A stretch of DNA of 64,000 nt, taken from the NCBI RefSeq assembly GCF_030253575.1, contig NC_080569.1, positions 18,222,001 through 18,286,000 on the forward strand, read 5' to 3'. The notes below the pieces were generated by a model. The model ran no database searches and was not told the origin of the DNA. It saw only the letters and a program-made list of their open reading frames with translations. The translations under genes and the position numbers were made by a program. This stretch comes from Rhododendron vialii. Its lineage: Eukaryota; Streptophyta; Magnoliopsida; Ericales; Ericaceae. Positions 1-64,000 of this stretch are shown piece after piece (position 1 is the first letter of the stretch; every line of letters begins with the position of its first letter).

Positions 1-871
1 CTGAGTTCTATTGCTGGCATTCTTGTTGCTGCTATTACCCATCTTTTGCCGCTGGAGACCATATGTTTACATGTCTTGGCTGCTACTTCTGTCTGCTGTT
101 ACTGCTATTACCTGCTCCTGCTATTGGCTGTTTTCTGTTACTGTTGAAATAGTAGTAGCTTATCTCATGGTGTGCTCTACGACTGTCATCAGTTCTGTTG
201 CTGCTATTTAAAAGACTGCAATGTGCTATCCATGATGTTTGGATGCTCAATTGGAGGCATTTGAGATGTCTAAGCTTTACTTGTTGCTAGCTGCTTTCTG
301 TGTCTGCTATTTTGCTGCTGCTGCTGTTGGCATACACGGCTGCTGTGTTATGTAGCCATTGTTACTCTTTTGCAGCTGTTCTGCTGCTGTTACCTCATTT
401 TTCCTGCCCAGATGGTGTTCTGCCAAGACATTCTTCTGTCAAGATGTTATTCTGCAGCTGTTTTGGATGAAATACTACAGTTGATCAGTGCTGGTTGCTA
501 CTGATATATGGAAGGTGTTGCTGTCCATTGTCTAGTGTTACGATTGTGTATTCATTATCTAAGGTGCTTTTACTACTGTCAAGCATATGATGCTTATACC
601 AAACTGTGCAAAATTGTACAAATCCTCATCTTTTGGCATGTGTTTCTCTTCCATCTCTTAGAAGGACTGAAAACATATGGAGTCCTTTCATTATAGCCTC
701 TAGCTTTGATTAGTGTAGCCACTTGGCTTAGTTTGATTTTCTCAATCTTTGTTTTTCATTTTTTTTTCCTCCTCCTGGGGTATGCCCCTTGTAGGCTGTA
801 CATTTGCTTAGCCTCATTTTCTATTTCAAGCTATTTTACCCAAAAAAACAAACAAACAAACAAACAAACAA
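1..871 (+). mobile_element. LINE 3' end (3' UTR and A-rich tail)
   Basis: This stretch is rich in CTG/CTGCTGTT triplets and has no long reading frame. It ends in a signature block (776-842) with GGGGTATGCCCCTTGTAGGC followed by a run of AAAC units. The same block, at the end of a similar CTG-rich stretch, closes a second copy at 52380-52452 that lies downstream of LINE ORF2 coding sequence. I therefore read it as the 3' untranslated end of a plant L1-type LINE. Its 5' part lies outside the window. The A-rich tail abuts opposite-strand LINE sequence at 872, which suggests insertion into an older LINE. Confidence 0.65.
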
Positions 872-889
872 AGATTCTACCAATAGGAG

Positions 890-1080
890 CCTGAGGGTAG
901 TTGTTCAAAAAACTCCAATGAGGGCAAATATACTTTAGAATTCTAGTAGCCCAACCTTCCTTAATTAATCTAACAAACCCACAAGTGAGAGATTGTTATT
1001 ATTCACAAAACATTTGCCTCTTTTTGTTTGATTGGGTCATTAAGGCCCCGAATATTCCAAAAACCAATATTACGAGGGTG
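890..1080 (-). pseudogene. Start of LINE ORF2 (endonuclease domain), broken
   Basis: Just after ORF1 on the minus strand, about 1040-1070 gives an NIRGLNDPIKQK-like peptide. That is the usual opening of the apurinic-endonuclease domain of plant LINE ORF2. The frame then breaks, and the sequence stops at the junction with the plus-strand LINE tail. The match is short, so the call rests partly on its position behind ORF1. Confidence 0.5.
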
Positions 1081-1176
1081 CAAAGACATAAGACAAATAT
1101 TAAAGCAGAACTAGATTAAAATGGCAAAAGTTGGAAGTATTAAGAATACTGCATTGACAAAAAGGATACCGATGAG

Positions 1177-2930
1177 CTAATTCCTGCCCCTGGATAGGGA
1201 ACTTAGTGACTGCTCCCTTGCAAGATTCTTCATTCTTCTTTGAGCTGATCTGGAAAGAACCTTATGAAAGTTCCCCTTGAGATCTTCCTTTGTGGCTATG
1301 TCCCTTACCTCTGAACATTGGGGATCTGGTGGCTTAGGAGACAGAGATTGATTCAGTTCGGAAACCATTCTAGTCCTAGGCACAGCAGAAATGGAAGGTT
1401 CTTTTCTACTGATTGTGTCTGCCAACTTGAGCTGAGATTGTAAATCAGCCTCTTGGGTGCTACTGACCACTCATTCCAAAACCTCCAATAATTCTCCCTC
1501 AGATTCAGACTCACTCACTGAGTCAACTGAGTTGCTAGCTTGTGGTTGTTGAGGCAGAGGTCTAGTTTTAGAGGAATCCATTGCAGCTGGATGGGATCAT
1601 TTGTTGTTTGTTCCAATGCAGCTTACCATTCCTTCTCTTAGTAAACTGTTCTGTTGAGTGACCAAACACTTGGCATTGCTTACAAATGGGGGGGGGGGAG
1701 GACTTGATACTCAATAGGAACAATAATAATCTCTCCTTCCACAATGACTGCAACCTCATCTGGAAGGTCTTGTTCAGCACTGACTTCTATACAAATTCTA
1801 GCTTTAGTGGACTTAGTATGTAGGACGCTTGGTTGTTTGGTAGTCTTAGCAGTGGCCTGATCCACATGTAAGGGTCTCCCTATTGTACTAGCCACTCGAC
1901 TTAAACATTCTTGATTCCAGAGTTCAAAAGGTAAGTCATTAAATTTAACCCAGGCTGGTATTCTGACAGGCTGTTCAGGGGCAGGTTTCATCATCCTATG
2001 CCAATCTTTGAGAACTAAATATTTTTGAGAGAAGAAGTATGGTCCACCTTCAAGGACTTCAACTTAGCTTGTTCATCCTTGAATTCGAAAAGATAGAACC
2101 TGCCACATTAGGTTTGACAGCCACAAAGAGATCTTTCCACTGATTTCGAGCAATGGATACAAGTAAGAAATCCCTATGTGGAAGGGGATCCTAACATGGG
2201 TTATAGCCTAGAGGACACCAGACCTCGGTATAGCAGTTGTGCTTCTGGTTCCTCTCCTCCCAAACCTGAGTCGAAGACTACACCCAGTTCACCTACACAT
2301 AATTCATCTATTAATCTGCCTTAGAAATGTACCACAGAACCCGCTTTCAGTAACCACTTTCAACATACCCAAACTCACCAATTCAACCCTAAACCAAATT
2401 ATGTTCAGGCTAAACCTAAACCTAAGAACTGGGCCATTCTTCTTCAATCACAAAGTCCTTCATTGGATATGAAGCTTGAATACGTTCTGGATCTTCAGAG
2501 AGGCAAGGAAGCCTAGTTGAAATAGACATTGAATTAACTGAAATTGGCAAATGGAATCGATATTTGGTAGGAATTTGTACCTTTTCTTGTTCACGATTGT
2601 CAAGTAGACGAGCTGCTCGCTCCTTTGCTTCCATTTGCAGAGCTTCTTCGAAAACTTGCTGTAGTTTCCGAGAAGAGCTAGAGTTCTTTAACGATTTAGG
2701 ACTGAACGCCCCAAAATCAGGTGTAGTTGGTGTAGGAGCAGCACTTCTGAGGATGGGTACAAGATTGGAATCATCGGAGATGCTCAACCTTGGATTTTCA
2801 AGCTTCGTCTGAATTTGTTAAGACTGAGAAGATTTTGAGTGATCAGAGATTTGCTGTTTCCGCCAAGCTCATTGGAGTCTAGGGCTTTGAAGCCCAACCC
2901 ATCAGCAAGTGATATCGTACCGTCGGCCAT
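1177..2930 (-). pseudogene. LINE ORF1-like relic (DUF4283 and zinc knuckle)
   Basis: The minus strand opens with ATG at 2930 and reads, with at least three frame changes, through a protein of the type found as plant LINE ORF1 (a nucleic-acid-binding protein that coats LINE RNA). Around 1690-2000 it has the pattern IPAWVKFNDLPFELWN followed by LSRVASTIGRPL, typical of the DUF4283 region. Around 1650-1690 there is a CCHC-like knuckle (ICKQCQVFGHSTEQF) whose last cysteine is replaced by phenylalanine. A Ser/Lys/Glu-rich tail runs to 1177. Frameshifts fall near 2790, between 2000 and 2400, and near 1690, where a 10-bp G run sits. It cannot make a full protein. Confidence 0.65.
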
Positions 2931-3224
2931 GGTGGAACACTTTTAACAAACGAGAGAGCAGAGATCGCCCCGAGTCGCCCGAGTCGCCCAAATCGCCATT
3001 TTAGGGATCGTTGGTTCTGATTACCAGCTCCCTATGATATTTGTTAAATGTGTCATAAAAGTATATTCAATGTTCGAATGTTGTATCATGATATTTGTGC
3101 AATGATCGAATGATCCCTTGAATTTTGCTAGATCATGGTAGATTCTATAATACATGGATGTGTTAATTCATGGTAAACGCTTTTATTACTTATTGAACGA
3201 TGGTTGCTCTTTATTATCGCAAGA

Positions 3225-3623
3225 GTTACCCCTACAAAGGTCACACCGGGGGCTACTTTAAGAACAAGAGATTTACGGGTTGATCATATGCCTAACTCGA
3301 AGGATAAAGGCACACTAACGTGGGGGTTATTATTGGCTGCCTCATGTTAATCTTTCGATTGTTCAAGGATTCCCCATCTGTTTTTTGGTTATTGTTGGCT
3401 GTAAACATGGTTCTGATCTTTTGTTTTTTGGTTGGCTTCTCGCTAACCTCTTCCCCTTCCTTTGGTAGTGGGTGACATATGATTGTCCTTGAATTAATTA
3501 GGTGCCAACCTCTTCCTCTTCTCCTTCCTTTGTGATGCCCTCTTATCCCGTTTCCTTTTAATCATTGTAACTTTGATTTGTTGATTAATACAATTTTCTT
3601 TGCTGATAAAAAAAGAAAAAAGG
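3225..3623 (+). mobile_element. Possible LINE 3' tail fragment
   Basis: The region ends with TTGATTAATACAATTTTC, then TTTGCTGAT and an A-rich run (3607-3621). This is the style of many plant LINE 3' ends. No coding part and no clear target-site duplication were found, so this is tentative. Confidence 0.35.
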
Positions 3624-4331
3624 GATTTATAATGTGGCATGGTCCCCAATTTGGTCATGTAACCCTTAATATATTGGCTGATCTCGACCAACATATATAG
3701 AGGAGAAAGAGAGTGTCGTTGAACGAAAAAGAGGAACCATGAGCGGTGTCAGAACAGTTTTGGGCGGAAGGTTTTGGGGACTGGAAAATGGGGTGTTGAT
3801 TTGGGGGTTACATGAATGTGGTATTTACGTATGGCATGGAATCCTTAATTTTGGGGAGGATGGAAACCCAAATCCCCTATTTTATGGAGGACTGGAAACA
3901 TACCTAAAAATATAGGAAAATCAAAATTCAACATACAATGTCTATATATATTAATATATAACTAAGGATATAATGGAGAATAATACATTTTCAGGATGAG
4001 AACAAGTATTTAAAACTTCGAGGATGTAACACCTATATAAGTCTAGTGAATAAGATGCCTATTTAATTTTCTTGACATTTGGTAACTTAAACATATCTAT
4101 GCCCACATCAATGTTGGACATCCAGGTCCTAATTATTTTCCTTTAGTCTACTATTTAACTCAATTTAGTTGTACCTTTACTTTTGCTATGGTAGTAGTAG
4201 TTTTTGGAGACGTTCTTCGCCAGCCGGACAGCCGGTCTATAAGAATTGTTCAGATGCTTTTACCCCTAGACTAGAAATCGTGTGGCGCCGGCACAGTATC
4301 CAACTATCCACGTACCGATCAACTCACCGCA
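3624..4331 (+). other. IMPL1 upstream region
   Basis: This AT-rich sequence precedes the IMPL1 start codon and should contain its promoter and 5' UTR. I see no convincing TATA box close to the start; a pyrimidine-rich stretch and CAAT-like words are present but not decisive. No other gene was found here. Confidence 0.4.
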
Positions 4332-7300
4332 ATGGAAATGGGAAGGCGTCTACTCTCATCCCAATTAACCCCCCTCCTATTCTCTCAAATACCCAGCATC
4401 AGCATATCATTTGCACATAGTAGGAGTATTTCTTGTCAAAAATATCAACCCCAGAAGAAGAAGAGACTTCTCCTGCTGCATGTGTTTGGAATTTATACTC
4501 CGTTCTTCAACTCTTCTAAACCCTCATCATCATCATCCTCTTGCACAAAAGCTGTGTTATCTCCTGAAATTCCAAATCAGAAGAAAAATTACTCAAAAGT
4601 TGCTGCTGAATCAACTGGCCCCATTCCCTCTAATCAGCTTCTTCTAGTGGTTGAGACTGCTGCTACAACTGGTGCTCAGGTATTTATATTATATTCCCAA
4701 TTTCTACGCATTCCCATGTTTTGAATACTCATATATGCATTTAACTGTTTAAAATCTTTATTTAGCTTTTTTTGGGTAAATTAGTTCATTGAAAGCAAAA
4801 CCAGATACAGGTTCTTAGGGGCATACCCCAGCAAAGCAAAACAAAACCAGTCCCACAGAAGAAGGAGAACAGACAACAACAGGCTACTACAAGCACCCTG
4901 AAACCCCAAACCTAGGAAAACAGACACACGGCCCAACGGACAAACAGAGCCAATAAAACCAAAAAATTAAAGCTAGACTGCTAGAGAACAATACCAAGAC
5001 ACCAGATTCAAGAAGAGCCATTAGGAACAAACACTTTAGGAGAGATTTGCCACTCCAGGCATACATAGCAAATTAGCAATCTATTGGCATCTGTTTTCTT
5101 CACATTTCTCCATGAGCTCACACAAGCTCTGATATCAGCAACTATCCTGGAACAATCCCTGGCACATCAAATGTTCATGTTCATTCTATCAAATGTTTTT
5201 ATAAAGTTTTCTGTACAAAATTTATTGTCAAAACTTAACCTTTGCTTCTGTCATATATCCTTAACATATGTTTTTTTCCCACCCCATTGTCTCTCAGCAT
5301 GGTCTTCATTCTGCATTTCACTCTTGTACTTATGCTCGTTTGAAGACGAGCCAAATGGAGCATGTGAATGTGTTTTTAATCCTGACTCTGTTGTTCAAGA
5401 CTAACTTTTAGTGTTACGAATCTCAAGTTATGTATACTTTTTCTTGTTCAGGTCGTGATGGACGCCGTGAATAAGCCTCGAACAATTACCTACAAAGGAC
5501 TCACTGACTTAGTGACAGAGTAAGACTAACATTTTAAGCTCTCATTTCCATGATGTATGATCTTATGCTTGCTTCGTTTTATTGACATTATGATGTATGG
5601 TTTGTTTGAACATGATAGTGTATTATGGCATATGAGATAACCAGCTACAGCACTTTGGATGTCTCCTGGGGGTCTTAGGTGCATAATTTGGGAGATTAAA
5701 CTTAGCTGAGATATCATAATCTACTCTTTTGGCTGCAAAGTTAGAGTTTATACCAGGTAGGCGGTCCCTACTTGTTGTGTGCACCTCATGTACGCAGCGA
5801 CATTTTGGAACTTCTTGGTGCTCCAAGTTTTGCCTAAAGGCCAAACTTTTCTGCCAAGGCGTTGGAATGCTTTTGTGTTGGTGGTGTGGAATGATTAGCT
5901 GATGCAAAACCATTTAACCTAGATTTGTTCCTGTTTTCATCGCAATGCAGACTTCACCTAGTGCAAAGTTTATAGTGGATAACTAGCCTTGGTTATTGTT
6001 TTTTGTTTTATCTGAGATTTGCCTTATCTGATGCACGTTTTCTGCATCATCTATGGTTCCATAACATTTACATGTTATGTGCAATTAGTTGATTCCTACA
6101 TCTCTTATATTGTGCTCTCACTCCTATATTGAGACCAACAGATGCATGGACACTGCAGACTAAAAGCTTCATTTTAAATTATATGCATACAACTTCGACT
6201 TTCTTACATTATATTTAAAATTCTTTTTTTGCGACTCCTGTTTTGTTTTGTTTTATTTGTTGGTCTAAATTTCACGCTCTCTCCTGTTTTCCTTTTGATT
6301 CGATGTTTTCTACTTGGATTTACTTGCAGGACAGATAAAATGAGTGAGGCTGCAATTCTAGAAGTTGTGAAAAAGAACTTCTCAGATCACCTTATTCTTG
6401 GGGAGGAGGGAGGGCTTATTGGCGATTCATCTTCTGATTATCTTTGGTGCATAGATCCCTTAGGTTTGGCTCACAACCTATTGACTAAGTTCCTTAGAAC
6501 TCATAACTCGACTACTAATTCTGGGGGTTGTATTCTGGATACAATTAAATTGGCAGTGTTACTATCCTAAATTTTTTACAGCGTGCTTTAACCCTTTCTT
6601 CTAGAAGTTGTTGACTCTCAAGTGAATGTTCTTAGTTTAGTTAGTAATGTTCAATGGAATCTTGAGTGTTCACAGTTCAAACACGGTTGTTATTCCAAGC
6701 GAAGTTATGGACTTCGAATCATAGAAACTTTATTTGCTCAATTGTCTAGGTTTCCTTTACCCATATTGGTCCAGGTTTTAGCGATTTTTTTAAGTGTATC
6801 ACACGAGGATCGTCTCGGGGACCATTTGATCAATCATATTAGGTGCACAGTTCTTTGATATTTCGCCAGAGCATTGTTAGGTGAGTGAGGGATTTGTAAG
6901 ATACTAGGAAGATGAGGAACACTGTACATAAGCATATAGCATACAATCATTACAGTTGTTCCACGTGGCCAGGCGCTGTTCATTGTGGCTTGGTTCTGAG
7001 ATTTTTTTTGTGCATTTGTGGTCATGGCATGGAACGCAGACAATAGATCTGAAAATTTTAAAAGATGAAAAATCAGAAGGATGGAGGTTGAAACTAAGGA
7101 ACTGATCGTAGTGGTTGACTGGGTAGGATCTTTGTTTGGATCTTGGGTAATTAGAAACTTGATTTATCGGCTAGCGTATGGTATATCATAGTTTAATCTT
7201 CACATTTAAGGGTTTTTCTCACTCCAAATCTTTCTTGTATGTCTATGATCGCTTATTACACAATGGATCATACTCCTTCTCACTGCGGACTTAATTGATT

Positions 7301-10300
7301 TAATGATGTTTCATTATAGTTTGTTAGAGTTCCTTGGAATTAGACTTTCATTAAAAATTCTATGATAACTCACCACATTGTTACCTTCTGCTGTCATGAG
7401 TGTGGAACTTCACTTTTCTGCCTTTACTTTTTGTGATGGCTGCTGACTTTCCAACCTCTGGCCATCTGACTTATGCTATCTATGTAGATGGGACAACGAA
7501 TTTTGCACATTGCTACCCTAGCTTTGCTGTCTCTGTGGGAGTTCTCTTTAGAGGAAAACCAGCTGCTGCTGCTGTGGTACTTAATCACTTATAGTTTCTG
7601 AAATGAACTTGTGTACTTCTCTTTTGGTCCTTCAGATGGCAAGAGGAAATATGAAATAATATGGTCGTTGATCCTGTAATAGGCAGAAGATTAGTTCTCA
7701 TGAAATGGCTGAGGAATCACAAAAAATGCAATTAAATGGTTTGGTAGAAAACATGTTAATTACTTTGTGTCTTGTGACCAATAGAGATGACCTTTACAGT
7801 AAAAGAAACCATACCCAGTAGTCTCCATCAATGTGCTCTAGGAGGTTTACAGAGGGTGTGGACCTAACCTTTGGCATTAAATGGGCAAAATGGTTGTCGT
7901 CAGGTTCAAAGTCATAACCGCAAGATTAATATCCCGACTTTTAACCACTTAAAGTGTATTATTTCCCTTGGCTGTATTGCTCATCCCATTTCACTGTTTT
8001 TAACCAGGTAAGTGGTCAAATCATTTGTTGCTCTGAGCAAAAAAGAGTTATAGCTTTTGCATGGATGAACAATTTCTAGAATGAGCTTAAATTTCTCAAC
8101 TGAGGTTGTACTCCACACCTGACCAATTTTGCTGTTATTCTGTTGAAGGCCTGTCAAGGGCTATCCATTGAAAATTAAACCCTGAGATACATAAACAGAA
8201 AAACTAAGAGCACGGAAAAATATCTTTGGGGAGGGGAAAAGGTGATGTATTCATGTAACTCAATACAAAAGGCTACTGTACTAGAGAAGTAAAACCGAGG
8301 GCCAATGTTTATTTTTTGTTGATGAAGTGTGTTTATTTATCTACTTCTGATGGCAAGAGATGACGCTGTTGCTTGTCCTTAAAGGTTGAATTTGTTGGAG
8401 GACCTATGTGTTGGAATACACGGATCTTTTCTGCAGTTTCTGGTAAGAAGGCTTAATCTAAGCAGCCATATAACATGCTCTTTTGCATACAAGATTGAAT
8501 TTTTGAGTTAAGGACTAGATATTTGATCCTCTTTATTCTAGGTGGAGGTGCATTTTGTAATGGGCAAAAAATTCATGCAAGTCTTACTGATAAGGTGAGT
8601 TGAAGTGCTATATATTGATAGGTTGCCCTCATATGGTATCAGTCATCTTGGAAGACAAGCTGCCTTGTGTTTATAATATCTTGTCTTTTTGTCCAGTGGT
8701 AGATGTAGTAAGAGGGACTGATTGAGCATGTGTGCCCAACAACAAAGAAAGGTTTTTGAATAAAAAGAAGTGATGATACAAGAGAAGAACTTGTGGGACA
8801 GTTGGTTCCAGAGTGGCTAATCACATTAACCAATATTATTATGTTAAGGAAGCATATTTGTTACTCTGTTGGCATTCGTAGTGATATCTCTGCCTAATCT
8901 GTTTTCCCCAAAAGTTGTGACTGTGAACTTGAAAGGAGTTGTCAGGGGCAAAATATTAACTAAAAACAGACACAGGGTTAGTTTAAGATACTCATAGAAG
9001 AGCATAGATTACGGTGGAACTTAAAGCTGGAATTTCTCTTTTAAAACTCACCTTCTTTCATTGTTCTTCTTAGGTGGAGCAATCTCTTCTAGTTACTGGG
9101 TTTGGGTATGAACATGATGATGCATGGGCTACCAACATTGACTTATTCAAAGAATTTACTGATGTCAGCCGGGTAATTACGATTCCATACAGTGACATCT
9201 TGCTTTTGTGCTTATACATGCATAGGACTATAGGATATGGGAGGATAGTTTATGTAATATTCTCTCTCCCTCCATCTCTCCCCCTTTTTTGCCTTTATAT
9301 TTAGGGTGTAAGAAGGCTAGGTGCTGCTGCAGTGGATATGTGCCATGTAGCTCTTGGAATTGTTGAAGCATATTGGGAATATTGTCTAAAACCATGGGAT
9401 ATGGCTGCTGGTGTTTTGGTAATGTCACTTTCTGATCTTTGCTGATTTCTCTTTTGGATAACAATGGCAGGATGATATGAAAGACAGTGATTCTAGACAA
9501 AGCTTTTTTCTTCCAGAACAATTGGAGGGATTATGGGGCAAGTGGGGTCACTTGCCCAATACTTCTCTTAAGGTTTTGGATGTTTTTGATAGTCTTGACC
9601 CCACAAAATGCACAAATTACACACAGTTTGCTAAGTTTCTTTAGAGCAACCAAGTAGAGGGCAAACAATGAGATGTTTTTCTCCCACTCTTGTTATCTAT
9701 CTCTCTCAAATCCATTTACATGGGTGTGAACAAATCCGCCATGAACTACAATCTTAGCGTTATCTCACACTATATCTCAAATGACCGCAAACTACTATTT
9801 AGTTGTGATACATGTTAACCGTGGATTGACACTTTTAAGTTTCACTATCAAAATTCTTTTGATGTTCTTTATTTTATTTTATTGTTGTGGAAGTAGATGT
9901 TCTGCTGGTGGTGGTCTTGAAGATGCATGTTTCTAATGTTGTAGGCTTATGGGCGGTTGCGAATTAAAATTCTTACTGTTTTAGGTATTTTTATTGTTGT
10001 AGTTCACTAATAAAAATTCTTGGCTTTGCCGCTGAGAACAAATCAATCATGCTCGTTAGTTAATTTGTCTTTCGAAATTTTGTCAATTCTACCTAGTTTA
10101 CGTATAGACTGCGGTATTGTATGAAACAGTTGCAAGTACATCATCTTTCCCTTCACTAGCATGCAGAACAAAAAACACAATAAGATGAAATGGCATTTCC
10201 CTTGTGGTGCTGCAACCGCAAAAGGACATTCAAACTTTCATGTACTACCTTAATGGTAGATGACGTTTCTTATGGCGGGACAATATAATAGTTTTTGTTA

Positions 10301-10887
10301 GTTCAACTATTGGGCTTGGCTGCTTAGGTTAAGAATTATTTATGAGGGGCAATCCTGAATAGCAAAGTTAAATTAATAGATAAACTGATTCACTCTATCT
10401 AGAACTTACTATATTAAAATAAGTTGACAATCTCTTCTTGCCTATGAGAGATCTACATTAAATGTTGCTATGATCAAAGGAATTATAATCATCTTCTGCT
10501 CACTTTCTGTTTCAAATTTTTGCATTTTATGCTTTTTATTTTTTATTTTTGCTTGTGTCTAATTGTTGACACTTCAAGCAGATAGTTGAAGAAGCTGGTG
10601 GGGTAGTTTCCTGCATGGATGGTGAATTTTTTTGTGTATTTGATAGATCTGTCTTGGTATCCAATGGCGTGCTGCATGCCCAGGTTAGTCTTTGTTTCTT
10701 TCGTAGGAATTTGATTGTGATATAAATTTGCATCGCTTTTGTGTAACGGTGAACGGGATTGCATAATTTATACTCAAATGAATTGCAGCTTTTGGAGAGA
10801 ATTGGTCCTGCTACCGAGAAACTGAAGAAGAAGGGTATTGATTTTTCGTTGTGGTTTAAGCCAGAAAACTACCGCACAGAACTTTGA
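4332..10887 (+). CDS. IMPL1: IMPL1: chloroplast inositol-monophosphatase-like phosphatase
   Basis: Ten exons join cleanly: 4332-4679, 5452-5519, 6330-6463, 7488-7576, 8385-8442, 8542-8594, 9074-9172, 9305-9418, 10582-10683, 10789-10887. All introns are GT-AG and the product is 387 residues, close to the 371 I recall for Arabidopsis IMPL1. The family hydrolyses inositol phosphates with Mg2+. Metal-site motifs are intact: GEEGG near residue 163, WCIDPLDGTTNF at 178-189 and WDMAAG at 314-319, so E164, D181, D184 and D315 are the likely ligands. The first 90 or so residues are Ser/Lys/Arg-rich, as expected of a plastid transit peptide. ATG 4332 is the first in frame. The C-terminal stretch, ending in WFKPENY and a few further residues, matches the family. 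A LINE tail sits in intron 1, and a hAT-like element starts 146 bp after the stop. The subfamily call is from remembered sequence, not a search. Confidence 0.93.
4768..5065 (-). mobile_element. LINE 3' end inside IMPL1 intron 1
   Basis: On the minus strand this ends with CTGGGGTATGCCCC, a gap, and then an A-rich tail next to AATTTACCC. This is the same 3' signature as the LINE ends at 776-871 and 52380-52452. It is 5'-truncated and lies wholly within intron 1, opposite to IMPL1. The right edge is uncertain; I found no clean target duplication. Confidence 0.6.
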
Positions 10888-11270
10888 CGTGCCCGAGTGC
10901 GATTTCATTTGAAATCTCTCTATCAGGTGCTGTCTACATTCATTCTGCACTACTTGAATTTGAAAAAGGAAAATAGTGGAAAATTGGCTTCATTTTTGCT
11001 ACTAGTCATTGACAATTTAATATTCTTTTCACACTATGAGGCACGGGTACTTTGGAAATGTTGCCGTACGCGCACTGGGTATAGATACGGCGTCGGTACG
11101 GCAAAAATGTACCGGGTACGGAAAAATTGCACCGGGTACTTTTGGTATCTTTGGGTATGGCAAGGGTACTCCGTCGGTATGCCTTGGGTACTTCGTAGGT
11201 ACATTTTAGCCCAAAATGAAATAGAGACCGAGAGATAAGAGAGAGATGAGATGAGAAAGAAAGGAGAGAG

Positions 11271-12086
11271 TGTGGTGGCCGGGCTCAGAGAAAGACCCAG
11301 GGGACAGCCACGTCACTCTAATAAATAGTCCGTCACTCTAATAAATAGTCAAACCCAAGGTCACAAGGGTTGACCGGCAATGCGCAGCCCGCTCATTTTA
11401 TCTCTGACGCTCATACTGCCGAGCTAAGTTCATCCAGTGCCGAGCTGAGTCCGTCCGACCAAAGAACCAGAGACCTGTGCTTTACTATGTCTGTCGCACT
11501 CGGTGACATCCTACTGCTTGCTGGACCAAAGGTATCGATAGAGCAACTCGGACAGAGCCGGGCGTTACCGATCGGGTGAACGGTCTACCACCGAGCCACC
11601 TCTGTCCCCTGACTTGGAGAGGAAGTCAAGTAGAGTTGGGCAGGAGGGGTAGGTGGCATGACAACTAGGAGCTACCAGGTGGTTGGAAGGTGGCGCCACC
11701 ACCCATCTAGGCAAACGAATGGAGGGCAGAGCTCATGACAAGCTTTTGGATAAGAGCTGGCCTGTCTGAGTATATCACACTAGCTCAAACCACCGAGCGC
11801 ATGGTATACACGCGTGTATTATGCTCCAAGCTACCTTTGCCTATAAAAGGAGTGTTCCACCTTCAGAATAAAGTAGTGCTTTTCTTCTCCCAAAACCCCT
11901 CATACTCATTAAAAGCTTTCCTTCTCATTCCAACTTGATGTCGGAATGCCCTCCCCGGACTCCGAACGATCCGGGTTTGGCACTAACGCGGGTGCCAAGT
12001 GTGCAGGACCTTTGTCTCCACGCTCAAGGGCACTATCAACCTAACCACTTTCCACGAAGACTCAACCGGAGAAAGTATAACCCACA
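11271..12086 (+). repeat. 5' LTR of the outer Tat element
   Basis: It starts TGTGGTGGCC and ends AACCCACA, and matches 35585-36400 along its whole length. It carries a private 20-bp tandem duplication of a CGTCACTCTAATAAATAGTC unit near 11321-11350 that the 3' copy lacks. Confidence 0.9.
11841..11850 (+). promoter_or_regulatory. TATA box in 5' LTR
   Basis: CTATAAAAGG, conserved in the 3' LTR near 36154-36163, is the likely core promoter of the outer element. Transcription would start some 30 bp downstream. Confidence 0.6.
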
Positions 12087-12088
12087 AT

Positions 12089-12106
12089 TGGCGACTCTGC
12101 TGGGGA
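12089..12106 (+). other. Primer-binding site of the outer element
   Basis: TGGCGACTCTGCTGGGGA lies two bases after the LTR end. It resembles the primer site of Ogre-like Tat elements, which I recall as matching tRNA-Arg. The tRNA assignment is from memory. Confidence 0.65.
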
Positions 12107-12163
12107 ACCTACTAGCTCAGATCTTTTTGTAGTTACCCCTTTCTCTTCACATCATTTCTCAAG

Positions 12164-14460
12164 ATGACAGGCGCGGACGGGCGACTTCTCGGTCTCTCAC
12201 ACTTCGGACTCAGTACCCATGTGGCCCAGGTCTCCCCGACCACTCAGCAGGTATGGGAGGATTTGGGGCTCTTTGGTACTCCAACTAGATGGTTCCATTA
12301 TGATAGGATCAACCGTGTCTGGAACAAGTAACCTCAATGCAGGAGCGGCTTTGTTCCATGTTGATGGGGTCAACCACACGGCGGGAAGCCTGGTCCCTAC
12401 TCCACCTTTCTCTCCTCCAAATCTCCCGTTGAGTATGGCAGAGTAGCTACTACGATTGAGGACATTAGTGCAAGTGCAAGTGCTCCAGGAGCTCTAGGGA
12501 GCTCCTTCCGTCTCTAAGTCTAGGGAACAGTGTCAGCGGAGGAATGCGGTTCACCCAACCCAAACGACCGACACTGCTCGGGCCTCAACCTTTTCGAGGC
12601 TCGGCCCACTGTGCCGCCTCGATGCTAATGGACGCATTCATCTGGAGTCCAAACACCAAACGGCTTCTTGCAACGAACAGTCCGACGATGGCCGCACGTG
12701 CCGAGCCCTAATGCCCGAAACAAGCACCACGATCTCGAGTGCTCAGACAAAAGGATCCAAAGACAGGGTGTCCAGCGACCGAGGTAACTCGACGGATAGA
12801 CAGAGGAAGGAACGTTTAAGAAAGTTCCCGTGATCATCATCCCTCTAGATCTCACGACCGCTGAGATGATAGTGATGAGGCCAGGTCTGGGGATCGGCGG
12901 AATGACGACCATGAAAAAGGGGTAAGAACTCATTCCCTACAGCGCTCGGCGAAACACTCCATAGGCCCGTCTTGTGCATGCAAGGAGGACAACCAGGGTT
13001 GCTCCCTGAAGAAAGGTGCGAAGTCAACAGTGGCGGTGGAGCCTTGACTATGATTAATACTCGGACCGGCAAGAGAACCACCTATTGGGTAGCGCAGCAA
13101 CACAAGCAGAGTGTCGGCGGGCGTGAACGTGGCCATTTGCCGCTCTCCGACAAACGTTCTCGGGATACCGTTCCCACAGAAGATGTCATTCCTTTAGCAG
13201 CCACCCGACCGAGTCCTCCGGTCAAGGCCGCGACCACGGCCGAGAAGACAGTGCTACCTTTCTCCTGAGCTATAGCAAAAGAAGTTCCACCTTCTAATTT
13301 CAAGGTCCCAAAGTTCAATGTCTATGATCCAAAATCGGATGCTTTGACCCATGTTCAGCAATTTAGGTCGATGGCTGAGCTTTGTGGACTTAGTGAGGCC
13401 ATGATGTGCCGGACATTCTCCTTAAGCCTTCTTGACGCTACCATGTTGTGGTACACCCAGCTCAAACCTGGGGTCTATTAACAGCTTTAATGAATTTGAG
13501 CGTTCATTCACGTCTCTGTTTGTCACGAGCAATCGGCAGCTGAAGACGATTGAAGCTTTAACGGACCTGAGGCGGAAGGTCTGTAAGTCTTTGAAAGACT
13601 ACTCTGACTGTTTTTACAATGTTTACAACTTGGTCGAAAGCTGTGACCAGAAGACTGTTGCCACGTCCTTTAAGCGCGGTCTGGACCGAACTTCTAATCT
13701 CTCCAAGGAGTTAATGCTCTAGCCGCTGGGCGACATGTCGGACCTCATGCATACCGTCGCCCATTGTATCGAACTCGAGGAGTAGATCGGAGGTCCCAGT
13801 TCAGCAGAGGTTGCTAACTCAACAAAACTGGTGATGAAGGAAGTGAATAAGCAAGTCAACAGCGTTGCCCTGGCAACGACGACGAAGGCAATAGGGGTGC
13901 CGGAAAGACATGGGACTGGCTTTCGAGAGACAGTCGGGACCACCTTGCCATCACCACTTATTTCAAAGAGTCCATCTTCCGGATACTCCGGATGGTCGGA
14001 TTCCAATGGCCAACCGTGAAATTAGGTACAACTGATGGGCGTGAACCAGATCAGAGGGTGTTTTGTACATTCTATAACGAGCAAGGCCACTACACGATGA
14101 CATGTCAACCGTACAAGCTCTACCTCGAAGAACTTGTCCAGTAGGGGAAGATGGAACAATGGATCGACCAAACTAAGTCACCGGTCGCAGGAGTCTCAGC
14201 GCGCGATCGGGCCATTGAGGGAGTTGTACGCTGTATTCATGGCCCGATGGATCAACGCCAGGCCAACGAGCTTCACAATGAACTCTATCGGCCTTCACCA
14301 TCTGTCGAGGTGATGGCGATACAGCCAACTCCGAAGCACAAGAGGGATGCTCGCAATACGTGGGAGATCAGATTCACTGAGCACGATATGGAATGGGTGA
14401 CATTTCCCCATAGCGACGCTTTGGTCCTCTCGATACCCATCCATCGAAAGATGGTCAGGA
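12164..14460 (+). pseudogene. gag of the outer Tat element, broken
   Basis: An ATG at 12164 opens a frame that meets a stop near 12330. Farther on, 13262-13480 encodes a gag-like stretch (FKVPKFNVYDPKSDALTH, then a CRTFSLSLLDATMLWY-type segment). After a frameshift, 13480-13722 continues the retrotransposon gag domain (FERSFTSLFVTSNRQLKTIE, then LKDYSDCFYNVYN). A Cys-His element may remain near 14070-14110 (CTFYNEQGHYTMTC-like in one frame). Stops and frame changes occur throughout. Gag forms the particle that packages the element's RNA; this copy cannot. Confidence 0.75.
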
Positions 14461-15066
14461 GGGTATTGGTCGATTAAGGGAGCTCGACAGAAATATTGTA
14501 CTACACGGCATTTAAGGCCCTTGGCTTTACCGAGGATCATTTGTCTCCAGTGGATGCCCTTCTGGTTGGCTTCACTAGGATTCTAGTTTATCCAGTCGGC
14601 AAGATAGTTCTCCCAGTCGTTGCCGGCTCGGTACGACTGGACGTTGAGTTTATTGTGGTTAATTCGCTGAGTCCCTACAATGCCATTCTAGGCCGCAACT
14701 GGATGCACGACATGAAGGCTGTCACGTTCACACTCCACCAATTTGTCCGGTTCATTGGCGAGTCCGGTTGGCAAGAGACCATCAAAGGAGATCAAATGGC
14801 CTCCAAGAAGTGCTTTGTCAACTTCGTCCGTGGAAAGGGCAAAGTGAAGGAAGTTCAGTGGATTGAGGTCCCAGAATTGCCGGACGGAAGTGTGCCCGGA
14901 GAAGCAATGAAGGAGGTTGGCATATCTGCAAATGACAAAGTTGTCAAGGATTTACTCCAAGTCCCAGCCAACGAAGACAGCTCACAGTTCTTTTTGGTCG
15001 GTTCTGAGCTCAGCGCTACCGAACGCGACCAGTTAGTTCAATTCCTCAAGGATAACATTGAGGTGT
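14461..15066 (+). pseudogene. Aspartic protease region of the outer element, broken at the active site
   Basis: The active-site motif should read D-x-G-S. Here VLVD is followed by a TAA stop (14475-14477) and then GSSTEILYYTAFKALGF. Downstream the fold is well preserved: VEFIVVNSLSPYNAILGRNWMH is the second conserved protease segment. The frame then runs into the linker before reverse transcriptase (LSATERDQLVQFLKDNIEV) and is cut at 15066 by the solo LTR. Confidence 0.8.
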
Positions 15067-16175
15067 TGCTTCGACTCCGAGATGGCTCAAGGACTGAGCG
15101 GGCGTGTCAGGACTTGTCGCGTCCAACGTAAAGGATTGAGTGCCCCTTTTCTGACTTCTTAACTGTGAGGGCGAAAGTGCTGCAAACCTAAGGGCTGGAT
15201 TGCAGTGTTGGTTCGTGGTTTTGCCTCTACGAGCGAGGACTTAATAATTTCCTAACCATGTAGGAAAAGAAGTAACAACGTGGAATAACTTTATTATATC
15301 GTAATAATAAAGTTGGGGATACAAGAGAGATAGGAATAACTTTTTTATGTCGTAATAACAAAATTGGGGTACAAGAGAGATAGAAATGAGGGAGAAATGA
15401 GATAGTTGCTTCGCTGGGAAGGCTTTGGTTTTAAGCGTTGAGCTTGATTGGTGTGTGGACCCTTTTTTCTTTTTGACTTCTAGTATTTATAGGCCAAGCA
15501 TCTCTACGGTTCTGCATGCAAACGGATTTGTTGGCTTCTCCTCGTGACGCCATGTGTCCTTTGTAACTTCCAATTCATGGGATCATGGGATAATGGGTAG
15601 TTATTGGAAGTTATAAAAGATCATGGGCAAATACTGCACTGGTCCAGATCTGAGCCAAGTTTTTCGCCTTCACCACGAGCTGACATGTGTCCTGAGTTGG
15701 CTCCAAATGTTGCCAAGTGTCCGAAATAACTACCCACTAACATATTTAGTGGGATCATGGGTGGTTATCGGAGGTAAATAATATTTACCCATGTGCTAAT
15801 TCTTGATCATGGGCAGTTAGGAAGATAATGGGCCTATTTTCCCTCCTTTTGTGGGCAGTAGTAATGGGCCATTTTGACTAGGTCAAATGGCCATGTGGCA
15901 AATACTCCCATCAACATGCTTCCTTTTCTTCCGTAAGGTTTCTCCAGAATAATTCAACAATGGGCCTCACCCTTGAATGCCGTGAGCCATGGCCCATTAT
16001 TTTTTCAAATTCATACTCGGTTTGGGCCGAAAAATACTTATGCCTCGGTAATTTTGTCTTAGCCCAAAAATCTCAACCCAACGTATCTCTATTCCATGGC
16101 CCAATTTAATTAAATAATAATTAAATGGCCCTCCAATGCTTGCCCAGGACTGGGTGCCAAAAACGGGTGTAAACA
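15067..16175 (-). repeat. Solo LTR (1,109 bp) of a Tat-like element
   Basis: The unit has TG...CA ends and is flanked by GGTGT on both sides (15062-15066 and 16176-16180). Removing it and one repeat joins the outer element's polyprotein frame across the gap. On the minus strand it starts TGTTTACACCCGTTTTTGGC, like the nested element's LTR (TGCTTATACCCATTTTGGC). It has a TATAAATA-like box near 15484-15494. It was probably left by recombination between the two LTRs of a full element. Confidence 0.88.
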
Positions 16176-17393
16176 GGTGTTTACTTGGACTACATACGAA
16201 AAGCCGGGCGTGAGCCCTGAGGTGATCAGGCATTCACTTAATGTAGACCCGAATAGACGGCCCGTTGTGTAGAAGCCGCGCCTCGGCGTTGCATGATGAG
16301 GCGGTGAATGATGAAGTTGAACGCCTTATCGATGCTAGTGCAATACGCGAAGTCTAATACTCGACCTGGCTGGCTAATTCGGTGGTGGTTTGGAAGAACG
16401 GCAAGTGGCGAGTGTGCATACTACACCAATCTGAATTATTCATGCCCCAGGGACTGCTTTCCTTGTCCTTGGATCAATCAGTTGGTAGATGCCACCGCCG
16501 GACATGCAAGGCTAAGCTTCATGGATGCTTACTAAGGCTACCACCAGATAGCCATGGATGAGAGGGATCAAGAGAAGACGGCCTTTATCACCTCCAAGGG
16601 AACTTATTGCTATCGGGTGATGCCCTTTGGGTTGAAGAATGTCGGGGCCACATTCTAGCGTTTGGTGGCCCAACTGTTCAAGAGGCAGATCGGCTGGATA
16701 ATGGAAGATACATAGATGATACGGTTGCCAAGAGCCAGGACGCGGCTGACCATCTGCTTCATCTCGGCGAAATATTTGAGATCTTGAAAAAGTTTAGCCT
16801 AAAACTCAATGTGGAGAAGTGCGCCTTTGGTGTTGGGTCCGGCAAATTCCTCGACCATTTAGTCACGCGCCAAGGGATTGAAGCCGATCTGTGCCAGATC
16901 AAAGCCATTCAAGACCTCCGGGCTCCATCCACGGTGAGGGAGGTTCAACGGCTCACCAGCATGGCTGCCGCTCTTAATTGATTTATCAACAAGTCTTCGG
17001 ATGTGTGCCGACTGTTCTTCCAGTCAATTAAGGGTAGTCAGAGGAGCTTTCAGTGGACGGCGGAATGCGATCATGCTCTTGCCAAACTGAAAGTTTACTT
17101 ATCCCGAGCCCCCTTACTGGTCATATCGAAGGAAGGAGAAGAGCTCTATCTATACCTCGTCGTATCTGAGCATGCCACAAGCTTAGTGTTGGTTTGGCAG
17201 GAAGGCACCGAGCAACAGCCGATCTACTATATAAGCAAGGCTCTGGTCCCTGCTAAGGCTCGTTACTTGCCTATCGAAAAGTTGGCGTTGGCATTGGTTA
17301 TGGCCAAGAGAAAACTCTTGCCGTACTTTCAGAGTTTCACCATTGTGGTCATCACCGAGTACCCTTTGAAAGCCATCCTTTGAAAGGCGGATT
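16176..17393 (+). pseudogene. Reverse transcriptase and RNase H of the outer element, broken
   Basis: Reading resumes after the solo LTR with a PGVSPEVIRHSLNVDP segment. Reverse-transcriptase landmarks follow in shifting frames: VDATAGHARLSFMDAY, then [25 protein letters not shown], and the catalytic box YIDDTVAKS near 16708-16734. The connection and first RNase H domain follow (RAPLLVISKEGEELYLYL, then IYYISKAL and YLPIEKLALALV). Several stops, for example at 16533 and 16656, inactivate it. Confidence 0.8.
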
Positions 17394-17960
17394 TGTCAAA
17401 CCGAATTTGCAAATGGTCCTTGGAATTGGCTAATTTCGACATTCGGTATCAGCCTCGTAAGGCAATCAAAGGTCAAGTACTGGCAGACTTTGTCGCCGAG
17501 CTTTCTCCGGGCCTGGTCACGGATGAAGACGTAAGTGAGCCCACGCCAAGTAATGAGCCAGTTGTGCCAGCTCCCAGACCCCGGTTGAGCCACCCAACGC
17601 ACGCTGAGTTTATCACCAAGCGTCTCATCCCAGCTCATCGAGTAAAAATCTTCACTGGACATGCCTAGCGACTACACGTCGACGGTGCATCCAACAGCTG
17701 TGGGGCTGGTGCTGGGATAGTGTTGGTTTCGCCGAGCGGGACTATGCATGAGCATGCCTTCAGCATTGGCTTTCCTACTTCTAACAATGAAGCTAAGTAC
17801 GAAGCCCTAATCATCGTCCTCGGCAAGGTTCCTTCCCCGAGCTTTAAGCCAGACTACTGGAGGTCATGGACATTCATTTAGGGCCAAGTTGGATGGAACC
17901 TTTTGTCTCCTATTTGAAGCATGCCACCCTCCCCATCGATCGCAAGGAAGCTCACAATAT
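17394..17960 (+). pseudogene. Second RNase H of the outer element, broken
   Basis: After the RT-linked RNase H, a linker (QPRKAIKGQVLADFVAEL) leads to a second RNase H-like domain, LHVDGASNSCGAGAGIVL at about 17676-17730, with FPTSNNEAKYEALI at about 17773-17815. The first acidic residue (D of VDGAS) and the glutamate of NNEAKYEA are present; the later part is scrambled. A second RNase H is a hallmark of part of the Tat lineage. A TAG stop separates it from the linker. Confidence 0.72.
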
Positions 17961-18029
17961 ACGTTTCCAATCAGCCTCTTACTTCCCCAATCCCTCCGGT
18001 GTGCTGTACTGCCGATCTTACACGGGCCT

Positions 18030-18376
18030 TGATCTCTAGGTGGTCCATGAGCAAGAGGTGCCAGACATCCTTAAAGAACTCCATGATGGGAGTACTGGAT
18101 GCCACTCCGGCGGTCGCTCTATGGTCAACTGTGCCCTTTCCCAGGGCTACTGGTGGGGGAAGATGATGCACTCTGCTACTGAGTTCGTCTAGCGGTGTGA
18201 GTCATGCCAAAAACACTCTCCACTTCTCCACTAGCCAACCCTGCCCTTACAGCCAATCTCCAGCCCTTGGCCCTTGGCCCGGTGGGGGGTTGACATCGTT
18301 GGGAAGTTGCCTAAAGCCCCCGGTGGTTTCACACACCTCATTACTGCCACTGACTACTATACATAGTGGGTGGAGG
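18030..18376 (+). pseudogene. Integrase, N-terminal part, of the outer element
   Basis: This encodes ELHDGSTGCHSGGRSM, then RCESCQKHSP, which resembles the HHCC zinc-binding region. WGVDIVGKLPKAPGGFTHLI with the first catalytic aspartate follows, ending at TDYYT-stop-WVEV. At 18376/18377 it is cut by the nested element. Stops lie in frame at about 18191, 18233 and 18365. Confidence 0.78.
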
Positions 18377-19299
18377 TGAAAACTCTCGTTTTTGGCAAAG
18401 GCGTGGATGCGTAGTGCGCGAGCGTGCCAAGACTTGTAGCGCCTAACTTTTGATGAAGATTCCCGTTAATCTTGACTTCTATCGTAAGAGCGATTGCGTG
18501 TGACCCAAAGGTTAAAGATCACAATGTGGTTCGTTGCTTGCCACACGGTCGTGGACTTAAAATTTCCTAGTCGTATAGGAAATGGACGTAGAAACGTGAA
18601 CTTTATTACTCCGAGATAATAAAGTTTGTACAAGAAAAGTAAAAGATCCAAACTACTTGAAGAAGTGAGTTTGAATGGGGTTTGAGCACGAGGTACTCGA
18701 TAAATTACTTTGCTGAAAGTAGGAAAGTATGCTTCGCTGGGAAGGCTTTGCTTGTAAGCGTTGAGCTTTGATTGGTGTTGGACTTGTTTTTCATCTTGTG
18801 AACTTGTATTTATAGGCACAACAGTAAGCTGATTCAGGCCTGAATCCGAAATCTGCCTTGCTTGCTATGCTGACATGTGTCCTATGATTGCTCCACTTTT
18901 CACGCATGTTTGATCATGGGTAGTTTTCAGAGGTTAATGGCAGTTACCAAGGTCATGGGTCCATTTGATAACTATCCCACTCCCTCATTTTGTGCTCCTG
19001 CGTGCCACATGGCTACCACGGAAACAACCAATTCCCTACAACCATGGGCCTTGTTCCCTGAACCAAATCAGCATCCTCCTTTCGGGCCTAAAATCGTGGG
19101 CCTACTTTGTGGGCCACATCAACACTCTCTTCATGGGCCGCACTTGATTATTGGGCCTAAATGCAATCTAAATTTCACGGCCGAATAAACCCAACAACAA
19201 TTAATCACATAATTTCAGCCCAAATTAATTACACGAATTAATTAATTAAAAATCCAATCACAACTAGCCCGACCCGGGGTGCCAAAATGGGTATAAGCA
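18377..19299 (-). repeat. 3' LTR of the nested element (complete, 923 bp)
   Basis: On the minus strand it starts TGCTTATACCCATTTTGGC and ends CGAGAGTTTTCA. A TATAAATA box lies at about 18808-18816 on the minus strand. It matches 30274-30981 except that its right-hand 240 bp or so have no partner there. Confidence 0.88.
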
Positions 19300-19312
19300 T
19301 TGCCCCCCCTAC
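19300..19312 (-). other. Polypurine tract of the nested element
   Basis: On the minus strand GTAGGGGGGCAA directly precedes the 3' LTR, as expected for the primer of plus-strand DNA synthesis. This fixes the element's orientation. Confidence 0.7.
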
Positions 19313-19939
19313 GCCTTGATTCTGTTAAGATTAAGGCGTTTGGAGAAGAGCAGTTTTTGGCATCCAACCAGATCTTGATGTAAACAATATTTTATCAGGC
19401 CCAAACGTGGCCTAATATTTTTCCTCTTTTTGAATTGGCTGTAATTATTATCAGATCTCCATGTGGGGCTATTATCCATAAAGGAGGTTTCCTTTCTCCT
19501 TTGGAACTCTAAAAGCTTCCAAAAAGATCCCTTTCCAACCCAATCTCTCCTTGTCATACGTGCAGCCTTCATTGTGATAGAAACAAAAATTCAAAAAGTG
19601 GGGAGGAGAAAAAGGAGGCGGTACATATCCCCAAACTTTTTAAACTTTACTCCCCAATTTCCAACATCTGTTCCAATCCCAACTTTAAAGCTAGCCTTTC
19701 TCTCTCTCCTTCTCCTTCATCACTTTCCGCCTCCCATCTCTCTCATCCAAAGCTGAGAAAACCCTAGCCACCATTGTTGAACCCACAAAGCTCCAAACAA
19801 TGTCGTCTTTTAGGGCTAAACAATCGGCCAAGAACCAAACTTCCTACTCCGACGAAATCAGATCATCAAGTCCGAAAGCCTTTCCATCAACTCTGAAATC
19901 TTAATCGATCGTACCCCACCCCGCACATCCACTGTTAAA
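19313..19939 (+). promoter_or_regulatory. Putative promoter and 5' UTR of the PMD gene
   Basis: About 630 bp lie between the nested element's 3' LTR and the PMD start codon. A long CT-rich patch (19688-19742) of the kind seen in plant core promoters lies 200-250 bp upstream; no clear TATA box was found. ATG at 19800 opens a short frame (MSSFRAKQSAKNQTS...) that stops near 19902. A one-base frame change would join it to the PMD frame, which is open upstream of 19940 back to about 19820. The original start may therefore have been 19800. Confidence 0.4.
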
Positions 19940-22893
19940 ATGGGGCTTGGGCCCACCTTCAATGGTGACTTCGCGGAGTCGCTCTACCCGTTCTATCCCC
20001 TTGCCGAAGAAGCCTTGCCGTTTGATTTCATCACCACCGATTGGACCGCATATCCTAGGGATATCCCAAATCGGCTTTGGCACAGGCCTGACAAGCAGTA
20101 TGTTCAATGGGTCAATCGTGTAGCGGCCGTGAAGGCAGGACTGTGGAAGGAAGTAGGGATCTACGAAGCCATCATGCTCAGCCGTCATCTCATTGATATG
20201 GATAAAGCCCTATTCATGGCTGCGGCCCAATTCTGGTGTGTTTCCTCTAACGCTTTTCACTTTCGTGTTGGTATGATGGGTATCACGATGCAAGATGTCT
20301 CTTTTCTTACTGGCATTCGCCCCCATGGGATTAGGGCCGATTGTTTTGTTTCACAGAAAACCCCATCTTTCACATACCCTGAATCGGCCCAACTGGCCTA
20401 TTCCAACTTCTTGAAATACTTTGCTGGTGAAGATGGGGACGAGGTCACCGAGGAAGAGCATGTAGGTCTTCTCATCTATTGGTTGAACAAATGCATCTTT
20501 TGTGTTTCTTCAAGTAGGATTACCAAAGAATTCACTGACATTGCCAAGGCCTTGGCTTCGGGCCAGAAATTGGCCCTAGCCCCACTAGTCCTTGCACATT
20601 TATACCGTGGCATGCAGAAATTGTTAACCAACAAATTTGTCTTTGCCCCCGGCCCTCTTTGGATTGTCACCCTTTGGCTATGGTCATACTTCCCCACGTT
20701 GGCCCCAAAAATGAACAAGAACCCCGCACATGCATGTTACGGCCGTCACTACGCGGGTCAAGAACTCCACTCACACGATTTCAACTCATGCTTCACCTAC
20801 TTTTACCAAGAACTAACCATTTTGGGCAAGGGCTACATGCCATTCGAACTGGAAACTGTACCTCTGTGGCTGAAAAATCCTACCGGAGAGCCCGGAGAGA
20901 ACTTTGATGAGCATAAAGAGGTCTGGGCCAGCTTCCTTATCTCGAGAGACCTGTTATATGGCATGGGAATGTCCTCAGCCAACAATAGATGTGGGACCGA
21001 ATACTACAATGCTGCCCAATTCGCTCGCCAATTTGGGCTTATGCAGCTCATTCCAATCCCCCCATATCTGTTCTGCAATGAGGATTTCATTGATAGAGTC
21101 ATCGTACCAGAAAAGACCCTAGAGACCATCCGAAACCAATTTGCCAAGGCCGAGGCCACTTTTCAGTTAAGGCCTTACCCTGAAAGTCCAGAAAAGTCTC
21201 TAAGATTCGGAAAGTGGTGGACAGCTCATGTAGACAAATACTTTGCCGAAGACCTGGATAAGGTTTTGGCAAAAATTACTCCTGTTGCCATAATTGTGAA
21301 AGATGTTGATCCTGTCAAGAAGAAAAACTCTCGTTTCGAAGGTTCCTCTCCATCTGCAAGCTTGAAAAGGAAAGGTATGCACAAAGAACTAGCCTCCTTA
21401 CCCCGTTCGCTATCTCAATTCAGGTCTTTACTGTACTCATTCATGTAATTTCTATTTCAGGTACACAAGAAATTACCAAACCTGAACCAACAGGAACCCC
21501 GCAGAAGAAAAGGCTCAAGAAGCTATCTGACAGAAGACCCGCAACTGTATGACCTGCTCAGCTCTTTCCTTTCTTATTCAACGTTGTGATTCAGACCTAA
21601 ATGCCTAAACTTGCAGGAGAAGACTGCTGCCATTGCTGGTAGGACCCGAAGCAGCACCAAGACTAGCTCCCCTGAACAGGTTAATCCATCTCTGTATTAA
21701 GGCCTAAATCTCACTTTCACTAAGGCCTGAATACTCAAATTCATATCTTTGTTAAACCTTGTATTTTCATTCAGGTCGAATCGAAGGAAACCACCCACCA
21801 TGCTGAATCAATCATAAAAGAGGAAACCAAAAAGACAAAAGCCCAGACGACTCGTCCCAAAAAATCACAAGGGGAGGGAACACAAGAAGTAAAATTGAAG
21901 AAAAGTCCTCCCACTGCCTCTGGTGATACTTCTACTGCTTCCTTGGAGGTAAACGTCATATCTTGACTTTGATTCTCCTGATTCTTTTTTGGCCTTTTCT
22001 TGACAAACTTGTTTCCTATCCTCTGACGAACCCAGGCTACCTCGGAAGGCCCTCCAATCAACCCTGAGCATGAAGCATCATCCCGAACTCCTGAGAAATC
22101 TAAGGCCTCTCCAATCAATCCTGACCCAACACCCATCCAAAAGGAAGAAATTGTTGATGAGGCAGCTGATGAAGACATGGAAGACTTCTTCAAAACAGCT
22201 GCTAGACTCGTTCAGGTATCCCTTTCAGGCGTTTCTGGAGACGGGTCTAGTTCTACCCAAGTGCCCCCAACAGCTGGAGAGATTGCCGAAGCCAAGGAGA
22301 CATTTAAGGCCTTGATCAAGATGGACATCAGGACAGCTCTGCATCCAGGAAGGGTTTCATCGTTCAAGAAGGCTCTCGGCATTCTGGCCCGGGCGCAGGC
22401 CTTCAGCGAAGCTGCCGGGACAACCCTGCAATACTTCCACAGAGACTTCCCAGACATGCAAAAATCATATGACCACGTGTCTCTAGAGCTCTCCAAGGTT
22501 GACATGAGCCTTATAGAAATCAAAGAACTTTGCCAGGATTTGGGCAAATGTGTAGGTGGCTATGAAACTTTCAAGACCCAAATTGAGACCCTTGAAGTGC
22601 AAAAAGCTGACCTTACCAAAGACATCCAGGCCTGGGAAAATCAGATCCAAGAGCTGAAGCGGAAACAAAAGGATGCAGAGAAAAATATGGTGGCCTTGGT
22701 GACCCAACAATCAAGCCTGGAGGCTCAGCAAAAAGAACTGTTTGCCACGTCCAAGGCTGTCAAGATCAAGCTCTTGCCTCTGGTTCCCAATCAACCTGAC
22801 CTCCAAACCTCAAAAGAAAGGTTAGATGCCCAACTCAACAATCTCACTGCCTCATGGGACAATCTTCGATCAAGCCTCCTTAATGAACTGTAG
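19940..22893 (+). CDS. Plant mobile domain (PMD) + coiled-coil protein, antisense gene in the nested Tat element
   Basis: Five exons join in frame: 19940-21374, 21461-21546, 21617-21679, 21775-21948, 22036-22893. All introns are GT-AG, and the product is 871 residues with no stop. Residues about 25-420 match the plant mobile domain ('aminotransferase-like' family): PFDFITTDWTAYPRDIP, FWCVSSNAFHFRVGMMGITM, DVSFLTGIRPHG, PGPLWIVTLWLWSYFP. Residues about 480-630 are a Lys/Pro/Ser/Glu-rich linker. Residues about 738-870 form a long coiled coil (heptad Leu/Lys/Gln pattern). Cellular PMD proteins such as MAIN/MAIL1 act in gene silencing and genome stability; related PMDs are known inside retrotransposons. 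What this copy does is unknown. It lies opposite to the element's pol, 180 bp from integrase, and the two genes converge. An AATAAA at about 22911 may serve polyadenylation. Confidence 0.85.
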
Positions 22894-22959
22894 GCCATCC
22901 CGGCCTTGTAATAAAGTAGAACTTTTTATGTAGCCCTGAACTCTAATCCTTAGGGCTGT

Positions 22960-23072
22960 TGGTGTTTGCATGGCCTGAACTTTAGGCCTTTTTGACTGTT
23001 AATGTTTTTGGTGGCCTAAACAGATTCAGGCCTTTATGGTGGCCTAAACAGATTTAGGCCTTTATTTATCTA
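22960..23072 (+). repeat. Short GGCCTAAACAGATT tandem repeats between PMD gene and integrase
   Basis: Two direct copies of a roughly 31-bp unit (TGGTGGCCTAAACAGATT then AGGCCTTTAT), plus a third related AGGCCT block at 22986, fill the gap between the two convergent genes. It is noncoding. Confidence 0.6.
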
Positions 23073-24301
23073 CTATGGCTTTGATGGTAGCTTTTCATTA
23101 AAATCTCTCATTTCCCACATCGTAGGATAATGATGTTTTAAAAAATTTCCATTGATAGTATGTTTATGCATTCCACCATCTAAACCCATTAAAAGATAAA
23201 CATTACCTTCGAACACCTTGCAAATTTGATAAGGCTCTTCCCACGTTGGAGACCACTTTCTATATCTTGGGGTTTGTGCGCCCAAGGGAAGAACTACCTG
23301 CCACACCAAATCTCCATCGGTGAAACTCTTCCTTCTTACTCTTCTATTATAAGCCTTAGCCACGTGACGCTTCTGAACCAGCATATGATCTAGAGCGGCC
23401 AACCTCACCTCATCAAGGTCTTCCATCTCCATTAACATAGCTTGGCTATAATCACCAGGACTTAAACCACTCTTAAACCACTCTGGTAAGTAATTTTGGC
23501 CGATCTAACTGTCACCTCCATAGGAAGTACGGGGTCATGGCCATATACCAGCATGTACGGAGTAACATTTGTAGCCTCTTTCTTTGAAGTTCTGTAAGCC
23601 CATAATGCATCAGAGAGGAGCTCATGCCAAACCCTTGGATTTTCTTCTATCATCTTCTCAATAATCCCAATCAAGGTCTTATTGGTTGATTCAGCTTGAC
23701 CATTTCCTTGTGCATAATAAGGTGTTGAATGAGAGAGCCGTATATTGAATTGGCTTGCAAAGGCCCGAACTTGTGCTCCAAAGAACACTGAGCCTCTATC
23801 CGCCACAAAATGCTCCGGTATACCAAACCCATGGATAATCTTTTCCTTCATAACTTTGATCACATCCTGTTGATCCACAGATCTCAATGGAAAGGCCTCT
23901 GCCCACTTTGTAAAATAATCCGTAGCTACCATAATGAACTTGTGTTGCTTCGATGAAGGAGGATGGATCATCCCAATTATATCCAAAGCCCAGCCTCTAA
24001 AAGGCCAAGGCTTCACCACAGCTTGGTAATCAGTTGCAGGCGTATGATGTACTGGGCCATGAGCTTGACAAGACTGGCAGCCTTTAGAAAAACGTATACA
24101 ATCCTCTAAGATAGTAGGCCAATAATAACCATACCTTCTAATTAGCCATCTCATCTTTATACCGGACTGATGTGCTCCACAAATCCCTTCGTGGACTTCT
24201 GCCATTACCTTCATGGCCTCGGTATGGCACAAGCACCTCAATAACAAATCATCCTCAAGGCCTTTCTTGTATAACTCATCCCCAAGAAGAACATAACTCA
24301 A
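23073..24301 (-). pseudogene. Integrase of the nested element, nearly intact
   Basis: The minus strand encodes a zinc-binding N-terminus (HEGICGAHQSGIKMRWL, then CQSCQAHGP). The catalytic core follows: WALDIIGMIHPPSSKQHKFI with the first Asp, FVADRGSVFFG with the second, and YYAQGNGQAESTNKTLIG with the Glu. The C-terminal domain continues in another frame at 23073-23438 (RRKSFTDGDLVWQVVLPLG, then SPTWEEPYQICKVFEGN). One stop plus frameshift at 23438-23462 separates the two. Integrase joins element cDNA to chromosomal DNA; this copy would need the break bypassed. No chromodomain was seen. Confidence 0.88.
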
Positions 24302-24509
24302 TGCTCTTCTCTTAACCTTCCTACTAGCTCCCTTATGAGGCCGTTTTAGGTAAGCAATGATGGGATCCCGCCAATCCTCCTTACCCTCCTCTTCTTTTTC
24401 AACTGGAAGGTCTGAGACAAATACTTCTAGGCCTAAACCTCTTCTCCTTACAGAAGGGGTAGCCTTTTCTGGACCGTAATGATCTTATGAAGAGTCTCTG
24501 GTGACAGCT

Positions 24510-26373
24510 TCAGGCCTGAGCCAAACTGTTCGCTTCCGTATTCGTACTCCTTGAGACATGTTTGACAATTACGTTATCAAAGTCTTGAATTAACTGCACC
24601 GCTGCCATGTAATAAGGAGCTAGCTCCTCACTATAGCATTTAAACGTCCCTGCCAAGTGGTTGATTACAAGGTTTGAATCCCCTATAACCTTTACCTCTC
24701 TGGCCTCAAGATCTCTTAAGATCTCAAGGCCTATTACCACTGCTTCATATTCAGCTTGATTGTTTGTACATGGAAAATCAAACTGAAAAGATAACTCGGT
24801 TCTCAGGCCTTGGGGAGATATAATGATAGTTCCACAGCCTGAAACCATTTGAGTTTTTGATCCATCAAAGAGAAGAGTCCAAGGAATAAGTGAAATTTCA
24901 AATGCACTCAGTCCTGTATTAGATTCTTTGCCGATATCCATGCAAGGACGATCACAAAGAAAATCTGCTAAGGCCTGGCCCTTTACGGCTTTTTGAGGGA
25001 CATATTGAAAATTGAACTCCATTAAAGCCCAAGACCATTTGCCTATTCGACCTCGCATGATTGGCCGAGAAAGCAGGTACTTAATAAGATCTATTTGACT
25101 CATAATGTAAACCACAACGGGAAGCATGTAGTGCCTCAATTTTATTGTTGCAAAGTACAAAGCAAGACACAACTTTTCAATAGGAGTATACCTCCTTTCA
25201 CAAGGAGTTAACAGCCTACTTAAATAATACACAGCTTGCTCTTTCCCTTGCTCGTTGTCTTGTGCTAAAAGGCATCCAATAGAGCCTTCTGCAGTTGAAA
25301 TGTAGAGCTTCAAAGGCTTGTTCTTGATGGGAGGCATAAGGACTAGAGCCTTTGCTAGGTAGCCTTTGATCTCGTCAAAGGCCTTTTGATGGCTTGCCTC
25401 CCAAACAAAAGTGTCTTGATCCTTCAGCCTCAGGAGTTAAGAGAAGACCTGAACCTTTCCTGCTAGGTTTGAAATGAACCTTCTCAAAAAGTTGAATGAT
25501 CCTAAGAGCTTCTGCAACTCTCTCTTGGTAGTAGGAGGCTTTGCTTCAATAATTGCCTTGGCCTTATTCTTATCAATCTCAATCAATCTATTGTGAACCA
25601 AAAACCCTAGGAACTTGCCTGCGGAGACTCCAAAGGCACACTTTAAGGGGTTCACCTTCAAGTCGAATTGTTGCATTCTCAAGAACGACCTCCTCAAATG
25701 CTCCAAGTGTTCTTCGTAGGACTGAGACTTGACTATTATGTCATCGATGTAGATCTCCATGAAACGGCCAATGAAATCATGGAAAATGGCGTTCATCGCT
25801 CGTTGAAATGAGGCTCGTGCATTCTTTAGGCCGAAGGGCATTACAACCCACTCAAAGGTTCCCAAAGCTCCGGGACACCTAAAAGCGGTCTTAGCCATAT
25901 CGGCCTCATCAATGAAGATCTGATTATATCCGGAATGACCATCCATAAAGGACAAAACCCTATGACCAGAGGCCCCATCCACCAAAAGATCTGCAACTGG
26001 CATTGGATACTCAATCCTTTGGAGAAGCCAAATTCAAATTTCTGAAGTCCACACAGACCCTGATCTTGCCATTCTTCTTAAGGATTGGTACGACATTAGA
26101 AAGCCTAGTAACATATCTAGCCGTTCGTATAAACCCAGCATTGAAAAGGCGTTCGATCTCATCTTTCACTTGCAAGTAGACATCATTGGACATCCTCCTT
26201 GGTGGCTGTTTGAAAGGCTTGAATCCCGGCTGGATAGGTAACTTGTGTTCCACCAAATCTCTAGACAAACCTGGGAGTTTGTCATAATTCCAGGCAAAAT
26301 AAGATCTGAATTCTTTCAAGAGCTGAATGAGCTTTTCTTTCACGTCTTCTGGCAAAAGTTGACTAATATACAC
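24510..26373 (-). pseudogene. Reverse transcriptase, RNase H and second RNase H of the nested element
   Basis: The reading is in three pieces. 26373-26011 has the RT N-terminus (PRRMSNDVYLQVKDEIERL, VPILKKNGKIRVCVDFRNLN). 26003-25437 has [38 protein letters not shown] and the catalytic YIDDIIVKS. 25337-24510 has RNase H (KLYISTAEGSIGCLLAQDNE) followed by a second RNase H with FDGSKTQMVSGCGTII, NNQAEYEAVVIGLEIL and GDSNLVINHLAG. These supply the D-E-D set. Two RNase H domains place it in the Tat lineage. A frameshift near 26005 and stops at about 25435 and 24508 break the polyprotein. A degenerate linker joins it to integrase. Confidence 0.88.
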
Positions 26374-26388
26374 AGGCCTTGGATTTTC

Positions 26389-28573
26389 TCAATCTCCTAG
26401 GTTAACTTCTTCCAAAGGATCTTGAACATCAGCTTTCAAATCATGTAACTTGGCAGGAGCTGCCTCCAAGTCTTCCAACCCGATCTCATCCAGGTCTTCC
26501 TCCAAATTATCATCTTCATTGATTACTTCAGCCGAATAGGCCGAATAACCTTCTTCTTCTTGCTCTTGTTCTTCCTTGAGCCTTCTTTCAAGCAAATAGG
26601 CCTCGAATTTCATCAACGTAGCCAACAAGGCCACGTCCTTCTTTTTTCCTGAAGGTCTCACTGACATTTAAACGATCGTTTGGTTGAAGCTGTAATCGGC
26701 CTATTTGACTCCGTGATCATTGGGCCGATTAACTCTTGGTATAATGCCTTCACCTCTTCTACCGACTTGTGAGCAGAAACAGGTACAATCTTGTGACGGC
26801 CATACTTATTCAGGCCTGCCACTTTCATTGGGCCGACATCCTCATCGTATAATCTTGCCTCGGCATGATTGGTTGAGACATGAAAAGGTCTACGATCTGC
26901 CCAGATTACCTCTACATCTTCTTGATTCCAAAAATCAAACATTGGTGCAAGGTTGATGGCACAGCCAAGCAGGCGTGAATCCAATCCCTTCCCAACAAAA
27001 TGTTGAACGAAGACCGTGAATTTACTACAAAGAAAGGAGTTGTGAGCGTCTTTGACCCAACCGTTAAGTTCATAATCAAAATCCCCTAACAGACCGTTTC
27101 CTGTCCAGTGAAATCAGTCAAAGTAGCCGTTGATGAAACCAAGTCTTGATCTGTTTTGCCTAGCCTGAGCATGGTAGATCTAGGCATGAGATTAGCTGCC
27201 GAACCATTATCAACAAGGAGTCGATTGATTGGCATTCCATCCACACACCCTGAGATATATAGAGGCTTGATGTGCTTCGTCATCTTAGGAGTTGGCTTTT
27301 CAAATATCACGCTTGCTACTCGGTCTTCTGTGGAATTCTCATCCTCGTCCTTCAATATTACCACTGAAGGCCCTCCTCCATTCAGACCTGAATTGAGGGA
27401 CTCCTTCAGTATTTCAGCGATTTCACCCATTTCCACCACATCACCCTCCATAGCAGTAAGCTTGTTGTCTTTCACCTCTAATTCAGATGGAAGAAAAACA
27501 ACCATGTTGCACGGCATCTTTGAAGCCTGTTCAGGTCTGAATTCTTTGGCCTGTGGATTAGCGTGGCTTACCCCCCGAGTCCTGTTCTTTGGCTCGAGAG
27601 CTTCCTTCTTCAATAAAGTAACCTGCCTTGGGGGAGGCTTAATCCTAGCCTCCTCAAGGGTTTTTTCCAGTAAAGCCTTCTTCTCAAACCGAGGAACCTG
27701 CTCTAAAGACGAACCGGCAACAACCTCTTTGTACGTTCATTCCAAGGGCTTGCGTTCTTTTCTAGGCTTGACTGTTTCAACCTTCATCTCTTCCATAGAT
27801 AACTCCATCACCTTTTCCTTACCAGGGTCATCTTCTTCCATCATGTCCCCAAACAGATCTTCTTCTCCTTGAGCCCTTCTTTCCGCCTGCCTAAATCGTT
27901 GGCGGCGTCTTTTTTGAGACCGGGACAATGGTGGTTGTGGAGTAGGAAACTTAGGATGTTCAACCTTCTGCCACTCATTTGGAGGAGTGACAGGAGGTTT
28001 AACGGTCCTAGGCTTCCTTTTGGATGGGGCTGAAATTCTGAGATTGTTGAGCTCATCTCCAATCTCCACCACACCTGGCTGGATTCTGTTGAAGACTGAT
28101 TCCCGTCTGACCTGGATCTGTCTCTGTTTAGGCCTGCGTATCTCTTCCGGCTTGACTTCAGCCCCGCCCACAATTATACTCTTCAACACAGGTCTGGATG
28201 GAACTGCATGATGCCCACATTCGGTGCACACCAATGAGCAACTCGGTTTCTCTGGTTTTCTGACTCCTTCAGGCCTTAACCACCAGAACTTTTTCTTTTC
28301 GAACTTCCTCACCCTTTCAGGAGTGAAATCTTGCTCATAATACGGATCCCAGTAGTTGTCTGATCTAGGCCTGAATGCCGCTATAAATGGTGCCCCCAGG
28401 CTTACTTTGGGCCTAGGCGCAGTCCTGGGCATGAACCTCATATTCACCGACACCATGTTTGCGCTTAGGCCTGAAGGAAATGGGTTACCATCGACTCCCA
28501 TGGCTTGTTTGTCCTTTTCGGGAAACTTGAATTCTCCCCGGTCAATCTTGTCTTGAATGTCATTTCTAAACAC
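26389..28573 (-). pseudogene. gag C-terminus, linker and protease of the nested element
   Basis: A basic, Arg-rich gag tail (28573-27737; RSQKRRRQRFRQAERRAQGE) is followed by a TGA stop. The protease with an intact active-site motif follows (RLLVDNGSAANLMPRS, about 27150-27230). A TAG at 27085 and a frameshift near 26950 interrupt the rest, which continues as FNILLGRDWIH and then an acidic linker (26389-26667) ending in TGA. The protease matures the polyprotein. Each domain looks little changed; the damage is a handful of point lesions. Confidence 0.8.
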
Positions 28574-28597
28574 AAAGCAATTATTCGTTGAATGACT

Positions 28598-30231
28598 CTA
28601 AGAATTATGATACTTACAGTATTCTTTGCCCTTTAACTCATCCAATGCTGGAATTTTGTGGCCAAAGGGCAGTTTCAACAATTTGTCCGCCAAAAGCTGA
28701 TCAAAAATGGCCTCCGCCTTGCTGATGTCAAAGGTATAGGCCCGGGTTGGCCTATTAGATGTTTCTTGGATCGGTTGTTTCGTAAGTTCCATCTTGACGA
28801 AGGCCTTGCAGACGTAAGGCTTTCTATTGACGATCTCAGCTACATCAACATCCACACTAGCCTCTGTTTCAACCGTGGCAACATCATAATTAGGGTCCTG
28901 ATAATACATCCCCTTGGAAGCTGCCTTTCTGTCCTTCTCCTCCTCCAGAAACTTTTCATAACGTGAGGCCATTGCAGACAGTTCGAACAGGTCTCGAAAT
29001 TTTGTACCATGATACTTCTTGAACTCAAAGTCCATTCCGTTCAGCGCTAAACGCACATATTCGGCCTCGGGCAAAGGAATCTTACACTTGAAACGTGCTG
29101 TCTTGAATCGTAAAAGGTAAGATTCCACGCCTTCTCTTGGAAGTTGACGATAGCGTGATAAATCCGCCATCGTGATCTCTGGTTCAACTCTATAAAACTG
29201 CTGGTGAAACATCTCCTCGAGCGGAGCCCAGGTCTAGATAGAATTGGGTGGCAGATTGATATACCAGGTAAAGGCCGTTGCCGTCAAGGAATTTGGAAAA
29301 AGCCTTAACTTGAGTTTGTCATTCGTTCCAGCTTTTCCACATTGCACTTGAAATCGAGCAATGTGTTCCACTGTGGACTGCATATTCTCGCCTGTGAAGG
29401 TCTGAAATTTAGGGACACGGTACCCCTTGGGAAAAGGCTCGCCGTCAACCTCCTTCGTATGGGGCTTCCTGTACATAGGTCTGCCCACAGGTTTGAATCC
29501 AGGCCCTAGCTGCTCTTGTAGTAAATCCAAGACTTGATCCCTTCCAATCATGTTTGGCATTGGAGGCGGCCGTGGGCCTGCCTCCTGGGCCTGTAAATTC
29601 ACGCCTGGATTTGCCCCCCGAGTCTCTGGGGCTGAATGAGCATGAGACACGTTCTTGTCTTTAGCAGTACACTGTCCTCCGTGAGGAGACCTTTTGTCTG
29701 CCTTTTTAGGCCTGTTTTGATGCTCCACCAAAACGGCCCTCTGTTCCTTGTTCATTGGAGGAGTCGGTTTTCTTCCAATAACCACTCCTTTTAGCCATTT
29801 CTCCTGCCGATGCAGGACTGTTTGACGAAGAAGCCTGATAGAACACTTGTGGTGGTATTGGGTCCTTCAGACCTGTCTGTTCATGGCCGTTGCCATAAAC
29901 TCTGAACTGTGGTAGAACTTGTTGTTGAGGGATGAGTGGCAGCCTCTCTGTCATTGTGGCAATCATGTTATTGATTGCTAGAGTCAAAGGCTCTACGGAC
30001 TGAGACATCGTTTGTGACACGGTGTGAGAAATCTCCTGTCCTGCAAAAAAACATATAATTCTTGACACTATCCGTAGCATCATGGAGATCTTGTGCACTG
30101 AGTTGAGGAGCGGCCTCCTCGAGCAGTGGAACGTCAACAGCAACTCCTTCAGGACTGCCTGGAGGATTGGGCAGTGTTGGATTCGACGGTGGTGGATCTA
30201 GTTGCGGCTGCTGATTCTTATTTGGCGGCAT
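28598..30231 (-). pseudogene. gag of the nested element
   Basis: ATG at 30231, just after the primer-binding site, opens with a Pro/Gln-rich segment. Frameshifts follow near 30045 (an A run) and 29790. The capsid-type gag domain lies at 29234-28950: LTATAFTWYINLPPNS, then a TAG stop, then LEEMFHQQFYRVEPEI and YLLRFKTARFKCKIPL. A Cys/His cluster, YCKYHNS, is followed by a TAG stop and then SHSTNNC at 28570-28625. Both TAGs sit where a tryptophan codon would fit (TGG to TAG). The protein would form the virus-like particle. Confidence 0.85.
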
Positions 30232-30253
30232 GATTGAACCTTTGAACGACTAG

Positions 30254-30273
30254 GGTCCCACCGGGCGTGCCAA
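30254..30273 (-). other. Primer-binding site of the nested element
   Basis: On the minus strand, TTGGCACGCCCGGTGGGACC follows directly after the 5' LTR end (CGAGAGTTTTCA). Position and TGG start fit a primer-binding site; I do not assign the tRNA. Confidence 0.6.
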
Positions 30274-30981
30274 TGAAAACTCTCGTTTTTGGCAAAGGCG
30301 TGGATGCGTAGTGCGCGGGCGTGCCAAGACTTGTAGTGCCTATCTTTTGACTTCTATCGTAAGAGCGATTGCGTGTGACCCAAAGGTTAAAGATCACAAT
30401 GTGGTTCGTTGCTTGCCACACGGTCGTGGACTTAAAATTTCTTAGTCATATAGGAAATGGACGTAGAAATGTGAACTTTATTACTCCGAGATAATGAAGT
30501 TTGTACAAGAAAAGTAAAAGATCCAAACTACTTGAAGAAGTGAGTTTGAATGGGGTTTGAGCACGAGGTACTCGATAAACTACTTTGCTGAAAGTAGGAA
30601 AGTATGCTTCGCTGGGAAGGCTTTGGTTGTAAGCGTTGAGCTTTGATTGGTGTTGGACCCGTTTTTCATCTTGTGAACTTGTATTTATAGGCACAGCAGT
30701 AGGCTGATTCAGGCCTGAATTCGAAATCTGCCTTGCTTGCTATGCTGACATGTGTCCCATGATTGCTCCACTTTTCATGCATGTTTGATCATGGGCAGTT
30801 TTCAGAGGTTAATGGCAGTTACCAAGGTCATGGGTCCATTTGATAACTATCCCACTCCCTCATTTTGTGCTCCTGCGTGCCACATGGCCAATTTACCAAG
30901 TCAATTGGCCTTTGAATGTGGAGGAAAAATAGCTACCACGGAAGCAACCAATTCCCTACAACCATGGGCCTTGTTCCCTTG
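30274..30981 (-). repeat. 5' LTR of the nested element, truncated
   Basis: It matches 18377-19060 closely but stops at about 30981, where integrase sequence of the outer element begins. About 240 bp of the LTR's outer end are absent. This copy keeps a roughly 43-bp segment near 30889-30931 that the other LTR lacks. Confidence 0.88.
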
Positions 30982-31673
30982 ACCAAATCATAACTCGGTT
31001 CGAAGTTCCGTATGCTATTGTGTCTGACAACGGCACCCAGTTTGTAGCCGACGCCATCAAGGCACTTTACGAGAAGCACAACATTCAGATGAAAACGGCC
31101 TCCATGTCCTACCTTCGAGGGAATGGACAGGCTGAAGCCTCCAACAAGGCCATTTCCGCCGGCCTGAAGCGACGTCTTACTAATAAACGAGGCAAGTGGA
31201 CGGCTGAGTTACTTGACGTTCTGTGGGGCAACCACACCACACCTCGGCGTGGCACCGGCCGAACTTTTTTCTCTATGGCATTCGGTGTTGAGGCTGTACT
31301 TCCATTGGTGATTACTCAACCAATTGTTCGTACTACCACTTTTGACATCGCGGCAAACGATGCCATGTTGGCCGCCGAGGTGGATTGCATTGACGACCTC
31401 CGGGACGATGCCCACATTAAGTATGCTGCCTATCAACAACAGCTCGCCCATGGCTATAACAAGAACATGAGGGCCCAGCCTTTTAACGTGGACGATCTTG
31501 TCCTTCGGCAGGTGATCCAGAAGAAAGACTTGAAGAAATTTATGCCCAAGTGGGAAGGCCCTTTTCGGGTTGTCAAGAAAGTGGGTTATGGGTCTTATGA
31601 GCTGTCCGAAATGGACGGCACGGCTATCCCTAACCATTGCAACGCTCAGCAGCTTAGGAAATTTTATGGTTAA
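30982..31673 (+). pseudogene. Integrase, C-terminal part, of the outer element
   Basis: Reading resumes as DQIITRFEVPYAIVSDNGTQF, containing the second catalytic aspartate. The glutamate region follows (GNGQAEASNKAISAGLKRRL), then the C-terminal domain (WEGPFRVVKKVGYGSYEL), with stop at 31671-31673. This stretch is a clean frame of more than 210 codons. Compared with the N-terminal part (ending at WVEV before 18377), roughly 20 codons are missing, so the nested insertion was accompanied or followed by a deletion. Confidence 0.85.
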
Positions 31674-32233
31674 TTTTCTTTTGGCCCATTTGCGCCCTCA
31701 GCTGTTTTTATAAAGCCGAGCGCAACTTTACCAGTTTTATACATGTACTTTTCTATTTATGCTTTGCCATTCTATAATTCTGTTTACCTACCTCCCCCGG
31801 TGGGATGCTTACGATAATTCTTTCTAAGCCCTAGGATGAGACCTGAAGGGCACCAAGGCACCAAAAGTCCTGAAGGGCACTTTCCTACAACTTGTTCAGT
31901 GGAATGAGTCATGCCATATCGTGAAGGGGGCATGCCCGGCTTTTGCCACTACTTTTGCTTAGGCAGAACCATACGCCAACTGGGTAGGTTTCTGCCGATG
32001 AAGGGGCTGGGTACGGCAAAAGCTGGGGCTACTACAAACGAATGAACCAACATGTGCATGACGTGCAGAAACATGGGACAAATGAAACTTTTTAATTTTC
32101 GGGGGCCTGTGCAAGCACCCCATCAAAAGCCTACAGTTAATGGGGCTCGGCGATAGCACATTGTTCTTTGCCGGCCCATATTACAAAATAAATAGAAAAA
32201 TCAAAAAAATTACAAGGTATGCCAGAAGCAGAT
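31674..32233. other. Spacer between outer integrase and antisense gene
   Basis: This noncoding stretch holds the convergent 3' ends of the outer element's pol and of the minus-strand gene that follows. It contains a short AAAGTCCTGAAGGGCAC-type direct repeat near 31845-31885. No gene was found. Confidence 0.5.
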
Positions 32234-34615
32234 CTAGGCGACATCTTCATCAATATTGGCGCTGGGGTCCGGTTGCTTGGAGGGAAGCAGATGGCTCGAC
32301 AGTTCGACCTCAGGCACCACCGGAGGTTCCCTCAGATGACCATCCTTGGGGACCTCGGCGTAGTCGAGCCCTACTTGGTACCCTAGAAGGAAAGACTGGC
32401 GATAGGTCTCCTTCACCCCTTTCACCTCACCCTCTTTGAAGGCCGTGCCGATCAGTCCTAGTAGTTGGTTCTTGTAGTACTCACTGGCCTCTTCAAGCTT
32501 CTTTGCCATCTCCCCCTCCATCCGGGCTTTCTGCCCGAGCAGTCAGTCCCTCTCTTCCTTTAGGTCCTTGACCTCGGTCCCCAGCTTCTCTTTCTTCGCC
32601 AACCCGGCCGCTGTGTCGGCCACAGACTTCTTTAGCTTCTAAATATCCTCGGCGGCCTTCTGCACCTCAGCTTTTTCAGCCTTGAGCTCCCCTTTCAATG
32701 GCATCTTTGAGTCAAGGAGGGAGTCCATGTTGCCGTAGGCCTGGCGAGCACACTGCTCGACCTGCAACGGGAAAGGATTAGCAAGTAGAGCTCGACCAAA
32801 AGAAAAGAATTTTTAAGTGACGAACAGGTAACAAGGATGTACCTTGACTGCATAATAGCAGAGCTCGGCCATGTTGTCAGCTTTCCCCCTCTGTAAAAGG
32901 TCCACGTCCTTAGGAAGGGCTATCCCGTTGAGTAGGGTCATGTCCAGATGCTGGTTGTCCAGCAGGCTGTCAGCAACCGTGATCGGCTGGCCGTCCGGAA
33001 AGGTGAAGTTCGGCTCAAAGATTGCCGCCCCTTCTGGCGCGATGCCTTTCTCCAAAGCGTGAATCACCCTGGGGATTTCCACCTCTTCTTCGATGGTTTT
33101 GGCCCTTTTGTCGACCCTTCCACCCATTTCCCCCTCGGCCACATTGCCTAACCGACGGCGACTTGGGCGGGACACCTTAGAGGTCCCGGTAATGGGGGGC
33201 TGATCCTGCTGCTGCCTCTGTTGCTGCTATTGGAGGTTGGGTAGGTTGGCAGTAGAGATGTCCTGGGCCGTGTACGCTGCCTGGAGAGCCTGCCCAGCAA
33301 CGGTGGTAAGGTCTACTGACTTCCTCACCATCTTGCTCTCGTCTTTTCTTTGAACGAAGCGGTGGTAGGTTGGCATGTAGCCAAGCAGAGTAGGCACGTC
33401 CCTGTTTGCACATCGGAGAAGGGTGAGCAAGTTTTTCCACTTGCCGGAGATGTAGAGGCCCTTGGACGACGCGGAGCAGTCTGTGGAAAATAAAGGAAAA
33501 AATGATTACGGAGAAACAATTTTTGAAAAGCAAAACAGAAAGGAAAGCACGAGGACAAGAATAACAAATATAGTGAGGCTTTTGACAAAAGAAACATAGA
33601 ATACCCACCGGGGACATCCCCATGGCTGGGGAACCATCGTACTCGGGGAATGGCGTAAGGCCTTTCAACTTCCGTGCCGCTCCTGGTTGCGAAGGGGAAG
33701 TCCAATTGAGGGTCCACCGGTCCCCATTCGAAGTTTCCAGATACTCTGTCAAAGACGCTCGCCCATTTCTCCGAGTCGTACATCTGGTCCACCAGGTGAT
33801 CAAACACCTGCCGGGTGGACATATAGTACCTGTCGTATGATGGGTTCCTCGATACCAAGTACATCAGCATCAAGTCACCCAAGGTGCTATGGCAGGTTAT
33901 TTCGCTTGGCCAACCTTATCGCTGAGCAAAGAATCCGCCATGTGTTCACGGAAACCTGGCACGGCGTGAGGTTGTACGAAGAAAGGAAATACCTAAGGAA
34001 ATGGCTCATTGGGAACCGTACACCTCCCTCGATGATGGCGAACAGTGAGAGGGTGATGAAGTCTGTGCCGAAGGTGATTCTATCGCCGGTCACCCTCTCC
34101 ACTAGAACATCTGCCGAGATCTCGAACCTCTCTCTAAACTCGTTGGAGAAACCCCTTGGGCCTTCATTGTAGAAGTTGGCATGGCAGAGGTGGTATAACG
34201 TCAAGGTCCTTCGGTGGCTGTGGCCAAGCCTCTGCCCCTCTTCCACGGGGCGCATTCGGGGGCCGCTCCGCTGATGTGGAGGTGCTGACCTGGGCCCCAG
34301 TGGCCATCCGCTCAGCTTGCTCCGCCTCTTCCCGTCCAGAAGCGTGTTGGTTTTGTTCGACATCTTCATCCGAAGAATAGCCCAGGCTATACAGGATAGG
34401 ATATCCCTTGATGACCCGTCATCAATCTGGAGGGGGATGTGGATGCCTGGGATAATAGGTTGTTCGGCAGGCCGAGCGAAGTTGCTCTAGCTTTCGTCAA
34501 AACCCACGTTACCACCCATCCGGTAGTCCCTTCCGAAATTTTAGATAGTCTTTTGAAGTGTTGGGTATGCGTCGGCATCTACCCTCGGCGAGCCTGAACT
34601 GGAGGAATCCACCAT
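32234..34615 (-). pseudogene. Antisense gene of the outer Tat element ('putative gypsy type transposon' family + coiled coil), broken
   Basis: ATG at 34615 (MVDSSSSGSPRVDADAYP) opens a minus-strand gene that has lost its frame in places. 34200-33887 encodes FGTDFITLSLFAIIEGGVRF, then SHFLRYFLSSYNLTPCQVSV and NTWRILCSAIRL. This resembles the N-terminal domain annotated in plants as 'putative gypsy type transposon' (PF04195, from memory). It continues at 33882-33612, then an intron (donor GTGGGT near 33611, acceptor near 33482), then 33480-32840, a second intron, and a coiled-coil C-terminus at 32765-32234 (KLEEASEYYKNQLLGLIG). Stops such as those near 33230 and 32640 inactivate it. It is the positional counterpart of the PMD gene in the nested element, but from a different family. 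Confidence 0.7.
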
Positions 34616-35567
34616 GCTGAAGACCTAAAACAAAGGGGAAAGAGTATCATTGTCAGAAACCTACTTCAACATGGCCCTATACCAAAGGGTTTCTCCCCGG
34701 CAGAAGGCCTAGCACCTTCACCGGGGGCAATATAATCTCTTCGGCGAAACCTTAGAGGCCTACCTCGAAATGGATCTTCCATTCGCTAGATCGTAGTAAG
34801 GTTTGAAGATCCACCGCCGTGCTACAGTGGGGAACAACCATTGTTGGCAGTCAAAGCAGTGGACCATGGCCAGGAGTGGCCGTAAAAGGTGAACGAAAAC
34901 TCAAAAAATCTAAGCTTTTGGACGAAAAACGAGTTTTGAAACAGAAAACAACGGCAAGCTACAAAAGAAAAAGGAAACGAAGAGAACGGATATACCTGAA
35001 GAAGCTGAGATTGGTCGACGGCGAATAGTGATGCAACGGATATAGCTCTGGAGGAGAACGGAGGCTTGGAAGCAAGAGTTGCAGAGCGAGAGAAAGCAGA
35101 GAGCAAAAATGGTTGCTTTCCCACCCCTTTCCCTTTATATAGTGGACAAACTGTGGGGGGGGGGGGGGGGGGGGAAACCCTAGGGGGTCGCGCGCGGGAA
35201 ACCAAGTGACGTGACCCTGGCCGCTCTCGAGGTACCACGTGGAAAGCTTGAATTGTTCCATGCTCGCGGCACTCCTTCTGCCACGTGGCACTCCACACCG
35301 TTTCAGATGCACCCCCAACCATTCGATCTTTGCACCTAGCAGTCCCATCAGCCCCCTCTACTGTAAACACTCATCAATACCCTCAGATTCAAAACACCTC
35401 TTCGTTCCATTCAAACATAGGAGGGCTCGATGAATACCGCTCGGCAATCCTTCTACGAGAAGCAACCAAAGGAAGAAAATGGATCAGCCATGACTTGAAT
35501 TCCTGTGATTGACCGGCAGTACAACTGGTCAACTCCTCCCATCTCCGAACAGGGATGGTGGGATGGA
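34616..35567 (-). other. Upstream region of the outer element's antisense gene
   Basis: This lies between the antisense gene's ATG and the 3' LTR of the outer element. It holds a 22-bp G run (35153-35174) and, on the minus strand, a TATA box at 35134-35142. It appears to be that gene's promoter, 5' UTR and possibly a 5' intron. No other gene is supported. Confidence 0.5.
35134..35142 (-). promoter_or_regulatory. TATA box for the antisense gene of the outer element
   Basis: The minus strand reads CCACTATATAAAGGG, a strong TATA match about 520 bp before ATG 34615. It suggests the antisense gene had its own promoter rather than using the LTR. Confidence 0.5.
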
Positions 35568-35584
35568 AGAAGTTGAGGGGCTAT
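35567..35584 (+). other. Polypurine tract of the outer element
   Basis: GGAAGAAGTTGAGGGGCTAT immediately precedes the 3' LTR and fits a polypurine tract. Confidence 0.65.
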
Positions 35585-36400
35585 TGTGGTGGCCAGGCTC
35601 GGAGAAAGACCCAGGGGACAGCCACGTCACTCTAATAAACAGACAAACCCAAGGTCTCAAGGGCTGATCGGCAATGCACAGTCTGCTCATTATATCTCCA
35701 ATGCTCATACTGCCGAGCTGAGTTCGTCCGGTGCCGAGCTGAGTCTGTCCAGCCAAAGTAAGAACTAGAGACCTGAGCTTTAGTATGTCTGTTGCACTCG
35801 GTGACATCCTACTGCATGGTGAGGTCTCGCCGGACCAAAGGATACCTGTTAGAGCATCTTGGACAGAGTCGGGCATTACTGATCGGGTGAATGGTCTACG
35901 ATTGAGCCACTTCTATCCCTTGACTTGGAGGGAAAGTCAGGTAGAGTTGGGCAGGAGAGGTAGGTGGCATGACAGCTAGGAGCTAACAGGTGGTTGGAAG
36001 GTGGCGCGACACCACCCATCTAGGCAAACGAATGGAGGATAGAGCTCGTGACAGGCTTTTGGATAAGAGCAGGCCTGTCTGAGTATATCACGTTGGCTCA
36101 AACCACCAAGCGCATGGTATACACGCGTGTATTGGGCTCCAAGCTACCTTTGCCTATAAAAGGAGTGCTCCACCTTCAGAATAAGGTAATCCTTTTCTTC
36201 TCCCAAAACCCCTCATACTCATTAAAAGCTTTCCTTCTCATTCTAACTTGATCGTTGGAGTGCCCTCCCCAGGCTCCCAGCGATTCAGGTTTGGCACTAA
36301 TGCGGGTGCTAAGTGTGCAGGACCTTTGTCTCCACGCTCAAGGGCACTATAAACCTAACCACTTTCCACGAAGACTCAACCGGAGAAAGCGTAACCCACA
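35585..36400 (+). repeat. 3' LTR of the outer Tat element
   Basis: TGTGGTGGCC...AACCCACA, the same 816-bp length as the 5' copy, followed by the duplication GAGAG. A CCTATAAAAGG box lies near 36153-36163. Confidence 0.9.
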
Positions 36401-37120
36401 GAGAGACATACCGGCGATGACGATCGGCATGAAGTCCGACTGGGTTTCTCGATCCTCTCTGGATCTGGAAATGTTACATAGTTGCAGTATATAGTAGTAT
36501 ATATGTGTACTATAGTAAATTACACAATAGGTCCTTTTAGTATATATTAATACCACAAACACACAAAATGTGGGGGTTTTGTTCATTTTATGCAATAAAA
36601 AATAGTAAAAAATTATATATATATATATATATTCTTCTTACCCCCGCCATACCCTACTTTTTTGGGGTTTTGCCGTTTTCCGTACCCGTACGCGTACCGG
36701 TACCCGTGCTCCATAGTTTTCACATGATCATACATAGCTAGATAGGTCCATAGTTTTGAATTGATGCCTTAGTGAAGGCCATGTCTACCTAATCCGTGGC
36801 CTACCCAGATTTAATAGATCGATTGGTTTCACTCTACTTTCTCTGGCGGTCTTTGAGTTGAAGACATGTGTGGGACTTTGTCTCGGATACTGCATGCAAT
36901 TTGGTATTTCCATGACATTTTTGTCAATATGCTGAATTTCAAATTTGAAACCAAATGTATGCAACAGAAAACATTTATCTATTGAGCCATTCAGTTCTTC
37001 AGTTTCTTGAACTTCCCCTTAAACATATATCTATATATATATATATATATATTTTAAGTATACACAAACACACAGTGATCGTCTGGGAAACTAGGGAAAG
37101 CTGCTAGCATTCTTATTAGA

Positions 37121-37373
37121 TAGGGCTGCAAACGAACCGAGCTGCTCGAGGCTTGGCTCAGGTCAACTAGTTTAGCAATCGGGCCGAGCTTGAGTTTTAG
37201 GCTCGTCTTCGTTTGTATAGGATCGGCTCAATTATAGAGGCTCATTTAGTAAATGAACCTGGCTTGGCTCATAAAGGGCTCGTTTTTTAGCTCGAGCTCG
37301 AGTTTTAGGCTCTAGGTCGTTAGTAAACAAGCCGAGCTCGAAAGCTACAAAGCTTAGCTCATTTGCACCCCTA
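37121..37373. mobile_element. hAT-type MITE
   Basis: The ends are TAGGGCTGCAAACGA and, reverse-complemented, TAGGGGTGCAAATGAGC. The interior is full of GCTCGAGC/GGCTC words. The flanking 8-mers match only partly (TTATTAGA and ATTTCAGA), so it is an old insertion. Confidence 0.6.
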
Positions 37374-37384
37374 ATTTCAGAGCG

Positions 37385-37722
37385 TGTCCCACCTCAGTTA
37401 ATTATCACTTCCAACACAAGAATATGAGTTTGGGTGATATCTCCATTGATTGTCAATTGGTTTTAAATTAGATGCTTTTAGGATTTCAAAGCAAGGCTTA
37501 AGAAAGACTGTCCAGATTGATTTTCCCTTTGTTTGTGTCATAAAAGCTCTTTCTTTCATTGAGACCCATGAATCCTTTGTTTACCTCTCCAGTATGATTC
37601 TAGGGTCACACATAGGAGTATTAAGGTTGTCCCACATTGGTTAATTATCACTTCTAGTACTAGTATACAAGCCTAAGTGGTCTCTGAACTCATTGCCAAT
37701 GGATTTTGAATTGGATACTTTT
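37385..37722 (+). repeat. Pair of diverged direct repeats
   Basis: GTCCCAC..., then GTTAATTATCACTTC, then a GGTTTTAAATTAGATGCTTTTA-like block occurs at about 37386-37480 and again at about 37627-37722, each about 95 bp. They could be remnants of an LTR or another dispersed repeat. Confidence 0.45.
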
Positions 37723-38089
37723 AACCAATCATGAAAAGAAGATGGAAAAATTTAAAGGGCTAGATGGCAACTTGATCTGTAAGTTAGCATGAAAAAGAAA
37801 GTGAAGCATTTGTCCGAGAATGGAGCTTTATTATTGTCCAACCTTAGGTTATGATTATATTTATTACATGTCTTGTGCCTAGTTCGCTAGGCTTCCATTT
37901 ACAGTGGGGTTCGGAAGCGATAGTAGTTAGGCATTATTACTCGCACTTTTGCAGAGAGACGGATCCTTGAAGTACAAACCCGGGCCACAAAACTAGCATT
38001 ATATAGCACTTGCTACCATGCTAGGTCACAACGTCTAAATAAAAATCTGAATAAGAATGGGTATTGTACTTCTTGGTAGTTCTAAAGCT

Positions 38090-40566
38090 TCAGGCTTTTG
38101 GCCGAATGGCAACACCTTTGATGACCAGACCTCTCTTCCAAATCCCAGCTTTGCATTCATAGAGGGAGAATTGAATGTCTCCAATTTTTTCAGAAGATGT
38201 CCGAAACTCCCCTGCTGGAATTTCTATCCATCGTCCCCTTGGCTTTTCCATCAAATTTTCTTCATGCTGTTGAGTTGTTCCATTAGGGAGAATGAGCGTA
38301 ACATTCATTGGAACTTCCCACCCAAAAGCGGGATCTTTCAGCATGACCAAAAACACCACCTCATAAACGATTCCTGGTGAGAGGTTTACCATCTCAAATT
38401 TTCCTTGAATTTCCAGCCAGCAAACTTTTAGCAGTTCAGCAACATCAACAAACACATCACTGTGGAACAAAAACAAACAAAACATTATTGAATTGGTAGG
38501 AGGATTCTGGAGCAAGGGTTGACCGCACGACTTTGACGGTTATCAAATTGGATTTTACATCGTCAACTCTTTGGTGTACAGGTTGGGGGTATCCTTCTCA
38601 AGGATTGGAATTTGGTTCCTGAACTAACTAGGTCCAGGCAAAGAAATAGTTGGTTTCGGGCTCGGTCATAAACGCACATAACTGTTTTCTTTTTAAAAGT
38701 TTTATCCCAGGTTTGTAATTTTGATTATTGAAGTTTAACCCCCAAAAGAGCTTTGTTAAATTGTAAACTCTACCATGCAGTGTCCCATACGTGTTCTAAC
38801 TGGGACATGGTAGAAAACCTCGTGTCAGTAGGATAAAACTAATTAAAATAAATGGACACACCACGTGGCGCTCCCCGCCGTTTATCCGGCGTAGTCATGT
38901 CTTTAGCGTGTTAGACACTCATACAATGACACACTTAGGTGTGTCAGTGCTCCATAGCCATAGGTTGTATTTGGATATTAGAGTGCTGGAAAAAAAATAG
39001 AAAAAAAAAAAAAAAACCTGTATCTTCCTCTTCCGATCTCCTTTCCCTCCACAAATCAAGATTTTGGATCATGGATTGGAATTTGGTTGCAGAGCTAGTT
39101 CTAGGGCGACCTATCATAGTCATGGATGATGGATCACCATAGGTCATGTTTTGGATATTGGATTGCTGGCAACTTGTTCATATTTTCCCTCCATTTTCTT
39201 GGATTTTTGGATGGGTTTGTTTATCAATGTAAGAAAATTAATGAGGAACCATAAAACTTAAGGTAAACCCTTGTAGTTATTACCTTGTTTCTTTGAGATA
39301 GGACCAGTGCCAATAGCGGTTGTCTTCAGCCCAAGTGATTGAGAGATCCCTTGCAAATAACATGAAGCAGTTGCTGCTGGACTTCCGATCAACCCAATAC
39401 TTCTGCATACAAAAACAAAATGCTAATCAGAAGAGAATATCGATGCCAATGATGTAAGGATAATAATTGTTCAAAGTATCATATACAAATCAACAGTGAA
39501 AATTGAGGTTGGATGTCTATGGTGATGTTAATTCAGAAGATCGGATGGATAGTTGCCTTAGAGCTTAAACTCTTACAGAATTTATTTACCAAGTACTAAC
39601 CTCACACACAAAAAAAGAACCCTTATCTATGGAGTTACCAGCTTAACAAAGCCCTTGGCTAGTCCTACCTCTGCTTCTGATGTTGTAACTCTAAGTGGAA
39701 GCTTGGTTTGAAGATCCATGCGTGTTTGTATATATTCCTTGGAATTGTGAGAAATGAACCTTGCATTCCTTTTCTGCTGTTGTCAGGAAGTGGTGGTAGA
39801 AATTTCTTCCAATTGCCACACAAAAAAAAAAAAAAGAAACTTGCATCCGCATTTTACGCTTGTTGGAAACTGGTTTTGAGATACGACTCTTGTGTGTGAT
39901 TGTGAGAAAATGTAACTTTTTTTTTGTACTCCGTTGGAAATTGGTTTTGGAGATCATTCTTTAGTTGTAGAAAATTGTCAAACAGTAAAAAAAAAAAATG
40001 AAACTTGCCGTCCTTTTTTTACGCTTGTTAAACTAGTTTTAGAGATATCACTATTTGACCGTGGAAATCCATCCAATTGTGAGAAAATGAAACTTGCCGT
40101 CCTCTTTCACTCTTGTTGGGGTTTGGTTTTGGGGGATACGACTGTTTGACTATGTAAAGCTCATCCATCCCCTTGTGTGGAAAATGAAACTTCCATTTTT
40201 TATTTTTTGTACTCCGTTGGAAACTGATTTTGGAGAAATGAATGCATGATTCTGGGAATTCCATCAAATTGTGAGAAAATTGAAACTTGCCTTCTTTTCT
40301 TGGTTTAAGAATACTCCAGCCTGGAGCTGGTTATACAGCTTTTCAGTGGAGGAGGAGGAGTCAAATGGTGAGTCTGCATGTTTGACAATGGCTTCGTAGT
40401 TGTGGGGCAGCTTTGCTTCTGGTGGTGTTGCATCACTAACCCTTAAAGAATCTCTCTCAGTGCTGAGTGAAATTAATGGTTTCCTCGGGCTACCTTGTTC
40501 TGTAATTTGTGGAAGAGACTCTTCCCGAACCTGTGGAGTTTCATCTTGCGACCACCCTGTTCCCAT
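38090..40566 (-). CDS. PP2-A1: PP2-A1-like phloem lectin
   Basis: Three exons on the minus strand (40566-40291, 39402-39284, 38459-38090) give 254 residues, close to the 246 recalled for Arabidopsis PP2-A1. Residues 1-92 hold the KLPHNYEAIVKHADSPF segment shared with that protein. From residue 93 the PP2/Nictaba lectin domain follows: KYWVDRKSSSNCFMLFARDL, ITWAEDNRYWHW, VCWLEIQGKFEMVNLSPG, IVYEVVFLVMLKDPAFGWEV, with the C-terminal KGVAIRPKA. The family binds GlcNAc-type glycans and occurs in phloem sap. Intron 1 uses a GC donor (AG|GCAAGT); intron 2 is GT-AG. A MULE begins 30 bp before the ATG, separating the gene from its apparent TATA box at 45713-45720. The coding frame is intact. The symbol is by similarity; other PP2-A members are possible. 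Confidence 0.9.
39715..40290 (-). repeat. Degenerate tandem repeats in PP2 intron 1
   Basis: Roughly six diverged units of about 85-105 bp share AATTGTGAGAAAATGAAACTT, then GTTGGAAACTGGTTTTGGAG. The last unit overlaps the GC splice donor. A further partial copy (TCATCAAATTGTGAGAAA) lies at about 46048-46065, upstream of the gene beyond the MULE. Confidence 0.65.
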
Positions 40567-41167
40567 CTCATCTCTTCCTCAAACTATGCGTGGAGGAGGG
40601 CTGCTTTTCCCCCCCCCCTGACACCCCACCCCCCCCGGCCCCACACCCCATTTCCCATATTACCCCTCCCCCCCCCTCCCGTTCTCCTGCTCTCCTCTCT
40701 TTCCTTTTACTTTTTTTTTTCTTTCTTTTTTCTCCCCCTCCCCCTCCCGTTCTCCTGCTTCCCCCACATTCCATTTACTTTTTTTTTTTCTTCTTTTTTC
40801 TTCTTTATTTTCTTTTGTTTTTTTTTCTGGTAGAATTTTTTTTTCGTTTTTTTCTCTTTATTTTCTTTTGATTCCTTCTACTTTGAACTTTTTTTTTATT
40901 ATTTTAATAATCTTTTCTATTTTCTTTATTTGTTTCTTTTCCCCTTTACCTCCCTTCTTTATTTTTTTTTTGGTTAACTCAAATTCTATTTTCAATTAAA
41001 ATTGACTTTATGCTTAATAAATTTATATTATTTTAATTAGTTAATTAGTCTTAACAATGAATAATAAAAATAACTTGTAATGAACAATAATAAATTGAAA
41101 TAAAATTTCATTTTATTATAATTGAGTACATATTGTCAAAACATGAAAATACATAAAAACACAAATT

Positions 41168-44015
41168 TTAATCAATATCTCCTCCAAATGCTGCTCCCGG
41201 CATGCTTATACCCATTACTTCGTACCACAATAGCAAACGTGTTTCATAACTGGCAGCCCATCCTTTAGCTTCATCCGATGAATGCTCCTCCCACCATATT
41301 GGGATGGGTGGTACAGGGTAATTAGGTTCTAAGAAAATTTGCACGAAGTGATCGTTGTTAACACGGGCAATAGCAATTTCCCGGCGGTATTCGACTGAAA
41401 CTGGAGGGGACCTCAATGGCAAATGAGTAAAACAACCGTAAACATCCTCATCAAATGTATGCAGTACTAGGTTGTACCTTGTTGCGATGACAACTCCCAA
41501 AGTCATAGCCTCCATCCAGTGATCCTTTGGTGCCGTAGGCTCGAACCAATTTAGTAAAATTAGTAGATGCTTTGCCCAATCATTTACTGGATAAATCTCG
41601 GTGTATAGATAATAATTTTGTTGAATCTCTTCAATAAGCTCCTCTCGTACTCGACTCCAATCATTTTCACTATACCCGATTAGTGCAGCTATCGCCCTGA
41701 ATCCACAATGACCATCACCAAGCACGTCAACAGTGTGGGAAATATAACGCTGATAAGCCTGAGGTAATCGTTGAATGTAGGGATCAATGATGGATGGAAC
41801 TATAAATTGAGTGTTGCGAACCCCCGAACCCCTCCCACGTCTCCCTCTCCCTCTCACTCGCGATGTTGCAGTCCTTGATCCTGAAGTGGATGCTTCTGAG
41901 AAAGAAGGTATGCGACGTGTACTTTGCTCATCTCTACCTGTAGGTCGACCTCTATGTTCTGTGTTGTACGATGGAGGTCGAATTGTGCTACGAGATGGAT
42001 CTGCCATATCGATAATCCTATCTATGATATGCTCTCGCATAGGTGGATCCATCCCATCTAATATCTCAACGACCTGAGATGTCCTGTCAGATCGTGCTCC
42101 CTCCTCATTAAACTCGGTTGCGTGCATAGACAACCTAGTCCAATGAGCGTGGATACTCCATAGCGGAATTGGAGTGGAAATGGAACGATAATATGCAAGA
42201 TCGTGCATGCATGGCAATCCGTGTGTGATTTTGATCGTACAGTTGCAATAGCCAACAATGTGGGGGGATACTTCTAAAGCGGTTTCTAGCTGATCATGTA
42301 TGAACTCCATTGCCTCTAATGAAATACGACACCTTACCTGATCAAAAATGTCGTCACGTAATTGTTTGTGGCGTGGAATGTTCAATGATTTCTCGAACGA
42401 CTTCTTAATTTCCCCGAACTGATTTTTCAACATCTTATGTATTTTATCAAAAGATGTTTGTAGTGATGACATGGTATCCCCTAAATATAGCTTTAGCCTC
42501 GCATGTGCAGACTCTGCCCTGTAATAGAATAATGCACTGTGTTTAAATAGGAAAGTATCAAAAAGTATTTCTTAGTATAGTAGAGAAATACACAAAATTT
42601 TAATAGGAAAGTGAAAAAGCGATTTTACCTTTGACTTGAATTGCTTCCGAGGTGCATACATGTATCTGTCCATGCTGAAACAAACCGCTCTTTGTACGAC
42701 CTTAACCATGTTTGCCACAGGTAAGTTATGACATACGGAAACTGGCGAAAATCGTCGCACATGGCTTGCCACTTATGTTCGAAAGACGAAGGTGTAGATG
42801 AATTGATAAGCGAGTGCCATGACTTGACGAAGCGCTTCCATTCCGAACCAAGCACACGGCTGCAGTTCTTCATGACGCACTGATTTATGTGCCAAATACA
42901 CAAGATGTGACGTGCCGTAGGGAAACATGTTTCAATGGCGTTCATAAGCGCTAAATCCCGATCTGAAACAAACACCAATGGCATCGACGCCCCCTTTTGA
43001 AGCATCCAGTTTTTTAAGTTATCCAATGCCCATGTCAATGTCTCTTCTCTCTCATTACTAAGATAAGCGAACATAAGCGAGTAAGTTCGCCATGTGGATG
43101 TGATACCCACAACCTCCAATAGTGGTTTTCGATACTCATTGGTCTTGTACGTGGCGTCAATGATCAGTACAGACGGAAAGTTGACAGATAGCTCTAGACT
43201 CATAGGATGAACCCAAATAATATCTGTGATTTCGTTAGTATCCGGATTTGTAAGAAATTGATGGAGGTAATGTTCCTTAAGTAATTGACGTATGACATAC
43301 TGAATAGGAGTTAAACCGTCCAGTTTGGCTGCTTTGTTTGAAAAAATGGTGTTATAAATGCTCTTGATTCCCGTAGTGTTTGACGGGTCTTTTTGCTTCA
43401 AAATATTAAGAATCTCACGAGGCGCAGTACTGTTGGCCATGTCGACCACAAATTGTTTCTCTATTGGTTTTAGCCTTGACGGGTACTCGTGGCCCTCAAT
43501 ATGTTTTGCTATTTCATGGTTATGGACACCACTAATAACCTCTAAACCCCACCTGATACCGTATGGATGTTGTGGTATACCTCGCAGTTGAAATGGGCAA
43601 TCGCATTTTCTAGTCCCAGTATTTCTTTGCAAGGATTGCCCTTCAACCAAATACCGTGGCGGTTCGTACTTTCCTCCTCTTTCGCAACCAAGAATGCACT
43701 TCGGCAATTTGCCGCCTTTTAACTTAGCAGAATTTAAAATAACCACCACAATACCATATTTTAGACCAACGCTCCGTGCCCAAGCTAACATATCTTCTCT
43801 ACTTTCAAAAATCTATATAAAAAAAAATGTATAAATACAACATTAACCAGTCTTAACATAAATAACGAATATGCAAAACAATAACAGTGAAAACTAACCT
43901 GGTCGGTGGTAAATTCTTGTGTATAATCGCGACTATTGTGGGAGACACTCTCCTCACTACGAATATCATTCTCAAATGACCAACTATCTGAAATTGAAAA
44001 GTTGTAGTCATCCAT
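41168..44015 (-). CDS. MULE transposase with SWIM zinc finger and OTU protease domain
   Basis: Three exons (44015-43899, 43812-42629, 42518-41168) with GT-AG introns give 883 residues without a stop. An N-terminal FAR1-like Cys/His region (IFESREDMLAWARSVG, CDCPFQL, HNHE) is followed by the MULE catalytic domain: Asp258 in LIIDATYKT, Asp323 in VFVSDRDLA and CIWHINQ near 345. A SWIM finger, CNCTIKITHGLPCMH, lies at about 524-540, then an Arg/Gly/Ser-rich linker. An OTU cysteine-protease-like domain holds DVLGDGHCGFRAI (Asp702, Cys705) and NNDHFVQIF (His824). OTU domains remove ubiquitin in other proteins; what it does for a transposon is unknown. The start could instead be at 44120 in the same frame. 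The key residues I can see are intact, so it may be active. Confidence 0.88.
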
Positions 44016-45366
44016 TGTTCCTTCCCGAATTTTTCGCTGCGGCGTTCCTAAAAAATTTGACAAATACACAGTTTGTGAGGAAAGCCTAAGTAACCATGCC
44101 AAATTTTCACCGAAAATCATTATTCTAATTTTTGTAGATTATGTTTGACATAGAAATAACCAGGAAAGTCCCAGGTCGGATGGTCGGACGAATCCAATTA
44201 GAATCACCATTCCTTCCTTAGTCGGTACGAAGCCAGACTTGTTGACAAACTTTCGAGGGTGTTAGCCTCGGGTTACTCCACAATTGTAAAAACGATCATA
44301 AAGCATAGTGTCACATGGACGGACACCTTTGGAGTGGAAACCACTTATGCTTTAGACCAGTAATTTTAGTAGAATAAGTTTGCTAGCTATCTTTAGTATT
44401 TTAACTTAATATGCATTTTTAAACACAAAAATAAAATATAATAGAAGGTTACGGTAGCTTACAGAAGATGAATGTGGCTATCGAACGAACTGACTTCTTA
44501 CGGTAAGCTTACGTTAGCTTCGAAAGAGAAAACAAAATACTTTTTTTTCCTCTCGAAAATAAATATTGACTAAACTACTAAATTTTTTGGATCGAGAAGC
44601 TGATCGGGTGGTGGTTTAGTGGCGGCCTTGGGTTGAGTTTCTTGAAGAACTCAAGAAGAAACTGAATAATACCAAGAACAAAGTAAGAACAAAGAGCAAA
44701 CACAAAATTTCTAGAGAGACAAGTTGGAGAGATTCAAGGTGTGAATTGAATGGTTTCACAAAGAGTTCTATTTATAGGAAAATGAGGACCTCTCTCCTCA
44801 CTCCATATGGCCGGCCCCCCCCCCCCCCCCCATATTTGCTCTATGGTTGAAATCTAATTCTAGGTTTAAGTCTAATAAAAATATAGTTACAAAAATAAAT
44901 GTTTCAACTTTCAATCTGTTTGAACTGGTGCAAAGATGTTATTTTTCTGATCATTTCATCCTAAATGGTCGTAATAAATTTTTGCCTCCAAAGCCTTTCA
45001 ATGAACACCCTAAGAGAGTCTTGAAACTAAATAATGAGTTTTAGGGTGTTTGTTGAAAAGTCTTAGAGCAAAAAATTCATTATAAACATTTCAAATAAAA
45101 TTATCAAAAAAACATGATTTTTTACCCGGTGTATTTATAGAAATTAAATAAATACGATAAAATTTATTAAATAAAAATAAAATTTAAAAGGTGAAGGTGT
45201 TTTAAGAAGGGAGGGGGGGCCGGATGTTTTTTGGGTGGGGGGCCGGGGGATAATCTGGGTTTTAAGAAAAGGCTGGAGTTTGATAAAAAAAAAAAAAAAA
45301 CAAAAAGAGAAGGCTGGGGGGCCGGGTAAAAACAAAAAGGGAAGGCTGGGGGGGGCCGGGGCCGGT
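44016..45366 (-). other. 5' noncoding part of the MULE
   Basis: This lies upstream of the transposase. It contains a TATA-like box at 44768-44778, a C run at 44816-44831, and AT-rich sequence grading into the right inverted repeat with GGGGGGCCGG words. No other gene was found. Confidence 0.5.
44768..44778 (-). promoter_or_regulatory. TATA box, probable transposase promoter
   Basis: The minus strand reads CCTATAAATAG about 750 bp before ATG 44015, leaving room for a leader, perhaps spliced. Confidence 0.45.
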
Positions 45367-45620
45367 TAAAAAAAAAAGAAAACGGCCGGGTTTTAAAAAA
45401 AAGGAAAACAGAAAGGAAATGTTTGGGGGGGGGGGGGGGGGGGGGCGGGTAAAAAAAAAAATAAAACGGCCGGGTTTAAAAAAAAAGGAAAACAGAAACG
45501 GAATGCTGGGGGGGGGCCCGGGTAAAAAAAAAACGAAAACAGCCGGGTTTAAAAAAAAAGGAAAACAGAAACGGAATGCTGGGGGGGGCCCGGGTAAAAA
45601 AAAGAGAAAACAAAAAGGAA
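45367..45620. repeat. Subterminal tandem repeats of the MULE
   Basis: About three and a half copies of a roughly 75-80-bp unit: CGGCCGGGTTTAAAAAAAA, GGAAAACAGAAACGGAATG, then a G run and CGGGTAAAAAAAA. Left-end sequence (40640-40800) is a looser inverted counterpart (CCCGTTCTCCTGCT twice). Confidence 0.7.
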
Positions 45621-45712
45621 AAGGGTAAGGGCAAGGAGGTAATTTTGGTGTGGGGCCGGGGGGGTGGGGTGTCGGGGGGGGGGAATAGCAATTTGCTGCG
45701 TGGAGATCTTGT

Positions 45713-45720
45713 ACTTATAG
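45713..45720 (-). promoter_or_regulatory. Displaced TATA box of the PP2 gene
   Basis: The minus strand reads CTCTATAAGTAC. With the MULE and one duplication removed, it would lie about 40 bp before the PP2 start codon. It is now more than 5 kb away. Confidence 0.5.
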
Positions 45721-45721
45721 A

Positions 45722-45895
45722 GTACTAGCGTTTGTGCCCTTTCAATACACGGGATAAAAAATCACATTGATTTTTTTTTTGGCCCCGTGTATCGAATAGG
45801 CTCAACACTAGTGATAAAAAAAGATAGTTTAATACTTTTTCAGTACCGTGTTCGATGAATGCTAACACTGGTTTTATTCTATGCACTAAAAGACG
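45722..45895. repeat. Three related ~30-bp repeats (CCCGTGTAT...CACTAG type)
   Basis: One inverted copy (45725-45753, CTAGCGTTTGTGCCC then AATACACGGG) and two direct copies (CCCCGTGTATCGAATAGG then ACACTAGT at 45783-45812; TACCGTGTTCGATGAATG then AACACTGG at 45843-45872) lie in the PP2 upstream region. They look like ends of small foldback elements. Confidence 0.5.
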
Positions 45896-46006
45896 TGTGG
45901 TGAAAAATGAATTTGGAGTATCACGGGATACTACCTTTGCAAGGTCATAGAATAATTTTTCTTTCATATTCAACCCCCAAGTCTCTCTCTTCCTCCCTCT
46001 CCCAAG

Positions 46007-46011
<5 letters not shown>

Positions 46012-46038
<27 letters not shown>
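46012..46038. repeat. (CT)n microsatellite
   Basis: An uninterrupted CT run of about 27 bp upstream of the PP2 gene. Confidence 0.9.
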
Positions 46039-46042
<4 letters not shown>

Positions 46043-46114
46043 TCTGGGAATTTCATCAAATTGTGAGAAATTGATGGGGAAGGAAAATGTAAGTTGATTT
46101 TCATGACTTCTAGT

Positions 46115-46278
46115 ATTTTTTTTTTTTTTTTTTACGAACAAGAGTTTGTCCCATTTATATTAAAATGAAAAGAGTACAACTATAACGACAGAAAATAAAC
46201 AAAGGATCCAAAAGATCCGAACAAAATAAGAAAACTCTCTCCAGACTCTCTCTAGCGTTCTTCTCACGCCAGTTGGTA
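46115..46278 (-). mobile_element. 5'-truncated LINE insertion with 14-bp duplication
   Basis: TCATGACTTCTAGT occurs at 46101-46114 and 46279-46292. Between them, on the minus strand, lies 164 bp ending in an A run of about 20. This is the structure left by target-primed LINE insertion. Confidence 0.85.
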
Positions 46279-46410
46279 TCATGACTTCTAGTTGTGCAGA
46301 GATGCTTCTTTCATTCTTTTTTCTTTTTTTTGGTTGAGCGATTATTAAAGGTCCAATTCATCTATTAATTCCTATTGCATCTTTTTACACGTGAAAGGAC
46401 AATTTTAAGA

Positions 46411-46534
46411 GGGAAATGATATTGGCTCTCCAAAAATTGATGCAGGCACTCCAAAATTAGTATAAGTTCAAAGCCACTTTCCTTTGTTTTTTGGAGTGCT
46501 TGCATCAATTTTTAGAGTGTCAATATCATTTCCC
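46411..46534. mobile_element. 124-bp foldback MITE, 8-bp duplication
   Basis: Long inverted repeats (GGGAAATGATATTGGCTCTC and a reverse partner) make up most of it, including TTGATGCAGGCACTCCAAAA. It is flanked by TTTTAAGA at 46403-46410 and 46535-46542. The 8-bp duplication suggests the hAT group. Confidence 0.85.
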
Positions 46535-46560
46535 TTTTAAGAATTCATTAACAACAAATA

Positions 46561-46797
46561 CTCCTTCCGTCCCAAAATCTTGGGTCTTTTTCGATATTTG
46601 CGCCATTCATATCTCCCAATTTATGATATTTTTTTATAATTTTGATAACTTTATGTTGTAGATCTAATTGAGAACTATCAAACAAGATTCATATTACATA
46701 TTTTTGGATATTCATATTGAAAGATATAAGAGCTTAAAAGAATGATACAAATATCACAAATATCGAAAAAAGTTCAAAGATTTTGGTACAAAGGGAG
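46561..46797. mobile_element. Stowaway-like MITE
   Basis: It starts CTCCTTCCGTCCCAAAATC and ends, reverse-complemented, CTCCCTTTGTACCAAAATC, with TA on both sides. Ends and TA duplication are those of Tc1/Mariner-derived Stowaway MITEs. Confidence 0.85.
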
Positions 46798-47102
46798 TAA
46801 TGAATAAAACGAGATTGTGCAATTATATTTTTTTCCCAATCTTCTCCTTCACCTTTTTCATTTTTCTTCGTGAAAAAGATCCGCACACAGCATACAGGTG
46901 CTAAAGGGTTGAATTCAGCTCAAGAACATTTGTTCTCAAGTTTTTAAAGAACACACGACTAAAGCAACTTATCAACGATTATGAGTTCAAGTTTTGGCAT
47001 CTAATTCTGTGCTTCATTTATCAAAGCTTTATGGGGTTGCTTTATAGTGCCCAATTCCAATTCATAACATTAAGGTCAAAATGTAATATTAGGTGAAAAA
47101 CT

Positions 47103-47945
47103 AATTATTATTATTTTCAATCTGAAGACCAAACCAATTCATTAATATCCGCCATACGTCATCTATAGATAATCCAATTACAGAGCAAGCTATACAACAA
47201 CAACTGATAACCAACTAAAATAGTGGAACAGAAAGCAACCGACGGTCCAATCTGAGACGACTTTGCCGAACTCCAAAGCATAGTTGAAAACTCTAATATG
47301 GAGCCATTACATAAGCAGGAGCCACTACCTGCTTCACACCGAAAAATACATGGATTGAAAAACGTGAAGCACGTATCTAGACACCAAACGTTCTCGAAAA
47401 TCAGTTGAACACGGGCCCAGCCCAGCCCAGCCCCGAACGGGCCAAGCCTAGTCCGATGTAGGAAGACGACTGGAACCGCAAGGGCAGAGCCACCCCTATA
47501 AGCCACTACCACCGAACTCTAGCCAAACCCCCAACCACCACCTACAAAAAAAAAATAGAACCGCCGCACACCACAAACCACACACCACACAAACCCAACA
47601 AAACCTCGCCAAAAACGTAGATCTACTGGATCCTGGATCGTCGAAACACACGAGGACCAAACCCTAGTGTTAGGCATGAAACCGGAGACCCAACGGGCGT
47701 CCTGCCACCATCACCCACCACCACGCCTAGCCTGTTAAGCACGAAACCGAAATCCCCCAAATGTGGATCCCAGCAATCGAACGATGGTGGTGGAGGGCGG
47801 AGACGGGAGGAGACGCACGGACAGGGGTGTATGAGGAAAGGGAGGAAGGAGAGGGACAAGGAGGCCCAGGGGGAGGAGGCGCCTCCCCCCCGGCCCCCAG
47901 GCGGAAGAAGTTTCTGCATATCCCTAACTGATGAAAAGTTTAGAG
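47103..47945 (-). mobile_element. Retroposed 843-bp insertion with (TAA)n tail
   Basis: AGGTGAAAAACT is repeated exactly at 47091-47102 and 47946-47957. On the minus strand the insert ends AAAATAATAATAATTA next to the left repeat. A target duplication plus a simple-repeat tail means insertion by a LINE-type mechanism; a 5'-truncated LINE is likely. The 5' part (47780-47920) is GC-rich. No known domain was recognised in its short frames. Confidence 0.7.
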
Positions 47946-47957
47946 AGGTGAAAAACT

Positions 47958-49474
47958 GATTTGAGTTGGACATAAAATTATCCATCAGTTACATAGACTC
48001 CTGGTACTTTTTTGCGTAACCAAGTTTTATCCGTGGCATGTTCATAGACTTTAGAGATTGTAATAAAAAACGACAAGTGCCATCTGCTCTCAGCATTAGT
48101 CCGAGATTGGATAGTAATAATTAACCTCTTTTCATCAAAATGAAGGGGAGGACTCATGAACTAACCAAAATTTCTCCTCAATTGCTCTCCCAAAATCGAT
48201 ATGTGCCTATTTTGGTACATAATGGAATAAAAAATGCCAGAACTTGGCCTTGAAAATGAGATTGGTAACAATCTTGTGCTGAAAGTGATGCCAATTCAAC
48301 ACATACACACACACACACACAAAAACTCCTATTGATTCTGCTAAGCGATGTATTCTGACGAGCATCTTGCTTTCTATACGGAAGGAGTGAAGATCAGATG
48401 CTCATGGGAACATTACTGGAAAGATGGCAACATACTTTGAGTGCATCCTGTCAACTTAATGCTTTCTAGTATCACATTTTGTTTTTAATAAACTTGCATT
48501 AGCAAAATCTGCAACCAAAAAGGCAGGGATCTAATTTGCCAAGTCATATACAGAAACTAGAAAAAGGTTACATCATTTTTGGATAATTCGTGAAGCAAAA
48601 GAAAAACTAAAGCAAACATAAGTTGATTTCTTTCTTCTTACCATTTTCATGTCTTCATAATCCTCCACAAATTTATCGAGAGATGATTCCACTTCACTGT
48701 TGAAGAGGTTAGTTTATTGAGAGAGAGAGAGAGGGTCATAAAAATAACGTCCCAAGAACAAATGTTACACAAGCTAACAATTTTAAGCACGTTTTTCACT
48801 CAGTAGGTCCATGCAATTATAAAACAATGGACCCATTAGAACAATACATCTAATAAATCTTTTAGGAGTACACAATCAGAAAAATAAGACCTCAGGAGAT
48901 GGGTGGTGTATGAAGCAAAAGTTATGATGCGAAATTCAAACTAATCAAAAGCGCAGAATCTGTGGATACAAGAGTAGTGCATTCTCTCCTGCAGAGCTCC
49001 ATTACCACTCTTCTTATAAGGATGGCAATATCTAACCTCAATATTTAGCCAAGGCATTGAAACGCAGCAAAGAAAGTCTTCGGATTGCAAATGTTTGTGT
49101 GGGCACAAAGGGAGAAGGTTTTGTGCCAAAGCAAGAGCCAGGCATTGCTGTTCTGAAATAAGATAACAAGAAGCTTCCCACAAACCTCAGCCTATTACTT
49201 TGCCTGTTGTGAATTAGAAGCAGATTCCAAGTCTTCAGGTGTCACTGATTGATGCAGCTGCACTCACAAAAAGAATCATCAAGTTACCTGAGAATGTCTT
49301 GCAGAATATATATTCATTAGCTCCTATGACGTACCACAAATCAATCATAATATGAAACAACAAGGCAAATAGGAGGTATGAACTAGGGATTTTAAACAAA
49401 AAATACAATCTCTCTCTCTCTCTCTCTCAAAACCCTAGCCGCCACATTTACCTTTCTTCTCGCTTCCCCTCCCC
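47958..49474. other. Gene-poor stretch with possible exons of an unrecognised minus-strand gene
   Basis: On the minus strand, 48699-48643 is bounded by CAACAG| and |GTAAGAAG and reads EVESSLDKFVEDYEDMKM. 49265-49213 is bounded by GTGCAG| and |GCAAAG and reads LHQSVTPEDLESASNSQQ. They may be exons of one host gene or its remnant, but I could not join them or name the family. The rest holds CA (48300-48320), GA (48719-48734) and CT (49408-49428) repeats. Confidence 0.35.
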
Positions 49475-49588
49475 CAGGGGCGGACCCAGAATAGGGTACC
49501 TGGGGTCATGTGCCCCCATTGAATCTAGGAAAAATTTCCCCTGCGGTTGGCATAGGAGACAGGTTTGTGTGACAGTCCTTCAGTTTCG

Positions 49589-49596
<8 letters not shown>

Positions 49597-49636
<40 letters not shown>

Positions 49637-49677
49637 CACACCCATAATAAAGGCTTTTGATTGGATTTCAGATTGAC

Positions 49678-49727
<50 letters not shown>

Positions 49728-49768
49728 CACACCCATAATAAAGGCTTTTGATTGGATTTCAGATTGAC

Positions 49769-49817
<49 letters not shown>
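49597..49817. repeat. Compound CT-rich minisatellite
   Basis: A unit of about 100 bp, a long CT run followed by CCATACACACACCCATAATA then AAGGCTTTTGATTGGATTTC, is repeated twice with a third CT run at the end. Reading frames across it (Arg-Glu repeats) are artefacts. Confidence 0.9.
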
Positions 49818-49822
<5 letters not shown>

Positions 49823-49899
49823 CGTCACTACAACCCATTATGACTTTTGTTGGCTTTAAGAAATTTGCAATTGAATGTTTTAATATTTGGTTAGAAATG

Positions 49900-52452
49900 A
49901 TACAGGAAAGGATTTTGTGTGATTCAGGAATTCCAAATTCGGCCCTAGAGTCACCTATGATTCAGGAATTCCCAAAGAAGCTACTGTGTCTCACATCATT
50001 CATAACTCTACCTGGTCTTTTCCCATTACTCAAACTTTCTAGCTTAATGAGGTGAGGAGTGCTCTGCCAGTCCTCATACCTTCCAGGGTGAGTGAGAATG
50101 ACCAATTCAGGTGGTCCCTCACCCCTAATGGTCAATCCATTATCTCCTCTCTTTGGGACAAATTAAGAACTTCCTTTCCCAAGGTGTTGTGGCACAAGTT
50201 GGTGTGGTTTTCTGGTCACATCCCCAAGTGTAGCTTCATCACCTGGCTGGCTATTCAGAATAGGCTTTCCACTGCTGATAGACTTGTGTCTTGCGGTCTT
50301 CCACTCTCAGCCCAATGTAGTTTTTGCTAGGAAAATGAAAGCCATGACCACCTTTTCTTTAATTGCTCATTTTCCAAGCTAGTTTGGGGTTCTATTCAGT
50401 CCAAGCTTCATGTTTCTTGGTCATCTAGAACTTGGGCTGATTGGGTTTCCCTTCTCACTAATTCAAAAGGCAAATCTCTCCAAACTGTTATCACTAAGTT
50501 GGCTTTTACAATCACAGTCTACCATGTGTGGATTGAAAGGAATGTGAGGAAATTCCAGGGGAATCCATCTACTTCGGAGGTAGTTGTTCATAGAATTTGT
50601 TCACTGGTGAAAGCAAGGATCCTATCCTTACCCAATCTCCCTGAATTTCAAGCAGATCAGGTTGTTAATGAGTGGCATTATGATGGAAGTTAACTGTTCA
50701 TTTTGTTACATCTTTTAACTCATGCTTCATTTGTATTCTTACTTGTTTTGTGTTTGGTAGCAGTAAATATCAGCATTTGTTAACTACAAGATATGAAGTG
50801 TTACTTGTGTCAGGTTTCTAGTGCAGTATCCTTCTTATTTTGGAAGTCAGGAGGCTAGCAATTTTCAAAGGAGTATTTCTACTGCTGCAGGGTGGTTCTA
50901 TGGGTTCTTGGCTGCTTGTCTCCTATTTACAAGGAGTAGTGCTCAAGTGGTTCAAATGTTGTTTAGTTTGCTAGATACTGCTATTACTTCTATCATAGCA
51001 GGTACATACTTTAATCTTTGGTGGCTAACATCTAAGTTACAATTTTGAAGTGTGTACCTACTATATTGTGTGTTATCCTAGTGAGTTGTGTGCTTGTGCC
51101 TCATCCTTCTCGTTTGAGAGTGGAGGTAATATATAGTGGGGGAATCATGTGAGAACTAGCGGAGGGAGTTGGTGGAGCCCTATATTCCCTATGCTTGTGA
51201 GAAAGAAGATGAGTGGGAGGTCAATTTTCACGGGTGATAGAAGTCAGTGAGACCTCATATTGAGCTTGGGAAACCCTGTTTGTGTTGCACTTACAATGCT
51301 GCAATTGTTCAGTCCTTTGAATGCTTCTGTTATGTGTTATCTGATATGGCCTTAAAGTCAAGAGGATGTGTAAGATGAATCCTTGGATCAGTTGTGGCTC
51401 CAACTGTGATCTCTCATTTGTATGCCTGCTGTTCCAATGATGAATCCTTTTGCTGCTACTAATGCTTTCGGTTACTGCTTTTTGTTGTTTGCTGCTGCTA
51501 ACTGCTGTTGTAGTGGTAGCAACTAGCTGCTGTTTTGTTGGCTTCTCTGTTTTGATTAGCTGTTGAATTTCTATCCAGCAGTGGTTAGCCTTAGTATCTT
51601 TGCTCAGGTGTTGTCAAGCTAGCTGATGCTGTATTTCCTTTGTTTTTAATGTTTATAGCAGCTTTGAATTTGTTTTGGCCTAGCCTTGGGGGGTTGTCCC
51701 TTAGAGTGTTATGCTTTTCTAGGGGGTTGTCCCTAGCTTTCTTTTGCTTCATTTTTCTGCTGCTGCTGTCCAGTTTTGGCTGCCCAGTCAGCTGTCTGCT
51801 ATGTTGCTGTCCAGTTCTGTACACGGTTTTGGCTTTTGCTCGAACCAGTTCCAGATTTGGAGCTATCTTCTCTAGCTCATGTGGAATGGGGCTGAATACA
51901 CTCATGTGGATTTGCAGTTCAAATGCTGACTGCTATTCTGTTCAAGCTGCAAGCTGCTGTCCTACGGCTGCACGCTGCTGTTATGTTCTGATGTTGCTTC
52001 TTCTACTACTGTAATGGCAGCAATTAACCGTTGATCTGTTTTGTTTGGCTGCTAAACTGTCTGTTCTGTAATTATGGCTCTGAATCTGTTCGTTTGCTGC
52101 TGTACATAATGCTTCTAAGACTTCTCCCCCGTTGTGCCATTCGATTCAGTGGTTCAAGTAGTGCTGCTAGGTTCAGTTAGGTCTATCCTGTAAAGTATTA
52201 TTTGCTTCTCTGTTTTGGTTGTGTTCAGTTGTCCAGTATTGCACTAAGTGTAATCTTTTGCCATCTGTTACGTATCCCTCTGTTGGATGGATGAGAAACA
52301 GATGTTCTATCTACTTCTAGTCCTACGTAGCCGGTTGGCGTAGGCTTTCTATCATTTTGTTTGTTTTATTTTGTTTTCCTCCTGGGGTATGCCCCTTGTA
52401 GGCTGTATATTCGGTTAGCCTCTTTTTATTTTCAAGCTGATTTACCAAAAAA
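49900..52452 (+). mobile_element. LINE, 5'-truncated, with CTG-rich 3' UTR
   Basis: The C-terminal end of ORF2 (to 50693) is followed by about 1.7 kb of noncoding, CTGCTG-rich sequence. It ends in the signature GGGGTATGCCCCTTGTAGGC and an A run at 52445-52453. This copy links the same 3' signature at 776-871 and 4768-5065 to a LINE. The left edge is approximate; GATTCAGGAATTCC appears twice near 49922 and 49962. Confidence 0.75.
49975..50693 (+). pseudogene. LINE ORF2 C-terminal end (RT zinc-binding domain)
   Basis: With one TAG at 50041-50043 and another at 50328-50330, the frame reads FRWSLTPNGQSIISSLWDKL, then LVWFSGHIPKCSFITWLAIQ, NRLSTADRL and NESHDHLFFNCSFSKLVW. It ends at AFTITVYHVWIERNVRKFQG and a TGA/TAA. 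This is the zf-RVT region at the end of plant LINE ORF2. The endonuclease and RT domains are absent. Confidence 0.8.
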
Positions 52453-52860
52453 AAATAATTTCTACATTGTTAAAACGTGAGTAAATAAAATAGGATTTTT
52501 ACTCATTCTTTGTTAAATAGACTTGGGCTCTTGATTTATCTTCTGATTATTTGGAAGATTTTTAATTATTTTTTTAATTCAATTATGGGTCTATATGTTT
52601 AATGTTGCATGATCATGCTTAATTTTGAATTTTTTTCCCTTAAGGTTATGTGCCCCCACCCTTAGTAAATTCTGGGTCTGCCACTAGGGATGGCAATCCC
52701 GGCCGCCCCACCCCGCCCCGCCCCATTCCCCGCCCCAAATGGATTGGGGATTCGGGGATTTTCGGGGATCGGGTAGGGGATGAGGATAATTTTTTTAAAA
52801 AAATGGGGAACGGGCAGGGGATGGGTATGAGTCTGTCCCCGCCCCGCCCCGTTTGTATGT

Positions 52861-52864
<4 letters not shown>

Positions 52865-52929
<65 letters not shown>
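52865..52929. repeat. (TA)n microsatellite
   Basis: About 65 bp of pure TA inside the hAT-like element. Confidence 0.95.
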
Positions 52930-52932
<3 letters not shown>

Positions 52933-52942
52933 TCATTTTCAA

Positions 52943-53292
52943 ATAAGGTGGTCCTTATTTTAGTTAAAATAAGGACCCCTCCATTTCTCCCATTTTCCGT
53001 TTGAATTTTGATGATCCAAGCCGCTCAATGTGTTCAGAACGTGATTTTAAGGGTATCCGCGAGGAATCGGCAAAAAAAAAAGACCGGGAAGGTCTTCATC
53101 CGAGCAGTTTTAATTTGAACCGTTTGATAAAAAATAAACAAAAACTGCTCGGATGAAGCCCTTCCCAATCTTTTTTTTTGCTGATTTCTCTCGTATGCCC
53201 TTAAAATCACGCTCTAAACACATTGAGCGGCTCGGATCATCGAAATTCGATCGGGAAAGGGAAGTCCTTATTTTATTAAGTTAAGGTGGTCC
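52943..53292. mobile_element. 350-bp foldback MITE with very long inverted repeats
   Basis: The two arms (about 52945-53115 and 53130-53290) are near-complementary over about 150 bp, including GATGATCCAAGCCGCTCAAT with its reverse partner and CTTCATCCGAGCAGTTTT with its partner. A short AT-rich loop separates them. The transcript would form a long hairpin. The exact ends and duplication were not resolved. Confidence 0.75.
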
Positions 53293-54207
53293 TCAGGAGA
53301 AGGAGACTCTATATATATAATCAATAAGTTATATACATAAATGAAAATTATATAGGAGTACTATATATACATAAGTGAGGAAGAAAGAAAGAAACTAAAT
53401 CTCACTGTCAATTAACATAGAAGTAATTGAATTCACTTACCACGGATAGAAGATTAGTAGAAAAAAGAGCTCAAATCGATAGTTCTAGTCAGATAAATAT
53501 TGTTCACGTCTGATAAATATTGTTCACATCGGAAACTCATGAAATAGCGTCGTGTTGAGAAACTAAGAAACGAAGCTTTAAAGAGCTTTGCGTGTGTTGT
53601 TTGTTCTTGGCGTCTTGCTGCAGGAGGGATACCAGATTAAGAATACCGGTTTTGCCTGTGGTTCCAGTTGGATCCCCGATTCCCCATGGGGATCCCCGTT
53701 CCCCGTTTGAGGAGGGGATGGAGGGTAAAAATAATTCCCCGGTGGGGATCGGGGAGGGGCTGGGGATGGATTTGGATTCGGGGATCGGGGACGGGGATAG
53801 TGGTATCCACCCCCTACCCGCCCCATTGCCAACCCTATCCGCCACTGCCTTCCCCCCTCGGGTCTCACAACCATAATACAACAGTGGGAGGGGAAGGCCA
53901 TGTTACTAGTTCTCTCTCCCAATCTCTTTGGTTTGTTTTTCTCTGTCTCTTCAAATCATTGACTTGTCTTATCTGTGAGAGTTTTGTCTATCCTTTTTTT
54001 GAGAGTTTTTATTTTCGTCTTTGGGCGAATATTACATCTATAGATCGGGTTCTTTCAAATGATGTCGCTTCACAATGGCATCCGTGTCAATAGTGTTATA
54101 CAACCCCCATATGATGTCTTTGCTGGAGCAACTATGGTGGCGCTGTAGTATAAGGATGTGTTTGAAATCATTGATTGGTGGTGGAATGTGCAATTGCATC
54201 AACCTTT

Positions 54208-55554
54208 ATTTGCTCGGGAAACGAAATTTTATAACAAAACTCGAAGGGATACATTGAGCAGTTCGAACACCAAAAGATTACACACTTACTCGATCCAACC
54301 AGATGAAAGAGGAAAAAACAACAAAAACACTGCCATCCAATAGAAAGTTGGATGGCAAACACCTCACCACTCAACCAAAGTTACAGCTTCAACAACCTAA
54401 CTCCATCTAGAAAAATCCTAAAATCCTCCATCGAATACACCTTTATGTCGAATTTCGCCTTTGCCCACATTGCAACTCTAGATTTAATCAGTTCACCCAC
54501 TTCCCCAGCACTTGTAGTTGCATTGTTGAACACATAAGCATTTCTTGCCAACCACAAGGACCACAAAGTCGCAAAGAATGTAACTTCCCACAAGAGTTGC
54601 TCCCACTTTCTGAAACTATTGTCCCCCCACCATAAGAAAAGACCTTCCAATGACTCCGGGCACACCCATCTCACATGCCACCAATCCAACATCAGAGACC
54701 AAACCTCCCAAGAAAATTGACAATGCAAGAATAAGTGGTGTGGTGTTTCCAAGTGCTCCGAGCAAAGCGGGCATAGAACTTATTGACCCTCTAGAATCAG
54801 ATTTCTGTCCAAAAGCACAGATCTAGTAGCCACCTTGGATTGCAGAGCCATCAAGGCGAAAATTTCCACCTTTGGGGGGCAAAGATTTTTCCAAAGAGTT
54901 TCCATCACCAGACTTCTCGAATACTCACCATTCTCCCATTGGTTATACACTGATTTTACAGAGAACCGATTATCCGAAGACCAATTCCAACTCACTGCAT
55001 CTCGCCTGGCCGAATCCAGTGTTACTAAAGCCAATCTCTGTTTTAATTCCTCCACTTGAAGACTTTCCCAGTCACGTAATTCTCTGCTGAACAGATTCCA
55101 CCTACCCATACCAGCCCCACCCTCCAATGCACTGACCTTCTCTTCTTTTTGGGTAGATATTAAGTACAACCGAGGGTACTCCTCACGAAGAGTTGTATCC
55201 CCTAGCCAAACATGATTCCAAAAGGAAATCTCCAATCCCGAATGGAGTTGTAAGCTAATACCGTCTTGGATTATGTTACCGATACATGAAGATACATCCC
55301 CAATTGCACATATATCCTTCCAGATTCTAGAAGCCCTTCCAGAGACCGGCATCCGAGGAAACCAACATCCATGCTCCAAATTATATTTCCCTCTAACGAC
55401 CCACGCCCAAAGAGAATCACAGTCCGCATGAAATCGCCACCACCACTTGGCCAAAAGGGCCAGATTTTGGGCCATCAAATTCTTCACACCTAACCCACCA
55501 TACTCCTTCTTCTTACATATCACCTCTAACCCACCATACTCCTTCTTACACAGC
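54208..55554 (-). mobile_element. 5'-truncated LINE inside the hAT relic
   Basis: The 14-bp repeat TTGCATCAACCTTT at 54194-54207 and 55555-55568 flanks it, and the hAT coding sequence resumes directly after. It ends, on the minus strand, near CGAGCAAATAA. Near its 5' end the block CTAACCCACCATACTCCTTC is duplicated (about 55491 and 55526). Confidence 0.88.
54381..55523 (-). pseudogene. LINE ORF2 C-terminal part
   Basis: The minus strand reads EYGGLGVKNLMAQNLALLAK, WWWRFHADCDSLWAWVVRGK, then FWNHVWLGDTTLREEYPRLY, SWNWSSDNRFSVKSVYNQWE and VEIFALMALQSKVATRSVLL. After a TAA at 54777-54779 it continues with TPHHLFLHCQFSWEVWSLML. This is the region after reverse transcriptase with the zinc-binding domain. 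Only one stop is seen over about 375 codons, so the insertion is fairly young. Confidence 0.85.
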
Positions 55555-56575
55555 TTGCATCAACCTTTGCAAGCTGTTGGCTTCTTATTTGAACCCTGAA
55601 TTTTTTTACAAAGATATTGCTGTGGTGAAAGCTAATAAAGAGGTATTTAAGAGTGTGATGGAGTGTATAGAAGAGTTTGTCCCATGTGAGGAGACCCAAG
55701 ATGAGATTCTCTATCAAATAACAAGATATGAGCTGGCGGTAGGACTCTTTGGAAATTCCATGGCAATTAGGCAAAGAACTACAAGGACAACAGGTGATCA
55801 CAAATTTTCTTACTCCTTTGTAGTCTAGTACATATATACGCCTTTGTTCCTTAATGTTTATCCTGTGCTAATTAGTTATTAGTAATATCGTTATAATGTG
55901 GCAGTTGAGTGGTGGTCCGCATTTGGTTGTGATACTCCAGATTTGCAAAAATTTGCCATCCAAAACCTTAAACTTGTAGTTCATCCGGATGTGAGAGAAA
56001 CTAGAGTGTGTTCGAGCATGTGAGTATTACATTAAGAGGTTTCTAGTTGTTTTTAAGGTGTGTGATATACACTTAAATCCCTTTAACGTTTATTTTGCAG
56101 CTTCACACCAAAAAAGGAAATAAGCTAGATCAAAAGTGCCTCAATGACTTGGTGTTTGTTCAATACAATAGAGTATTGAGGCGTCGATATGCAAATTGTG
56201 GCAAACTTGACCCGATTTCCTTGAAGAACATTGATGAGAGCAATGAATGGTTGATTGGGAATAGGAGGAGGTTGTATTTGAGGGTGAAGATTTGAATTGG
56301 GATGAGGTTACAAGGGCTAGTGGAGTTGAAGAACCGAGCAAAGTTACTAGGTGAACTCATAAAGCAACTTCTTTTATCCCAACACCTACCACGACAAAGG
56401 CAAGACCAACTCCAAGGGCTTCAAGAAGAAAGACATCTTTATACAATCTTGTAGATGATGAGAATGAAGACTGGGATGAATATGAAATAGGAGATACAGA
56501 TGAAGAAGATGTGGAATGATATAAGTCAAATGATGATGATGATGAATTTCTTGGTGTTGAGGATGATGATTAATG

Positions 56576-57292
56576 CCTACGCATGCCGCTAGATTGTTTG
56601 CCATTAATCATTTTGCTATGTCTCTAAGGCTAATCATGGATGATATGTTTTGTTTAGTTAGTGTTTGGTGGTTCCATACTTCCGTTCAACTTTAATTCCT
56701 TGTTTGGAATATATGGATTGTTCTCATTTTATGAATGAGCGTATTTTGTGTTTTTTACTAGTATTTATATGTTGGATTGTTGGTTATTATGCAATATGAT
56801 GTTAAGGAGTGAATATTGGTCATTTATGTAGTTTTTTTTTTTTTAAACGCTCGCCTCACTTCAATGAGGCGCTCACCTCATCTTTTACGGGCTTTGTCGC
56901 CTCACCTTTGCCTCACACTTTTAAATCACTGGGCCCTCCGATGCCTAATTTGGTATCACGTATACTGGAAAACCTAACTCACGTGAGTGATGCAATTGCT
57001 GATAACAATGTACCTTTCAATAGGTTGTACCTTGTATTTAGAGATTTCGTCTTGCTTGCTCCCCAAGCACCCTAATTCGTTAGGAAACCCTACCTCGTTA
57101 GGAATCCTCCTCTATGTGGAAGTTCGTTCCATATATTAACTCAATCTCTGCCCATTATGGCGGAATATATCATTCTCTTTTTCGTGGCATCCACCCCTAT
57201 CACGCAAGGAGCTTATTCCAGAGCATTCTAGAATGACCCAACCGCCCATCTCGTTGTCGGCATAACTTGGTTCATAACTGTATGGTTACTAC
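56576..57292. other. Gene-free stretch before the Copia element
   Basis: It contains the 3' flank of the hAT relic and, at 56826-56935, a fragment rich in CGCCTCA words like the MITE at 63298-63892. No coding region was recognised. Confidence 0.5.
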
Positions 57293-57424
57293 TATTAAGT
57301 TAGGTTCACTTTGTTATGTATTTGTTACTTAGGGGTATATTTGTACTTTTACTCTTGTCCATATAAATACAAAGTGTGAGAGAGAAATCCAATTTTGGGT
57401 TCTCCTTTTTCCCCAAAATCCACA
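57293..57424 (+). repeat. 5' LTR of the Copia element, with TATA box
   Basis: It aligns with 62828-62960. CATATAAATAC at about 57360-57369 is the likely promoter. Confidence 0.88.
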
Positions 57425-57444
57425 TGGTATCAGAATTCAGAGCC
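57425..57444 (+). other. Primer-binding site of the Copia element
   Basis: TGGTATCAGAATTCAGAGCC directly follows the LTR. TGGTATCAGA is the usual initiator tRNA-Met primer site of plant Copia elements. Confidence 0.8.
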
Positions 57445-57924
57445 ACGACCGTTTACCTCTGGCGACAAAATCCCATGATCGACTACCTTAGTTGATCACT
57501 TTCCGACACAGTACGACGTCACTCCAGTCGTCCTTGGTCATTTCCGTCGCTGTATGATGTCTCTCCAATCGTTCCCGACCTTTTTCGACGCCGTACGACT
57601 CTCGTTTGCCCTTGACAACTTGTATCTACCTTCGAAACCCACTGGGTAACCACATACATGTACGTTTTAGGTTGTTTATGTTGTCGGTGGTCTGTCTAGG
57701 CTTGATTTGGGATCGTTAAGGGTCTGGTTACTCTCGTTTCTGTTGAAAATCAACTGGGTCATCACTGATCGCGTCCGAAACTGACTTGGTGACCACAAAA
57801 TCGACTGGGTCTGATCTCTAAGGTTTGTTCGAAGTTTGGGTGTTCTTTTAATCCTTTTTTTGAAGGCTTTCAATTACCTGTCTTGTTCTCTCTGACAAAC
57901 CCTTCGTAATCTTTTACTGTTAAT

Positions 57925-58880
57925 ATGTCGGAGGATCCCAAAAATGCTTCCGTTGGTACGAAGAATGAGTTGAGTTGTGTTGGGTCTCTGGATATTTGCC
58001 ACATTAAGTTGGATGGTTCCAACTATTTACTTTGGTCTCGCACCTTTACTTTGGCTATTACTGCCCGTGGCTTGTTGCACTTCATCACAGGCCCTGCTCA
58101 AAAACCAACAACTCCTGGACCAAAACTTGAGACATGGACTTGGCAGAATGCTTTAACCATGACTTGGCTATTTAACTCTATGATTCCTACCATTCGCCAT
58201 ACCTTTTTGCTTCTGGACACACCTTATACGATTTGGCTTGCTGTAACCCAAACCTATTCCCAAAAAGGTAATGATCCTTAGGCTTTTGAGTTAAGAAAGA
58301 AACTCTGCAAGTTAGATCAATACAATCGATCGCTTGCTGAGTATTATGCTGAATTGAATAGAGTGTGATTATTATCAAGGATTTCAAGCTGTTTGTACTA
58401 CTGATGCAACTACTTTCCAACATATGGTTGACAAGGAGGTCATCTATGACATTCTTGCTTGCCTTGATATGGAATATGACCTAATTCGTGTGCAAGTGTT
58501 GGGCCGTATTCCTTTTCCCAATCTAAGAGAGGCCTATGCATGCGTTCAACAGGAGGAGAGTAGACGGAGTGTGATGGTCCATCCTCCAATTCCGGATCGC
58601 TCTGCCTTGATTGCCATTCCCACTCCACGGGATGGTAAGTTTACCTAGGGTCAACTTGGTGATAAAAGTAGCTCTATTGATAAAGAATTGCTCCGGTGTG
58701 ATTATTGCAACAAAACCAAGAATATGAGGGAATTTTGTTGGAAGTTACATGGTCGCCCATCTCATGCACATGTTTCGGAGTCTACTGTTGACATGTTGCC
58801 TGACCGTATTGGTGCTCGTTTGCAAGCTCCCGTGCCTAATACTTCCCAAAGTGGTGGTACTCTTTCTCAGGGGGAGTTAT
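57925..58880 (+). pseudogene. Copia gag, broken
   Basis: ATG 57925 opens MSEDPKNASVGTKNELSCVG, then the gag core ICHIKLDGSNYLLWSRTFTL, up to a stop near 58279. It continues with frameshifts (LRKKLCKLDQYNRSLAEYYA; DILACLDMEYDLIRVQVLGR). A CCHC-type region follows: CDYCNKTKNMREFCWKLHGRP at 58696-58758. Stops near 58279, 58366 and 58648 inactivate it. Confidence 0.85.
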
Positions 58881-60200
58881 AAACTCTCAGGCGCCTAATG
58901 GCTAGGCCATCTTCCACAGCTTCTACTTCCACTACATCCTCGTACTTTGCTCACACAGGTATCCCAGCTAGTGCATCTATTGCTTCCTCCTCTCTTCCTT
59001 GGATAATAAATTCTAGTGCCACAGATCATATGACAGGTTGTTCATCCTTTTTTTTACTCCTACTCTACGTATTCTAGTAAGGATAAGCTTAGAGTAGCTG
59101 ATGATTCCCTATCTGCTATTTCAGGAAAAGGTTTCATTCGTTACTCTCCAACCATTTCTCTTTCGTCTGTTTTCCATATTCCAAATTTTTCTACTAACAT
59201 TCTCTCTGTTATTAGTCTTACCCATTCCTTGAATTGCTCCATGACTTTATTTCCTACACATTATGTCTTTCAAGAGCTGGATAAGGGGAGAATGATCGGT
59301 AGTGGTAAAGCCTATGGTGGTCTATATTTTTTGGAGCCTACACCCCGTCCATCTTTATTGCATTAGTGACATCATAGATTGGGTCACCCATCTTTTGGGA
59401 TTTTAGAAAAACTTTTTCCTACCTTAACTAAGCGATGTACTAGGAGTCGGTTTTGAAGCTAGTGAGTTGGCTAAACATAAACGCTCTTCTTATGCTCCTA
59501 TTAATCAAAGAAGTGCTTCTCCATTTATGGTTATCCATTCTGATGTTTGGGGTCCTTCCCATGTTACTTCTATTTCTGGTTATCGATGGTTTGTCACTTT
59601 TATTAGCTGTTATTCTCGTGTCACTTTGGTGTATTTACTTCGGTCCAAAAAATAAAGTTTTTTTATGCTTTAAATATATTCATCAGATGGTTCGTACTCA
59701 ATTTGACACTAACATTAAAATCCTTCATAGTGATAATGGGACTAAGTACCTTGATGGGCATTTTCGGGCATATCTTAGTGAGTATGGCATTCTTTTTTAA
59801 ATGACTTGTGTTGGCACTCCACAGCAGAATAGGGTTGCTGAAAGCAAAAATCGACACCTTCCTGAGGTAGCCCGTTATCTCTTGTTCACCATGAATGTCC
59901 CAAAATTTTATTGGGGTGAAGCTGTTCTTACTGCAGCTTATCTTATCAATCGCATGTCATTCAGTGTTCTTCAGTTTAAAATTCCTCTTGAGTTTCTCCC
60001 TCGTAGGTCTTTGGTCTCTTCTCTTCCACCCAAATTTTTTGGTTGCGTGTGTTTTGTCAATACTCCTAAACATCCTGGTGGCTAAGTTAGATCCCAAGGC
60101 TTGTAAATGCATTTTCCTTGGCTATTCCCCTACCCAAAAAGGATATAAATGTTATGACCCTCACTCCCGTAAACATTTTATTTCTATGGATGTCACTTTT
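58881..60200 (+). pseudogene. Copia protease and integrase, broken
   Basis: Protease remnant: SLPWIINSSATDHMTG near 59000-59040, where the expected D-S-G active site reads N-S-S. A GAG_pre-integrase-like HHCC stretch around 59300-59420 is frame-broken. Integrase core: SPFMVIHSDVWGPS with the first Asp (about 59520-59560), HSDNGTKYLDGHF with the second (about 59728), and GTPQQNRVAESKNRHLPEVA with the Glu (about 59810-59870). Frames shift between these. Confidence 0.85.
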
Positions 60201-61610
60201 TGAGAAACAACTTCCTTTTACCCTCTCTCCCATACATCTCTTTAGGGGAGAATAATATGGCAGAAGAGGAAGAGATGTTGACATCCCATAATCAAGAGTC
60301 ATGGTCTTACTTTCCAATACCTTGTTATGGTGAGGGGGAGAAGGAAAACTCTAGAGAAGAACCTATATCTAAAGAAAGAGCAGAACATGACATGATTGGT
60401 CTAGATGTTGACGATGATAGGCTTTACCCACATAGGTTGCCTAACTTGCAGAAGTTTTCTCAACTGAAAAGGGACAGCCTGCTTGTGGCCCTGTGCGATG
60501 CCACCTTGCCAATCAATATCACCTCTCCAGCTCCAATTCAAGCTTCTGATCCTTCGGCTGACTCATCTAGTAATGAACCATCCCTTCTTGTTTCTAATGA
60601 ACTTGATGCTCCTGTTGCTTTTAGAAAAGGAGTTAGAACATGTACTCAACATCCCATCTCACAGTTTGTTTCATATGATTGTTTATCCCATTCGTATCGT
60701 ACATTTGTTTCCCCTCTCTTCCATATCTATCCCACAGAGTTGGAAGGAAGCACTCATAATACCTAAGTGGAAAGAAGTTATGGTAGAGGAGATGATAGCT
60801 TTGAAAAGGAACGGCACTTGGGAACTAGTGTCTCCTCCGGAGGGAAAGAAATCAGTGGGTTGTAAATGGGTGTTCACAGTAAAACATAAAGCAGATGGAA
60901 CGGTTGAGACATCCAAGGCAAGATTTGTTGCCAAGGGCTTTACTCAGACATATAGTATCGAATATGAGGAAACCTTTGCTCCGGTAGCAAAGATGAACTC
61001 TATTCGGACTTTGCTCTCTTGTGCTGCTATTTTGAATTGGCCCCTTCAACAATTTGATGTAAAAAAATGCATTTCTTCATGGTGACTTAGAAGTAGTGTA
61101 CATAGATATACCACCAGGTTTCTCTTCAGGTGTGTAAATTGAGAAAGACTCTCTATGGATTAAAGCAGTTACATAGAGCTTGGTTTGACAGATTTCTCAA
61201 AGCTATGTTGAGATTTGAATACAGAGTCATGCAAATCATACTATGTTCATCAAGGGAGGTAATGATAAGATTGCTATTCTTATTGTCTATGTGGATGACA
61301 TAATCATGATAGGCAATGATGTTGATGAAATACTCAGTGTTAAAGCTCGTCTTGCTCAAGAGTTCGAGATTAAAGACTTGGGATCCTTAAGATACTTTCT
61401 TGGGATGGAGGTGGCCCGATCTGATAAAGGCCTTTTTATCTCCCAAAGGAAGTATATTCTTGATCTTTTGGAAGAAACAGTTATGTTGGGATGCAAATCT
61501 ATAGACTCTCCTATTGAGGCGAATCATCATCTTAGTGGAGATGTTGGAGAGCATACAGATAAAGAGAGATATCAAAGACTTGTGGATCGTCTAAGAAGCA
61601 GTCAGTGGTA
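60201..61610 (+). pseudogene. Copia reverse transcriptase, broken
   Basis: 60766-61085 reads MIALKRNGTWELVSPPEGKK, VGCKWVFTVKHKADGTVETS, then LQQFDVKK and a frame break. 61243-61600 reads IAILIVYVDDIIMIGNDVDE with the catalytic YVDD box, then FEIKDLGSLRYFLGMEV. The frame ends near 61600, where several tens of codons before RNase H are missing. Frameshifts also lie near 61065 and 61130-61240. Confidence 0.88.
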
Positions 61611-62143
61611 GCTAGATCGAGTGCAGAAGCTGAATATAGGGCTATGGCTCATGGCGTGTGTGAGCTTTTGTGGCTCTAAACCTTGTTGAAGGATTTGAGA
61701 ATCTCTGATGGTGGTCCTATGAATGCTTTATTGTGATAACAAAGCAACTATAAATATTGCTCATAATCTTGTGCAACATGATAGAACGAAACATATAGAA
61801 ATTGATCAGCATTTCATAAAGGAGAAGCTGAGCAAGGGTTTGATATGCATTAGGGCTGTCCACGGATCGGGTTTGGTCGGGGTCGGGGTCGGGTTGGACT
61901 CGACCCGATTTTTGTCGGATTGTTAAAAGGGTCACCCGAGCCCGACCGAAACCCTAGTCGGGTTCAAACCGAACAGAGTGTTGATTGGTTCGGTCGGGTT
62001 GTAAATCAAAAACACAAATTCACAGTAAAGTCCCACAAATCACAGATCTAGAGTAAACTATCGCAAAATCACGAATTTTCGTTTACAAAATCACATCACA
62101 ACTGAGAAATCACAAATTTTCATTTACAAAATCACATCACAGC

Positions 62144-62181
<38 letters not shown>

Positions 62182-62810
62182 ACAAGATCTAGAGCAATTT
62201 CAATACAAGAATCTGGAGGGATTTTCCACGGGCAAAGAGTTCGTCCGTCCCGGCGAACTCTTTGATCTCTCAGGACCTTCTCTAGCTGCTTGTTGGCCAT
62301 GATGATTCCAATTGTTCCTCGCCCAAGTACCCACATTCGAGGTCAGAGAGAGAGAGAGGTGATCGATTTGGGGGAGAAGGAGGTGTGATCGATATGGAGA
62401 CAGAGGCGTGATCGATTTGGAGGTGGAGGAGGCGTCGTGACTCGCGAGGACTGGAGCCTGGAGTAACGTGGAACTGGACGGGTAGGGATTTATTATGATG
62501 TATATATATTTGTCGGTCGGGTCGAGTTGGTAGAAAAATTATTAGGTGAGCCCGACACCCGACCGACAACAGGGAAAATTTCAAATTTCAGATCCAAATC
62601 CGACTCGAACACCTGATCAAAACCGTCCGTTGCCTTCATTTTTCGGTCGGGCCGGATCGGGTTGTCGGGTGGATCGGATCGATGGACAGCCCTAATATGT
62701 ATGCCGTTTGTAAGGTCTGTGGACCGGTTAGCTGATATATTTACGAAGGGGCATAGTAGTAAGATCTTTCACCCCATTGTGTTCAAGTTGAGCTTGATAG
62801 ATATTTTTGC
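61601..62810 (+). pseudogene. Copia RNase H, split by a MITE
   Basis: ARSSAEAEYRAMAHGVCELL (61607-61670, frame-broken), then LYCDNKATINIAHNLVQHDR and HIEIDQHFIKEKL up to 61850. After the MITE it resumes with FVRSVDRLADIFTKGHSSKI and runs to the element's end. Confidence 0.8.
61851..62694. mobile_element. 844-bp hAT-type MITE in Copia RNase H
   Basis: The ends are TAGGGCTGTCCACGGATCGG and, reverse-complemented, TAGGGCTGTCCATCGATCCG. Flanks are ATATGCAT (61843-61850) and ATATGTAT (62695-62702). Arms are rich in GGTCGGGTCGGG words; a GA microsatellite lies at 62148-62177. No transposase was seen. Confidence 0.88.
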
Positions 62811-62812
62811 AC

Positions 62813-62827
62813 CAACTTGAGGGGGAG
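62813..62827 (+). other. Polypurine tract of the Copia element
   Basis: CTTGAGGGGGAG immediately precedes the 3' LTR. Confidence 0.75.
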
Positions 62828-62960
62828 TGTTAGGTTAGGGTTCACTTTGTTACGTATTTGTTACTTAGGGGTATATTTGTACTTTTACTCGTCCATATAA
62901 ATACAATGTGTGAGAGACAGAAACCCAATTTTGGGTTCTTCTTTTTCCCCAAAATCCATA
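62828..62960 (+). repeat. 3' LTR of the Copia element
   Basis: 133 bp, starting TGTTAGGTTAGGGTTC and ending AAAATCCATA, followed by ACTAC. Confidence 0.9.
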
Positions 62961-62965
62961 ACTAC

Positions 62966-63245
62966 CTCTGCTCGGCTATCGCGCCGTGCAACGTAACACC
63001 CTAACTTCATTCCTGTCCCTTGGTCGGCCTTTCACACTCTCCCATGGTGCTATCATGTTACCAGGTGTCCAACTCTTACACATCCTTTTGCGATGTTCCC
63101 GAGCTGCCACATATCTCACAAGTGGTCGGGGTCATCCTCTACTAGCACCCCCATGTGGCGCTTCTTGTATCCTTTCTCACATCGCACGTGCTTGGGTGTG
63201 ATTTCCCTAGCTTGGGGAAAACCCCACTACACTTATCTATTCAAT
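62966..63245. other. Unrecognised flank of the Copia element
   Basis: It is continuous with 57076-57292 before the Copia insertion. It is GC-richer than its surroundings. No coding similarity was seen. Confidence 0.35.
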
Positions 63246-64000
63246 TCTAAATTAATATGAACATAGAATTGACAATAGTTGCATGGTCTAGTGCAAAGTT
63301 TTCAGAAGCGAAAGCACAAGGCGAGGCGTACGCCCCGAGACAATGAGGCGTAAGCCTTTTGATTTTTATTTTTTAAATAATTCAATTAATAAAATAACTT
63401 TAAAATACAAAAAATGTGCATTTCATAAAAGATAGATTAATACAAAAAGATAGCATAAAGTAGATTATCAGTTAATGACTTATTATTACCTTATCAGTTA
63501 ATAGCTAATTGAGAAATCCTATAACATCACTTTATTAGTTATTAAATTTTTATCTTATTAACTTATCACTTTATTAGTTATTTAACAGAGCACATCAGTT
63601 CGTCAATTAGTAAAGGAAAACAAAGCACAATTGTAGATGATGATCAACTTTAACAAGGCAGCAGGGGGGGGGGGGGGGGGGGGGGGGTGTGTTGAATTAC
63701 AAAATTTCCAAAATTAGATTAGGAAAATTTCTTGCCCTGAGGCGTTTTGGCATTGCCTCACCGCCTAAGGAAATTAGGCGACTGCCTTTGTGGTTAACCA
63801 CCTAAATTTTCACACCCTGAGGCGTTTTGGCATTGCCTCACCGCCCCAATACCTCGAGGCAAGCCCAAAAAACACCTTTGAAAACATTGGATTCTAGTGC
63901 AAAAGCCCGAATATAAAGCCATGGCTCACACGACATGTGAACTTGTATGGGTGCACTATTTTCTTGAGGAGATAGGATTCAGTGTGCAATTGTCTAAGAA
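63246..64000 (+). pseudogene. RNase H fragment of a second Copia element, split by a MITE
   Basis: The left piece (63270-63297) reads TIVAWSSAK. The right piece (63893-64000) reads SSAKA, then after a one-base shift EYKAMAHTTCELVWVHYFLE. These match the Copia RNase H motif SSAEAEYRAMA also seen at 61607. It runs off the window. Confidence 0.75.
63298..63892. mobile_element. GCCTC-rich MITE
   Basis: TCTAGTGCAAA flanks it (63287-63297 and 63893-63903). Its ends contain inverted AGGCGAGGCG/CGCCTCA words and GTTTTC/GAAAAC. Inside there is a duplicated block CCTGAGGCGTTTTGGCATTG (63738 and 63816) and a G run (63666-63687). The 11-bp duplication is unusual. A fragment of the same family lies at 56826-56935. 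Confidence 0.7.

Follow-up and report, generated by a model that had tools for sequence, protein, structure and literature searches.

Plant mobile domain (PMD) proteins connect plant transposons with host silencing, and whether transposon-borne PMDs act against silencing is a question already raised in print. The host proteins MAIN and MAIL1 support silencing, in part at least through maintenance of MORC1 expression (PMC9899485), so a transposon PMD might act in either direction. PMD-bearing Gypsy elements are known, as a first-pass annotation of the present locus had noted (PMC5418596, PMC6317226), and a PMD was found in 57% of Ogre elements (PMC6317226). The locus examined here raises the question of what a multi-exon PMD gene, placed on the strand opposite to pol, does for the retrotransposon that carries it. 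We addressed this question in a 64,000-nucleotide stretch of Rhododendron vialii DNA (C13:18222001-18286000, hereafter the window), together with the 532.6-Mb assembly of 13 contigs to which it belongs. The locus lends itself to study, since one genome offers many sister copies of a spliced gene whose purifying selection has been measured, along with a DNA word that is a candidate for binding.

Results and Discussion

A five-exon PMD gene is located antisense to pol in a Tat/Ogre-like element

The PMD gene is carried by an LTR retrotransposon (Table 1) whose two LTRs are identical at 652 of 672 ungapped columns and differ by two indels of 22 and 45 bp in a blastn alignment. Matches to Pfam place integrase, two RNase H domains, RT and gag on the minus strand, which confirms the proposed location of the gene antisense to pol in a Tat element. 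The protease was placed by position, because Pfam gave no protease match. Two RNase H domains, the criterion for Tat, are present as RT_RNaseH and RVT_3 matches in 24510-25436, between RT and integrase. Ogre and Retand are distinguished within Tat by an additional RNase H placed between the first one and integrase, and in Ogre the gag-protease and RT-RH-INT frames are approximately 274 bp apart (PMC6317226). The element has a 269-bp gap (26389-26657) before its RT frame, but its frames are broken at several other places. The length of the gap would fit Ogre; the order of the RNase H domains is common to Retand too. Gag-pol is broken into at least 10 open stretches, and the window copy is therefore non-autonomous as it stands.

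The element is inserted in an older plus-strand Gypsy element, whose integrase it interrupts and whose LTRs (11331-12086 and 35625-36400) are 88% identical. No target-site duplication of the inner element was seen on reading its ends. As read from the sequence, a short part of the outer integrase is apparently missing.

Table 1. Features of the inner element and its antisense PMD gene, in window coordinates.
Feature	Position	Strand	Basis
Tat/Ogre-like LTR retrotransposon carrying the PMD gene, 12.6 kb	18377..30990	-	LTR pair (blastn); Pfam matches to RT, two RNase H, integrase and gag
3' LTR	18377..19070	-	Aligned to 30274-30990
Purine-rich tract adjoining the 3' LTR	19071..19083	-	Sequence
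Putative promoter and leader (TATAA at 19292, telo-box AAACCCTA at 19759)	19292..19799	+	Pattern match only
N-terminal extension from ATG 19800, out of the PMD frame in the window copy	19800..19939	+	Open in 9 of 12 covered sisters
Exon 1, PMD domain	19940..21374	+	PF10536 match; dN/dS 0.10-0.20 against 13 sisters
Intron 1, GT-AG	21375..21460	+	Position matched in 4 of 6 distant-family loci examined
Exon 2	21461..21546	+	Splice sites; sister comparison
Intron 2, GT-AG	21547..21616	+	Splice sites; sister comparison
Exon 3	21617..21679	+	Splice sites; sister comparison
Intron 3, GT-AG	21680..21774	+	Splice sites; sister comparison
Exon 4, basic linker	21775..21948	+	Splice sites; sister comparison; residue composition
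Intron 4, GT-AG	21949..22035	+	Splice sites; sister comparison
Exon 5, predicted coiled coil and stop	22036..22893	+	Helix prediction; heptad test; dN/dS 0.10-0.33 in 11 of 13 sisters
AATAAA, poly(A)-signal-like	22910..22915	+	Pattern match only
Integrase, convergent with the PMD gene	23073..24484	-	Pfam matches to rve and H2C2
RT, RNase H and second RNase H (RVT_3)	24510..26388	-	Pfam matches, open frames
Gag-protease region, broken frames	27086..29866	-	Gag Pfam match at 28598-29233
Primer-binding-site-like stretch, begins TGG, adjoins the 5' LTR	30255..30272	-	Sequence
5' LTR	30274..30990	-	Aligned to 18377-19070 by blastn; ends read from sequence

On the plus strand, the PMD gene lies between the 3' LTR and pol and converges on integrase, tail to tail, with 179 bp between the two stop codons. 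The exon structure proposed in the first-pass annotation, five exons with canonical splice sites encoding 871 residues, was confirmed in the sequence: the joined exons total 2616 nt (871 codons plus stop), and all four introns, which are 70-95 bp long and 59-67% A+T, are of the GT-AG type. The frame of exon 1 matches the Pfam PMD profile PF10536 over positions 1-346 of 347 (E 1.1e-41; 143.6 bits versus a curated cut-off of 34.9), and its assignment as a PMD is thus upheld. The linker is basic, with 30 K+R versus 19 D+E in 145 residues. The coiled coil that had been proposed for the C-terminus also found support, in that AlphaFold2 with 8 sequences predicts one 125-residue helix for exon 5 (residues 125-249; mean pLDDT >90 across residues 151-230, lower at each end), and the hydrophobic contrast at heptad positions a and d was reached by 0 of 200 shuffles. 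AlphaFold2 with 13 sequences yielded no usable fold for the PMD exon (pLDDT 38.7). A sequence search of solved structures returned 12 entries (E 0.07-0.85), all in the C-terminal coiled-coil part of the profile and none to the PMD, and a search of viral contigs found no relative.

The gene had also been described as intact. Within the five exons of the window copy this description is accurate, since they carry no stop and no frameshift, whereas all 13 sister copies (see below) carry 2-8 stops. The description fails at the N-terminus. Most sisters can begin 47-48 residues further upstream than the window reading, the R. molle protein P0014 has a start matching ATG 19800, and the relatives obtained by protein search begin upstream of the window Met. 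In the window copy, and in three sisters, the frame from ATG 19800 does not run open into that of the PMD. Because this shared start is out of frame here, the 871-residue reading starts at an internal Met.

Introns persist in sister copies

A DNA search of the same genome gave at least 40 matches. Thirteen of these (L010-L022) are sisters in which exon 1 is matched, wholly or in part, at 77-94% identity, and eight (L010-L016 and L020) span the whole gene. It had been argued in the first-pass annotation that introns antisense to the genomic RNA are not spliced out of that RNA, and therefore persist through retrotransposition. The sisters agree with this: the introns covered were kept in 13 of 13 examined, with none precisely removed, as expected if genomic RNA is not spliced at these sites. 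GT-AG ends are retained by 44 of 51 sister introns (12/13, 11/13, 11/13 and 10/12 for introns 1 to 4, L019 stopping short of intron 4).

The surroundings of the gene are shared as well. Antisense integrase lies downstream in all nine sisters with an unbroken gene 3' end. In the remaining four, a separate match approximately 1.4 to 24 kb off represents the 3' part (L025, L023, L029 and L028); three of these parts come with integrase, and L029 comes with the C-terminal part of integrase. An LTR match is found upstream of the gene in 10 of 13 sisters. The far side of the eight full sisters was sampled with eight 5-kb pieces: gag-pol of this family is present in five, another Tat-like element in one (L041), and two have no match. 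The 5' LTR was matched in three of the eight, the L046 match being partial.

The encoded protein has been under purifying selection

Each sister was compared with the window copy by the Nei-Gojobori method, yielding whole-CDS dN/dS values of 0.13-0.25 for the 13 sisters (up to 869 codons compared) from pairs that share the window copy and so are not independent. Exons 1 and 5 were also evaluated separately (Table 1), with few codons available for exon 5 in L017 and L021. Integrase yields similar values (0.12-0.29, 12 sister loci). In contrast, exon 1 read in its two wrong frames gives 1.11-1.88 (L015, L016 and L020). Transversions too are most frequent at third codon positions, in six of the six copies counted.

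Introns are less diverged than synonymous sites (0.065-0.42 versus 0.15-0.86 in ten copies; 0.41 versus 0.86 in L020), and dS is therefore no clean neutral yardstick. It may be inflated if synonymous C in methylated DNA changes faster through C-to-T decay. Selection on the protein does not hang on the exact dN/dS values. Because dN/dS is low and the wrong-frame controls exceed 1, it is the protein, and not merely an antisense RNA, that has been under purifying selection, which acted on both the PMD and the coiled-coil domains. The same gene is present in 13 further copies, each of them decaying, yet the substitution pattern is not that of random decay alone. Judging from these comparisons, single copies decay while the gene of the family was kept.

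The PMD groups with transposon-borne relatives

A protein search yielded 14 relatives, the nearest annotated ones being from Rhododendron. The order PMD, linker and coiled-coil region recurs in five proteins of Solanum, Nicotiana and Lycium (884-909 residues), in a Cornus protein (938 residues) and in one further relative (821 residues), with an exon-5 identity to these proteins of only 20-25%. Protein P0012 departs from the common sequence just past the residues that precede intron 1 and ends 35 residues later, much as an unspliced reading would. P0006 departs at the same position, less clearly, and P0011 reads through to the coiled coil, resembling the spliced reading. Within the R. vialii genome, distant families with 48-71% PMD identity (L030-L038) have a coiled-coil match after the PMD in seven of nine cases, as does L054. 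At four of the six loci examined (L031, L032, L033 and L036), exon 1 has the same end, KRKG, followed by unrelated reading.

A PMD tree of 25 rows was prepared with a midpoint root and long branches flagged. Its host-like rows are seven of the loci L001-L008 (L004 omitted), so called because they have no match to pol of this element within 1.5 kb, plus two partial rows (L047-L048) that we take to be host-like by resemblance. The window PMD joins transposon-borne and unplaced relatives in a 16-row clade (support 100/99) that excludes the nine host-like rows. In this tree, whose rows do not include published PMD-A references, MAIN or MAIL1, the grouping appears to fit PMD-A, the Gypsy-borne clade. 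L001-L008 are only 25-37% identical to the window PMD and have no coiled-coil match. Because the window PMD stands apart from the host-like PMD genes, there is little to suggest that a MAIN/MAIL gene was captured recently, and imitation of MAIN/MAIL1, as suggested in the first-pass annotation, would rest on this distant relationship.

Comparison with known systems

Earlier publications already describe Ogre elements with PMD genes, extra genes in antisense orientation and a proposed role in counter-silencing. The PMD-A genes of plant Gypsy elements (PMC5418596) and the extra PMD ORFs of Ogre (PMC6317226) are likewise borne by Tat/Ogre-like elements and stand apart from host-like PMDs; to these the present locus adds the five exons, the coiled-coil C-terminus and a measurement of purifying selection. 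In Neumann et al. 2019, each extra ORF was predicted as one ORF of 250 codons or more (PMC6317226). Such surveys can miss part of genes of this kind, since the PMD exon holds only 478 of the 871 codons and the coiled coil is encoded only after four introns. Ikeda et al. 2017 confirmed transposon association by Fgenesh gene prediction (PMC5418596), and multi-exon models may therefore exist in that work. In the literature consulted, introns of an antisense PMD gene are not described, although part of the present findings may be contained in Steinbauerova et al. 2011 and Gomez-Orte et al. 2013, and a literature search gave no paper combining Rhododendron with the plant mobile domain.

The aORF-3R genes, which include maize Grande gene23, Retand TRP28 and bean PvRetro13 ORF2, have the same place and orientation and are conserved across copies, but in the available portions of the reports their products are not described as PMD proteins (PMC7264820, PMC11963269, PMC4093653). 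Some bean ORF2 proteins match SMC (PMC4093653), which we take as coiled-coil-like. Grande gene23 has its own promoter and a nuclear product, whereas the window gene has a TATA, a telo-box and an AATAAA as pattern matches only. The host proteins MAIN and MAIL1 (PMD-C) have the PMD domain in common with the window protein, but the R. vialii loci of host-like type fall into groups of their own.

Possible functions of the antisense PMD gene

We favour, with slightly better than even confidence, the view that this is an accessory gene of the Ogre/Tat family, whose product, most likely a nuclear protein, acts in trans and keeps family copies transcribable. From its position between pol and the 3' LTR, the gene would be transcribed against the direction of gag-pol, from its own leader to its poly(A)-like signal, and its transcript would be spliced. 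The predicted coiled coil would then oligomerise the PMD protein, and the basic linker and PMD would bring it to chromatin, where it might serve in the transcriptional regulation or counter-silencing of family copies. For transposon PMDs at large, counter-silencing is already a published proposal (PMC8616336), and by analogy it is conceivable that such a PMD engages the partners of MAIN/MAIL1.

The protein might instead aid gag or pol steps, such as nuclear entry of the pre-integration complex or the choice of integration site, and have no part in silencing. Its level of conservation resembles that of integrase, and a role in retrotransposition as well as nuclear import have been discussed for antisense genes (PMC7264820). 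We consider this possible but unlikely, given that the antisense gene and gag-pol lie on opposite, convergent strands and that no sequence feature singles out a helper role. We also know of no contact with gag or integrase. An explanation that we regard as more doubtful is that the antisense unit works mainly as RNA, which pairs with genomic RNA to give dsRNA and small RNAs that dampen the element, the protein being incidental. Tea, which belongs to the same plant order as the host, offers a relevant observation. Its PMD genes comprise 175 phasiRNA loci, and some of them are therefore transcribed; most have very limited expression, and transposon PMDs are not singled out in the available text (PMC10673657). 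An antisense-RNA role has likewise been proposed for antisense genes (PMC7264820). Against this explanation is the low dN/dS over two domains, set against the wrong-frame values for exon 1, which indicates that the protein was selected. An RNA role and a protein role could coexist, but codon selection makes RNA alone insufficient.

Two other explanations carry very little weight. The PMD is common to host genes, and MULE elements have captured host PMD-C genes (PMC5418596), so that a captured MAIN/MAIL-type gene is conceivable, but the position of the window PMD in the 16-row clade, apart from the host-like rows under midpoint rooting, makes such an origin highly improbable. We give slightly less credence still to a dead gene, whether a prediction artefact or a functionless relic. 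The stops in all 13 sisters, the out-of-frame N-terminus of the window copy and the broken gag-pol would all suit such an explanation. However, purifying selection is evident both between copies and between subfamilies (dS 0.86 and dN/dS 0.15 for L020), and distant families have the same domains, with the same exon-1 end in four of the six loci examined.

The palindrome AGGCCT is enriched in the element family

The hexamer AGGCCT is the most over-represented in the element (31 observed versus 4.0 expected), whereas the rest of the window has 8 sites versus 12.6 expected. Among hand-chosen loci, and as a correlation over few families, the word is enriched in most of those examined that combine PMD and coiled coil. 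It ranks first in the 5' pieces of sisters (61 versus 6.8 expected in the five of eight pieces with matching gag-pol) and in the eight sister gene loci (107 versus 17.4), fourth in L031-L038 (38 versus 10.3) and third in L054, which has a PMD plus coiled coil (11 versus 1.9). There is no such enrichment in the host-like L001-L008 (rank 287; 11 observed, about 6 expected), in the outer element (rank 728), in one other Tat element, or in two PMD fragments of related elements, L030, whose PMD is 67-71% identical (1 versus 0.9 expected), and L026 (2 versus 1.1 expected). We rejected the possibility that the word is general to PMD loci, because L049-L053, which are without a coiled-coil match, have 0-2 sites versus 0.6-1.4 expected.

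A by-product of coding was also rejected, because sites occur in all three phases of the gag and pol frames (5, 6 and 5). Ten coding stretches hold 22 sites, versus a mean of 5.4 and a maximum of 12 in 1000 synonymous shuffles. A maximal-order Markov test (31 observed, 26.6 expected) is uninformative for a palindrome. Within the family, AGGCCT is retained at 90 of 123 sites in the gene region versus a fraction of 0.56 for control words, and at 43 of 56 sites in integrase versus 0.65, a difference that common descent may partly explain. Between families the positions mostly differ, with 2 of 11 sites in L054 and 0-1 per locus in L031-L038 falling on window sites in an uncertain alignment. The longer word TTCAGGCCTGAA occurs 166 times in the genome versus 9 times for its reversed control, which contains CG and is hence biased low.

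These patterns make AGGCCT a candidate that could be a binding site of the PMD protein. We consider it rather unlikely, though worth stating, that the PMD and coiled-coil protein is a sequence-specific reader of AGGCCT that marks family copies for transcription or counter-silencing. Such a protein would encounter sites, often in TTCAGGCCTGAA- or TTTAGGCCTAAA-like contexts, approximately every 400 bp through the element, coding sequence included. VANC21 of VANDAL21, to our knowledge not a PMD protein, offers a parallel for this candidate mode of action only, as it is likewise an element-coded protein with a short family-enriched motif. Its motifs form mainly non-coding, same-orientation arrays (PMC5735166), whereas AGGCCT is palindromic and dispersed, with sites in coding sequence also. 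The word is not the 'DOWN' motif of MAIN/MAIL1, which in the MORC1 promoter reads CATGCAGTTT (PMC9899485), and this identity was rejected. The literature listings searched gave none pointing to AGGCCT in PMD-bearing elements.

If the reader proposal is true, element and protein would co-evolve as VANDAL and VANC do, with motifs spread through coding sequence and not confined to non-coding arrays, and Tat lineages whose antisense proteins differ would carry different words. The outer element has a word of its own, GCCGAG, with 25 of the 32 window sites, and L041 has AGTACG at 16 same-strand sites, of which 14 lie at 3448-4063, some in a short tandem repeat.

Word usage and the intergenic stretch

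The palindrome AGGCCT is in strong excess in elements carrying the PMD and coiled-coil gene, namely the Tat/Ogre-like inner element (31 sites), its eight full sister copies (L010-L016 and L020) and the distant-family loci L031-L038 and L054, and this excess also holds against synonymous shuffling. The word is not over-represented in the outer Gypsy element, the Tat-like element L041 or the PMD loci L049-L053, and any excess in the host-like loci L001-L008 is mild at most. AGGCCT sites are also present in the stretch between the convergent PMD and integrase genes. Across the eight full sisters this stretch shares 88.6-97.1% identity with the window sequence, and a 28-base indel occurs in three of them. 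In L020, the most distant copy, this stretch is better kept than the exons (88.6% versus 74.7-84.1%).

A cluster of PMD genes lies on contig C6 of the same genome (G000:C6:40.92-41.15 Mb), where L001, L003, L004, L006 and further matches have long frames and high PF10536 scores. No match to the inner element's pol was found within 1.5 kb of these four named loci, which were those examined.

Insertion site and other elements

The inner element lacks a flanking target-site duplication (sequence read at 18372-18376 and 30991-30995), and part of the outer integrase is apparently missing. Together, these features hint that deletion or recombination may have occurred upon insertion.

In the outer, older Gypsy element, the region from pol to the 3' LTR contains antisense frames, which give a Transposase_28 match below threshold (17.5 bits; cut-off 26.2). 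This element also has its own over-represented word, GCCGAG. In L041, a third element and Tat-like, 14 AGTACG copies, all on the same strand, form a cluster with pol on one side and, on the other, an antisense frame judged by eye to resemble a coiled coil.

Coordinates of features discussed
Feature	Position	Orientation	E
Inner element	18377-30990	-	
Outer element	11331-18376 + 30991-36400	+	
Stretch between PMD gene and integrase	22894-23060		
Sub-threshold Transposase_28 match	33887-34486	antisense to outer element	0.0049
AGTACG cluster	L041:3448-4063		
L041 antisense frame	L041:4241-4834	antisense
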